Shown: piece after piece, positions 1-37,830 of the stretch
Layout of the letters: each line of letters opens with the position of its first letter
Numbering within the stretch: position 1 is the first letter of the stretch
Virus record (IMG/VR): IMGVR_UViG_3300028027_003646
Location: 1 to 37,830 of that record
DNA: 37,830 bases
Strand: one strand, 5' to 3'
Origin: a virus
The notes under the pieces: model-generated
Databases searched by the model: none
The model's input: the letters and a program-made list of their open reading frames with translations, nothing else
What the model was told of the DNA's origin: nothing
Position numbers and translations under genes: made by a program

Positions 1-1146
1 TTAATTATGTTTTTCATCTGTTTTTCTTGGCAGTTTCATCACTACTTCGCTTACAGGGGTCTCTCTTAGCTTGATATAACCTTTCGTCATTTCTTCGCCT
101 GTATGTGCTCCACCGATACTGATTTGCTTCACCGTGTAACCGTCACGCTTTGCATCGGTCATGGCTTTGGCACGTAAGTCTTTAAGAGTTGCATCTGTTA
201 CGCCAGCTCTTTGTGCCGCTCGTCTCCATGCCGAAGCCATTCCACCTGTGGAGTACGGTTTTAAATCATAGGTATGAATAACATAGTCAGATTTTTGACT
301 CCGCTCTGGATAAGCTTTTTTTGCTCGCTCTAAAACATCCTGTACGGCTGGACTCATTGGAACGAGTACTTTGGCTCCGCTGCTTTTCTCTGTCTTAGTT
401 GGGGTAAAGAGGATTCCTTTGTCTGTAATTTGATCCCAGCGCAGTAAGCGGATTTCCGTTGTTCTTTGGTAAAGTAAAAAGCAAAGGTCTACATAGCATT
501 GCACCATCTTGCCATTGCGGGTTTCTAAGCCATCTTGGCCAAGTAATAATGCATCTTTGATGGTATTAAATTCATCATCGGTAATGTAGCGTGATCTTTT
601 TTTGGGTTTTGCTACTGTAATTTCTCTACATGGATTATCAGCACGATAGCCTTTTCTGCATGTCCATTTAAAAAAGTCAGAAAGCCTTGATTGATAAATT
701 TGGGCCATTCGTTGCCCCTCCCATTGATCGACGAAAGTTGCGATATCGACGGGAAGTACATCTACTAAATCGAAAGTTTTAAATGCTTGCTCGATCGTAT
801 TGAAAACACTTGTAAAATTCTTGTTCGCTGTTTGATGCATTCGTAATCTTGGCGGGTCTTTAGGGGCCTCTTGCTCTCTTTTTTTGAAAAAAGAAGAAGA
901 GTACTTTTTAAAGTAAGTGATGAAATCACCTTCTTCATCTTGCTGTGTATTGTGCTTAATGACTCGCTGAGCGAGTTCTCTTGCGCTGGCCTCTCCATCT
1001 GCCACAAGGCAAAGGCTATGCCATTGCCTTGCTTTGCCATCGATGGGGCTGATGGTGTAATCAGCGGTAAATAAATAATATCTTTTTCTTTTGATATAAA
1101 TTCGGCTGTTGGTTAAGCCGCGATTAGTTGTGCGATGCCTAGCCAT
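1..1146 (-). CDS. int: Phage integrase, tyrosine recombinase
   Basis: This 381-aa tyrosine recombinase is expected to catalyse attP x attB integration and, with a directionality factor, excision. The N-terminal arm-binding and SAM-like part covers about residues 1-180 and the catalytic domain about 190-365. Visible active-site residues are Arg I R228 in the QRTTE segment, a beta-hairpin Lys near K251, R325 in KDLR (the usual box II His is replaced by K322), H348 in GGAHTG, and the nucleophile Y357 in KGYI. The start overlaps the upstream DUF4224 gene by 8 bases and the stop lies at the window edge, so attL must be further left. Its place at the distal end of the early operon, downstream of the replication gene, differs from P2, where int sits beside the repressor. 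Confidence 0.95.
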   Translation of the reverse strand: MARHRTTNRGLTNSRIYIKRKRYYLFTADYTISPIDGKARQWHSLCLVADGEASARELAQRVIKHNTQQDEEGDFITYFKKYSSSFFKKREQEAPKDPPRLRMHQTANKNFTSVFNTIEQAFKTFDLVDVLPVDIATFVDQWEGQRMAQIYQSRLSDFFKWTCRKGYRADNPCREITVAKPKKRSRYITDDEFNTIKDALLLGQDGLETRNGKMVQCYVDLCFLLYQRTTEIRLLRWDQITDKGILFTPTKTEKSSGAKVLVPMSPAVQDVLERAKKAYPERSQKSDYVIHTYDLKPYSTGGMASAWRRAAQRAGVTDATLKDLRAKAMTDAKRDGYTVKQISIGGAHTGEEMTKGYIKLRETPVSEVVMKLPRKTDEKHN

Positions 1147-1378
1147 GTTTAGCCCTTAAGGCAACCTGTGGGCGCTTGGTTTCTGCTGGGACGATGGAAA
1201 GCAGGCCATAGCGTTTTTTTAATAGCTCATCATAAATTGCTTTATTGATGATTGGCCCTTGAGAATCGCAAGTGAGGTCAACAAAGAGGTGTTGCTTGAA
1301 CCACTTTATTTGGGCGCTTTTTTGCTGCTTGCCGGTGAGTTCAATTAAATCGCCTTGGTTTATTCTTAAGCTTTGCAT
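1139..1378 (-). CDS. DUF4224 family protein
   Basis: This 79-aa protein contains the segment IELTGKQQKSAQIKWFKQH, typical of DUF4224. These are small proteins often encoded just upstream of phage integrases and possibly act as integrase accessory or excision factors, although no biochemical role is firmly known. Its end overlaps the int start by 8 bases and its start overlaps the preceding 57-aa gene by 13 bases, so all three are probably co-translated. The family assignment rests on sequence pattern; the function is inference from neighbourhood. Confidence 0.8.
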   Translation of the reverse strand: MQSLRINQGDLIELTGKQQKSAQIKWFKQHLFVDLTCDSQGPIINKAIYDELLKKRYGLLSIVPAETKRPQVALRAKHG

Positions 1379-1539
1379 GCTTTTGGCTCCGGTATTGGCC
1401 CTACGAATTCAAAACCCGCAATGCCGTAAGTTAATCTTTCAGGGTTGGCGATATAAAAAATCTGCCAGCTTTGTGTTGGGGTAGCGCGCCACCAGTAGTG
1501 GCCACTCTCGGTTAGTTCAGATATCCGCTTTATTTCCAT
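1366..1539 (-). CDS. Small phage protein, 57 aa, unknown function
   Basis: This short open frame begins ATG-GAA-ATA immediately after the stop of the zinc-binding gene (the junction reads TAAATG) and ends inside the DUF4224 gene. The product starts MEIKRISELTESGHYWWRA and is rich in aromatic residues, with no membrane segment. Tail-to-head packing between two early genes, with no spacer on either side, is the main evidence that it is translated. Small proteins of this look are common next to DUF4224 and int in betaproteobacterial P2-like phages. I do not know its function. Confidence 0.7.
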   Translation of the reverse strand: MEIKRISELTESGHYWWRATPTQSWQIFYIANPERLTYGIAGFEFVGPIPEPKACKA

Positions 1540-1779
1540 TTATCTGCCTGCAATGCGCTGGGCTTTTTGCTTCGTGGCGTTATGCCCTTGCCAGTCCTTG
1601 GCGCACTCCTCGCAGCAGAACACCGCATCATTGACGGCGACCGCGCTGCACCAGCGGCATTCCCCGCTTGGCTGAGGGGTTTTATCTTTGCTTAGCTTTG
1701 CATTGGCGTAGTGGGCTGCGATGGCATTGCAGCGCATCAGCTCGGATACAGCGCTGGCTTGGTCTATTTTGTCGCTCAT
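1540..1779 (-). CDS. Small zinc-finger-like phage protein
   Basis: This 79-aa protein has a cysteine cluster of CRWC, then CCEEC about ten residues later, which looks like a treble-clef or zinc-ribbon knuckle. The N-terminal 35 residues are probably helical. An AGGA Shine-Dalgarno sequence sits 8 bases before the ATG. It belongs to the early replication operon between the gpA-like gene and int, where P2-like phages often carry short zinc-ribbon proteins of unknown role. DNA binding is plausible but unproven. It lacks the full TraR/DksA pattern, so I do not name it so. Confidence 0.75.
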   Translation of the reverse strand: MSDKIDQASAVSELMRCNAIAAHYANAKLSKDKTPQPSGECRWCSAVAVNDAVFCCEECAKDWQGHNATKQKAQRIAGR

Positions 1780-1865
1780 GGTTCAGATTCCTGTTTAGAT
1801 CAATGAATGATTAAGCTGCATACGTCGGGCTGACGCGGCAGGCGAGCCGCTGCCTTGGCCGTGCT

Positions 1866-3776
1866 TTAACTTCTACTTTTTTCTGCTAGATAAGCGGCTG
1901 CGGCGTTCTTTTGAGCAACTAATCTGGCCCTTTCACTAAAATCTGGTGGGGCTTCTTCTCTTTTTATGCCTTTGTCATTTAATGATTGATTCAAGGTGCA
2001 GGAAACAGTTAATGCCACATGACCTAGGGTCGAAGGCTTCGCCCTCTCCCGACGCTTACGCTTCGCTTCAGCGGCAAAAGCCACACCTAAAAACACGGCT
2101 TCTTGTTTCTGCTTTTGGGCGCGCTTCATTTCGGCCACTTCGTGTTGGCTGTATTCGATATGCGATGCACCCTTAAATGGGCCTTTTGGGGCGGGGCAAG
2201 TTTTGCCTAGCCGTGCTTTGCTTTTGGCTCCCCATTGCACTGTCCAACCTTCTTTGTGAGTGAGCACTTGGCCACGCTTGCTCTTTACGCCGCAAATCAC
2301 CGCAACCACTTCGCCATAGCCGTTGATTTGCTCGCGCTTTACCAGCTCCAGTGGGTCGTTTTCCATTGCAACCATATAGGCTCTAAAGTCGCCCTTGTCG
2401 GCGGCATCCCATGCGCTGCCCAAGATACGGGTAGGGCAAACGATCTGGCCATCAAGGTGTAAGTCGCGTAAAGCGGTGAGCGGGGCCAGCACATCGGCGC
2501 GGCCTGATCTCATGGCCTTCATGGCTTCGGTAATGCAGGGCTGTAAATTGCCATCGATTAACCCTTTCGCGGCTTCGACAATGGCCGGCTCTTTATCCAG
2601 CGCAATGAGTTTTTCTAATAGGGTTTCAGCGTCTTTGCGCACGCGGCGTGATTCGCGGTAAGGCGTAACCGGCGCGGTGCCAAACATCTGGAACTGACGA
2701 CGGCCTAAAATACGCGCCCAGACCGTTGCACGCTGTGCGCCGCTGATGGCACTCATGCCCGCTTCGGTGTCGCCGTCTACTTTGTAGCCGTCAATATTTT
2801 TGGCAATGTAGGCGATGGCATAGGCCACAGCGGCGTAAACCATGTCTTGGCCTTTGCGTGGCTTGATGGGGTCTATTTTTACGCGGACTTTTTTGGCGTT
2901 TTTTTCATCAGGTTCGGCTTGCAGATATTTATCGCGGATGATCTTAAGGGATTCGCTGGCGTGCTGCGGCTTCACAAAAAAGATTAAGTGCCAGTGCGGG
3001 GTGCCGTCTTTGTGCGGCTCTAAAGTGCGCAGCCCCATAAAATCAATTTCGGCTTTGCTAAATTGGGTACGGCATTGTGCCCAGCATTGGGTCAAATAGC
3101 TGGCGGTTTGTTGCTGGCTGTAGCCATTCCATTTTTTATTGAGGATCAGCTTTAAGTGCGGTTTTTCGCCAACGCTGGTACAGCGGTGGTAGCAGCCTGG
3201 CGCAGTCAGCGTGATGGCATAAGCGCGGTAGCCCAGTTCTTGTGCGCGTTCGGCCATGCCCTTCATGCGGACAATTAACTCGGTGCGCTTATTCTTGCCG
3301 TTGGCCATACTGCCTGCCAGTACATCGGCCATATCGATCACTTCGCCATCGGGCGAAATAGCCACCGCTTCGGCCATCGCCACCGCGCCTTGTTGGGCAC
3401 GGATGACCATTCGTTCTAAATTCCACGGGCTAACATAAGCCTGATCTTTACCCATGCCGATACCGTAGGAATAGGCGCGGGCTTCGGCGGCGCGGATAGC
3501 GAGCGTGCGCAAGCGCTTACTCCACCACTTATCTGACTTGATCCGTGCGGCCAGCTCCAGCACATAACGGCGCTGGGACTGTTTCATCTTCTTATATTCA
3601 AGGTGCTTTACACCGTGCTCGGGTAGTACGATCCAGCCACGAGCCACCACCATTTCTAGTAATTCCAGCGGCGCTTCGATATTTGAGCAACGCACAGCAA
3701 ATTCTTTGGCCTTGGCGCGACACTCGGCATCTGTGGCGGTTTCCAGCCATTCTTGTAAATTGAATTTTGGAATCAT
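1866..3776 (-). CDS. A: Replication endonuclease, P2 gpA-like
   Basis: This rolling-circle initiator is expected to nick the phage origin and stay covalently joined to the 5' end. From the chosen ATG it is 636 aa. The HUH motif is PHWH (H261 and H263), with hydrophobic residues following. The paired catalytic tyrosines are Y319 and Y323 in YAIAYIAKN, the YxxxYxxK arrangement of phage GPA proteins. The start at 3776 forms an ATGA overlap with the upstream gene's stop; an in-frame ATG at 3800 would add 8 residues and is less likely. P2 gpA nicks within its own gene, so the origin may lie inside this gene; I did not locate it. Confidence 0.93.
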   Translation of the reverse strand: MIPKFNLQEWLETATDAECRAKAKEFAVRCSNIEAPLELLEMVVARGWIVLPEHGVKHLEYKKMKQSQRRYVLELAARIKSDKWWSKRLRTLAIRAAEARAYSYGIGMGKDQAYVSPWNLERMVIRAQQGAVAMAEAVAISPDGEVIDMADVLAGSMANGKNKRTELIVRMKGMAERAQELGYRAYAITLTAPGCYHRCTSVGEKPHLKLILNKKWNGYSQQQTASYLTQCWAQCRTQFSKAEIDFMGLRTLEPHKDGTPHWHLIFFVKPQHASESLKIIRDKYLQAEPDEKNAKKVRVKIDPIKPRKGQDMVYAAVAYAIAYIAKNIDGYKVDGDTEAGMSAISGAQRATVWARILGRRQFQMFGTAPVTPYRESRRVRKDAETLLEKLIALDKEPAIVEAAKGLIDGNLQPCITEAMKAMRSGRADVLAPLTALRDLHLDGQIVCPTRILGSAWDAADKGDFRAYMVAMENDPLELVKREQINGYGEVVAVICGVKSKRGQVLTHKEGWTVQWGAKSKARLGKTCPAPKGPFKGASHIEYSQHEVAEMKRAQKQKQEAVFLGVAFAAEAKRKRRERAKPSTLGHVALTVSCTLNQSLNDKGIKREEAPPDFSERARLVAQKNAAAAYLAEKSRS

Positions 3777-4231
3777 TGCGCGGTCGCCTTGGCATACCAT
3801 GCGTTTTGCAGCGTGGTTTCACCTTCTGCTATCAAGCACCCCAGCAAGCCGCGCATCTGTTTAAGCTTGGCGGATTCACGGGCTAAATCAAATTGATGAA
3901 GGCGGGCCATGCGGGCATGGATCGCGGCATCGGCTTTTTGTGCCCATGCTAATAAATCGGTCAGCTCTTGGTTTTCTGCTTGATTCAATACCGGCAAAGG
4001 CTTGCGCTGTGGTTTCAGTGTGCCGAGTACTTCTTCGCCGTCGTCGGCATAGATAAAGGCAGGGCGTTCTTGTTTTACTTCTGGTAAAGGCATGGGCGGG
4101 GCGTTTCTGACCATCGCTAGAACAAGGCTTCGCGCATCAACACTGACATCAGTGACCACACAGCGCTTAGGTTCTAAAGCGCTGACAGGTAGATCAATCC
4201 TTGTTTGTAACTGCTTTGCGAGAGCGACCAT
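3773..4231 (-). CDS. Early-region protein, 152 aa, unknown
   Basis: I do not recognise this protein. It is mainly helical, with an acidic stretch near residues 67-72 and an Ala/Lys-rich C-terminal half. There is no transmembrane segment or signal peptide. It lies directly upstream of, and is coupled by an ATGA overlap to, the replication endonuclease, so a role in replication or its control is a reasonable guess. A GGAT element precedes the ATG by about 6 bases. The 80 bases before it (4232-4312) separate it from the ogr-like gene and can fold into a hairpin, possibly an attenuator. Confidence 0.7.
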   Translation of the reverse strand: MVALAKQLQTRIDLPVSALEPKRCVVTDVSVDARSLVLAMVRNAPPMPLPEVKQERPAFIYADDGEEVLGTLKPQRKPLPVLNQAENQELTDLLAWAQKADAAIHARMARLHQFDLARESAKLKQMRGLLGCLIAEGETTLQNAWYAKATAQ

Positions 4232-4312
4232 GTTTTATCCAGACGTGACAAAGCCCCTACGGCTGTTAAACAGGCGCGGGGAGGCTTCAGAATGTGGGGT
4301 TTTAGTGCTGCT

Positions 4313-4564
4313 TTAGAGTGCGAGGGGGAGCTGGTCTTTATGAAACTTTGGATCGTTGGAGGGTCTAAACTCTGTCCATTTAAAGACTTCTAGATCTTCT
4401 ACAAAATTTGGAATATGTGAGCGGCTAAACTGAATAGTGACCTCAAACCTAGCTGAGCACTCTCGGCATCTTACAGCCGCCGCTACTGAGGTTGGGGATG
4501 TGCGGTGGCTGTCTCGTGTATTGGTTTTAGAATTGCAGTATGGGCAAAAGATTTCTACGGCCAT
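4313..4564 (-). CDS. ogr: Ogr/Delta-like late transcription activator
   Basis: This 83-aa protein has CPYC at residues 7-10 and CREC about 25 residues later, with an RTSPTS-like segment between, which is the Ogr/Delta zinc-finger pattern. In P2 and satellite P4 these proteins bind upstream of late promoters near -55 and contact RNA polymerase alpha. The ATG at 4564 is chosen because GGAG lies 8 bases upstream and residues then align with the family; an ATG at 4603 would add 13 residues. It lies in the early operon beside the RHH gene rather than next to gene D as in P2. Candidate targets are the three TGT-N13-ACA boxes in this window. Confidence 0.82.
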   Translation of the reverse strand: MAVEIFCPYCNSKTNTRDSHRTSPTSVAAAVRCRECSARFEVTIQFSRSHIPNFVEDLEVFKWTEFRPSNDPKFHKDQLPLAL

Positions 4565-4662
4565 GTTGATTACTCCAAAGCTAACAAAAATTACAAAACC
4601 CAAAGGCAGAGCTACAAACGACTACCATTCGTCGGGCAAAGCGCTTATATTTCTCTACGAAA

Positions 4663-4679
4663 CTTAATCGCGCATTAAG
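4663..4679. promoter_or_regulatory. Small palindrome with ATTAAG, possible operator
   Basis: CTTAAT and ATTAAG form 6-bp arms around CGCGC. The right arm belongs to the 10-mer CATTAAGCGA (4673-4682), which recurs exactly at 4975-4984 in the repressor intergenic region. It sits at the 3' end of the RHH gene and about 100 bases before the ogr-like start, so it could be an extra repressor site controlling ogr or a weak hairpin. No U-tract follows. Confidence 0.35.
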
Positions 4680-4911
4680 CGACAACGGCTTGTTCTATCT
4701 CGATAAGATCAATGTCTTCTAAGTCTTTAAGCTCTTCTGCTGGGATTTCAACCCCACGAAAAGCCAAACCTTCTAAGATCAATATTCGGCACATAGAAGC
4801 AACAGACCTTGATTCTTGCTTTGCAATTGAACCCACAATGGGGTGCTCAATTGTTCTTAATCGTAAATTGATGCCTCGGCGGCTGAGTAGGCCGCGCGGC
4901 GCTCTGGGCAT
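4675..4911 (-). CDS. Ribbon-helix-helix-like DNA-binding protein
   Basis: From the ATG at 4911 this is a 78-aa protein. A short strand, GINLRL, is followed by a helical stretch rich in Ala, Ser and Arg, containing AKQESRSVASMCRIL and ending LEGL. This layout is typical of Arc/CopG/MetJ-type RHH repressors. It is the first gene of the leftward early operon and is divergent from the repressor gene, the position of cox in P2. It may therefore act as the early switch or directionality regulator, which is inference. GGTGA precedes this ATG by 7 bases; an upstream in-frame ATG at 4941 would add ten residues. Confidence 0.65.
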   Translation of the reverse strand: MPRAPRGLLSRRGINLRLRTIEHPIVGSIAKQESRSVASMCRILILEGLAFRGVEIPAEELKDLEDIDLIEIEQAVVA

Positions 4912-4953
4912 TGTCTGATCACCAGCCTCGTTTTCTATCATTGTTTAAGTTAC

Positions 4954-4984
4954 CATTAAGGTTATTTAGAGTGTCATTAAGCGA
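4954..4984. promoter_or_regulatory. Candidate repressor operator, direct CATTAAG repeats
   Basis: CATTAAG occurs at 4954-4960 and 4975-4981, exactly 21 bases apart, on one face of the helix. A related TTTAAG lies at 4944. The site is in the divergent region between the RHH gene and the repressor. P2-family C repressors are known to bind short direct repeats about two helical turns apart, so this is a good operator candidate. The assignment comes from spacing and location, not from binding data. Confidence 0.5.
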
Positions 4985-4997
4985 TACATTAGAATTT

Positions 4998-5453
4998 ATG
5001 AATTCATTATCCACAGCATCCTCAGGGTCGTCAATAGATATTGATCGAATGCATTTGGTTTCTGCTCGACTTAGAGAGGAAAGAAAGCGTCTGGGCTTAT
5101 CTCAAGAAGAAGCTGCAAAGGCGCTTGGGGTCTCAGTTGGCTCTCTTTATACGTATGAAAAAAGCAGAGCTAATCCTCCTATATCGGTACTTTTGCCATT
5201 TGCTGATTTAGGCGCTGATGTTCAGTACATCATTACTGGGGAACGGAGCTCTGCACGCCTACCCGATACTGAACAGCAATTAATATCGTCTTTTCGTTCT
5301 GCTCCTGCTCCTGTACAAGCGGGGATTATGGCAATGCTGCAAGTAAGCCCTCCTAGTAAGGAAGGAGCAAAGCCTAAGGTTCGTCAGCAATTTTTAGGCA
5401 AGGTCGGGCAAGTTGTAGATGGCAAGGTGAAGATCAAGACCTTTAAGTGTTGA
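4998..5453 (+). CDS. C: HTH repressor, P2 C-like lysogeny regulator
   Basis: This is a 151-aa protein if started at the ATG at 4998. Residues about 20-75 form a Cro/C1-type helix-turn-helix (LREERKRLGLSQEEAAKALG, then a recognition helix in VSVGSLYTYEKSRANP). The C-terminal part carries a Gln/Pro-rich linker and a short strand-forming tail. It reads opposite to the whole early operon, as expected of an immunity repressor. No clear Shine-Dalgarno is seen; ATG 5049 is an alternative, and a TTG-started extension to 4911 is unlikely. Direct repeats just upstream are candidate operators. Repressor function is inferred from fold and position. Confidence 0.8.
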   Translation: MNSLSTASSGSSIDIDRMHLVSARLREERKRLGLSQEEAAKALGVSVGSLYTYEKSRANPPISVLLPFADLGADVQYIITGERSSARLPDTEQQLISSFRSAPAPVQAGIMAMLQVSPPSKEGAKPKVRQQFLGKVGQVVDGKVKIKTFKC

Positions 5454-5679
5454 AATACATGCTTCATATGGCTAGCCACTAGCTGGCCCCTATAGAAATA
5501 GCATTAAACTAAAAGCATACCTCGCCCCAAGTGGGCGCTCTCTATTTAAAATATTATGAAAAAGTATTGAAGTAATTCATTAAGAAAAAATAAAATGAAT
5601 TATTTAGTATGATTTTTTTATATTTAATTAAGCCAGCCCGCCATTATGCGGGCTATTTTATTTTATGGCTCATTGAATT
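5454..5679. other. Intergenic region after the repressor
   Basis: No gene is seen in these 226 bases. They contain a weak hairpin (CGCCC-CAAGT-GGGCG at 5523-5537), an AT-rich inverted repeat (TAATTCATT at 5573-5581 with AATGAATTA at 5594-5602) and the stronger terminator listed separately. A promoter for the 88-aa gene probably overlaps the AT-rich part. Confidence 0.5.
5635..5661 (+). terminator. Rho-independent terminator after repressor
   Basis: AGCCCGC (5635-5641) pairs perfectly with GCGGGCT (5648-5654) around a CATTAT loop and is followed by ATTTTATTTT. It would end the repressor transcript before the 88-aa membrane protein gene. Confidence 0.8.
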
Positions 5680-5946
5680 ATGAAAAATCAACCACCTCTA
5701 AAAATAGGCATGATCGCCAATCATGATGTAAAAATAAAAGATGCTCACTTTCATTGTGAAGTACTTCTAATTTCTGCTTCACCTCGCTTACTTTTGGTTG
5801 CCTGTTTAATTCTGTCTTTTGCGCTGGGTGTGGTGACGGGTAGGGACTATCTGCCTGTTCGGTATTCGCCAGAGGATAAGCCCGCTATGACAGAGCAACA
5901 AGTTGATTCACAGCCACTGACAATCGATGCGAGTTCTGCGGTATAG
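5680..5946 (+). CDS. Small membrane protein, possible lysogenic-conversion gene
   Basis: This 88-aa protein has one clear hydrophobic segment (LLLVACLILSFALGVVTG, about residues 37-54) flanked by charged residues and a polar tail. I do not recognise a family. It lies between two hairpin terminators, in the same direction as the repressor and opposite to the late genes, so it forms its own unit that could be expressed from the prophage. Superinfection exclusion or a host-envelope effect is a speculative reading of that layout. The Shine-Dalgarno is weak. A random frame cannot be excluded, but the length, the membrane helix and the terminators on both sides favour a real gene. Confidence 0.6.
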   Translation: MKNQPPLKIGMIANHDVKIKDAHFHCEVLLISASPRLLLVACLILSFALGVVTGRDYLPVRYSPEDKPAMTEQQVDSQPLTIDASSAV

Positions 5947-5953
5947 GTCGCAG

Positions 5954-5984
5954 GCAAACAAAAGCCCCTGACAGGCAGGGGCTT
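5954..5984 (-). terminator. Terminator ending the leftward late transcript
   Basis: AAGCCCCTG (5962-5970) and CAGGGGCTT (5976-5984) form a perfect 9-bp stem. On the minus strand the stem is followed by TTTTGTTTG, so termination is best for transcripts arriving from gene D. It may also stop rightward transcripts of the 88-aa gene. Confidence 0.75.
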
Positions 5985-6062
5985 GGTTACAAGTGGTTGT
6001 GCTAATCAGGCAACTAATCGAGAAGCGGTTGCATCAACATGTATTTTGTCAAAAGCACAGAA

Positions 6063-6250
6063 CTAGGCACGACCATCCTCTCCTGATTCAATAATTCCCG
6101 TATCGCGTAGCTTTGTAGCATCGCGGTGCACTGCTTTGACATCCCAGCCAAATTTTTTGGATAGCTCTCGCATAGATAGCTTGTCATATTAAAGTATGAT
6201 GCTGAATAAAGGCCAGTTTGCTGTCGCCTAAATTTTGAATGATTTTATTA
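6063..6250 (-). pseudogene. Fragment of winged-HTH regulator (HVO_A0114-like)
   Basis: On the minus strand an open stretch ending at 6063 encodes MRELSKKFGWDVKAVHRDATKL followed by RDTGIIESGEDGRA. This closely resembles the C-terminal HTH of HVO_A0114-type DNA-binding proteins, often antitoxin-like. Just upstream, in another frame, SKLAFIQHH resembles the preceding helix, but a stop and frame change intervene near 6185-6195 and no N-terminus remains. It is best read as a decayed gene left in the junction between D and the repressor unit. The family name is from memory of the motif pattern. Confidence 0.55.
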
Positions 6251-6277
6251 TGTGTATACTTTAATTGGTGAAGTAAG

Positions 6278-6436
6278 ATGAAAACATGCTCTTTATGCAA
6301 AGAAATTAAATTGAAAGAATTTTTTGGACGACATGAACAGCACAGTGATGGTTTAAGTAGTCAATGCAAAGAATGTCGTAATAAACGCAATAAAGAATAT
6401 AAAAAAAAATCAAAAAAAATTAAAAATATTTCCTGA
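6278..6436 (+). CDS. Micro-protein with two CxxC knuckles
   Basis: This 52-aa product begins MKTCSLCKEIKLKEFFGRH and carries a second CKEC knuckle at residues 30-33, then a Lys-rich tail. Two CxxC pairs 22 residues apart indicate a zinc-binding mini-domain like those at the N-terminus of some phage HNH-type proteins; here there is no nuclease part. GGTGA lies about 8 bases before the ATG and an AT-rich promoter-like stretch precedes it. It converges with gene D (stop 52 bases away). The role is unknown. Confidence 0.65.
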   Translation: MKTCSLCKEIKLKEFFGRHEQHSDGLSSQCKECRNKRNKEYKKKSKKIKNIS

Positions 6437-6487
6437 TTTAATTGTTTATATAGGTTAGATAGCTGATTTTTTGGGGAGATTGCCGTT

Positions 6488-7543
6488 CTAAAGGTCACTG
6501 GCCTTTACTTCCAGCTCTAAAGCCGTGGTGTAGCCGCTGTCGCTTAAGCTATGCACCACGCGGGTAATGATCCAGTCTTGCTGGTCGATAATCGGCTTAA
6601 AGCCTGAAACGCTGGCGGGTAGTTCGGGGAAGAGTTCGGGGCGGCCATAGGCGAGGGTGATTGAGAATTGAGCCACGCCGCGTTGCAGTTTTTCCCATTC
6701 AGCTTTTGCGGCGCGTTCGGCGTTGGTTTTGCTGGCGTAAACGTGTCTTAGGGTTTTGACGTTATCGTCCGCGCCTTGGATCACTTCGCCTTGCCCTGGG
6801 CCTGCGGGTTTTTTCTTTCTGGGTTTGCGTTTTACCGTTGTGGTTTCTTTCTTGGCTGTTTTGGTGTTTTGCCAAGTGGCTTTTACGCCGCTATATGCGC
6901 CTCGGTCTGCGATGCCAAAGCGGTGGCCATCGCCAGATTGGCGGGTGATCTGTACTTTGCTGAGCGGTTTACCGCTGGCGGTGGTGGCTTGGCCCGCTTT
7001 CATAAAGATCAGGCTGCTATTTTTGACGGTGGCAATGGCATCAAACATTTTAGCCATGCGGCTTAAGAAGCTGGCGTCGCTTTCATTGGTTTGGTCAATA
7101 TGGCGGATAAGCTGATGGGCTAAGTTGGGGCCAATGCGATGCTCGATCTTGTTTTGTTTGCTGATGGTTTCAATAATCTGGCCCAGCGTGGTTTGGTGCC
7201 ACGACCTTTCTTTTTTTACCGATAGGCCAGCGCGTAAATCGGCACTGCGGGCGCGAATGGTGAGCTGATCCGGTGCGCCGCTATGCTCGACTTCATCCAC
7301 CGTATATTGGCCCTTATCCACTAAGCCGCTATCCGACCAGCCCAGCGATACGCTGACAATGGCACCGCGTGGCGGAATCTCGAGCAGGCCGTCGCTATCG
7401 TCTAGCGTAATATCCAGCTGATCCGCTTCAAAACCGCGATTGTCCGTCAGGCCAACCGATACCAGCCTATCGTTGACCAGCTTAGAAATATCTTTGCTAC
7501 CCACGAGAATTTTAAAACGTGGGGATTTGTGGCCTTCATTCAT
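6488..7543 (-). CDS. D: Tail protein gpD (late control D family)
   Basis: This 351-aa protein corresponds to P2 gpD (387 aa), a baseplate hub component of the Phage_GPD family that sits on the spike at the end of the tail tube. The N-terminal part (residues 8-110) is strand-rich. A central section contains IRHIDQTNESDASFLSRMA, typical of the family. A Lys/Arg/Pro-rich insertion occurs at about 225-245. The start overlaps the gpU stop as ATGA. It is the last gene of the FI-FII-E-T-U-D operon and is followed by the terminator near 5960. Confidence 0.9.
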   Translation of the reverse strand: MNEGHKSPRFKILVGSKDISKLVNDRLVSVGLTDNRGFEADQLDITLDDSDGLLEIPPRGAIVSVSLGWSDSGLVDKGQYTVDEVEHSGAPDQLTIRARSADLRAGLSVKKERSWHQTTLGQIIETISKQNKIEHRIGPNLAHQLIRHIDQTNESDASFLSRMAKMFDAIATVKNSSLIFMKAGQATTASGKPLSKVQITRQSGDGHRFGIADRGAYSGVKATWQNTKTAKKETTTVKRKPRKKKPAGPGQGEVIQGADDNVKTLRHVYASKTNAERAAKAEWEKLQRGVAQFSITLAYGRPELFPELPASVSGFKPIIDQQDWIITRVVHSLSDSGYTTALELEVKASDL

Positions 7544-7950
7544 TGCAGTAGGCCCATGATGGTTTCGAGAGTGTCAGACGTGATCCGCTTCAGGCTTAGG
7601 TTAAATTCAATCTTGCGGGCCGAGCCGTCTTGGTAAAACAGGCTGCGGGTGGTTTTAATGGATTCGATCACGTACTCGCCATAAATCCAGCCGGTGCCTT
7701 CAATTAAAAAATATTTCTCCCCGGTGTTGGCCATCTCATCCAGTACCAGCAAAGACACCTCGCCCGCGTTGAGCTCTTCGTAAAGCGCGCCGCTCAGTGT
7801 GATGGTTTCCGCATCTGGCCCTAAGAATTGATGAGCAGGGCCGGTTCCGATACGGGTTTGGCTGGCGTGCCGCCATGATTTAGATTGCTCTAAAGTTTGG
7901 TAAGGCGCGCTGGATAGCTCAAAAACAAACATACCTAAAACCATCATCAT
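7540..7950 (-). CDS. U: Tail protein gpU
   Basis: This 136-aa protein, with the family-typical MMMVLGMFVFEL start, matches the P2 gpU tail protein, which helps finish the tail end. The region around IGTGPAHQFLGPDAETITLSG is characteristic. The first of three consecutive ATG codons overlaps the gpT stop (TAATG), and its stop overlaps the start of D, so translation is coupled on both sides. Confidence 0.92.
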   Translation of the reverse strand: MMMVLGMFVFELSSAPYQTLEQSKSWRHASQTRIGTGPAHQFLGPDAETITLSGALYEELNAGEVSLLVLDEMANTGEKYFLIEGTGWIYGEYVIESIKTTRSLFYQDGSARKIEFNLSLKRITSDTLETIMGLLQ

Positions 7951-10900
7951 TAGTCGTTGTCTCCTAAGCGTGAACGGCTGCGCACTTGCTTCTGGCGTTC
8001 GGCCTTGGCGATTTCTTTGGCAACCAGTTGGGCGAGTTTTTGTTCATCCATGCCTGGGGCGGCGTTGATTGTGATTTGGAATACAGGGGCAGAGGCGGCA
8101 TTGTTTGCGGGTGCGGTGTTGGCAATGGGCGGGCGTGTATCGATGGTGACACCGGCCATTGCGCCAAGGCTGGCCCCACCAATCATCAGGCCGCTGGCCG
8201 CGTTAATGATTTGGTGGGTGATGTTCTTCATGGTGGCCAGTGGCGCATCTTTGCCATCCGTTAAGCCTTGATCTAAGCCCGCCACGGTATGCCGCCCAAT
8301 CTGGGCAAAGACGCGAGAAGGGGAGTGGATATCAAGCGCCTTTTGTACTGGCTCGGGCAGCATCTTGGCCAGCTCGTAGAACTTGCCTTTTAACCAGTCC
8401 CATTTGCTAGCAATGCCTTGCCATAAGCCTTCAACAATTTGCACCCCAATGGCCATGATTTTAATGGGCAAGCCAATAAAGGCGGCCAGTACTTCTGCGA
8501 CAATCACAACAAGATGGGCGAGGAATTGACCAAAGCCGCTACCGCTCCGAGTCGCCCCCTCTAAACTTTCCTTAGTGGATTGAATCGGGGCAAACAGTTT
8601 ACTTACCCATTCCCACGCTATTTTAAAAGCGCCGATCATCCAATCCCATACCGGCATAAGCGGCTGTAATGCGGCCATTAATGGCGTAAACGTTTGCACA
8701 AAGATGGCTTTTAATGGGGCGATTCCCTCTGTAAAGCCTTGCCATAGGCCGGTAAAGAAGGCTTTGATGGGTTCCCAATATTTGTAAATGAGCAGGGCCG
8801 CTAAGGCGATGCCCGTCAAGACTAAGCCGATAGGGTTGGTGAGTGCCAGGCGGCCCACGAACGCCAGTGCTTGACCCAATTGCATGACGGCTTTAATGGG
8901 GAGTTTGATTAGACCTATCCCGCCATTCAGTAAGCCTTTTCCGCCTTTCACGGCAAGATTAGCCCCTCCCTTGGCCACATCTTTAGTCATTCCAGCTATA
9001 CCGGCAGTTCGTGCGTATTGCATGGCCCCCGTGGCCTTACTGGCCGCCATGGCCCCTTGTGCGCGGATGGCTTGCCAAATGGAGGCGGTATATCCTTTTA
9101 CTGCTGTGGCCGCAGTACTCCATGTTTTTTTAGAGGCAGCGGATAAAGAATGCATTGCTTCCGGTACTTTGTTTTTTAACAGGTCGTGCAAGGTTGTTTT
9201 TATATTGGCGTTGAGGGTACTTACCGCACTGCCAATCGATTGCAAAATAGCTGTGGGGTTTTTTTTGCTTAGTAGACTGAATGCGCCGTCTAGCTTTCCA
9301 TAACTCAGAGTGGCCGCTTTTGTTAGCGTGGAGCCGATACCCATTTGGACATTAAGCGTGGTCATGGCAAATTTGAGCATTACAAATGGGCCTAATAGCG
9401 CCGCTGCGGAGAGGGCTAAGCCGCCTAAGATCGCCACAACAGCGGCAGCCGATACGCTGACTTTGACCAGGGTTGCGGCAAGCGTAGGATTGGCCTTCAT
9501 CCATGCCCCTACTTGTCGAATCACGCTGGTGATATTTTGCAGCAGCTCGCGCAAGGGGCTGTTACTGCCTTCAAACATTTCAATGCCGACATCTTCCCAC
9601 GCGGATTGCAGCGTCTTGATATCGCCCGCCGCGTTGTCGCTCATGATCTTTGCATTGGCGCTGGCTTCACCGGCTGACTTTTTAAGGGTGGCAATCAGTT
9701 CTTGCAGCTTGCCATTACCGGCTTGCGCGGTCAGCACTTGCAAGGCGCTAAAGGCTTCTTCGCCCGCGATATGCTTAAAGTATCCCGCCCGCTGGGCGTT
9801 GCCCATTTTTTTAGTTTTGGCTTCGAGTTCGGCCAGAATGGTCGGCAGGTCGCGCAGATTGCCTTTTGCATCTTTGGCTTGAATGCCTAGCGCTTTCAGC
9901 GCCTCTGCCGCCGCTTTAGGCGGTGCTGCCAAGCGGGACATGATGGCGCGTAAGGCCGTGCCGCCCATGCTGGCCTGAATACCGGCATCTCCCAATTTAC
10001 CCGTCATGGCGGCGGCGGTTTCCAGATCCACGCCCAGATCAGCAGCCACCGGCGCAGCATATTTCATCGTATCGGCCAGCATTCTTAAATCCACATTCGA
10101 GCGCGTGAACGTGCCGACCAGGACATCACCGGCACGGCCCATCTGTTCTGCGTTCAGCTTAAAGCCGGTCAGAATATTGGAGGCCATATCGGCAGCGGCG
10201 GGCAGTTCTACCCGTCCGGCCCTGGCTAAATCGAGTACGCCAGGCATCGCCTTTTGAATCGCGGTCGGATCAAAACCCGACATGGCTAAAAACCCTTGCC
10301 CCTGTGCGGCTTCGTTGGCGGTAAAGCTGGTGGCCGCGCCTAATTCTCGCGCCTGTTTGCGCAGGGCGATAAGCTGGGGTGAATTTTTATCTAAGCGGGT
10401 GAGCGCTTGAACGCTCGACATCCCCGCATCAAAATCTAAGCCGGGTGCCATCACTTGCTTGGCCGCATACAGCGCACCGCCGCCCGCAACCGCCATACCG
10501 GCACCGGCCCCCGCCATTTGATGACGTGTATTCATGCTTTTTTCGTAGGATGCTTTGGCGGCGTGTAGACGCTGCGATTGCTTGCCTAAGCGTTCAAGCT
10601 GCTGTTGTTCTTTTTGCAGGGCTGCGGTTGTGCTGCTGGCGTTTTGCTGTAACTCGCGCTGATGCTGGGACAGATTGCGCGTAGAAACACCCGCCGCATT
10701 TAAAGAGGTGCGCAGGTTTTGTTGTTGGCTGACAAGCTGCGTGTGCCTTGCGGCTAATTGAGCGGCTTCTTTTTTAGCGCGTTCAAATTCAGCACTTAGT
10801 TTTTTAGTGGGGTTGGCGGTTTCGGCAAGGCTTTTACCTAGCGCGGTGGCGCGTTCCTGTGCCGCCTTCATTTGCAGCGAGGTTTGGGCAGCGTCACGGG

Positions 10901-11081
10901 TGAGCTTTTTAAATGAATCGATCTGGCCTTGGGTTTTATCTAGCTCTTTCATTTTGTTTTTTAGTGCGCTGACTTGCTTTGATACCGCCTTGCTTTGATT
11001 CAGTACCCCTTTAAACGGCGCGGTGAATTGATCAATTGCTTTTAAAACCACTTCCAGTCGTAAATTCCGCGCCGCGCTCAT
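7950..11081 (-). CDS. T: Tail tape measure protein gpT
   Basis: At 1043 aa this is the longest late protein except the fibre. Residues about 1-200 are Gln/Lys/Ala-rich coiled coil. About 210-500 is the TP901/PhageMin-type tape-measure domain (SNVDLRMLADTMKYAAPVAA, then a Gly/Ala-rich segment). Strongly hydrophobic helices follow near 540-575 and around LALTNPIGLVLTGIALAALL. A C-terminal segment with VQKALDIHSPSRVFAQIG is typical of tape-measure proteins. It sets tail length and may help DNA cross the inner membrane. Its start overlaps the methyltransferase stop as TAATG. Confidence 0.92.
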   Translation of the reverse strand: MSAARNLRLEVVLKAIDQFTAPFKGVLNQSKAVSKQVSALKNKMKELDKTQGQIDSFKKLTRDAAQTSLQMKAAQERATALGKSLAETANPTKKLSAEFERAKKEAAQLAARHTQLVSQQQNLRTSLNAAGVSTRNLSQHQRELQQNASSTTAALQKEQQQLERLGKQSQRLHAAKASYEKSMNTRHQMAGAGAGMAVAGGGALYAAKQVMAPGLDFDAGMSSVQALTRLDKNSPQLIALRKQARELGAATSFTANEAAQGQGFLAMSGFDPTAIQKAMPGVLDLARAGRVELPAAADMASNILTGFKLNAEQMGRAGDVLVGTFTRSNVDLRMLADTMKYAAPVAADLGVDLETAAAMTGKLGDAGIQASMGGTALRAIMSRLAAPPKAAAEALKALGIQAKDAKGNLRDLPTILAELEAKTKKMGNAQRAGYFKHIAGEEAFSALQVLTAQAGNGKLQELIATLKKSAGEASANAKIMSDNAAGDIKTLQSAWEDVGIEMFEGSNSPLRELLQNITSVIRQVGAWMKANPTLAATLVKVSVSAAAVVAILGGLALSAAALLGPFVMLKFAMTTLNVQMGIGSTLTKAATLSYGKLDGAFSLLSKKNPTAILQSIGSAVSTLNANIKTTLHDLLKNKVPEAMHSLSAASKKTWSTAATAVKGYTASIWQAIRAQGAMAASKATGAMQYARTAGIAGMTKDVAKGGANLAVKGGKGLLNGGIGLIKLPIKAVMQLGQALAFVGRLALTNPIGLVLTGIALAALLIYKYWEPIKAFFTGLWQGFTEGIAPLKAIFVQTFTPLMAALQPLMPVWDWMIGAFKIAWEWVSKLFAPIQSTKESLEGATRSGSGFGQFLAHLVVIVAEVLAAFIGLPIKIMAIGVQIVEGLWQGIASKWDWLKGKFYELAKMLPEPVQKALDIHSPSRVFAQIGRHTVAGLDQGLTDGKDAPLATMKNITHQIINAASGLMIGGASLGAMAGVTIDTRPPIANTAPANNAASAPVFQITINAAPGMDEQKLAQLVAKEIAKAERQKQVRSRSRLGDND

Positions 11082-11803
11082 TAGTGCTCCTTTAATTCTG
11101 CGAATCGTTTTAAGGCAATATTTTTGTATTCCTCGCTTAACTCACAGCCCAGCCAATCGTAGCCTTCCAATTGCGCCGCCAGCAGGGTGGAGCCTGATCC
11201 AGCGAAAGGATCCAGAATTAAACCGCCAGGCGCGCAGATCTTAATCAGATCGCGCATTAAGTCGGTGGGCTTGCCGGTGACGTGGAACTTGTCTTTTTGC
11301 TTGACCACTTCCTTATAAACACCGCGCAATACGCCCACATCGCGCTCGTTTGGCATCTGGCCTTTGCTGCCCCAAACAATGTACTCGGCTTGATTTCTAA
11401 AGCGGCCCATCTGAGGGCGCACGCCTTCGCCCTTATCCCAGACGGCAATGCCGCGCCAAGTAAAGCCCGCGACTTGCAAGGCATCGGTGGTTAGCGGCAA
11501 TTGTCGCCAGTCGGTAAATAAGCAAATCGGCGCGCCGTCTTTCATGACGCGCAGGCATTCAGATAGCCACAGCGTCATCCAGCGCAGGTGGGCGCGTTGG
11601 TCGCGGTGATCGCCGGTGAATTCGGGGTATTTGCGGGCGGTGCCGCCGTTCTGATATTTGTCGGAAGTGCTGCGGTTTTTAGAGCCAATATGTAAGCCGC
11701 CCGATGCGTAGGGCGGGTCAGTGATTAGCGCATCAACCATAGCGGCGGGGAGAGATTCTAAAAAGGGCAGGCTGTCGCCTTGATGGAGCGTATTTTTAAT
11801 CAT
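11081..11803 (-). CDS. DNA methyltransferase inserted in the tail operon
   Basis: This 240-aa enzyme has motif IV DPPY at residues 29-32 and motif I DPFAGSGST at 198-206. The IV-before-I order marks the beta class of adenine-N6 or cytosine-N4 methyltransferases; DPPY favours N6-adenine. The C-terminal GYDWLGCELSEEY segment contacts SAM in relatives. It starts as an ATGA overlap with E' and its stop overlaps gpT's ATG. It is therefore embedded between E' and T and would be made late, probably protecting phage DNA from restriction or masking a host target. P2 has no gene here. The recognition sequence is unknown. Confidence 0.9.
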   Translation of the reverse strand: MIKNTLHQGDSLPFLESLPAAMVDALITDPPYASGGLHIGSKNRSTSDKYQNGGTARKYPEFTGDHRDQRAHLRWMTLWLSECLRVMKDGAPICLFTDWRQLPLTTDALQVAGFTWRGIAVWDKGEGVRPQMGRFRNQAEYIVWGSKGQMPNERDVGVLRGVYKEVVKQKDKFHVTGKPTDLMRDLIKICAPGGLILDPFAGSGSTLLAAQLEGYDWLGCELSEEYKNIALKRFAELKEH

Positions 11804-11916
11804 GAATCTGGGCTTTGTCTTTTTCTTGCGGCTTCACGCCATTCTATTAATTCCGATATCTCCATGCTGTCCATTGCCGACGGCGGCCAGTGGAACACCA
11901 TCGCGATATCGGCCAT
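11800..11916 (-). CDS. E': GpE-family tail protein E', frameshift partner
   Basis: A 38-aa frame begins MADIAMVFHWPPSAMDSM, the GpE family signature (HWPP). In P2 this part is made as the C-terminus of E+E' by a -1 frameshift. Here the -1 frame stays open from the slippery heptamer at 11964-11970 to the stop at 11800, so a fusion of about 148 aa is expected (94 residues from E plus 54). The internal ATG at 11916 may also allow separate synthesis. Its stop overlaps the methyltransferase start. Confidence 0.88.
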   Translation of the reverse strand: MADIAMVFHWPPSAMDSMEISELIEWREAARKRQSPDS

Positions 11917-11924
11917 TGCATCAT

Positions 11925-12245
11925 TTACGCAAGCGGGTAATCCGGTTTGTTGGCCTTCTGCAATAAAAAACCAGCCGCTACCCCAGCCAGTTGCAAGAGG
12001 TCGGCGGGGTCTAGGTTGTTGACGTCTTGCGTGGTCAGAATAGGGGAACTAATGCGGGGTAATACCTTGGCCAGCGTTTCCACATCCATCTGCAATAGCT
12101 CGCCCAGCTTTACGCCGCGCAACTCACCGGCCTTGGGCTTGCGTAAAGTAATGGCGCTGATGGTTTGGCTGCCTCGTGTAATAGGGGTGTCTAGTTCGAC
12201 GGTGTTTTCTGGGGCTGCTGGGGTGTGGTTTTCTGGGGTGGTCAT
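11925..12245 (-). CDS. E: Tail assembly chaperone gpE
   Basis: This 106-aa protein matches P2 gpE. A low-complexity Pro/Thr/Glu-rich N-terminus is followed by the segment LRKPKAGELRGVKLGELLQMD typical of this family. Its role is tail assembly chaperone between tape measure and tube. The end of the gene contains the -1 slippery site that produces E+E'. It follows FII by 18 bases and precedes E'. Confidence 0.9.
   Translation of the reverse strand: MTTPENHTPAAPENTVELDTPITRGSQTISAITLRKPKAGELRGVKLGELLQMDVETLAKVLPRISSPILTTQDVNNLDPADLLQLAGVAAGFLLQKANKPDYPLA
11964..11970 (-). promoter_or_regulatory. Programmed -1 frameshift heptamer (T TTT TTA)
   Basis: On the coding strand the E frame reads GGT TTT TTA TTG, so the heptamer T-TTT-TTA lies in the correct phase for tandem slippage. 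P2 uses the related T-TTT-TTG at the same place. After slipping -1 the frame runs through into E' without a stop. Confidence 0.85.
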
Positions 12246-12263
12246 GGTTTGTTTTTCCTAGGT

Positions 12264-12773
12264 TTACAGGCCAATTGCGGCGCGGAATTTAGCGAGACGA
12301 TCCATGCCGCCGATGTTTTCAATCATGTTGACAACATCAATTTCGATCAGCGTTTCGCCGTTCATTTCAAATTTGTAATAGCTGAGTGAGCTGGAGACTT
12401 TGAACTCGGTATCGTCGCCAGACTTTGCGTCGCCCATATCAATTTCTTTGTGGCGACCGCGCACGGTGACTTCCACCGCGTCCACTTCTTCCGAGTCTTC
12501 CCGCTGGTAAGCACCGGCAAAGCGCAGCAGCTCGGCGTCGTGGGTGGCCGCGCCAAAGCTGAGCAGAATCTCGCGCATCATGCCGCCGCAAGTGAACGAC
12601 ATTTCGAGTTTTTCCATACCCAGATCAACATCGACCTCGCCGTTCATGCCGCCGCCCCGATACCCTTCCATCTTGCGGCTGAGCTTGGGCAGGGTGACTT
12701 CGGTTACTTGCCCGACAAAGTTTTCACCATTGAGAAATAAATTAAACAGTTTCAACTTACGTGGTAATGCCAT
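12264..12773 (-). CDS. FII: Major tail tube protein gpFII
   Basis: This 169-aa protein (P2 gpFII 172 aa) begins MALPRKLKLFNLFLNGENF and contains GYRGGGMNGEVDVDLGMEKLE, characteristic of P2-type contractile tail tubes. It polymerises as hexameric rings inside the sheath. An AGGAG Shine-Dalgarno lies about 7 bases upstream. It follows the sheath gene by 12 bases. Confidence 0.95.
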   Translation of the reverse strand: MALPRKLKLFNLFLNGENFVGQVTEVTLPKLSRKMEGYRGGGMNGEVDVDLGMEKLEMSFTCGGMMREILLSFGAATHDAELLRFAGAYQREDSEEVDAVEVTVRGRHKEIDMGDAKSGDDTEFKVSSSLSYYKFEMNGETLIEIDVVNMIENIGGMDRLAKFRAAIGL

Positions 12774-12785
12774 GCTGTTCTCCTT

Positions 12786-13961
12786 TTAGCGGCCTACACT
12801 GGCGGCAAAATCCATTAAGTATTTGTCGGTAATGCGCTGGATAAAGGTGAGGTCTTCCAGCGGGGGTATCGGCGTGTAGTCGTAATCAATCGTCAACTTG
12901 CCCGCCTTCAGCGCTTCCTTCTCGTTGGCGTCACTATCTAGCCAGGCATTGAAGCCCATCAAATAACCGCCAGACACTAAGGCGCGGCCCTTGGCATTGA
13001 GGCCCGCCAAAATATCCTTAGCCAGACTCGGCGTCATCGGCTTATCAACCGCCCACATATGCGCCTCGGCCATCGTGTCGGCCAGCACTTGTGCGGTGCG
13101 GGTGTAGCTTTCAAACTTGAATAGTGGGTCGGCGCTAAGGCTGTGGCTTCCCCAAAAAATAAAGCCTTTGGCGCGTACCAGCGTGGTGACGTCGGCGGCG
13201 TTCAGTAAGCCTGCATCGGTATCTGGGTCTTGCAAGTCCCAGAACACGTCTTGGCTTAAGCCGGTGACGCCATTAATCACCACATTAGAAAGGGTTTTGT
13301 GCCAGCCGGTTTCTTTGTCGATTTTGGCGCGTAAGCCCATCGCGTAGGCCACGGCCAGATCTAGGCCTTGATCGCTTTTGCCGTCAAAGTTGGGATTGCT
13401 AAAGTCTGGCCAGATCAGCATCAGCTCGCGCTGGCCAAAGTTTTTGCGATACTCAAGGGCGGCTTCTAAGCTATTGCAGCCTCGGGCGCTGATATAGGCG
13501 AAGGCGCGTAGCTTCTGGCAGATGGTGGCCAGCTCGTTGGCCACCAGCAAAGTGTCGTAGCCTGGCACGCCTAAGATGCGCGGCTTAACGTGAACCGTGT
13601 TGTTCGCCGATAGCAACGCTTGCAAGCCGGTAAAGCGGCCCTGTTCATCGGTGCCGCCGATGATGTTTTTTTCGGTTTCTTTTTCGTCTGCGCCTTCTTC
13701 TACCCGCACCATCACAATCATCGGGCTGGTTTGTTTGGATATGGCGCGCAAGGTGCGTAGCAGCGTGCCTTTCGTGCCTGCTTTACCGATGGCTTTTTGT
13801 ACGTTGGTAATCAGCACGGCTTGATTGAGCGGGAAGAACTTTGCGTCTGCATCGGGTGCAGTGCAGACGGCACCAATAACAGCGGTGCTAATGGTTTGAA
13901 TGGTGCGCGTGCCCTCGTTGACTTCGAGAACGCGCACACCATGATGGAATGAATCGCCCAT
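12786..13961 (-). CDS. FI: Tail sheath protein gpFI
   Basis: This 391-aa protein (P2 gpFI 396 aa) forms the contractile sheath. The chosen ATG gives MGDSFHHGVRVLEVNEG, aligning with P2's start, and has GAGGA six bases upstream; an in-frame ATG at 13994 adds an unlikely 11 residues. Family marks include STAVIGAVCTAPDAD near the N-terminus and the C-terminal DYDYTPIPPLEDLTF. It is first in its operon, just downstream of a candidate Ogr box at 14030-14048. Confidence 0.95.
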   Translation of the reverse strand: MGDSFHHGVRVLEVNEGTRTIQTISTAVIGAVCTAPDADAKFFPLNQAVLITNVQKAIGKAGTKGTLLRTLRAISKQTSPMIVMVRVEEGADEKETEKNIIGGTDEQGRFTGLQALLSANNTVHVKPRILGVPGYDTLLVANELATICQKLRAFAYISARGCNSLEAALEYRKNFGQRELMLIWPDFSNPNFDGKSDQGLDLAVAYAMGLRAKIDKETGWHKTLSNVVINGVTGLSQDVFWDLQDPDTDAGLLNAADVTTLVRAKGFIFWGSHSLSADPLFKFESYTRTAQVLADTMAEAHMWAVDKPMTPSLAKDILAGLNAKGRALVSGGYLMGFNAWLDSDANEKEALKAGKLTIDYDYTPIPPLEDLTFIQRITDKYLMDFAASVGR

Positions 13962-14029
13962 GATTTCCTCGGTTTGAATTGACCGAGCCATCATGAGCGT
14001 TTACGGCTGGATTGGCTTTCACTGGGGAT

Positions 14030-14048
14030 TGTGAAGCCTTGAACGACA
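14030..14048. promoter_or_regulatory. Candidate Ogr box upstream of FI
   Basis: TGT, 13 bases, ACA, in the gap between G and FI. The centre at about 14039 lies 56 bases before a predicted start at about 13983 for a minus-strand -10-like CATGAT (13990-13995). Known P2 Ogr sites are dyads TGT-N12-ACA near -55; the spacer here is one base longer. Confidence 0.5.
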
Positions 14049-14052
14049 CTGC

Positions 14053-14610
14053 TTAGGCGGGCGTTTCGCTTAAAACTTGCGCCAATAAGTTTTCAAGCCG
14101 TGCGACTTTCTCATTTAAGGCGAGTAATTGATCGTCTGCGTTGGCCGCCGGTGCGTCTAAAACCAGCGGCAAGGGCTGAGCGCCCATGATCCATTTTTTA
14201 CCGTTCCATACCGTGCCTTCAAAGTATTCAAGGCGGGTGTAGTCCGCAGAGAGCGGGCCTAATTCGCTGAGGATAACCCGCGCCCCATCTGCGATACGGT
14301 AAACCACCGCCCCTCGGTGATCCTCAATCAGCGCCCAGCACTGATCGGCAGTATCCCGAATGACGGCCTTGTTTTTAGCGGGCCTGAGCTTAGGCGCATC
14401 CAGCACCGCCCCAGCAGGCAAGCCGCAATATTTTGAAACCCACATTTCAGCCTTGCCGATATATTCGAGTGTCTGGGGGTCATGGCAAAAGCAAGCCACG
14501 ATGCCGTCGTGGCTGGCAAAGCCGTCTTGATCGAAAGAAACCGGCTGCGCAGGAAGGGCTTCTGGCGGCTGTTCTGGGCTGTGGTCTGGTTTGATTGTGT
14601 TATTAAGCAT
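14053..14610 (-). CDS. G: Tail fibre assembly protein gpG
   Basis: This is a 185-aa protein encoded directly after the fibre gene (4-base gap), with the chaperone role known for P2 gpG. The N-terminal 40 residues are Pro-rich. The conserved part includes HDPQTLEYIGKAEMWVS, and a C-terminal helix (residues about 160-185) may be a coiled coil. The ATG at 14610 is preferred, with GGGG about 10 bases upstream; an ATG at 14646 overlaps the fibre gene and adds 12 residues. It ends the V-W-J-I-H-G operon. Confidence 0.85.
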   Translation of the reverse strand: MLNNTIKPDHSPEQPPEALPAQPVSFDQDGFASHDGIVACFCHDPQTLEYIGKAEMWVSKYCGLPAGAVLDAPKLRPAKNKAVIRDTADQCWALIEDHRGAVVYRIADGARVILSELGPLSADYTRLEYFEGTVWNGKKWIMGAQPLPLVLDAPAANADDQLLALNEKVARLENLLAQVLSETPA

Positions 14611-14614
14611 TGGA

Positions 14615-17600
14615 TTATCCCCACCGAACGATGTAATTGAAGGCAATATTGTCTGGGCGTGTTCGGCCCTGTGGGCCGCCTGTTGTCGCCCTCGCTCTCG
14701 CTATCACATAATTAACGCCTGGCTGCCCGCCGCCACCTGAGTAAGACAACCAGCCACCATCATCAAAGGGCACGGTGTGCTGGTGCTCGCCCACATTGGC
14801 GGCTTGATAGCTCAATACGGTTCGCCCTGGATCAATGCCGCGCCCTGCGTCCCAGCCTGAGATATACATGCCGCGTAGATCAGGCAATTTTGCGCCATAG
14901 AGGCTGGCTAAAATCGGCGCTTCGGCGGCGTTAATGCTTTGGCCCTGTAAAAAGATCCAGCCAGTGGGTGGGGTATTACTCGGCCAGGGTTGGGGAATCC
15001 CAACGGGAACGCCGAAAGAGCCATCGGCCATGCCTTCCGCGTATCGTGCGGCATCGACGCGCACGCCAAAGGTGTCTACACCATTAGATCCCATCAGAAC
15101 GGGATAGCCTGGCGACCAGCCTACACGCGCATTAATCTTGCCAATATCCTTCCCTAGCGGAGAGTGGCCGCTACTCGCATCAAAGATCACATGCCCGTTG
15201 CCATAATGTTGCCAGCGCAGCAGGCTAGATACGCCATCATAATCTCTGGCCTTATCCGCAATGCTGCCCGCTGGATCGCGTGATTTTAAGTGATAGGTAT
15301 GCAGTTGGCTGGTGAGCACTCGGCCATCACTGATCGACATGATTTTAGTGGGCAAGTCGCCGGAGCCATTGGTGGTGACGCCAAAATGTAATTCTCCCCA
15401 ATTGGCCGCCGTGCCCGCGCCTTCTGCCCAGATGGCAGCCACATTAGAGACGGCGGATACATCCCTGAATGAATCCCAAGTAATCGCCCCTAAAATCTGC
15501 TTGTTGGCGCTAGGGTACTTTTTTTCAAAAACAAGCTTTGAATAATCTTCTTTCGTTGTTGGCCGGTTTAACACCACATTTTTAGATAAAAAAGTCCCGT
15601 CACTTCGCATCTCCCAAGTGCCTAGCGGTGCATTTGCTTCACCCGTCATTTGAAAGACCATTGATGCGCCAGACAGCCAGCCGCTACGATAAGTGCCGAT
15701 TTTGCTGATAACAGAATAGCCCTGGCTGTATTGGGTGGTCATTGAAGCAAGCCATGCCGTTTTGTTGTCTAGTGCAGTCGGTTGATTGCCGTTGTGGAAA
15801 GCGCCTTGTGTCCAGTCGTTCTCGATTGCATTAGAAAGTTGCCCTTTTGCGTTAGCGTTTACGCACCCCTCAAGTGCCAGCCCTTTGCCCCCTAAGTCGG
15901 CAAAGGTTGGGTAACGATTAGCGGGCATGCCGCCCAGTTTTTGGGAATCAGTCGCTACACCGCTTTGCTCGTTGACGGCTTTAACCCATTGGCTCCATAC
16001 CGAGTTGTATCTGGTACGGGTGAATTGTTCCGATTTATCGTAAGTGGTGTATTTTTGATAGATTTGCGAGGTGCCATTGGCTTTGACTTCAAGCACACCT
16101 GATATACCAACGGGGTAATTTTTTCCCGCTGTTGCGTTTAAATTTGTACCTTGGAAGACATAGCCGTCTTCGATGTAATGATTTAGATCGGAATCCGATG
16201 AGATTGGGGGCAGCTCTTTGTAGTAAGGCAGCAGCTTTGTATTCACCCATTTTGATGACACTTTGACCGTGTCATTGGCTGTTGCAGCAGGGTCTGGCGC
16301 AGTAATGGGGACGGTGACGTCAAAGGAGGTGGCGGTTAATGTGGTAGCCCCTTTTTTGCCGTCGCGGTTGCGAGCATCGGCATATAAACGAGCATCGCCC
16401 TTTTTATCAATGCTGGCTACGGTGGTTGAAACGGTTCTTGCCGTGGCATCGGGTGTATCGACGGCGGTGTAGTTGACGTTTCCGACATCGAGCATGGCCC
16501 CATTTGCCAGCGTGTTGAGCGCGGCCAGTGTTGCGGCTCGATTGTTCATCGTAACGTAGGGCGCAAAGGGGGCTTGGTTTCGGTCGATCATCAGCCGATA
16601 GCCCGTCTTTAACTCAGCCGATGCTTCGATATTGGGTGCTTTCACTAAACCAATAAATTCAGGGTTAGCAATGGGGGCAAAGGTGGCGGCTAATTTGCCA
16701 CCCAATCGGGCCGCGTCATAGGCCGTTCCTCTTAAATCTGTCACTACTTTAGCCCACGCTCTCCAGCTACCCGCGTAACGTGTTCTAGTAAACACGGTGG
16801 AGTCTGTATAGAGGGTGTACCGTTGAATTGCGGTTGTTCCTGTTGCCGAAACCTCTAATTCACCAGCGATCGGAGCTGGGTAGTTTTTCCCCGCCTCTGC
16901 TGCCGTGTTAGATGGCTGAAGCCACCGCCCCTCTGATACATAATCATTGAGATCCGAGGTAGCGGGCATAGGCTGCATGCCTTTGCGGTAGGGCTTTAAT
17001 TTCTCATTCACCCATTGCGACGACACTTTAAATGAGTCATTGGCCGTTTGAGTTGGATCAGGCGCAGAGATGGGCACCGGAAAGGTGCAACTGCCCTTAC
17101 CTAACACGACCACGCCCGATGTGCCGTCGCGGTGATTGACCGACCACATGGAACGGGTCAGCCCGTCTTTATCCACGCGAAACTCTAAGGAGCCCACTTT
17201 GCGTAAAGCGCTCGTTTCAGTGTCAGCAGCATAGGCCAGATAGGCGGCGGCTTGTGCCGAGTTGCCATTGGGCAAAGCATCTGTAACCGCTTTTGTCAGG
17301 GCTTTATTGCTGAGGGTGACAGAGGGCGCATATTGGGCGTTGTTGCGCAGGGCAATAAAAGAATTTTCTGAAACGACGTCGGCTTTTGCGGTGATTTTAT
17401 TGACGACGGTATCGCCGGTAAACGTCTTATTGCCCGCAATGCTTTGATTGCCGGTTAAGGCGACCTTGTTGTCATCCGCGTATTTTTTTGCTTCATCGCG
17501 CCCACGGCTGCCTTCTTTGACGGCGGCGGCGGTGAGCTCTTTCTTTAAGTCGGCGTGGGTTTTATCGGTGATTTTTTTATTGTAATAATCTTTTGAATGC

Positions 17601-18091
17601 GGGTCGTCATCGGCAATATGTTTTTTCATGGTGTCTTCGACCAGCTCAATACTGGCAATGCCAATATCTTGGCTGACGCTAATCGTGACGGCGGCGGTGT
17701 TGCTAACCACAAACACCATTCTGAGCGTTTGCACCTTGCCCGATCCTTCGGCTAATTGCGGCTTGTAGCTGGCGGGGCAGTTGGCCACGGCCACTAAGCC
17801 GCCTTTGTCGTCATACAAGCCCATTTCTCGAATCCACCAGCCGCCGGTGGTTTCCTTGATGATGAGTTCGGCAATGATGGTGTTTTTACCCGCTTCGGAT
17901 TTCAGCGAGTTTAAAGCGCTGCGGTAGTTTTCTTTGATGAGCTTGGTTTGCTTGTCATTGGGGACGGTGTCTTTGCCCGCGCCATCACCCACGGCCATTT
18001 TTTCAATATGGATGGTCTTTTTTTGCGCGGTGGCTGCGGCTATTTGCGCCGCGCCGTATTGGGTGAGGATGGCAAAATATTTTTGGGTCAT
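14615..18091 (-). CDS. H: Tail fibre protein gpH with pyocin-knob repeats
   Basis: This 1158-aa host-recognition fibre has a P2-H-type baseplate-attachment domain at residues 1-145 (MTQKYFAILTQYGAAQIAAA, WWIREMGLYDD). Two related modules of about 200 aa follow (about 254-450 and 509-706), each ending in a pyocin-knob domain with AGKNYP and FTRTRY motifs at about 375-450 and 632-706. A long strand-rich shaft follows, then a collar-like C-terminal region from about residue 1020 (GIPQPWPSNTPPTGWIFLQG, with GEHQH near the end). The chaperone gpG is downstream. Modular duplication is typical of fibres under host-range selection. Confidence 0.9.
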   Translation of the reverse strand: MTQKYFAILTQYGAAQIAAATAQKKTIHIEKMAVGDGAGKDTVPNDKQTKLIKENYRSALNSLKSEAGKNTIIAELIIKETTGGWWIREMGLYDDKGGLVAVANCPASYKPQLAEGSGKVQTLRMVFVVSNTAAVTISVSQDIGIASIELVEDTMKKHIADDDPHSKDYYNKKITDKTHADLKKELTAAAVKEGSRGRDEAKKYADDNKVALTGNQSIAGNKTFTGDTVVNKITAKADVVSENSFIALRNNAQYAPSVTLSNKALTKAVTDALPNGNSAQAAAYLAYAADTETSALRKVGSLEFRVDKDGLTRSMWSVNHRDGTSGVVVLGKGSCTFPVPISAPDPTQTANDSFKVSSQWVNEKLKPYRKGMQPMPATSDLNDYVSEGRWLQPSNTAAEAGKNYPAPIAGELEVSATGTTAIQRYTLYTDSTVFTRTRYAGSWRAWAKVVTDLRGTAYDAARLGGKLAATFAPIANPEFIGLVKAPNIEASAELKTGYRLMIDRNQAPFAPYVTMNNRAATLAALNTLANGAMLDVGNVNYTAVDTPDATARTVSTTVASIDKKGDARLYADARNRDGKKGATTLTATSFDVTVPITAPDPAATANDTVKVSSKWVNTKLLPYYKELPPISSDSDLNHYIEDGYVFQGTNLNATAGKNYPVGISGVLEVKANGTSQIYQKYTTYDKSEQFTRTRYNSVWSQWVKAVNEQSGVATDSQKLGGMPANRYPTFADLGGKGLALEGCVNANAKGQLSNAIENDWTQGAFHNGNQPTALDNKTAWLASMTTQYSQGYSVISKIGTYRSGWLSGASMVFQMTGEANAPLGTWEMRSDGTFLSKNVVLNRPTTKEDYSKLVFEKKYPSANKQILGAITWDSFRDVSAVSNVAAIWAEGAGTAANWGELHFGVTTNGSGDLPTKIMSISDGRVLTSQLHTYHLKSRDPAGSIADKARDYDGVSSLLRWQHYGNGHVIFDASSGHSPLGKDIGKINARVGWSPGYPVLMGSNGVDTFGVRVDAARYAEGMADGSFGVPVGIPQPWPSNTPPTGWIFLQGQSINAAEAPILASLYGAKLPDLRGMYISGWDAGRGIDPGRTVLSYQAANVGEHQHTVPFDDGGWLSYSGGGGQPGVNYVIARARATTGGPQGRTRPDNIAFNYIVRWG

Positions 18092-18093
18092 GG

Positions 18094-18636
18094 TTATGCG
18101 GCTGCCTTCGGATAAATGTTGATGACTTCGCCTTGGTATTGGCCGACGCCGATATAGATCAAGCCGCGTGGCTCGACGCTGATATTCATTTCGATCAGGT
18201 GGCGCGAGAGCGGCTTGGCTTCGTCAATTAAATAGTTCAGCTCGATCTGGGTTTCTTCGGTCATCCCCTGGTCTATGGTTTTGACTTCCAGCTTGAAAGT
18301 GCCACGCGGGCCGAGGGGCTTTTCTTCCCACCATTCGGTGATTTCTAAGCGATAGCCCAGCGGCTCGACGATGCGTTTAAGTGCGCCAATGGTGCCCTTG
18401 TGTTGATGCACAAAAAACGATTGGCGGATGACTTCCCGCTGCACCGGCTCGCTCCAATTCTCGTCCCATCGATCCACTGAGAAAGCCCAGGCTAAATAGG
18501 GCAAAGCGGCTTTGGGGCAGGTGTCGGCATTCCAAAGCGCCGCCAGTAGAATCGGCAACTCTTGGCCTGATTGGCAGCTGCTCGCTATGGCGCGTTCTAG
18601 CTTGCTTGATCCGGTGGGCAGCAGTGATCTAGTCAT
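18094..18636 (-). CDS. I: Baseplate protein gpI
   Basis: This 180-aa protein (P2 gpI 176 aa) belongs to the Tail_P2_I family, linking the baseplate wedge to the fibres. The start at 18636 gives MTRSLLPTGSSKLERAIAS, matching the family, and overlaps the J stop by 8 bases; upstream in-frame ATGs lie inside J. The motif LPYLAWAFSVDRWDENW is characteristic, as is the conserved HQHKGTIGALKRI segment. Confidence 0.93.
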   Translation of the reverse strand: MTRSLLPTGSSKLERAIASSCQSGQELPILLAALWNADTCPKAALPYLAWAFSVDRWDENWSEPVQREVIRQSFFVHQHKGTIGALKRIVEPLGYRLEITEWWEEKPLGPRGTFKLEVKTIDQGMTEETQIELNYLIDEAKPLSRHLIEMNISVEPRGLIYIGVGQYQGEVINIYPKAAA

Positions 18637-19528
18637 CGATCCCGCCGACGGTGATCTTGGTTGCGGTGCAGTGCGCGGCCTGTGTTTCATCAAGTACCAC
18701 ATCGCTTGCTGGTGACACGAGTTCGACCCGCTGCACGCCTTCTACATGCAGCGCGGCAAAGATGGCCGATTGCCGAATATCCCGCCCCATGCGGCGCTGG
18801 GTGCTGATGTGCTTTTTAAGCTGGGCGTGGGCGGCTTCTAAAATCGGGCCTTTTTCTGGGCCTTGGTAAAGATACAAAGCGGCGGTGATGGCGTAATTAA
18901 CGATCTTGGCCGACTGCACGGTGAGCCGGTCGCCAACGGGCCTAACGTCTTCCCCCGATAGCACTAGCTTCACTTTGGCGAGCAAATCAGCGGGGGCCGT
19001 GCCGTCGCCATCATTCGCCAGTACGCTGACCACTACTTCGCAGGGCTGGGGACTGATGGCGCTGGCATCAGCCACACGAGCGTCCGCCGATAAAGCATGA
19101 AAGATATAAGCGGATCTTGGCCCCGCCACGCTTAAGCCTTCAAAAGCCCGCTGGCCGCGTGCGCGTAATGAATCATCGGATTCTAAAACCGCATCGGTAG
19201 GCGGTACCGCGTTTGGATCTGCGGGCGTAATCACAAAGCGCTGGACGTTAAAGTTAGCCACGAGATTGTCTAAATCTTCTCCCTGGCTAAACGCCAACAT
19301 GCAGGCCGCGCCGCGTTCGTTAATCTTTTGCCGCTGGATCAATTCGCGGTAAGCATTTTCTTGTAAGAGCTTGGTGAGTGGTTCAGATTCAAAGGCAAGC
19401 ACGGCGGCCGCATCGGGGTAGAGCGCAATCAGCGCCGCTTTACGCTCATTAAAGATCGTTTCAAAATCCAGCGCCTCGATCAGATTGGGCGGGGGCAGGC
19501 GTGAGAGGTCTACTTCTTGGCTTTTCAT
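18629..19528 (-). CDS. J: Baseplate assembly protein gpJ
   Basis: This 299-aa protein (P2 gpJ 302 aa) is a Baseplate_J family wedge component. Family features are the start with LPPPNLIEALDFETIF, the segment NERGAACMLAF, and SDDSLRARGQRAFEGLSVAGP in the centre. It lies three bases after W and overlaps I. Confidence 0.95.
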   Translation of the reverse strand: MKSQEVDLSRLPPPNLIEALDFETIFNERKAALIALYPDAAAVLAFESEPLTKLLQENAYRELIQRQKINERGAACMLAFSQGEDLDNLVANFNVQRFVITPADPNAVPPTDAVLESDDSLRARGQRAFEGLSVAGPRSAYIFHALSADARVADASAISPQPCEVVVSVLANDGDGTAPADLLAKVKLVLSGEDVRPVGDRLTVQSAKIVNYAITAALYLYQGPEKGPILEAAHAQLKKHISTQRRMGRDIRQSAIFAALHVEGVQRVELVSPASDVVLDETQAAHCTATKITVGGIDD

Positions 19529-19531
19529 GGC

Positions 19532-19882
19532 TTAGGCTCGCAGAGGAATAGAAAGCGCCACCGGCTGCTGGCCGCGTGGGCCATCGATGCGCTCGGCTTC
19601 TAAGGTGATATTGAGTGCGCCGTGTTGCTGGCCCAGCGCTAAAGTGACGCGCTGGGCGCGGATACGCGGTTCCCACTTTTTAAGCGCCGTGGCGGTTGCG
19701 GCCATTACCCTTAAGCGGGTGGCCCCGTTTAAAGGCTGATCGATCAGCGCGGGGATTTCAGAGCCATAGTCGCGGCGCATTAGGCGGCTACCTAGTGGCG
19801 TGGTCAGTACATCGGCCACCGATTGCTGGATATGCGCTAGCTCATCAATCGCATGGCCGCTGTGTTTGTTCAGGCCCGCCAT
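19532..19882 (-). CDS. W: Baseplate assembly protein gpW
   Basis: This 116-aa protein (P2 gpW 115 aa) has a GPW/gp25 fold and forms the inner baseplate ring. The motif VLTTPLGSRLMRRDYGSEIP is diagnostic. Its ATG shares one base with the V stop codon region, so the two are coupled. Confidence 0.95.
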   Translation of the reverse strand: MAGLNKHSGHAIDELAHIQQSVADVLTTPLGSRLMRRDYGSEIPALIDQPLNGATRLRVMAATATALKKWEPRIRAQRVTLALGQQHGALNITLEAERIDGPRGQQPVALSIPLRA

Positions 19883-20559
19883 TAGGTTGGCCCGCCGGTG
19901 CTGTCATTGCCTCGTTGCACGCGGTTGTGGGTGTGGCTATGTAAAACCACGCCATTACTGGTGATCGCGCCACCGCTTTGGGTGATTGGGCCGGTGATCG
20001 TGGTTGCGCCGCCACTTGTCCCCCCTGTGCCGCTCATGCCTGCGGCGTAGCTAAACGCGCCCAGCACATCGGCTTTACCTTTAAAGGTGCTGTCGCCTTT
20101 GACGCTCAGATTGCCGCCGACGGTGAGGTTGCCGGTGGTGGTGGTTTCAGGGCAATCGACGGTGACGTGATCTGAGGCTTGAATCAGCGCGGTTTTGATG
20201 CCGGTGGCGCTAAGTGCGCCGCTTGCATGGTTGTAGCTGACGAGCGCCCCATCGGGAAAAGCAATGCAAGTGACGTTGGGGTCATTACTTGGCGGCGGGA
20301 AGGCGTCTGAAAATAGCCCAGGTAAAAGCACACCCGCGCCCACTTCGCCCGATTGGCTAAATAGAATGCCTTGCTCGCCGATGCTGGGCGGATTCCATAC
20401 GCGGACATTGCCCGCTCGAGGGGCGGGCCATTGCAGCCAGTCGGTCAGCAGCTCGCCACTTTGCACACGGCAGAGTGCGTTGTCGTGATCCACTTCTGCC
20501 ACGGTGCCGATGCGGATCAGGCTTTCTAAAATTCGGGAATGTTCGGCTGTTTGATTCAT
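19882..20559 (-). CDS. V: Baseplate spike protein gpV
   Basis: This 225-aa protein (P2 gpV 211 aa) is the membrane-piercing tail spike. After a helical start, an OB-fold segment carries CRVQSGELLTDWLQWPAPRAG (very P2-like), followed by a repeat-rich beta-helical spike and a C-terminal tip with LHSHTHNRVQRG, whose His residues resemble the iron-binding HxH of P2 gpV. The ATG at 20559 matches P2's start; a GTG at 20598 would lie inside an inverted repeat and is less likely. It heads the V-W-J-I-H-G operon. Confidence 0.92.
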   Translation of the reverse strand: MNQTAEHSRILESLIRIGTVAEVDHDNALCRVQSGELLTDWLQWPAPRAGNVRVWNPPSIGEQGILFSQSGEVGAGVLLPGLFSDAFPPPSNDPNVTCIAFPDGALVSYNHASGALSATGIKTALIQASDHVTVDCPETTTTGNLTVGGNLSVKGDSTFKGKADVLGAFSYAAGMSGTGGTSGGATTITGPITQSGGAITSNGVVLHSHTHNRVQRGNDSTGGPT

Positions 20560-20574
20560 TACGCCATAGTGCCG

Positions 20575-20603
20575 CGCCGGTGCGCGATGTTCACGCACCG
20601 GCG
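20575..20603. repeat. Perfect inverted repeat between S and V
   Basis: CGCCGGTGCG (20575-20584) and CGCACCGGCG (20594-20603) form a 10-bp GC-rich stem with a 9-base loop. It separates the lysis/completion operon from V. There is no U-tract on either strand, so it may slow or protect transcripts rather than terminate them. Confidence 0.6.
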
Positions 20604-20605
20604 GG

Positions 20606-20624
20606 TGTGAGACGGGGTTTTACA
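20606..20624. promoter_or_regulatory. Candidate Ogr box upstream of V
   Basis: TGT, 13 bases, ACA, directly beside the S stop codon. It has the same 19-bp form as the boxes near FI and O. If the usual -55 spacing held, transcription would start almost at the V ATG, so either the start is closer to the box or this copy is accidental. Confidence 0.35.
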
Positions 20625-21077
20625 TTAGCTGCTGATTTGGTTCAGGATTAAATCCGCGATGAGCTCATCATCGCTTTGGCTAAATCCCAGTAATACGCGG
20701 GCGGCGTATTTGTGTTTGATGCCGCGTTTGGCATTGACGGTATCCACCAAACCAAACTGGTGAACGCGGGCTAGGCGGTTGGCGCTGGGGCTAAAATGCA
20801 CGGCGGCCCCGTCGCTATTGCTTTGGGTTTTAAGATGGCGGGCGGTGCGCAGCTTGGTAAACATCTTGCGCTTGATGCGTCCGCCTTTTTTACGCATCTG
20901 CGGCAAGCGCGGTGCGTAGGGTGTGCCGTCGGGGTTTTGATTGGCGGCGATGTGGGCTTGCTGGCGTTTGCGTAGTTCGGTCGCCAGCTTTTTATTCATG
21001 CCGCGTAATGCTTTGGCGTCCAGATTACCAAGCAAGCCAGAAGCCCAGCCTTCCAGCGCTTTAAAATTGTTGCTCAT
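20625..21077 (-). CDS. S: Tail completion protein gpS
   Basis: This 150-aa protein (P2 gpS also 150 aa) is needed to finish the head-proximal tail end. The ATG at 21077 overlaps the R stop as ATGA and gives MSNNFKALEGWASGLLGNLD. Typical features are the Lys/Arg-rich RKRQQAHIAANQNPDGTPYA and KKGGRIKRKMFTKLR segments. Confidence 0.92.
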   Translation of the reverse strand: MSNNFKALEGWASGLLGNLDAKALRGMNKKLATELRKRQQAHIAANQNPDGTPYAPRLPQMRKKGGRIKRKMFTKLRTARHLKTQSNSDGAAVHFSPSANRLARVHQFGLVDTVNAKRGIKHKYAARVLLGFSQSDDELIADLILNQISS

Positions 21078-21535
21078 GGTGTTGGCCACGGCTGATCGCG
21101 CAGGAATAAAGCCCAATCTTGGCCCGCGTATTCATCCAGCGGCGGCTCGCCGTAATGGGTAATGACGGGTTTCCCGTCTACCTCGCGCACCACTACGCGT
21201 TCGGTCAAATTGATCTTGATTGAAAGATCAATCGTGTCGTGGTTCAAGATATCCGCTTCAAAGCTAATGCCATCTTGGCGCTTATCGGCATGACTAAAAA
21301 GCTCGGGCTGATTGCTGCTTACCCAAGCCAGCACTGGCACCATGATGGTGTCGGGGTGGTCGGCGTAGTCTTGAATAATAAGATTGAGCGTGTATTGATA
21401 TTCAAAAGAAAGCGATTTGCCCGCTGTGGCAATGAGCTTACCTTCATCAATAAAGATGGCCAGCTTATCGGGATTGTGGGCAAGGTGGCGCACCGTTTTA
21501 GCCAGGTATTCGCGCAGGCTGGCGGGCTTAATCAT
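21074..21535 (-). CDS. R: Tail completion protein gpR
   Basis: This 153-aa protein (P2 gpR 155 aa) begins MIKPASLREYLAKTVRHLAHNP and ends in DWALFLRDQPWPTP. It works with gpS at the tail end. It overlaps the LysC reading frame by 8 bases upstream and S downstream, completing the lysis and tail-completion cluster. Confidence 0.92.
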   Translation of the reverse strand: MIKPASLREYLAKTVRHLAHNPDKLAIFIDEGKLIATAGKSLSFEYQYTLNLIIQDYADHPDTIMVPVLAWVSSNQPELFSHADKRQDGISFEADILNHDTIDLSIKINLTERVVVREVDGKPVITHYGEPPLDEYAGQDWALFLRDQPWPTP

Positions 21536-21791
21536 GTTTCATTTTCGCTTGGCAGCTTTGGATCATATCGACCTGCGCCGCGCAGCTATGCCACGCGGCT
21601 TCCAGATCATCAATCGCTTGATTCAGCTCGCCGTTGGTTTGGGCTTGGTTCGCTGGCAGGCGGCAGGCTGTTACGGTGGGACAGCCAATCTCTATAAGCT
21701 GCACCGCTGGCGATTTCGGGACGCTGACGCAAGCGGATAACATCAGCAGGCAGGCGAGCATCAGCCCAATCCCTGACTTCTTTGCTTTCAT
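21528..21791 (-). CDS. lysC: Outer-membrane spanin LysC (Rz1-like)
   Basis: From the ATG at 21791 this is an 87-aa lipoprotein. A Lys-rich start, a hydrophobic helix and the lipobox LSAC put the lipidated Cys at residue 21; a Pro-containing mature part follows. It lies largely inside the LysB gene in another frame, the classic Rz/Rz1 nested arrangement. With LysB it should fuse inner and outer membranes in the last step of lysis. Confidence 0.85.
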   Translation of the reverse strand: MKAKKSGIGLMLACLLMLSACVSVPKSPAVQLIEIGCPTVTACRLPANQAQTNGELNQAIDDLEAAWHSCAAQVDMIQSCQAKMKHD

Positions 21792-22068
21792 TTTTAAGTT
21801 GCTCCATAGCGCGTTTGTTTTTAAGTAGCGCGGTGTTGACGCTTTCAATGCTGCTGCGTAAATCGGCTTGGGCGCTGTCGTTGTCGCTGCTGACTTTGTA
21901 AAGCTGTTCAAGCAAGGCCGCTTGCTGGGCCTTGTCTTGCTCGCTAGCGGTCAGCTCAATTTGCAGCAGCTCGGCTTTGTGTTTCTGGCCCTGGTGCAAA
22001 TTGATGGCAATCAGTAGCGCAGCCAGAAAGCACAAAGCAACAAGAACGAGAGTGGTGAGTCGGCTCAT
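21610..22068 (-). CDS. lysB: Inner-membrane spanin LysB (Rz-like)
   Basis: This 152-aa protein has an N-terminal membrane anchor (about residues 4-24, LVALCFLAALLIAI) followed by a long Gln/Glu/Lys-rich coiled coil. A C-terminal section with VRDWADARLPADVIRLRQRP is the hallmark of P2 LysB. The start overlaps the endolysin stop as ATGA. It is the partner of the nested LysC lipoprotein. Confidence 0.9.
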   Translation of the reverse strand: MSRLTTLVLVALCFLAALLIAINLHQGQKHKAELLQIELTASEQDKAQQAALLEQLYKVSSDNDSAQADLRSSIESVNTALLKNKRAMEQLKNESKEVRDWADARLPADVIRLRQRPEIASGAAYRDWLSHRNSLPPASEPSPNQRRAESSD

Positions 22069-22529
22069 TTGATCCCCACGTAATAGGTTTTATCCCCGGC
22101 AAACTTGGTCAGCACTTGTTGCCGGTTGGCCCCTTTACGAAAGCCAATATGCACCCATGCGCTTGGCAGGGTGGGGGACTCTAAAATCAATTGATCGAAC
22201 TCGATATTTGAGGCAACTAAAGCCCTGGCCACACTTCTTGCCGTGCCAAATTGGGGGCAGCGAATATCTACGGCGCGGGCGGTGGCGTGATCGCTGCTGG
22301 CGCTGCCACCTACTGCCTTATTTAATGTGGGGGTACGCCAGCCGCTAGTAATAATGAGGGGATTGTTTCCGAGTATTGCTCGAATTTTTTCGAGCTGCTG
22401 GCAGGTGTGCACGGCGTTTTCGAGCAGGTTTACGGGCAGGCTGTTGTCGATGTTGTACTGCGCTGCGGTTTGGCTGGCGGTGAATTCGCGCAGGCTGAAG
22501 TGTGGGGATAGCTGGGGTGAGGTGTTCAA
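22065..22529 (-). CDS. Endolysin, M15-type zinc peptidase
   Basis: This 154-aa enzyme, predicted to cut peptidoglycan stem peptides, occupies the position of P2 gene K but is a peptidase rather than a glycosidase. The fold is peptidase M15 (family M15_3-like). The zinc site is H81 and D88 in SSDHATARAVDI plus H127 in WVHIGF, and SGWRTPTLN precedes it. No signal peptide is seen, so it needs a holin to reach the periplasm. Its 5' part is overlapped for 185 bases by the reading frame of the upstream holin-like gene. Confidence 0.9.
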   Translation of the reverse strand: MNTSPQLSPHFSLREFTASQTAAQYNIDNSLPVNLLENAVHTCQQLEKIRAILGNNPLIITSGWRTPTLNKAVGGSASSDHATARAVDIRCPQFGTARSVARALVASNIEFDQLILESPTLPSAWVHIGFRKGANRQQVLTKFAGDKTYYVGIK

Positions 22530-22830
22530 TGTGAGGCTCCTTGTTTAATAATTTCTGAATAGGCCATACCAAAGCGGCCCATAAATCGCTGACGTTGCCG
22601 CGCTTAAAGCAGAAATAAACACCGCTAAACAGCAGTAAAAAGCTGTGTGTGGGGCTGGCGGCTGTGATGCCCATCAGTAGGCGAATGGCAGTCAGGCCGT
22701 AATAAACGGTTAAGCCATAAGCAAAAATACAAATGCCTAAGCTATGGGCTTTGTTGTTTCGATTGAATAGGGCAATGCTGAGCGCGGCAAAGAGGCAGGC
22801 CAGCACGCTGATGAGTAAATAGAGGTTCAT
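22345..22830 (-). CDS. Holin-like membrane protein with Arg-rich tail
   Basis: From the ATG at 22830 this is 161 aa. Residues 1-85 contain three hydrophobic segments (LLISVLACLFAALSIALF; an ICIFAYGLTVYYGL region; a HSFLLLFSGVYFCF region) and resemble phage 3TM holins. Such holins usually end near residue 90, but here the frame continues for about 70 very Arg/Pro-rich residues, 185 bases of which overlap the endolysin start. The start overlaps the upstream membrane protein as ATGA. Role: timed hole formation for endolysin release. The tail may be fortuitous read-on or a real cytoplasmic domain. Confidence 0.75.
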   Translation of the reverse strand: MNLYLLISVLACLFAALSIALFNRNNKAHSLGICIFAYGLTVYYGLTAIRLLMGITAASPTHSFLLLFSGVYFCFKRGNVSDLWAALVWPIQKLLNKEPHIEHLTPAIPTLQPARIHRQPNRSAVQHRQQPARKPARKRRAHLPAARKNSSNTRKQSPHYY

Positions 22831-23195
22831 TTCTTGCCCCCGATATTGAGTAAATCCTCGGGGTGTTCGGCTCGCACAATCAGCCATTGCAAAAGCTTCA
22901 TGCTGATGGCCCCAGCGATTAATGCGCCGATGCCTTCGCTAACCACAATTGAAGCAGGCAGGGGAATGGCGATTAGATCCGCCACCAGTTTGGCGGCAAC
23001 ACAACCGGCCACAAACGCGGTTAAAAAGAAAACAACCTTTTGTAAAACGCTGAGCTTTTGCGCGGTCATGATAAACACCACGGCCCCCGCAAAACTGCCC
23101 ATCAGTACGTCGGCGTGTATCCCTGAAAATAGCCCCGCAATGGTGAGTAAAAACACGGTAAAAGAGGCGGCGGTGCCGGTGAGCGGTTCGGTCAT
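22827..23195 (-). CDS. Putative holin or antiholin, multi-pass membrane protein
   Basis: This 122-aa protein has about four hydrophobic helices (near 12-28, 30-45, 53-80 and 86-106) and a short charged tail (RAEHPEDLLNIGGKK). This matches the putative-holin genes found between X and the endolysin in betaproteobacterial P2-like phages. Two adjacent holin-like genes suggest a holin and antiholin pair, but which is which cannot be told from sequence. Confidence 0.8.
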   Translation of the reverse strand: MTEPLTGTAASFTVFLLTIAGLFSGIHADVLMGSFAGAVVFIMTAQKLSVLQKVVFFLTAFVAGCVAAKLVADLIAIPLPASIVVSEGIGALIAGAISMKLLQWLIVRAEHPEDLLNIGGKK

Positions 23196-23199
23196 GGTC

Positions 23200-23406
23200 T
23201 TAGTCCCAAAGTTGAATAATGGTTTTTTTAGATTCGGGCGGGCTGACGTTCGGCAGTTCGATCACGGTACCTATTGGAATCATCGGCCCCAGATCGGCCA
23301 GCCGGTGATTGGCGGCGAGTACTGCTTCGGTAATGCCGGCGGTTTTGCCGTAAACCCGAAAGCAGATCTCGTCCAGCGTGTCGCCCTGGCTTGCAACGAC
23401 TTGCAT
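23200..23406 (-). CDS. X: Tail protein gpX (LysM-like)
   Basis: This 68-aa protein (P2 gpX 67 aa) starts MQVVASQGDTLDEICFRVYG, a LysM-like fold of the Phage_tail_X family, and contains NHRLADLGPMIPIGTVIELP. The ATG at 23406 overlaps the L stop by one base (TGATG). It is a baseplate or tail-tip component. Confidence 0.93.
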   Translation of the reverse strand: MQVVASQGDTLDEICFRVYGKTAGITEAVLAANHRLADLGPMIPIGTVIELPNVSPPESKKTIIQLWD

Positions 23407-23873
23407 CAGATCAGCTCGACACTGGCGCGGTTTGATCCGAGTAAGTCCCGAATAGCCCAACGTGCGTCGCGGCGTAGGTCTTCGATGGGGTCAAGCAATT
23501 GATCCGCCTTATTGTGGCCGTCGCCGGTGCTATCAAAATCACGGTAACGCTCGGTCAAGTTGGCCTTGGCTAAGCAGTACACGGCGCGGATGTAATGGCC
23601 GACCAACACGCTCTGGCAATCCAGTGTTTCGCTTTCAACCTCGGCCAAGTTCTGGATGCCATCGGCCAGATGCTTGGCTTTAAATTTGCGTAGGTCTTGA
23701 TTGGCGCTGGCCATCGCCGCAATCAGCGCCATTCTTAGCCTGGGCTCGGTGACAGTGCCGTCGATGCGTAAAGCGCAGCGCGCGTCGGCCATATCGATAT
23801 CGGGCCAGAAACCGCTGTTTTTAATCAGCGGTTCTAAGCTTTTGCCGCTTTTTTGTGCTGCAATAAATCCCAT
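23406..23873 (-). CDS. L: Head completion protein gpL
   Basis: This 155-aa protein (P2 gpL 169 aa) is the head completion/stabilisation protein. Family sections seen are FWPDIDMADARCALRIDGTV and the C-terminal RRDARWAIRDLLGSNRASVELI. AAGGA precedes the ATG by 6 bases. An 87-bp gap with a GC-rich hairpin separates it from M. Confidence 0.92.
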   Translation of the reverse strand: MGFIAAQKSGKSLEPLIKNSGFWPDIDMADARCALRIDGTVTEPRLRMALIAAMASANQDLRKFKAKHLADGIQNLAEVESETLDCQSVLVGHYIRAVYCLAKANLTERYRDFDSTGDGHNKADQLLDPIEDLRRDARWAIRDLLGSNRASVELI

Positions 23874-23960
23874 GATCTGTCCTTAAGAGGTGGAGGGGGA
23901 TTTGAAAGAACCTTAAAAGGCTTCGCCTCCCCCTGCCTCTCGCTGCGGGGTTCGCCCTGT

Positions 23961-24626
23961 TTAGCTCGCTATTTCTGCGGCTGTGTTCTTGATCTCGCGC
24001 TGGAGTTTTTCTAGATCCTTAATCACGCCGCACTTGGGGTGCAGCGCTAAGGCTTGCCGGAAATAATCGGCAGCAGCGGGTTTGTTGTGCTCGGATAAGC
24101 CGTAAGCGATGGCCTTAAATAACTTGGCTTTTACTTGGTCGGGCATATCTTCGGCTTGGGTGATTTCAGCGATGGCTTGCAGGCCCTCTACATCAATGGC
24201 TTCCTCCAATACCCGCCCATTGATGGCGGTGTCGGCCATTTCCTCGACAACTAAACATGCCAAGCTGCGCTGGTACTGATCCGGCGGCGCTAATCGATGT
24301 TGGATCGCATAGCGCACAATCGGCAGCGCTGCGGTGAAGTTGCCGGTGTCGATCATCCACACCATCACCGTCATCAGCACGTCATCCTGCGCACCGCCTT
24401 GGGCGGATAAAGCGCCGCTGATCCAAGGCGCGTAATCGGGCAGCATTTCGCGCTTAGCGTCGATCTTGCGGCTGAGGGATTGGATCTGCTTAAGCCGTCG
24501 CTTGTCGCCCGCCAGCTTATGCAACATCAGCGCGTAGCCGCTGGCATTCACATGGGCACCCAAACCGCTTTCTTTCGAGAGCTGAGCCGCCGTCATGCGC
24601 AACAAGTGGGCTTTTGCGGGACTCAC
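23961..24626 (-). CDS. M: Terminase small subunit gpM
   Basis: This 221-aa protein (P2 gpM 247 aa) carries the endonuclease function of P2 terminase that cuts cos, acting with gpP. The N-terminus MSPAKAHLLRM and the segment DKRRLKQIQSLSRKIDAKR, then YAPWISGAL, are family-typical. It overlaps N by four bases. Confidence 0.92.
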   Translation of the reverse strand: MSPAKAHLLRMTAAQLSKESGLGAHVNASGYALMLHKLAGDKRRLKQIQSLSRKIDAKREMLPDYAPWISGALSAQGGAQDDVLMTVMVWMIDTGNFTAALPIVRYAIQHRLAPPDQYQRSLACLVVEEMADTAINGRVLEEAIDVEGLQAIAEITQAEDMPDQVKAKLFKAIAYGLSEHNKPAAADYFRQALALHPKCGVIKDLEKLQREIKNTAAEIAS

Positions 24627-25714
24627 TTTCCTGCCTCTGCGGGTTTTTCTTCTGTGCGCTCTTCGGGCAGCAGCTCGATGTTTTCAATCAAGCAGCCCGC
24701 TTCATACGCTTCAATCACATAAGCGTCGTTTGAGCTTGTGTAATCGGCAATCTGGTCATAGTCCGGCTCTTCACGCACATGACGGCGGCGGCCTCCCTCT
24801 TGCCAGTACAGCGATAAATTAGCCAGTGGCAGAATCAGCATTTTGTCTTTCGGGAAGAAAGGCACCGTGACGGCAGTTTTGCCACCAATGCGCTTTTGGC
24901 TAATCAGCATATCCAGCGCCATTTCTTCGGTGGGCGCGTGCTCGCTATTGATCTTGGGGAAGTATTTATCTGCCAGTAATTCGCTGGAGACGATCACCAC
25001 TAAATTAGGGTTTTCGCGGTACTCGGGATGAATCAGGGTATTCACCGCATCAAACACCAGCGCGTCGATGCTGTTGTAGTCGCCTTTTTCGGTGTTCCAG
25101 GTGACGTTGTCTTTGCCCTTGATCTCGGTTTTACCCACAATGATTTTGCCGGAGCCTGGCTTACTTTCTGTCATCACGTTAACAGGGGCATTTTCGCGGT
25201 ACTGCTGAAGCCAGCCTTTGTTCACGTCTTGCAGCAGCGGGAATTTCTCGCGGTCGGTGTCTTCGGCCACCGATACACCATTAAAGCCGATCATGATTCG
25301 ATCAAGCGCTTGCTGCTTGACGATCACGTCGCGGATTTTGGTTTGGAAGTCTGGGAACTTGGCCCACATATCCAGCTTTGCGTAGCCAATGCCGGTGTCA
25401 AAGTTGGTTTGTACACAGCGATAGCGGCCAGAACTTAATCCCGTTACGTCACGCGGCTTACGCGGGTTCTTTTTAGTATTGGTACGGCCCGCAATCGTAC
25501 TGGTCACGCCTAGGCCCAGCTTTTCGCCTTCCATCTCGGTGACAGAGGGCATATTGATCTTACCGAGGAAGGCGCTCGATAGTTGCACACGGCTTTCTAG
25601 CTTTTGCTGGATGGATGGATCAACCGTAAATGTTTTATTTGCGGCGGGAACCTTATTTAATTGAGCAACTTTTTTTTCAAAAGCGTTATAGACAATTCGC
25701 GTTTCATTGCGCAT
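24623..25714 (-). CDS. N: Major capsid protein gpN
   Basis: This 363-aa HK97-fold capsid protein (P2 gpN 357 aa) begins MRNETRIVYNAFEKKVAQLN. Family features include YRCVQTNFDTGIGYAKLDMWA and the C-terminal LPLANLSLYWQEGGRRRH. P2 capsid protein is trimmed near residue 31 by gpO; the corresponding N-terminal arm is present. AAGGA lies 6 bases before the ATG. Confidence 0.96.
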   Translation of the reverse strand: MRNETRIVYNAFEKKVAQLNKVPAANKTFTVDPSIQQKLESRVQLSSAFLGKINMPSVTEMEGEKLGLGVTSTIAGRTNTKKNPRKPRDVTGLSSGRYRCVQTNFDTGIGYAKLDMWAKFPDFQTKIRDVIVKQQALDRIMIGFNGVSVAEDTDREKFPLLQDVNKGWLQQYRENAPVNVMTESKPGSGKIIVGKTEIKGKDNVTWNTEKGDYNSIDALVFDAVNTLIHPEYRENPNLVVIVSSELLADKYFPKINSEHAPTEEMALDMLISQKRIGGKTAVTVPFFPKDKMLILPLANLSLYWQEGGRRRHVREEPDYDQIADYTSSNDAYVIEAYEAGCLIENIELLPEERTEEKPAEAGK

Positions 25715-25771
25715 GGTGTTTCCTTAATCGGGTATTGAATTGTTTTGATTGAATTTCGGCATGTTGCCTAA

Positions 25772-26560
25772 TTAGCAGTCTGTTTCAAAAGACACTGTGC
25801 CGCCGGTGGCTTTGTCGCGTTGGCCTGCAAAATGCGCCGGTTCGTTTTCAACTTTTGATTTGAATTCGCGCAATTCGGCTATTTCGTTTTTCAATTCATC
25901 GATACGGCTTGTCATGGTGCGAAAGCCATCATTGTTTTCTGCGGTTTGCTCGGCAATGGCTTCCAGTGCTTGCTGGATATCCGCAAATTGCAGGTTTTCT
26001 TTTTCTGCTTTTTTAGAAAAAATCTTCTTTACAGATTCCAGCATCGACACGGCGTGCGTTCCTTCTTCTTCGAGTGCAAACTCGATGGCATTGGTGAATA
26101 AACAGTTTTTGTTTGTTTTGCGGGCCATCAGCGGGCTGGCACCACCGACTGAGGCTGAGAATTTCAGCATTGATGTACCCAAGCTAGCGGGGTTGTCGGT
26201 GACAGCTAAGCCGGTTAAGTAGGCTTCCCCCGTGTCTGCAAAGTCAGGGTCACACTCGATGGAGGTGTAAACCTTTTGGCGGTTCTGATTCATCGCCACC
26301 AGTTCGGGCGTGGGGTCAATGGTGGCAAACAAGGCCATCTTGCCGTCGATCTCTTTGGCTTCCAGTGCCACTACATCACCGTAAGATTTAAAGGCGCTGT
26401 CTGGATAAATGCCTCGAATGTGTTCCATATTCACCCGCGCCCCGTAGGTCGCTGGGTTGTAATTCTTTGCCATCTGGCTAAGCCAGGCGCGGGTAATGGT
26501 GCGGCCATCGGTGGTTGCGCCTTCGGTCGCTACCCGAAACGATTTAAATTTTTTGTCCAT
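25772..26560 (-). CDS. O: Capsid scaffold and protease gpO
   Basis: This 262-aa protein (P2 gpO 284 aa) acts as internal scaffold and self-cleaving serine protease. The N-terminal protease part shows D18, H47 (in NMEHIRG) and S100 (in VYTSIE), matching the D-H-S triad reported for P2 gpO. The C-terminal half (about 165-245) is a coiled coil that nucleates capsid assembly. AAGGG precedes the ATG. It is first of the O-N-M-L-X-lysis-R-S operon, below a candidate Ogr box. Confidence 0.95.
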   Translation of the reverse strand: MDKKFKSFRVATEGATTDGRTITRAWLSQMAKNYNPATYGARVNMEHIRGIYPDSAFKSYGDVVALEAKEIDGKMALFATIDPTPELVAMNQNRQKVYTSIECDPDFADTGEAYLTGLAVTDNPASLGTSMLKFSASVGGASPLMARKTNKNCLFTNAIEFALEEEGTHAVSMLESVKKIFSKKAEKENLQFADIQQALEAIAEQTAENNDGFRTMTSRIDELKNEIAELREFKSKVENEPAHFAGQRDKATGGTVSFETDC

Positions 26561-26647
26561 AGACCCTTCTGCGGTTTTATTGAATAGCGGGGTTAATTCC
26601 TGAAGGCACCCACTATCAACACAAATTAAACCCCCATCAATTGACGC

Positions 26648-26674
26648 CTTTTGTGGATTCCCATTTCACAAAAG
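26648..26674. promoter_or_regulatory. Candidate Ogr box between divergent O and P
   Basis: A perfect inverted repeat, CTTTTGTG and CACAAAAG, has an 11-base spacer and contains TGT-N13-ACA (26652-26670). The centre near 26661 is 56 bases from the start predicted by a minus-strand -10-like GATAGT (26612-26617) for gene O. Being symmetric, it could serve P on the plus strand as well. Confidence 0.6.
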
Positions 26675-26716
26675 CCAACAAAATACTTCTGCTTTTGATT
26701 GCCTTAGCCTTTGGCT

Positions 26717-28468
26717 ATGGAAAATATAAACATCAAAGATCCGCGTATTGAGGCTCGCCGCCTGTATTGGGCAGGCTGGCGTGTTTCGCGTATTGCAGAA
26801 TCATTAGGCGAAAAACCCGCCACGGTGCATAGCTGGAAACGGCGCGATGAATGGGACAAAAAGAAGCTGATTGAGCGCGTCGAAGAGTCGCTGGAATCGC
26901 GCTATATCTTTCTTTTGAATAAGGACAAAAAAGAGGGTATCGACTTTAAAGAAATTGATTTGCTTTCACGGCAAATGGAACGCATCGCAAGGATTAATAA
27001 ATACACCGGCGGCGGCAATGAAGCCGACCTAAACCCCAATATTGCCAGCCGCAACAAGGCAGAGCGCAAGAAGGCCACCAAGAACGATTTTAATGATGAG
27101 CACGTCGATCTCATCAAAGACGCCTTTATGGATTCTTTGTTTGCCTATCAGCATGGCTGGTTTGAGGCAGGCAAGAAACACAGCTTCCGCAATGTTTTAA
27201 AGTCTCGCCAAATTGGCGCAACCTGGTACTTCGCCCGCGAGGCGCTGTTCGATGCGATGACCACGGGCCGCAATCAAATCTTTTTAAGCGCCAGCAAGGC
27301 GCAGGCGCATGTATTCAAGCAATACATCATCGCCTTTGCCAAAGACGCCGCCGATTTAGAGCTAAAAGGCGATCCTATCGTCTTACCCAACGGCGCAACG
27401 CTGCACTTCCTCGGCACCAATGCCCGCACCGCGCAGAGCTACACCGGCAATCTATACGTGGATGAGTATTTCTGGATTCCACGCTTTCAGGAACTCCAAA
27501 AAGTCGCCTCGGGTATGGCCCTGCATTCGCACTGGCGGCAAACCTACTTTTCGACGCCTTCCAGCCTAAACCACGATGCCTATCCGTTCTGGTCGGGTGA
27601 TGCCTTCAATAAAGGCCGTGCCAAAGCTGATCGTATTCAGCTTGATGTCAAACCGGCCAGCCTGGCAAAAGGCAGCCTCTGTGCTGACGATCAGTGGCGG
27701 CAAGTCGTGACCATTGAAGACGCGATTGAAGGCGGTTGTAATCTGTTTGATCTGGACAAGATCAAAAAACGATATAACCCCAACGATTATCAAAACTTGC
27801 TGATGTGTGAGTTTATCGATGATAGCGCCAGCATCTTTCCCTTATCTGAATTGCAAAAGTGCATGGTTGATAGCTGGGAGAAGTGGGAGGACTTCAAAGC
27901 CATTGCCCCGCGCCCCTTTGGCTACTGGCCTGTATGGATTGGCTACGACCCTGCTTTATCCGGCGATAGCGCGGGCTTGATCGTATTGGCCCCGCCGTTG
28001 GTGCCTGGCGGTAAATTCCGCGTGTTGGAGAAACGCCAATGGAAAGGCATGGATTTTGCCGCGCAGGCGCAAGGGATTAAGGATATCTGCAGCCAATACA
28101 ACGTGGCGTATATCGGCATTGATACCACCGGCATTGGGCAGGGCGTTTATCAACTGGTTAAACAGTTCTACCCAGCGGCTAAGGCCATCAATTACAGCGT
28201 AGATATGAAAGCGCGCTTAGTCATGAAGGCGCAAGACGTGATCCGCAATGGCCGCTTGGAGTTTGACGCGGGCTGGACGGATCTTGCCGCCGCCTTTATG
28301 GCCATTCAAAAAACCATGACCGCCAGCGGGCGGCATGTGACTTACTCGGCTAGCCGCTCCGAAGAACTCAGCCACGCCGACTTAGCCTGGGCATGTATGC
28401 ACGCCTTACTCAATGAGCCGTTAGAAGGCTCTAATTCGACTAATTCCGGCTTTATGGAAATTTGCTAA
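26717..28468 (+). CDS. P: Terminase large subunit gpP
   Basis: This 583-aa packaging motor (P2 gpP 590 aa) has an N-terminal HTH DNA-binding segment at about 10-45 (WRVSRIAESLGEKPATVHSW). The ATPase part has the variant Walker A SRQIGATW at 163-170 and Walker B YVDEYFW near 247-253. The C-terminal nuclease-like part has acidic residues in GYDPALSGDSAG and GIDTTG. The ATG at 26717 is chosen; a TTG at 26711 would add two residues. P and Q are the only rightward late genes, as in P2. Confidence 0.95.
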   Translation: MENINIKDPRIEARRLYWAGWRVSRIAESLGEKPATVHSWKRRDEWDKKKLIERVEESLESRYIFLLNKDKKEGIDFKEIDLLSRQMERIARINKYTGGGNEADLNPNIASRNKAERKKATKNDFNDEHVDLIKDAFMDSLFAYQHGWFEAGKKHSFRNVLKSRQIGATWYFAREALFDAMTTGRNQIFLSASKAQAHVFKQYIIAFAKDAADLELKGDPIVLPNGATLHFLGTNARTAQSYTGNLYVDEYFWIPRFQELQKVASGMALHSHWRQTYFSTPSSLNHDAYPFWSGDAFNKGRAKADRIQLDVKPASLAKGSLCADDQWRQVVTIEDAIEGGCNLFDLDKIKKRYNPNDYQNLLMCEFIDDSASIFPLSELQKCMVDSWEKWEDFKAIAPRPFGYWPVWIGYDPALSGDSAGLIVLAPPLVPGGKFRVLEKRQWKGMDFAAQAQGIKDICSQYNVAYIGIDTTGIGQGVYQLVKQFYPAAKAINYSVDMKARLVMKAQDVIRNGRLEFDAGWTDLAAAFMAIQKTMTASGRHVTYSASRSEELSHADLAWACMHALLNEPLEGSNSTNSGFMEIC

Positions 28469-29497
28469 ATGAAAAAAAAACCGTACTTACCTAAATCAAC
28501 CATGCTGGCCAGCACGCCCAATCCATCGGCCAGCGGCTCGGTGGCCTTCACCTTTGGCGAGCCTTCCGCCGTGCTCGATCGCCGTGAATTACTGGATTTA
28601 CTCGAGTGCAACAACAACGGCAAATGGTACGAGCCGCCGATGTCATTTGATGGGCTGGCTAAAACCTACCGCGCCACCGTTCACCATTCCAGCCCCATTC
28701 AGGTTAAGCGCAACATCCTACTTAAAACCTTTATCCCGCACCCGCTATTAAGCCGCACTGAATTTGCTAAGTTTGCGCTGGATTACCTGATCTTTGGGAA
28801 TGCCTATTTAGAGAAGAACCTAGGCCGCACCGGCAAGGTGCTGAAGCTTACCCACGCGCTGGCCAAGTACATACGCGTCGGGCTAAAAGAGGGCGGTTTT
28901 TATCAAGTACTGAATCATGCCAAAGAGTATGAGTTTCAGCAGGGCACGGTGTTTCACCTGCTCGAGCCTGATATCAATCAAGAGATTTACGGCTTGCCTG
29001 AATACCTATCGGCGCTTAATTCAACCTGGCTGAATGAATCCGCCACGCTGTTTCGCCGCCGCTATTTTGAAAACGGCAGCCATGCCGGTTTTATTCTGTA
29101 CATGACCGACGCCGCCCAAAACGAAAGCTATATCGACGACCTGCGCGAAGCCCTGCAAAAAAGCAAAGGCCCAGGGAATTTTAAAAACTTAATGGTGTAC
29201 GCGCCTGGCGGCAAGAAAGACGGCATGCAGATTTTGCCTATCTCAGAAGTAGCGGCAAAGGATGATTTCTGGAACATCAAAAACGTAACCCGTGACGATC
29301 AGCTGAGCGCCCACCGTGTACCCGCGCAACTGATGGGCATCATCCCCAACAACACCGGCGGCTTAGGTGATGTAGAGAAAGCCGCCACCGTGTTTGCTTA
29401 TAACGAGATTGAGCCCTTGCAAGAGCGCATGAAAGAGCTGAATGATTGGCTGGGGGTGGAGGTGATCCGCTTCAAGCCTTATAAATTGGAAAACTAA
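28469..29497 (+). CDS. Q: Portal protein gpQ
   Basis: This 342-aa portal (P2 gpQ 344 aa) is the vertex channel through which gpP packages DNA and to which the tail attaches. It begins immediately after the P stop (TAAATG). Typical segments are TYRATVHHSSPIQVKRNIL, FALDYLIFGNAYLEKNLGR and RVPAQLMGIIPNNTGGLGD. It is followed by a strong terminator. Confidence 0.96.
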   Translation: MKKKPYLPKSTMLASTPNPSASGSVAFTFGEPSAVLDRRELLDLLECNNNGKWYEPPMSFDGLAKTYRATVHHSSPIQVKRNILLKTFIPHPLLSRTEFAKFALDYLIFGNAYLEKNLGRTGKVLKLTHALAKYIRVGLKEGGFYQVLNHAKEYEFQQGTVFHLLEPDINQEIYGLPEYLSALNSTWLNESATLFRRRYFENGSHAGFILYMTDAAQNESYIDDLREALQKSKGPGNFKNLMVYAPGGKKDGMQILPISEVAAKDDFWNIKNVTRDDQLSAHRVPAQLMGIIPNNTGGLGDVEKAATVFAYNEIEPLQERMKELNDWLGVEVIRFKPYKLEN

Positions 29498-29510
29498 ATA
29501 CACAAACATT

Positions 29511-29535
29511 AAGCCCGCAAGCGCGGGCTTTTTTA
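29511..29535 (+). terminator. Rho-independent terminator after Q
   Basis: AAGCCCGC (29511-29518) and GCGGGCTT (29523-29530) with an AAGC loop, followed by TTTTT. It ends the P-Q transcript. Confidence 0.9.
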
Positions 29536-29671
29536 CATCTATTAACATCCTCTTTTTATTAAAAGTTGCTCCGTTTAATATTGGGAAAGAACGCTATTTA
29601 AAATATTATTGGTAATATTTTTAAAAAAGGACTTACTCAATATAATTTCGGTTCAACTGACATTGGAGATG

Positions 29672-30310
29672 TTACCTTTTGCATAAGCTCTCGCATGGAA
29701 TACCATCCCCATCACGGTCTAATTTACTCAATCCACACTGTTTCAGATACATCATTGCTTCAGCGCAAGATGACATCTCTTTGCAATAACGCTTAGTGCC
29801 ACAGGCGCTGGAATTAGCCGTGGATGGGGTGGATTGTTTTGGCGCAGATGACTTATTTCCATGCCTGAAGTCCCATGGGGCTACTGGATTTGGTTCTGCC
29901 CAAAGGCCTTTGCGTTGTGCCTTAGCCTGGCTTTCAGATTGGCTGTAATTTGAATCATGTCCATATTGTACGTAGTACCAGGCAAGCCCACGTTTGATCT
30001 GCTCAAGGTTTACATCCATCCCGCTAACAATGATTTTGCCTACAGTGCGTTGGTATCTGTCCTTGGTTTCAACCTCTACAGAAACATTTTTCCCATAAAT
30101 CAAATCAGATAAAGATTGCTTAGACTTTTCACCAAAAGGCTGTTTCTTTTCGGGGGCGTCAATTTGGGCAAGTCTTATTTTTATAGACGTGTTATCGCTG
30201 GTTAGTAATGTTACGGTGTCTCCATCACTTACACCTACAATCCGGCCTGTAAGTGTTTGAGCGAAGGAGGGAAAAGTGATGAGTGCCAGTATAAAAGTGA
30301 GCCGAAACAT
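29672..30310 (-). CDS. Secreted thermonuclease-like protein with Excalibur domain
   Basis: This 212-aa protein has a signal peptide at residues 1-17 (cleavage after FPSFA) and a staphylococcal-nuclease fold at about 19-142. Likely active-site residues are R46, D51 and E54 in the IRLAQIDAPE region and R88 after KDRYQ. A Ser/Pro/Thr linker leads to a C-terminal Excalibur calcium-binding domain (about 170-210) with DRDGDGIPCE and paired cysteines. AAGGA precedes the ATG. It lies between Q and the cos candidate, so it is probably a phage-borne extra gene acting in the periplasm or outside the cell. Confidence 0.88.
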   Translation of the reverse strand: MFRLTFILALITFPSFAQTLTGRIVGVSDGDTVTLLTSDNTSIKIRLAQIDAPEKKQPFGEKSKQSLSDLIYGKNVSVEVETKDRYQRTVGKIIVSGMDVNLEQIKRGLAWYYVQYGHDSNYSQSESQAKAQRKGLWAEPNPVAPWDFRHGNKSSAPKQSTPSTANSSACGTKRYCKEMSSCAEAMMYLKQCGLSKLDRDGDGIPCESLCKR

Positions 30311-30371
30311 ATAATTCCTTGTGTTTATCGCTCAGGCATCAGTTTAGGATGATTTACCCCCAGCGCGCGCC

Positions 30372-30390
30372 CTCGTGACCCCGCCACGCC
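30372..30390 (-). other. cos: Candidate cos (cohesive end) site
   Basis: Read toward Q, the minus strand gives GGCGTGGCGGGGTCACGAG. The P2 cohesive end as I recall it is GGCGAGGCGGGGAAAGCAC: 11 of the first 12 bases agree, and GCGCGCTG follows at nearly the same distance in both. The orientation toward Q is also that of P2. The site is an isolated GC-rich island in AT-rich DNA, about 880 bases from the Q stop. Confidence 0.72.
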
Positions 30391-30524
30391 TGCCCACTTA
30401 ACACACTATTTTTTATGCACCTGCATGATGAAGGCTCAAGCCTTGCCAGATATGGTCCTTAACGGTAAAAAATGTCCCTATAAAAGCTTGCATAATTTGC
30501 TAATTTATCGCCGATTGTTGCAAA

Positions 30525-30560
30525 GTGCTAACACTGACTTATGCAAGTGAGTGTTAGCAC
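30525..30560. repeat. Perfect 11-bp inverted repeat
   Basis: GTGCTAACACT (30525-30535) and AGTGTTAGCAC (30550-30560) around 14 bases. No U-tract follows, so it is more likely a protein-binding dyad or recombination-related site than a terminator. It lies between cos and the ABC operon, where attR might be expected. Confidence 0.6.
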
Positions 30561-30631
30561 AGAAAACCTAGCCAATATGCGGGTAAACATAGCTATTTAC
30601 GCGGAAAGTCCTTTATTTTTACGCCTGTCCT

Positions 30632-30745
30632 AAAAAGCATGGGGTCAGGTCCTACATTTTACATAAGATAAAATTTATAGTGGTTTGCAAGGCCGATAAA
30701 TTAATTGCTTTATGTCAAATGTAAGACCCTACCCTATGGGTTTTT
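30632..30745. repeat. Foldback repeat copy A
   Basis: One of four related elements of about 113 bases. The left end is AAAAAGCATGGGGTCAGG, the centre contains AGATAAAATTTATAG, and the right end is ATGTCAAATGTAAGACC then a degraded ACCC. The ends are imperfect inverted copies, so the element can fold on itself. Its right end meets the stop codon of the ABC ATPase gene. Confidence 0.8.
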
Positions 30746-30747
30746 AA

Positions 30748-32655
30748 TTATATCAATAGGCTTTTATTTGATTTAGTTAAAGTTTCCCCTATAACATAAT
30801 TGTTGTTGTTTAATTCATGGTATATACTTTTTGTTGCAAAAATTATCTGACAATCTACTGATTTATCTTTTAATATATCATATATTATTTTCTGAAAGTT
30901 TTTTGATCTACTATCTTCCATTCCTCCATTCTCAATGCCATCAAGAATCATAAATCTTGGTATTCTTACGTAGTTTTTATCTAAAGAAGATAAAAATAAC
31001 GAAAAATGAAATGCGTTGTTTAAAAATACCATTCCGCTTTCCGAAAATGTACTTTTTCCATTTACTGATATTGTGTTTGATGCGAAATCGAACTCAATAG
31101 TATTTGCATTTTTAAATTCACCTTCAGCGCCAATGTCAAGTTTTAAAATGTCAATTAAGTGAGATGATATAATTCCAAGTATTTCTGGTTCTCGTGATTT
31201 ATTTGTGTTTGTTTTTAATTCGATAAAACTTTTGTATTTGTTTACTTCACTTTGAATTAAGTCTCTCTCTGTTGTGAGAGTTTTAATTGACTCATATAGT
31301 TCACTTATTTTTTCAAGAGTAGCTATTTTCTCCTCTGTTTCGCCGATTTCATTATAATGTTTATAGAGCTCTGATTCATTTGATGTGTTTAAAGCTGTGA
31401 TTGTTGATGATATTTTAGTTAGAGTTTTCCTCATCTCTACTTGTATTTGTTTGCTTTTTAATTTTTGCTCTTCAAGTTTTTCTTTTTTCTTTGTTAATAA
31501 CCTTTCTGATTCATCTATTTGTATACTAATCTCATTCTTCATTCTAATTAAATTTATACTACCTTCTGTACTTTGTGTTTCTTCTGGATGCCCACACAAA
31601 TGGCAATGATCCGCAAGAGTGCTTTTTTCTAAAGATTTATGGCAATTTGGACAGGTTTTAAATACTATTGGTAATTTATATTTGTCAACTCTTAGTGAAT
31701 CATTTATTGCACAATTTTTGTCGTGAAGTTCTGCAATAAACTCTTCAGAATCGAGTATTTCATATTGAAGACTTTGTATCAAACTCTCACAATCTAAGAG
31801 TTCATTCTTAATTTTTATACTCTCGTTCGCATATTTTTTAGTAATATCTTTTTCTTTTGATTGGGAGATGATGTTATCTTGGCGGATTTTGGTTATTTCC
31901 TCTTTGAGGAATGATATACTTTTAATGTATTTCTCTTTTTCTTCTTCTAATGTGGTTAAATTATTTACAAATGACGTTTGGCCTATGACAGAGAAAATTG
32001 CACTTAATTTATGAACAACTTTATCTAGTTTTTTTTCTTCAGCGGCAAGTTTAATTTTTGCGTCGTATAGCTCATTATCATGAATTCCAAGAAGGTATTT
32101 TCCAATTGACTCTCTTTTGAATGCAGAATCAAATTGTTCTGAGTTGAAAAAACTGCTAGATGTGTTGGATTGGTCACTATAGATAAGTCTTAAAATTTGA
32201 TGTATTGTAATGTTGTTATTTTGTAAGTCTGCTTTTGCTTCTGGTATTTCTAAAATAGAAAATAATTTTTGGGAGAAGCTTTCTCTCGATGCTGTTATTT
32301 GGTAGGGGTAATTACTCCATGTTTCAATAGGAGATAAGACAGCATTGTCTATATGCAGATAGCAAATTTCAAGGGATTGTCTTTCGGTGTTGTTATTTGT
32401 TCTTCGTAAGGTGATTGAATTTCCATTGATTTTTAATCCGACATATATGTTGTTGCAACTTCCTGCTTCACTTTTCCATTTTATTATTTCATACCCAAGG
32501 CCAAACATTAGTAATTGAATTACAGATGTTTTTCCTCCTCCGTTGCAGCCGCTTAAGACGTTGATTCCTGGGTGAAATTTTTGGTCAAATGCGGTTATGT
32601 TGCCCTTTTTAGCAATTAATCTTTGTATTTCAATTGTTGGTTTGTATAGAGTCAT
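30748..32655 (-). CDS. SMC/Rad50-like ATPase of an ABC-3C-type system
   Basis: This is a 635-aa ABC-superfamily ATPase. Walker A GCNGGGKT is at residues 36-43. Long coiled coils (about 195-330 and 365-480) flank a zinc module with CPNC at 335-338 and CHLC at 351-354. An S-x-SG signature-like segment lies near 537-541 and a Walker B FMILDGIENG near 568-577, where Gly-Ile-Glu replaces the usual Glu-Pro. The layout is that of SMC-type ATPases of the ABC-three-component conflict systems. The upstream gene overlaps it by 26 bases. GC content is far lower than in the phage genes, pointing to separate acquisition. Nucleic-acid or phage-product sensing is inference. Confidence 0.85.
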   Translation of the reverse strand: MTLYKPTIEIQRLIAKKGNITAFDQKFHPGINVLSGCNGGGKTSVIQLLMFGLGYEIIKWKSEAGSCNNIYVGLKINGNSITLRRTNNNTERQSLEICYLHIDNAVLSPIETWSNYPYQITASRESFSQKLFSILEIPEAKADLQNNNITIHQILRLIYSDQSNTSSSFFNSEQFDSAFKRESIGKYLLGIHDNELYDAKIKLAAEEKKLDKVVHKLSAIFSVIGQTSFVNNLTTLEEEKEKYIKSISFLKEEITKIRQDNIISQSKEKDITKKYANESIKIKNELLDCESLIQSLQYEILDSEEFIAELHDKNCAINDSLRVDKYKLPIVFKTCPNCHKSLEKSTLADHCHLCGHPEETQSTEGSINLIRMKNEISIQIDESERLLTKKKEKLEEQKLKSKQIQVEMRKTLTKISSTITALNTSNESELYKHYNEIGETEEKIATLEKISELYESIKTLTTERDLIQSEVNKYKSFIELKTNTNKSREPEILGIISSHLIDILKLDIGAEGEFKNANTIEFDFASNTISVNGKSTFSESGMVFLNNAFHFSLFLSSLDKNYVRIPRFMILDGIENGGMEDSRSKNFQKIIYDILKDKSVDCQIIFATKSIYHELNNNNYVIGETLTKSNKSLLI

Positions 32656-33145
32656 ATTTGTGCTCGATTAATTTGCTTGCTTGCTTTAAGCCATTTCTTC
32701 CAACTAAATCTAATTTGAAAAGATGGTCGAATATGAATGAAATTGCCTTTCTAGATATGCTATTAAGTGGGTCTTTAGCAATATCACTAAGAAATGCTGG
32801 GATTAACTCTATGTTGATTTTATATCGGCCACCGCTGCTTGTTTTTGTTATTGATCCTATTTCAATTAGATATATAAATACAGCGTTTTGTATCGATTTC
32901 ATAGATTCAAATAAGTTTTTTGGATCGTATGATTGATACCTATTTGCATAGTCTTTGAAGGAGTTTTTTTGTTTTATTATGTCCCTGCTTAGTGACATTT
33001 GAGTAATGTGAATTGGATTCGCCACAATAAAGTCAAATATTCTGAGTCGATCTTCCTCAATTTCATTGGATCCGCACTCTAATAATATTGCAATAACTCT
33101 TAATAGAGTATGGTTTTTATCAAGGGCCTTATTGTATAGCAACAT
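32630..33145 (-). CDS. ABC-3C middle component
   Basis: This 171-aa protein starts MLLYNKALDKNHTLLRVIAI, followed by an acidic stretch and DRLRIFDFIVANPIHI. The pattern of a LYN start, a buried helix, then RLRI-DF is that of ABC-3C middle components, closest in my memory to the MC5 type. These are thought to bridge the ATPase and the C-terminal component. The ATG at 33145 shares bases with the upstream stop (TAATG), so translation is coupled; an ATG at 33166 adds seven residues. It lies directly before, and overlaps, the ATPase gene. Confidence 0.78.
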   Translation of the reverse strand: MLLYNKALDKNHTLLRVIAILLECGSNEIEEDRLRIFDFIVANPIHITQMSLSRDIIKQKNSFKDYANRYQSYDPKNLFESMKSIQNAVFIYLIEIGSITKTSSGGRYKINIELIPAFLSDIAKDPLNSISRKAISFIFDHLFKLDLVGRNGLKQASKLIEHKYDSIQTNN

Positions 33146-33690
33146 TATTTCCACTCCAGATGACAATTTCCTGTAAGAAAATACACCATGCCACTAATTT
33201 GGCGGTTGTAAATTTCAAGAACATTCTCTCCCAGTTTGTCTTGAATTACAGAAAACAACATATCATTAATTAATAGTTGTAAGTGATCTTCATTTTGGCA
33301 CTGGTAAAGGTGTGGTTTTATTTTTGATTTAAAAGTAGACTCAATATCGGATAAAATAAATGTAATTATTTTTTGAGCTGATTTGTAGTGTTGATTTTTT
33401 ACAATGAATTTAGAAATATTCTCTTTTAACTCTTCAGCTTCATCAACCATATAGCTAAAGCCAGCCTCATTGAGCTTCACTTTAAGAGTGCGGATGTCTG
33501 ATTTCGCATTGCTATAATGATTTAACTCATCTATTATTTTTGATGTTGTTTCTTTGTTGCTTAATTCTGTTTTAAATAAATTTGATAAGCAGTCTAGTTG
33601 AGATAATCTTGGTGTGTAGTTTATAATCTTATCTCTGCCTATAACATCAGAGCCTGCTTTTACACCAATCATACTGACAGATGTATTCAT
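33145..33690 (-). CDS. ABC-3C C-terminal-domain protein with GRDK motif
   Basis: This 181-aa protein has an N-terminal motif AGSDVIGRDK (residues 12-21), a helical middle (25-120) and a C-terminal section (130-181) ending MVYFLTGNCHLEWK. That ending resembles what I recall of the C-terminal domains (CTDs) of ABC-three-component systems. These usually carry the CTD behind a variable effector; here no recognised effector domain is present, only the short Gly/Asp motif and helices. The motif is repeated in the membrane protein encoded just upstream (AGGDVVGRDK), whose stop overlaps this start as ATGA. Identity as a CTD is good inference; the function is unknown. Confidence 0.72.
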   Translation of the reverse strand: MNTSVSMIGVKAGSDVIGRDKIINYTPRLSQLDCLSNLFKTELSNKETTSKIIDELNHYSNAKSDIRTLKVKLNEAGFSYMVDEAEELKENISKFIVKNQHYKSAQKIITFILSDIESTFKSKIKPHLYQCQNEDHLQLLINDMLFSVIQDKLGENVLEIYNRQISGMVYFLTGNCHLEWK

Positions 33691-33878
33691 TTCTTTACAT
33701 TATTGCTGTTTACCTTTTTGTCCCGGCCGACTACATCGCCCCCTGCGATAATGTTTTTTAGTGTTGTTTTATCTCTGCTTTTATTTTTATGTGAAAAAAT
33801 AATTTTTATGGCACTGGCACAACCAGTTATAGCCGCGCAGATAACTCCAATTAAGGTGAGAATTTCAGCATTGCTCAT
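33687..33878 (-). CDS. Small membrane protein with GGDVVGRDK motif
   Basis: This 63-aa protein has a single hydrophobic helix (about residues 5-28, ILTLIGVICAAITGCASAIKI), a basic stretch (HKNKSRDK), then NIIAGGDVVGRDKKV near the C-terminus. The ATG at 33878 is preceded by GGAT at about 9 bases; a GTG at 33923 would extend it. It is the first gene of the operon and is coupled to the CTD-like protein, with which it shares the AG[GS]DV[VI]GRDK motif. A membrane-anchored effector or tether of the ABC complex is the natural hypothesis. I know no family name for it. Confidence 0.7.
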   Translation of the reverse strand: MSNAEILTLIGVICAAITGCASAIKIIFSHKNKSRDKTTLKNIIAGGDVVGRDKKVNSNNVKK

Positions 33879-33943
33879 ATTATAAAATCCATTTTTAATT
33901 AAATTAGCTAATGAAAAAAACACAACTGTAGTATGCGAATAAA

Positions 33944-33964
33944 TATTTCAAAACTATTGAAATA
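33944..33964. promoter_or_regulatory. Inverted repeat upstream of the ABC-3C operon
   Basis: TATTTCAA and TTGAAATA around AACTA, perfect 8-bp arms, 66 bases before the first start codon. This placement suggests an operator or an extended promoter element; no regulator gene is adjacent. Confidence 0.5.
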
Positions 33965-34070
33965 GTATTTTATATAAATACAACATATCAGTATTATGCA
34001 CTATACTTACCATTTTTCAAAGGTGCGTCAGTGTTTTGTTAGCAACTGTTTGTTTGATGTCATTTTTTAG

Positions 34071-34183
34071 AAAAAGCAATGGGGTCAGGCTTTACATTTT
34101 GCATCAGATAAAATTTATAGTAGTTTGCAAAGCAAGTTAAATTGATTGCTCATGTCAAATGTAAGACCTGACCCGATAGGTTT
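34071..34183. repeat. Foldback repeat copy B
   Basis: A full-length copy: AAAAAGCAATGGGGTCAGG at the left, AGATAAAATTTATAG in the centre, and ATGTCAAATGTAAGACC then TGACCC and GATAGG at the right. The termini are near-complementary. It lies between the ABC operon and the HEPN-like gene. Confidence 0.85.
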
Positions 34184-34208
34184 CCGAACACTGGTAACTT
34201 TTCTTAGT

Positions 34209-34250
34209 GCCTAACCGTTGATATATTGAGGCTGAAAGACTCAGCCTTTT
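34209..34250 (-). other. Possible integron cassette boundary and hairpin
   Basis: On the minus strand, downstream of the HEPN-like gene, a perfect stem (AGGCTGA/TCAGCCT, 34229-34247) is followed by ACGGTTAGGC, whose GTTAGGC (34209-34215) fits the GTTRRRY core of an attC right end. The expected matching left core (near TTCCAAC at about 34285) agrees poorly, so this is only a weak attC candidate. Confidence 0.3.
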
Positions 34251-34293
34251 GGGAATCCCCCTCAATGGAAGGGGTAGTGCGTATTGTTGGAAC

Positions 34294-34812
34294 TTAGTTT
34301 AATGGCGAAACGTTCGAGGGATTTAAGTGGTCCCACTGACGGTCTGCATTAGCCTTTAACTGCGCAACCGAAAGACCGTACTTTTTTAAATACAGGTCAA
34401 GAATTTTGTTGGCAGCGATATCAGCGAGCTTGACCTTGTGTTTAGCATCAACTAGTGCAGTGCAGGCCAATAGGCGTCCCTTTGGAGTCTGAAGGTCTAT
34501 GATGCACTTATGCAAAAACTCATGGACTACCCAATTTCGGTAGTTCCAACCATCTACGAAGTTGGCATTTAATTCTTCTGATAGGACTAGTTGTTTCCTT
34601 AGCCTTTGTAGTAATTGACCAAGTGTTTTTTGCGAAAAAGACTCAGCTGCATCACTGTAAGCTCCTTCTGCTGCGTTCGCTTCTTCGTGAGAGATAGTAG
34701 ACAGCAGCATTACGAGAGTGCCCTCAAATGCTTGACATATAAAAAGTGCCTTGCCGAGTTCAAGTAGTACTGGTTCTAACTCTGCGATGACGTTTAATTG
34801 GCTAGGTAGCAT
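34294..34812 (-). CDS. HEPN-like protein with RNxxxH motif
   Basis: This 172-aa, mostly helical protein has at residues 92-97 the motif RNWVVH, which fits the R-x4-H (RNxxxH) signature of HEPN-fold proteins, many of which are RNases in toxin or abortive-infection systems. The preceding helix (NANFVDGWNY) and following helix agree with a HEPN layout. I do not recognise a named family. It stands alone downstream of a small membrane-protein gene, between repeat copies, in a region with cassette features. Some HEPN-like proteins are catalytically inactive, so RNase activity is inference. Confidence 0.6.
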   Translation of the reverse strand: MLPSQLNVIAELEPVLLELGKALFICQAFEGTLVMLLSTISHEEANAAEGAYSDAAESFSQKTLGQLLQRLRKQLVLSEELNANFVDGWNYRNWVVHEFLHKCIIDLQTPKGRLLACTALVDAKHKVKLADIAANKILDLYLKKYGLSVAQLKANADRQWDHLNPSNVSPLN

Positions 34813-34839
34813 GACATGTATACGCTCTAACGTTGGAAA

Positions 34840-35250
34840 TCAGCGGCCTAGTTTTGTGGGGTTGTTGGATTGATTTGTTAAATATTCCTGTGTTTCGTTG
34901 TTGACGCTGTTTTTGCCTTGCATGTAAATGGTGTTGGCTAGCGTTACTATTAGGATAAAAAGAGTAAAAATAGATGGCCAAAATATTTGATAGTGGCGCT
35001 TTTTTATACGCTTTTCTTCAATTAATCTACATACATTAGAGTAGGCGTTGTTAAAAGTATTTAATACTGCACTATTATCCGTTGGCATATATCCGCCTTC
35101 ACCATTTTCAGCTTTCGGAAAGTGTTGCGACAAAACTTTAAGGAAATCTCTGAGTTCCCTTTCAGAGGCATTAATCAAATCTGGAGAAAAGGCGTAGCAG
35201 ATAACATCGCTTTGTTGCACCACAGTGTTTTCATAGGAATACTTTTTCAT
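34840..35250 (-). CDS. Single-pass membrane protein, 136 aa, unknown
   Basis: This protein has a cytoplasmic-looking N-terminal part (1-80) with several acidic and aromatic residues, a Lys/Arg-rich border (IEEKRIKKRH), then one transmembrane helix at about 88-110 and a short polar tail. No family is recognised. GAGG lies 6-7 bases before the ATG and a perfect palindrome (35282-35298) sits 30-50 bases upstream. It ends 28 bases before the HEPN-like gene, so the two may be co-transcribed and form a two-gene defence unit; this is speculation from layout. Confidence 0.65.
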   Translation of the reverse strand: MKKYSYENTVVQQSDVICYAFSPDLINASERELRDFLKVLSQHFPKAENGEGGYMPTDNSAVLNTFNNAYSNVCRLIEEKRIKKRHYQIFWPSIFTLFILIVTLANTIYMQGKNSVNNETQEYLTNQSNNPTKLGR

Positions 35251-35281
35251 TACTGGCCTCGAAGGGGTGATAAAGTGAGTT

Positions 35282-35298
35282 ATTACATATAATGTAAT
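35282..35298. promoter_or_regulatory. Palindrome upstream of the membrane protein gene
   Basis: ATTACAT and ATGTAAT around ATA, a perfect 7-bp dyad in the 69-base gap between two minus-strand genes. It is a possible operator overlapping the promoter of the 136-aa gene. Confidence 0.45.
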
Positions 35299-35319
35299 GG
35301 GGCGTTTTAGCGTGTCCTG

Positions 35320-35577
35320 CTAGCCATTTGCATTATTTCTTGCTCGTACAATACCGCGCAATACTTTTTCATTTATTTGGATACGGGTGTTCTTCTGAGC
35401 CGCAGTTAATTGCCTTTTTCGCCATGTGTTAATATAGAACGTACGCTCCCAATTATTTATCCATCCTTTTTGATACGCATGGTTAATTGTCTCTATATTT
35501 ATGGCTTTTTCTTCGTCATCTTGTATTCGTTTAACTGCCTGAAAAATTAAATCAGAAGGAAGATTTGTGAAAAGCAT
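35320..35577 (-). CDS. Small unknown protein starting inside a repeat
   Basis: This 85-aa frame, helical and rich in charged residues, contains NHAYQKGWINNWERTFYINTW and RKRQLTAAQKNTRIQINEKVL. The second segment resembles the end of several hypothetical bacterial proteins with a RKR-LS-KQ-IN-KV pattern. The only ATG lies within the left end of repeat copy C, and no Shine-Dalgarno is visible. The native start was therefore probably replaced or cut off by the repeat, leaving either a truncated gene or one expressed through the repeat. Confidence 0.5.
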   Translation of the reverse strand: MLFTNLPSDLIFQAVKRIQDDEEKAINIETINHAYQKGWINNWERTFYINTWRKRQLTAAQKNTRIQINEKVLRGIVRARNNANG

Positions 35578-35659
35578 GGGGTCAGGTCTTACATTTTACA
35601 TGAGATAAAATGTACAGTGATTTGCAAAGCTGATTAAATTGATTACTTAATGTCAAATG
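35570..35659. repeat. Foldback repeat copy C (right end missing)
   Basis: Begins AAAAGCATGGGGTCAGG and runs through AGATAAAATGTACAG to TGTCAAATG, where the last 20-25 bases (TAAGACCTGACCC and flank) are lost and copy D begins at once. It supplies the start codon of the 85-aa gene on the minus strand. Confidence 0.8.
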
Positions 35660-35774
35660 AAAAAAGCAATGGGGTCAGGTCTTAAATTTTGCATTAGATA
35701 AAATTTACAGTGGATTGCAAAGCAAGTTAAATTGATTGCTCATGCCAAATGTAAGAGCTGACCCTATAGGTTTT
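35660..35774. repeat. Foldback repeat copy D, joined to C
   Basis: A full-length copy with AAAAAAGCAATGGGGTCAGG, AGATAAAATTTACAG, CATGCCAAATGTAAGAGC and TGACCCTATAGG. The right end lies where an attC site on the minus strand should continue into its GTTRRRY core, so this copy seems to have interrupted the attC. Confidence 0.85.
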
Positions 35775-35779
35775 CTCGT

Positions 35780-35826
35780 GAGTTCAGCGGCTGCCGAAGG
35801 CAGTCCGCTGGAATGAATTGTTAGCC
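35780..35826 (-). other. attC: Integron attC site, interrupted at one end
   Basis: Minus strand: GGCTAACAATTCATTCC, then AGCGG-A-CTGCC, loop TTC, GGCAGCCGCT, then GAACTC. The long stem with one extrahelical A and the TAACAATTCATTC start match the aadA-type attC pattern very well. The expected right core (GTTRRRY) is absent; repeat D begins about five bases later. This marks the downstream gene end of the 44-aa cassette. Confidence 0.72.
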
Positions 35827-35856
35827 ACTCATATTTGTAAAACAAAAGCAAACGAT

Positions 35857-35991
35857 TTATTTACTCTGTTTGGGCTTAGAAGGCTTGAGAGCAGGTGTAT
35901 TACCAGGGGTATCTTTGTTGTCTCGTCGACGTTGATCAAGCTTACCTGTCGATGGGGCAATCGGTTTTGGTCCAGGCTTAATAATTGTCAT
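35857..35991 (-). CDS. Gene-cassette micro-protein, 44 aa, Lys/Pro-rich
   Basis: The product begins MTIIKPGPKPIAPSTGK and ends KPSKPKQSK; it is basic, Pro-rich and probably unstructured. AAGGAG lies 7 bases before the ATG, the strongest ribosome-binding site in this region. The gene sits between a cassette-start GTTAGGC (36044-36050) and an attC beginning 31 bases after its stop, which is the exact build of an integron gene cassette. I do not recognise the protein. Confidence 0.65.
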   Translation of the reverse strand: MTIIKPGPKPIAPSTGKLDQRRRDNKDTPGNTPALKPSKPKQSK

Positions 35992-36466
35992 AACCACTCT
36001 CCTTGAATTTACGGTACTTGCCATGGGAGCTACGTACTGTGCTGCCTAACAAGATACAGACACCCTAAAACGGCAGAAAAACCACCTCCTTGGGGGTATA
36101 AAAACACGGCACGCCCTTGAAAACCCTTGCGGGGGCGATCTTAAGTGTTTTATGCCAGTATACTACACCCGATTGAGAGGGGATTCCCACCTTTGTTTTT
36201 CTTTTTAGTCAAATTGGCGATTGATTTATTAGGGTTTAGTGTAAGTTTTTGTTTGAATTTGATATGAGAATAGATGTCTTAACTATTTTTTTAATTATTT
36301 CTTCTGCGGGATTTTTGCGGGGCAGGGTGATTATCTGCTGTAACTTGTAGTGGCCCTCTGTAATGCGCCTTAATGCTAAGTTATTGATTTTATGTGTTGT
36401 ATTTAAACCCCTCACGCATGGGGTGCAAGACTGGATATGTACACTGGTATTTCGTAGTTTCCTTGC
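35992..36466. other. 475-base non-coding region, cassette boundary
   Basis: I find no convincing gene. GCCTAAC at 36044-36050 (GTTAGGC on the minus strand) probably marks the recombination point before the 44-aa cassette, so the sequence to its right may be an attI-like or earlier cassette end. No integron integrase is present up to 36466. CCCC-TCACGCAT-GGGG at about 36410-36423 is a small hairpin. A TATACT element on the minus strand near 36160 could be the -10 for the cassette gene. Confidence 0.45.
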
Positions 36467-36742
36467 TTACTTTGATGTTGGTAATTTTGTGAAGTGTTCA
36501 CTTTCAGTTACCCACCCTGACCCAGACTCACAGTTTAACTTGGTGTACGCGTCTACTTTTCCGTAGGCTGTCTCCCCTGCTTCGCATTTTTCACCTTTTT
36601 TTATGGTAAATGCTGCTTTACCTTGTGCCGCGTTCACGTTTGCGTATGCAAAAACGTTCTTGTTTGCTTGCCATATTTCTTTAGGTGCTTTTTCACATCC
36701 AAATAGAACAAGGCATAAGCTAGTAAGTATTAAGGTTTTCAT
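36467..36742 (-). CDS. Lipoprotein, probable T6SS immunity protein
   Basis: This 91-aa protein has a signal peptide and lipobox LFGC, so C16 is lipidated and the protein is anchored in the periplasm. The mature part is small, with two further cysteines (in EKCEAGE and LNCESGS) and SH3-like character (GSGWVTESEHF). Its start overlaps the effector's stop as ATGA. Periplasmic immunity proteins typically follow their T6SS effector in just this way. No family name is assigned; the immunity role is inferred from context. Confidence 0.72.
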   Translation of the reverse strand: MKTLILTSLCLVLFGCEKAPKEIWQANKNVFAYANVNAAQGKAAFTIKKGEKCEAGETAYGKVDAYTKLNCESGSGWVTESEHFTKLPTSK

Positions 36743-37281
36743 TTTTTTGGGTATGTTTCTTTTTTAGTTAATCTTTTAGAGTGACTAAGACCTACCATTA
36801 AATCTGCTGGCGAAACCACGGGTAGCCCATATCTAGGGTCATAGGCTGGAATTCCAGCAAATTCTAGTATTTCAGCAATATTAGACGAGCAACTATTGCT
36901 ATCTAATTTATATGGCTTGTTTTCCGCAGCTCTTTTCTTTATCTCTTTTAGAATATTTTCTTTTTCAGTTTTCGATATTGCTAATGAGTATCCCCATGTG
37001 TCACGGTGCATTTTTACTTGCTGTCGGAATAAATAGCTTTCACGGGTATCAATATCCCATCCACCATGCGCCCGACCGTATACCGTTCCATCTATTGCCA
37101 TCGAGGTATGCCCAAACTGTGATCCACTGGATATTAAACGTGAATCACTAATTAATATTTCTATGCGTTCGCGTGATACAAATATCTTTTTAATTTCTTT
37201 GCTTTCTATGTTTGTAGTGGTTCTATTGGTGACAAGAAACATCTCTTTGCCAGATGGAGATTGTATACTTTGGTTTGGCAT
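36739..37281 (-). CDS. Putative T6SS effector, permuted NlpC/P60-like
   Basis: This is a 180-aa protein. A His in FGHTSMAIDG (H58) precedes a Cys in SNSCSSNIAEIL (C131). The His-before-Cys order, with GH at a strand start and NxC at a helix start, is that of circularly permuted papain-like enzymes (YiiX/LRAT-type NlpC/P60), which include amidases and lipid acyl-hydrolases used as T6SS toxins. No signal peptide is present, as expected for PAAR-delivered cargo. It starts 3 bases after the PAAR gene and is followed by a lipoprotein gene. Whether the target is peptidoglycan or lipid cannot be decided here. Confidence 0.72.
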   Translation of the reverse strand: MPNQSIQSPSGKEMFLVTNRTTTNIESKEIKKIFVSRERIEILISDSRLISSGSQFGHTSMAIDGTVYGRAHGGWDIDTRESYLFRQQVKMHRDTWGYSLAISKTEKENILKEIKKRAAENKPYKLDSNSCSSNIAEILEFAGIPAYDPRYGLPVVSPADLMVGLSHSKRLTKKETYPKK

Positions 37282-37284
37282 CTA

Positions 37285-37830
37285 TTAACCCTCTAAATAG
37301 ATTTTTATATTTTCAGATTTGTTGATGGAATCAAGAAGATGCGTGTTTCCTTCTTCGTCTGTTTCTCCATGCTCAATTTGACCACTCTCTCGTACAATTG
37401 CATAAAGGTGATTAGCAATTGGTTTTTTTGTTTCGCTATCTAATAATTGAAATTTATCATTAAATAGGCTGTCAATTATTTTAGATGTGGCCGCTATAGC
37501 CGCCGCCGCTGCAATCGCCTTTCCTGCTTTGCTAGATGCACCTGATGAGGCCGCACCGCTTCCTTCATACGAGCGCCCGACCTCTGGCATGGATGAGATT
37601 AAAACCGCTCCGCATGAAGTCATATGACCTTCTAATGCAACGGGTTTACCGCCAACGTTCCACGAGGGGTCACCTTCAATAATTGGGCAAACGCCGTGGC
37701 CAGGGATAGGGCAGCTAACTTGATCCCCAAGGAGAGCAACAGGTTTGCCAAACATATTGCTTGTTGATGCAGCACTTATTACAACTCCGCCGTGGCTGGT
37801 TAGGTCGCCTAAGCGTATTACTCTTTTCAT
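37285..37830 (-). CDS. PAAR-domain T6SS tip protein with C-terminal extension
   Basis: In this 181-aa protein, residues 1-82 form a PAAR fold (RLGDLTSHGG, PVALLGDQVSCPIPGHG and a second PVALEGHMTSCG), which caps the VgrG spike. An Ala-rich helix (94-116) leads to a small strand-rich domain (127-181, FQLLDSETKKPIANHLYAIV, ending IKIYLEG), probably a transthyretin-like cargo-binding extension. The ATG is the last codon of the window; the first residues fit a normal PAAR start, but an upstream start cannot be excluded. It heads a PAAR, effector and lipoprotein operon. Confidence 0.88.
   Translation of the reverse strand: MKRVIRLGDLTSHGGVVISAASTSNMFGKPVALLGDQVSCPIPGHGVCPIIEGDPSWNVGGKPVALEGHMTSCGAVLISSMPEVGRSYEGSGAASSGASSKAGKAIAAAAAIAATSKIIDSLFNDKFQLLDSETKKPIANHLYAIVRESGQIEHGETDEEGNTHLLDSINKSENIKIYLEG

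Follow-up and report, generated by a model that had tools for sequence, protein, structure and literature searches.

Probable Ogr-type activator boxes at a fixed distance from predicted late transcript starts in a P2-like phage of Iodobacter

Phage P2 (NC_001895) has four late operons, with promoters PO, PP, PV and PF and a single activator site shared by O and P, and the same arrangement is found in the window – the whole stretch of 37,830 nucleotides analysed here (IMG/VR record IMGVR_UViG_3300028027_003646), which belongs to a P2-like phage of Iodobacter whose late genes each have a short mirror-image box a constant distance ahead. Between box centre and mapped start P2 has 55.5, 55.5, 57 and 56.5 bp, the predicted value in the window being 56, and the P2 record places the V start site at the V CDS start, as is predicted for V in the window. 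Other features differ: in the alignment made here the P2 sites are TGT-N12-CCA (O/P and F) and TGT-N11-ACA (V), whereas the window has N13; the P2 P leader is 23 nt, whereas P in the window is predicted to be leaderless; and P2 Ogr has C-X4-C as its second zinc knuckle and a gene adjoining D, whereas the corresponding knuckle in the window protein is C-X2-C. Mannheimia phage PHL101 (NC_008201), like the window, carries 19-bp sites annotated as 'possible activator protein' at its O/P, V and FI promoters, but has 27 nt from the predicted V start to the ATG, and no PF04606 match. In the Ralstonia phages phiRSA1 and phiRSY1, according to an excerpt of PMC5694545, the motif TGTTGT-X13-ACAACA stands at four late promoters, with the inner TGT and ACA 13 bases apart as here, and the ogr homolog adjoins early genes, again as in the window; the outer half-sites are longer, however, and Ogr is reported with a conserved zinc motif. 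Stenotrophomonas phage Smp131 encodes an Ogr-like protein and has putative late promoters near the consensus of P2, but its sites are described as TGT-N12-ACA-like (excerpt of PMC3931495).

The earlier note had placed three 19-bp TGT-N13-ACA boxes at late operon starts, and all three are present: before FI at 14030–14048 (minus strand; TGTCGTTCAAGGCTTCACA read on that strand), before V at 20606–20624 (minus strand; TGTAAAACCCCGTCTCACA), immediately past the S stop, and at 26652–26670, where one box, assigned to neither strand, is common to the divergent O and P promoters. Pattern scan and geometry identify all three boxes, and Pfam confirms the late-operon identity of the flanking genes, the boxes standing at the starts of the O/P, V and F operons. 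At FI the −10 hexamer CATGAT (13990–13995, minus strand; full-pattern match and geometry) gives a predicted start at 13983 and a 22-nt leader with an SD-like GAGG. As a mechanical ORF the tail sheath gene, recognized by Pfam sheath domains, spans 12786–13994; because its first listed ATG (13994) sits within the −10 hexamer, the likely start is 13961 (gene 12786–13961, minus strand), a placement drawn from promoter geometry, the GAGG and a resemblance to where FI starts in P2. At V the hexamer CACTAT (20566–20571, minus strand; full-pattern match) predicts a start at 20559, the A of the ATG of the baseplate spike gene (Pfam; 19882–20559, minus strand; 19882–20598 as a mechanical ORF). On the O side GATAGT (26612–26617, minus strand) predicts a start at 26605 and a 45-nt leader with an SD-like AGAAGGG before the capsid scaffold/protease gene (Pfam PF05929; 25772–26560, minus strand), and on the P side TAGCCT (26705–26710, plus strand; full-pattern match) predicts a start at 26717, the A of the ATG of the terminase large subunit gene (Pfam; 26717–28468, plus strand; 26711–28468 as a mechanical ORF). 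The centre of the TGT...ACA dyad lies 56 bp from the start at all four promoters, these starts being predicted from geometry, and P2-type late promoters have it at about 55 bp; the earlier note had given this distance for FI and O, and V and P fit it too. Late promoters of the P2 type lack a good −35 hexamer; no sigma-70-like promoters were reported at the boxes within 13900–26800.

This geometry recurs in a diverse P2-like set plus the window. Among promoters that passed an 80% non-redundancy filter (phylogenetic dependence remaining) and have an exact box at 54–112 bp, the first base of nAnnnT is exactly 44 bp from the centre of the box in 24/24 O, 20/21 P, 32/37 V and 13/17 F promoters; elsewhere between +20 and +65, no single offset has it more than six times in any of the four gene classes. 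Exact boxes lie within 130 bp upstream in 38 of 47 V, 21 of 22 P, 24 of 26 O and 22 of 30 F regions, against 3.8, 1.2, 1.6 and 2.3 in shuffles, in a set that leans to V-bearing phages (relatives were mostly found by V similarity) and with gene starts that may be off, since tblastn with window and P2 proteins supplied them. The exact model is unmatched in 15/47 V and 13/30 F regions, many of them from enteric phages with degenerate boxes; phage 186 (0/4) and ENT90 (0/3) have no exact box.

A strong hairpin, recognized by folding energy, occupies the space between the V box and the V −10 (20575–20603, minus strand): the stretch 20556–20628 has an MFE of −32.9 kcal/mol (z −3.77; z −6.8 in a survey of box-to-−10 hairpins). 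The O operon transcript may end here, though the hairpin is not a standard intrinsic terminator, since it has no T run. Hairpins with z below −2 between box and −10 are found among relatives in 12/47 V, 10/30 F, 2/22 P and 1/26 O regions and are confined to certain groups, those of V being chiefly in Iodobacter, Rahnella and Yersinia; it is a guess that they act as terminators of the operon before them. The window gave no matches in Rfam and tRNA scans.

The spacer of the window boxes is N13, not the 12 bases of the quoted P2 consensus TGT-N12-ACA (excerpt of PMC3931495), and measured against that consensus it is indeed one base longer, as the earlier note had it. As a peculiarity of this phage the extra base does not hold up: N13 is found in PHL101, is common outside enterics, and is already in print for phiRSA1/phiRSY1 (excerpt of PMC5694545). 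Spacers from N11 to N14 are seen among relatives, and 12 bases is not a defining spacer length for the wider P2-type promoter group. Within genomes the spacer is uniform at 45/46 loci (not de-duplicated, and only sites with nAnnnT at +44), and genomes of like spacing group together on the Ogr tree (4 changes; shuffled mean 12.9). This tree excludes Mana (L146; no match in the motif search), L131 (its contig differs from that of L009) and L127, L128, L135, L136, L137 and L147 (these being second matches, belonging to other prophages or lacking a labelled box). To the extent that spacing follows Ogr clades, the suggestion that the spacer reflects a divergent Ogr stands, but the short second zinc knuckle was rejected as the cause of N13: this spacer occurs with C-X2-C proteins (the Iodobacter group; L121, L122) and also with C-X4-C proteins (L109, L110, L117, L120, L130, L145, L148) and a C-X5-C protein (L112).

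The best reading of the boxes is that they are activator sites of the Ogr type, and the distance to mapped starts in P2 fits it. We assign a probability of about 0.85 to the view that they bind a late activator of the P2 Ogr type, most likely the predicted 83-aa protein encoded at 4313–4564; leaderless V and P come with it as a second step. The activator would bind approximately 56 bp upstream of the start and recruit host RNA polymerase to late promoters whose −10 hexamer, 44 bp from the centre of the box, would be weak and would have no clear −35 beside it, and the single O/P box would fire in both directions. P2-type late promoters depend on Ogr and on the C-terminal domain of the alpha subunit, and the late activator of P2 contacts the polymerase. 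Here box position, conservation, the 44-bp geometry and uniform spacing within genomes are computed results; binding by the 83-aa protein and its contact with polymerase we infer. That the boxes are instead chance palindromes happening to fall in short intergenic gaps is very improbable, even though the bare pattern is at expectation: scanned over the whole window, as the earlier note had proposed, TGT-N13-ACA shows no enrichment (6 matches where 5.84 are expected; 52/100 shuffles give at least 6), the remaining three matches lying at 12250, 18683 and 31951, and the bare count was rejected as evidence for the boxes. Adding nAnnnT at 44 bp from the centre – a full pattern picked only after the geometry had been seen in relatives plus window – gives clear enrichment (5 matches against 0.76 expected, with 0/100 shuffles reaching 5). 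Four of these five are the FI, V, O and P late promoters, O and P with one box; the fifth (31911–31969, minus strand) is inside a Lamassu-like SMC gene, a cargo gene. Chance is further opposed by the 44-bp geometry in four promoter classes and by conservation, half-sites being kept while the spacer varies in nine distinct Iodobacter-group relatives: the O/P box is found in 9/9, the V box in all eight that hold V, and the FI box, with changed spacer letters, in relatives L025–L029 and L007–L009. It is because of geometry and conservation, not the bare count, that the boxes are judged real, and Ogr action at them, as first proposed from the sequence, is strongly supported by conservation, the 44-bp box-to-−10 distance and agreement with P2 starts. 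Unlikely, though less so than chance, is that these are true late-activator sites read by another phage regulator or a host factor. The 83-aa protein (C-X2-C-X22-C-X2-C; minus strand, early region) matches PF04606 at E 3.4e-5 and 19.9 bits, under the 26.3 cut-off, and because its second knuckle is C-X2-C, and not that of the PF04606 motif C-X2-C-X22-C-X4-C, it is called Ogr-like and not a strict member; PHL101 (complete record) and G001 (record of L029) both have boxes and no PF04606 match. Against another reader, the 83-aa protein belongs to phrog_603 (E 9.3e-8), the phage protein family of P2 Ogr (1.3e-28), spacing tracks the Ogr tree, and a zinc-motif scan of short ORFs in the window gave no other clear Ogr candidate, PF04606 being matched once. 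Four Iodobacter-group viral records score 22–26.1 bits against PF04606, L124 passing only with neighbours in frame, and of three Iodobacter genomes two score 22 bits and one 29.6, on another contig.

If the Ogr-type reading of the promoters is right, then V and P are probably both leaderless, their starts as predicted from geometry falling on ATG: their transcripts would begin at, or one base before, the ATG and be translated without a leader, while those of O and FI would carry leaders with ribosome-binding sites. An in-frame ATG/GTG falls on the predicted start or one base after it in 24/32 model-matched V regions (of 47) and 19/20 P regions (of 22), and in 0/24 for O (of 26) and 0/17 for F (of 30); the offset from start to ATG is 0 for KS14 V and for Mana V and P, and 1 for Dobby V. 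Anti-SD pairing is stronger than in shuffled sequence at O (−5.5 against −2.2 kcal/mol) and at F (−4.8 against −1.3), only weakly so at V (−2.7 against −1.8) and not at P (−3.3 against −3.2). Regain of an SD with a distant box gives a strong contrast when the four genes are pooled (n 41 vs 58, p 4e-8), some 'far' P and V starts being misassigned codons; within V (mean −2.76 kcal/mol for promoters with long leaders, otherwise −2.04) and within P (−3.12 vs −3.13) there is no clear contrast. The promoters could be true and V and P nonetheless not leaderless, with translation beginning at an upstream codon (V GTG at 20598, P TTG at 26711) or on read-through transcripts – improbable, in our judgement, but the weightiest of the alternatives. 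Such in-frame codons are present, and depositors put the P start of KS14, PHL101 and Dobby upstream of the predicted transcript start; in all three, an in-frame ATG lies one base past that start. The upstream codons in the window would be absent from the predicted transcripts, since they fall between box and predicted start, and both the recurrence of ATG/GTG at 0 or +1 and the P2 record, in which V starts at its ATG, argue against this alternative. What is new here is that the predicted starts of both V and P fall on ATG; leaderless V is known in P2, and no report of a leaderless P was found in print.

The V spike and P terminase are low-copy products, and those of the operons opened by O and FI are high-copy. 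We raise, tentatively and as something we rather doubt, that in most non-enteric P2-like phages the geometry of the Ogr promoter sets leader length, separating leaderless low-copy openers (V, P) from led high-copy ones (the O scaffold ahead of capsid, the FI sheath ahead of tube). If true, the whole family would use leader length as a means to virion stoichiometry or, late in infection, to translation by leaderless-competent ribosomes. Outside enterics, a degenerate pattern at chance level becomes a promoter model that can be applied to P2-like phages, running from the box through 34 bp to nAnnnT and, after a 6-bp gap, to the start. It corrects gene starts, three public records having P begin upstream of its predicted transcript start, and it predicts leaderless translation of two essential late operons over much of the P2-like family.

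The phage in the window is P2-like: it has Pfam matches for A, D, U, E, FII, FI, tail fibre, I, J, W, V, S, R, LysC, holins, L, M, N, O, P and the portal (Q), and the closest host-named relatives are Iodobacter prophages (L007–L009; V identity 82–84%). The E gene (11771–12245, minus strand) carries GGTTTTTTA, beyond which the -1 frame is open: an arrangement consistent with an E/E' frameshift like that of P2. Between Q and the defence genes is a staphylococcal-nuclease-like protein with an Excalibur domain (29672–30310, minus strand). The Lamassu-like cargo operon (30748–33690, minus strand) encodes a LmuB-like SMC ATPase (E = 4.3e-35) plus LmuC-like (4.5e-6) and LmuA-like (6e-4, weak) proteins, the two smaller products bearing the Pfam names ABC-3C components MC5 and CTD9. 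A protein (37285–37830, minus strand) at the window end has a PAAR-like match to NF033420 (E = 9.5e-8) with 32.1 bits, far under the cut-off of 124.

All three boxes (TGT-N13-ACA, 19 bp) claimed by the earlier note were found: the FI box (14030–14048) just past the stop of the tail-fibre-assembly gene, the V box (20606–20624) abutting the stop of S, and the O/P box (26652–26670) separating divergent O and P. The whole-window scan which that note proposed gave a count at chance (6 found, 5.84 expected); the bare count therefore proves nothing. Unlike that count, conservation and geometry support the boxes as real. The O/P box is present in 9/9 distinct Iodobacter-group relatives, and the V and FI boxes each in 8/8 with the region present; half-sites are kept and spacer sequence varies. 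Combining the box with a -10-like hexamer (nAnnnT, 44 bp from box centre) gives five matches in the window against 0.76 expected, four being late promoters. The fifth (31911–31969, minus strand; -10 TATCAT) falls within the LmuB-like gene and, at that expectation, is probably due to chance. Hairpins at 20575–20603 and about 14015–14040 (minus strand) lie downstream of the V and FI boxes or overlap them; these may terminate the preceding operon within the next promoter, although a clear T run was absent from both.

Upstream regions were sampled from relatives' loci, P2 and the window (102 V, 62 P, 63 O and 56 F starts) and reduced to a non-redundant set (<80% identity) of 47, 22, 26 and 30, respectively. 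Exact boxes with spacers of 11–14 bases precede V in 38/47, P in 21/22, O in 24/26 and F in 22/30, compared to 3.8, 1.2, 1.6 and 2.3 in shuffled regions. In promoters with an exact box at 54–112 bp, the hexamer begins at +44 from box centre in 32/37 (V), 20/21 (P), 24/24 (O) and 13/17 (F), and never more than six times per gene class at any other offset from +20 to +65. Among named phages, no exact box was found in 186, in ENT90 or at KS14 F. For P2 itself – box centres being our own reading, starts and activator sites those annotated in the record – the distance from centre to transcript start is 55.5 bp for both O and P, 57 bp for V and 56.5 bp for F, with which the 56 bp proposed in the earlier note is compatible. 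The P2 V and F hexamers are exact at +44, whereas those of O and P (AAACTG, AGCCTT) are one base off.

The form quoted for the late promoters of P2 is TGT-N12-ACA (PMC3931495), and against it the window spacer is indeed one base longer. A 13-base spacer is already published for phiRSA1/phiRSY1, with motif centres 50–90 bases upstream of start codons (PMC5694545), a range compatible with both leader classes of the window; the record of Mannheimia phage PHL101 likewise annotates 19-bp activator sites. The candidate activator, an Ogr-like ORF of 83 aa (4313–4564; zinc motif C-X2-C-X22-C-X2-C), scores below the PF04606 cut-off and matches phrog_603, the family that also holds P2 Ogr. PF04606 was matched in 22 of 41 records tested, many of the remainder being fragments, in 6/6 host genomes and in 5/6 named phages; PHL101, a complete phage record with late boxes, gave no match. 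On a tree of 31 proteins (inner support weak), spacer length needs four changes (minimum 3; shuffled mean 12.9), N11–12 and N14 forming clusters against a broader N13 background, while a single N13 row falls in the N14 cluster; spacing is uniform within the genome in 45 of 46 loci having at least two sites. These few changes and this uniformity suggest that spacer length moves with the activator's clade, whether via Ogr itself or simply phage lineage. To this extent the proposal that the spacer reflects a divergent Ogr holds; the second knuckle, two residues short, was rejected as the cause of N13 spacing.

P2 Ogr binds its sites and contacts polymerase. By analogy, an Ogr-like product of the early region would most likely bind the dyad and assist polymerase at -10-only promoters.

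With the start placed 56 bp from box centre, transcription is predicted to begin at 26605 for O, 26717 for P, 20559 for V and 13983 for FI. The predicted V and P starts are the first base of the ATG, and both genes would be leaderless if the distance is 56 bp, as in P2. The predicted O leader is 45 nt with AGAAGGG. An FI start at 13961 would leave a leader of 22 nt with GAGG; the protein sequence there is similar to the beginning of P2 FI, and the ATG at 13994 falls within the -10 hexamer. Among model-matched regions of the non-redundant set, an in-frame ATG/GTG lies at 0/+1 of the predicted start in 24/32 for V (47 in all) and 19/20 for P (22 in all), and in 0/24 for O (26 in all) and 0/17 for F (30 in all). 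The V exceptions comprise seven leaders of 23–28 nt and one of 3 nt; the sole P exception (locus L032) has 22 nt. Pairing with the anti-SD is much stronger than in shuffles for O and F and slightly stronger for V, whereas for P it equals shuffles. A partial check comes from six named phages added later: start codon offsets are 0 for KS14 V, Mana V and Mana P, and 1 for Dobby V. For P, the records of KS14, PHL101 and Dobby place the gene start upstream of where transcription is predicted to begin; one base past that predicted position lies an in-frame ATG (3/3). PHL101 V, 27 nt from its predicted start, runs counter to the leaderless pattern, as do the missing exact boxes of 186, ENT90 and KS14 F.

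P2 is listed as one of few sources of leaderless genes in PMC4633059, which cites Christie and Calendar (1985). Among the papers listed, no report of leaderless P was found, a weak negative as most subscription papers fell outside the search. As to why V and P might be leaderless, a first candidate reason is the low copy number of their products.

Follow-up and report, generated by a model that had tools for sequence, protein, structure and literature searches.

The stretch of DNA analyzed here (the window, 37,830 nucleotides), one whole IMG/VR record that ends without an attR in view, is a P2-like Iodobacter prophage in which integron cassettes sit behind a copy of attI and no integron integrase was found. 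We consider it probable, at roughly 0.8, that a phage lineage has fixed an integron platform that has no integrase of its own and is loaded in trans by the integrase of the host. The identity of attI and of the attC sites is firmer than the trans step. This reading is supported by the attI homology, the attCs, the position within the prophage, the failure to find intI, and the different first cassettes joined at the crossover. Weighing against this reading are the low score of attC1 and the weak stem of attC2, the two attCs of the window; in addition, the record consists of the window only, so the host and any intI it may have lie outside view. The features of the window are listed in Table 1.

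Table 1. Features of the window that bear on the cassette dock and its carrier
Feature	Position	Strand	Evidence
Phage integrase (Phage_integrase family, not IntI)	1..1146	-	PF00589, E 1.4e-12
P2-like terminase and portal genes	26711..29497	+	Pfam and PHROGs
Conserved block after portal gene; other cargo border	30357..30523	+	81-90% identity, all relatives
MITE-like repeat copy	34071..34183	-	Repeat homology
Further GTTAGGC, no recognizable attC	34209..34215	-	No R1 match
172-aa ORF, after attC2	34294..34812	-	ORF call
attC2, core GTTAGAG, weak stem	34824..34883	-	R1 23.1 bits, E 0.0012, top match in window
136-aa ORF, ahead of attC2	34840..35250	-	ORF call
85-aa ORF, start codon within repeat	35320..35577	-	ORF call
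MITE-like repeat copy, 5'-truncated	35570..35662	-	Repeat homology
MITE-like repeat copy D, abutting attC1	35661..35773	-	91% identity to copy at 34071-34183
attC1, right core (R') missing	35772..35826	-	R1 18.2 bits, E 0.016, second-best in window
Cassette 1 gene, 44 aa, ribosome site AAGGAGAG	35857..35991	-	Plasmid small-protein family, 64-81% identity
attI-like site (cassette dock), ending in GTTAGGC 36050-36044	36043..36192	-	Homology
Phage-lineage flank upstream of attI	36193..36450	-	Common to prophages in G008, G009, G010, G017, G019

The window encodes a terminase, portal, capsid and sheath together with gpD and gpA homologues, as well as the tape measure and tail fiber of a P2-like prophage. 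The closest relatives of its terminase were in Iodobacter loci L107, L108 (I. violaceini HSC-16F04) and L109 (Iodobacter sp. BJB302), and further close relatives were found in IMG/VR prophages L009-L013. The sole integrase is of the phage type, with no match among the NCBIfam integron integrases, and no intI is linked to the array. The first-pass annotation had seen no integron integrase, and a tblastn search that included a positive control agreed, finding no intI in the window, in G001-G005 or in the first 40 kb of G006; none was found in five prophage regions from named or genus genomes. The cargo region extends from a putatively cos-like block behind the portal gene to ~36.05 kb, with the flagged cassette at its far end. 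Blastn of the flagged region against phage records gave no match, and an Rfam search of the window returned nothing.

The flagged cassette (cassette 1) occupies 36050-35772 on the minus strand and comprises, in order, a GTTAGGC core, a 44-aa gene and an attC hairpin. All the elements named in the first-pass annotation (GTTAGGC, the 44-aa gene, its strong ribosome site and a long-stem attC with one extrahelical base) were recovered on this strand. The attC1 hairpin folds at -12.4 kcal/mol, a value reached by none of 200 shuffles (z = -3.6), and has a single extrahelical A on the minus strand; the sequence 3' of the ORF is CTAACAATTCATTCCAGCGGACTGCCTTCGGCAGCCGCTGAACTCACG. A single ORF thus lies between a GTTRRRY-type core and an attC, and of the R'' and R' cores expected of an intact site, R' is absent from attC1. 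Judged from its sequence, cassette 1 no longer has a working attC.

The 44-aa gene belongs to a family of unannotated small proteins with the pattern M-x-LKPGPKPIAKSTGKPDQRRRDNK-x-TPGNT, found in 1150 of 72,556 plasmid records and in 17 viral contigs. At L253, a relative is flanked by GTTAGAA and an intact attC (29.1 bits), which provides independent support that the gene travels as a cassette; 99% of the L253 cassette has similar DNA on Rhizobium and Agrobacterium plasmids. Since no family member was found in 43 genomes of the host family, cassette 1 did not come from the array of any sampled relative. A search of viral contigs for the exact attC1 core found none, and so no intact copy of attC1.

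As motif-and-fold scans for attC were too noisy, we built an attC covariance model, R1, from 17 Iodobacter attCs, all from outside the window (L010, L109, L213, L215, L231, L232, L233, L234, L241, and L245), and searched the whole length of the window on both strands with filters off. R1 matched the flagged attC, aligning it as far as ACG and then placing gaps at GUUAGGC. The best match in the window was a second site, attC2, whose free fold was no better than that of shuffles. Elsewhere, R1 gave seven matches in G002/L010, two in L108 and one in L109; those at L010, L109, and the other training loci are partly by construction, because their sites built the model. In 1.54 Mb of sequence around P2-like terminases at 76 prophage loci from other genera, R1 found nothing at E<=1. 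It did, as an unintended positive control, pick up the aac(6')-Ib cassette's attC on an Enterobacter plasmid (L007). A candidate attC at 34310-34209, suggested by the GTTAGGC there, was rejected for want of an R1 match; this GTTAGGC is the probable worn end of the array. The 172-aa protein encoded behind attC2 had no relative in viral contigs or in the 43 genomes of the host family.

With the damaged attC1 and attC2 near each other and no intI, the region has the makeup of a CALIN. The first-pass annotation had left open a lone cassette or part of an integrase-less array; the R1 matches and the arrays in relatives support the latter, and the lone cassette gives way to an array anchored by attI. 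Relatives show an integron array at this position rather than a conserved non-integron locus. That a chance hairpin fell beside a chance GTTAGGC, with no integron involved, is close to inconceivable: R1 alone gives modest E-values in the window, but its two top matches lie on the right strand within the cargo, arrays occupy the same place in relatives, and attI homology adjoins them.

The core of cassette 1 ends a site (36192-36043) whose 150 bp are 79% identical to the intI-adjacent attI of G007:C108, a chromosomal integron in a Lake Pavin genome assigned to Iodobacter. In that integron, 10 bp separate attI from an intI that is intact and divergent (TIGR02249, 486 bits), and attI is followed by GTTAGGC and attC cassettes. 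By this 79% homology, the window would possess the attI of a complete integron, with crossover expected at G^TT. The window's attI aligns with 25 other copies, and conservation is best near the core. In a by-eye alignment to the start of the L215 intI, the first ~30 nt of the upstream flank resemble the 5' end of intI and may be a remnant of it. A block matching the window from 36040-36047 onward recurs in L010, L108, and L109, which have cassette arrays with attCs at the same border and whose cargo otherwise differs from phage to phage. The first-pass annotation had overlooked this attI ending in GTTAGGC at 36050, attC2 at 34883-34824, and the P2-like prophage that carries them.

Because attI is near the right end of the prophage and the window's record has no attR, we considered whether attI and its cassettes are host DNA beside the prophage. 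This seems very unlikely. In the complete genome G017, the 3' end of tRNA-Pro(ggg) forms a 46-bp exact repeat, with copies at 319073 and 361434; repA, gpD, tape measure, portal, the cos-like block, T, Q, an attC array, and attI (358519-358670) all lie between the two copies. The G017 dock is therefore within the prophage. In addition, the flank upstream of attI is common to prophages, and the same phage genes lie on both sides in several genomes. Within this flank, ~230 bp from attI in the window, 36418-36431 (plus strand) reads GCATGGGGTGCAAG, which matches exactly the anticodon-arm end of tRNA-Pro in the G017 attachment repeat and could be the trace of an earlier or alternative attachment end.

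To compare docks, we aligned eight of the phage type pairwise (the window, L217, L224, L225, L231, L242, L243, and L247). The alignments extended up to ~400 bp at 70-85% identity, and similarity ended 2-15 nt past the crossover G (for the six pairs with L224 as query, the end points were read from L224's own coordinates). No two of 26 attI loci shared a first cassette or similarity starting at the junction. Similarity that stops at the crossover, with cassettes that all differ, is as expected from integrase loading at G^TTRRRY. These results bear on passive capture, in which a phage took a chromosomal attI and its cassettes once, followed by loss and decay, with no recombination at the phage attI. 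The broken attC1 and the MITE copies scattered through the array fit such a history, and V. anguillarum phages have captured pieces of host integrons (Qi et al., 2023, PMC9892861). However, a single capture would leave a common first cassette; none exists among the phage docks, and similarity ends at the crossover. We regard passive capture as unlikely.

The main rival is that arrays were swapped by homologous recombination between phage and chromosome through the attI block, with no site-specific integration. Copies of attI are 70-95% alike over 150 bp, leaving a region of ~150-400 bp available for recombination, and two docks resemble copies of other types: the two halves of L243 (89% and 97% identical to L215) are each near the chromosomal intI-type copy, and L217 is close to type A copies (see below). 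Each exchange, however, needs a second recombination point past the array. Moreover, among attI copies without intI, per-column conservation was 0.89-0.96 beside the core versus 0.74-0.79 at the least conserved stretches. A peak next to the core is expected for a site in use, and suggests, as far as alignment can tell, that attI is still used. Swapping of this kind is improbable in our estimation, if slightly less so than passive capture, and loading by a host integrase remains the preferred reading.

We next consider the genus. All nine Iodobacter genomes contain the attI block, with 30 occurrences in total, two of them partial matches only 44-45 bp long. An intact intI lies 10 bp away from four of the copies (G007, G017, G018, and G020). 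When dock families were defined by the sequence upstream of attI, L215, L234, L240, and L245 were of the intI type, and the P2-like prophage type comprised the window, L217 (assigned by flank only), L224, L225, L231, L242, and L243, along with L209, whose attI is truncated. L247 has a phage portal gene and cos-like block beside attI, without the shared flank. Type A docks (L213, L216, L233, L241 twice, L246 and, distantly, L208) lie behind the gene for a 495-aa protein, and type B docks (L210, L220, L232, and L237) behind a TonB-receptor-like gene as judged by sequence; because of these neighbors, both types look chromosomal. The remaining copies are singletons. Type B docks and, L208 aside, type A docks are without intI, occupy conserved places in several Iodobacter genomes, and have attC arrays behind them. 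In G019, which has six attI copies, one prophage contains two of them, separated by ~5 kb and each carrying a separate set of cassettes (L243:7643-7788 and 12805-12950).

A true IntI was found in six of the nine genomes. G009 and G010 contain a second, different IntI plus decayed fragments of the attI-cognate intI at 89-94% identity (L212:6705-7423 and L223:127-678). We found no IntI in G008 (a draft), G016, or G019; given the six attI copies of G019, some platforms may be orphaned. On balance, we favor the view that a temperate phage lineage adopted attI as a cassette dock driven by host integrases, in a genus across which one integron system has spread attI docks, up to six per genome, to several chromosomal places and to phages.

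We propose that the phage lineage keeps, in the part of the prophage that runs from the cos-like block to the right end, ~150 bp copied from the attI of the chromosomal integron of the genus. A compatible host IntI would insert or exchange cassettes at the phage attI, at G^TTRRRY, so that each phage would acquire its own array and could carry it to a new host. Action of host IntI in trans, packaging, and transfer are the steps that we infer. The phage thus probably borrows the host integrase and can carry swappable genes between bacteria.

The right core of attC1 has been replaced by copy D of a repeat, as the first-pass annotation had claimed. Its label of foldback repeat did not hold: copy D (113 bp) belongs to a multicopy element of ~104-113 bp with inverted ends. 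Of six Iodobacter genomes searched for it, five contain 2-20 copies and the sixth contains none. The element is MITE-like in length, non-coding nature, inverted ends, and copy number (at most 20 per genome). Homology to it starts at 35773 (AAACCTAT), a few nucleotides past CTCACG, and the truncated copy (35662-35570) lies head-to-tail behind copy D. ACG is the triplet that precedes TTRRRY in Iodobacter attCs. We considered whether an integrase reaction at G^TT placed the repeat, as its junction adjoins ACG; the bases that follow are AGA, not TT. The lost R' core was not found beyond the repeats on their far side, so a simple insertion alone cannot account for the junction. The simplest reading is an insertion plus a deletion, and the MITE-like repeat likely caused the loss of the R' core.

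Strand exchange in integrons occurs at the R' core. Since exchange needs this core, cassette 1 should be locked in place; it would no longer be excisable via its own attC, while attI would still accept cassettes. Another MITE-like copy lies next to the right half of an attC at L213:6210-6313 (GGCCAGCTGCTTAATTTTGACGTT), so attC1 is not the only attC that the element has interrupted.

Chromosomal integrons are generally described as sedentary, and the route by which their cassettes get off the chromosome is an unsolved problem of the field. If our reading is correct, a phage that carries only a dock and is loaded by each host's integrase would be a direct cassette route between bacteria, and integrase and platform would become separable in integron biology. 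The sedentary chromosomal integron of Iodobacter (G007:C108, G017, G018, and G020) shares the attI family, attC type, and cassette orientation of the phage arrays, but is on the chromosome, with intI 10 bp from attI. P2-like prophages carry variable accessory genes near cos; here, part of that cargo is loaded as integron cassettes, which was not seen in the 76 loci from other genera. We found no paper on Iodobacter integrons in the literature searched, which leaves out most subscription journals.

Qi et al. (2023, PMC9892861) described integrons and CALINs in phages and showed that IntI1 can act on some of the phage attCs. Like those CALINs, the Iodobacter arrays are attC clusters without an integrase in phage genomes; whereas a CALIN is by definition an attC cluster, the Iodobacter array is anchored by an attI homologous to that of the host integron. 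The closest parallel in that work (section 3.3) is Shewanella prophage M16-3, where a CALIN is headed by an attI of its own. Both are integrase-less arrays led by an attI copy and flanked by phage genes. However, M16-3 is one cryptic prophage and contains a complete, intI-bearing integron as well, whereas the search of the Iodobacter prophages turned up no intI, and their dock is at one place, lineage-wide, with different arrays. What is new relative to Qi et al. is a fixed-place, intI-less dock with differing arrays in a phage lineage, and the spread of attI across the genus.

We also noted other genes around the dock and a relative of the 44-aa family. PADLOC matched Lamassu components at 30748-33690 (minus strand): LmuB (E 4e-35), LmuC (4.5e-6), and, weakly, LmuA (6e-4), the last match also carrying Pfam CTD9 of ABC three-component systems. 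These genes are likely defense cargo beside the array. Adjoining the dock on its other side, 36467-37830 (minus strand) encodes a PAAR-motif protein, an Lnb_N-domain protein, and a small lipoprotein-like ORF, with 90% identity to Iodobacter BJB302; the genes look like a phage-carried, PAAR-linked effector and possible immunity pair. Finally, on the Enterobacter asburiae plasmid L007 (2995-3738), a gene of the 44-aa family (family sequence GACAAGTTAAAAC) is fused in frame to aac(6')-Ib (join GACAAGTTAGGC) and annotated AAC(6')-Ib8. Together, these two sequences suggest that the cassette inserted at a secondary GTTA site within the family gene.
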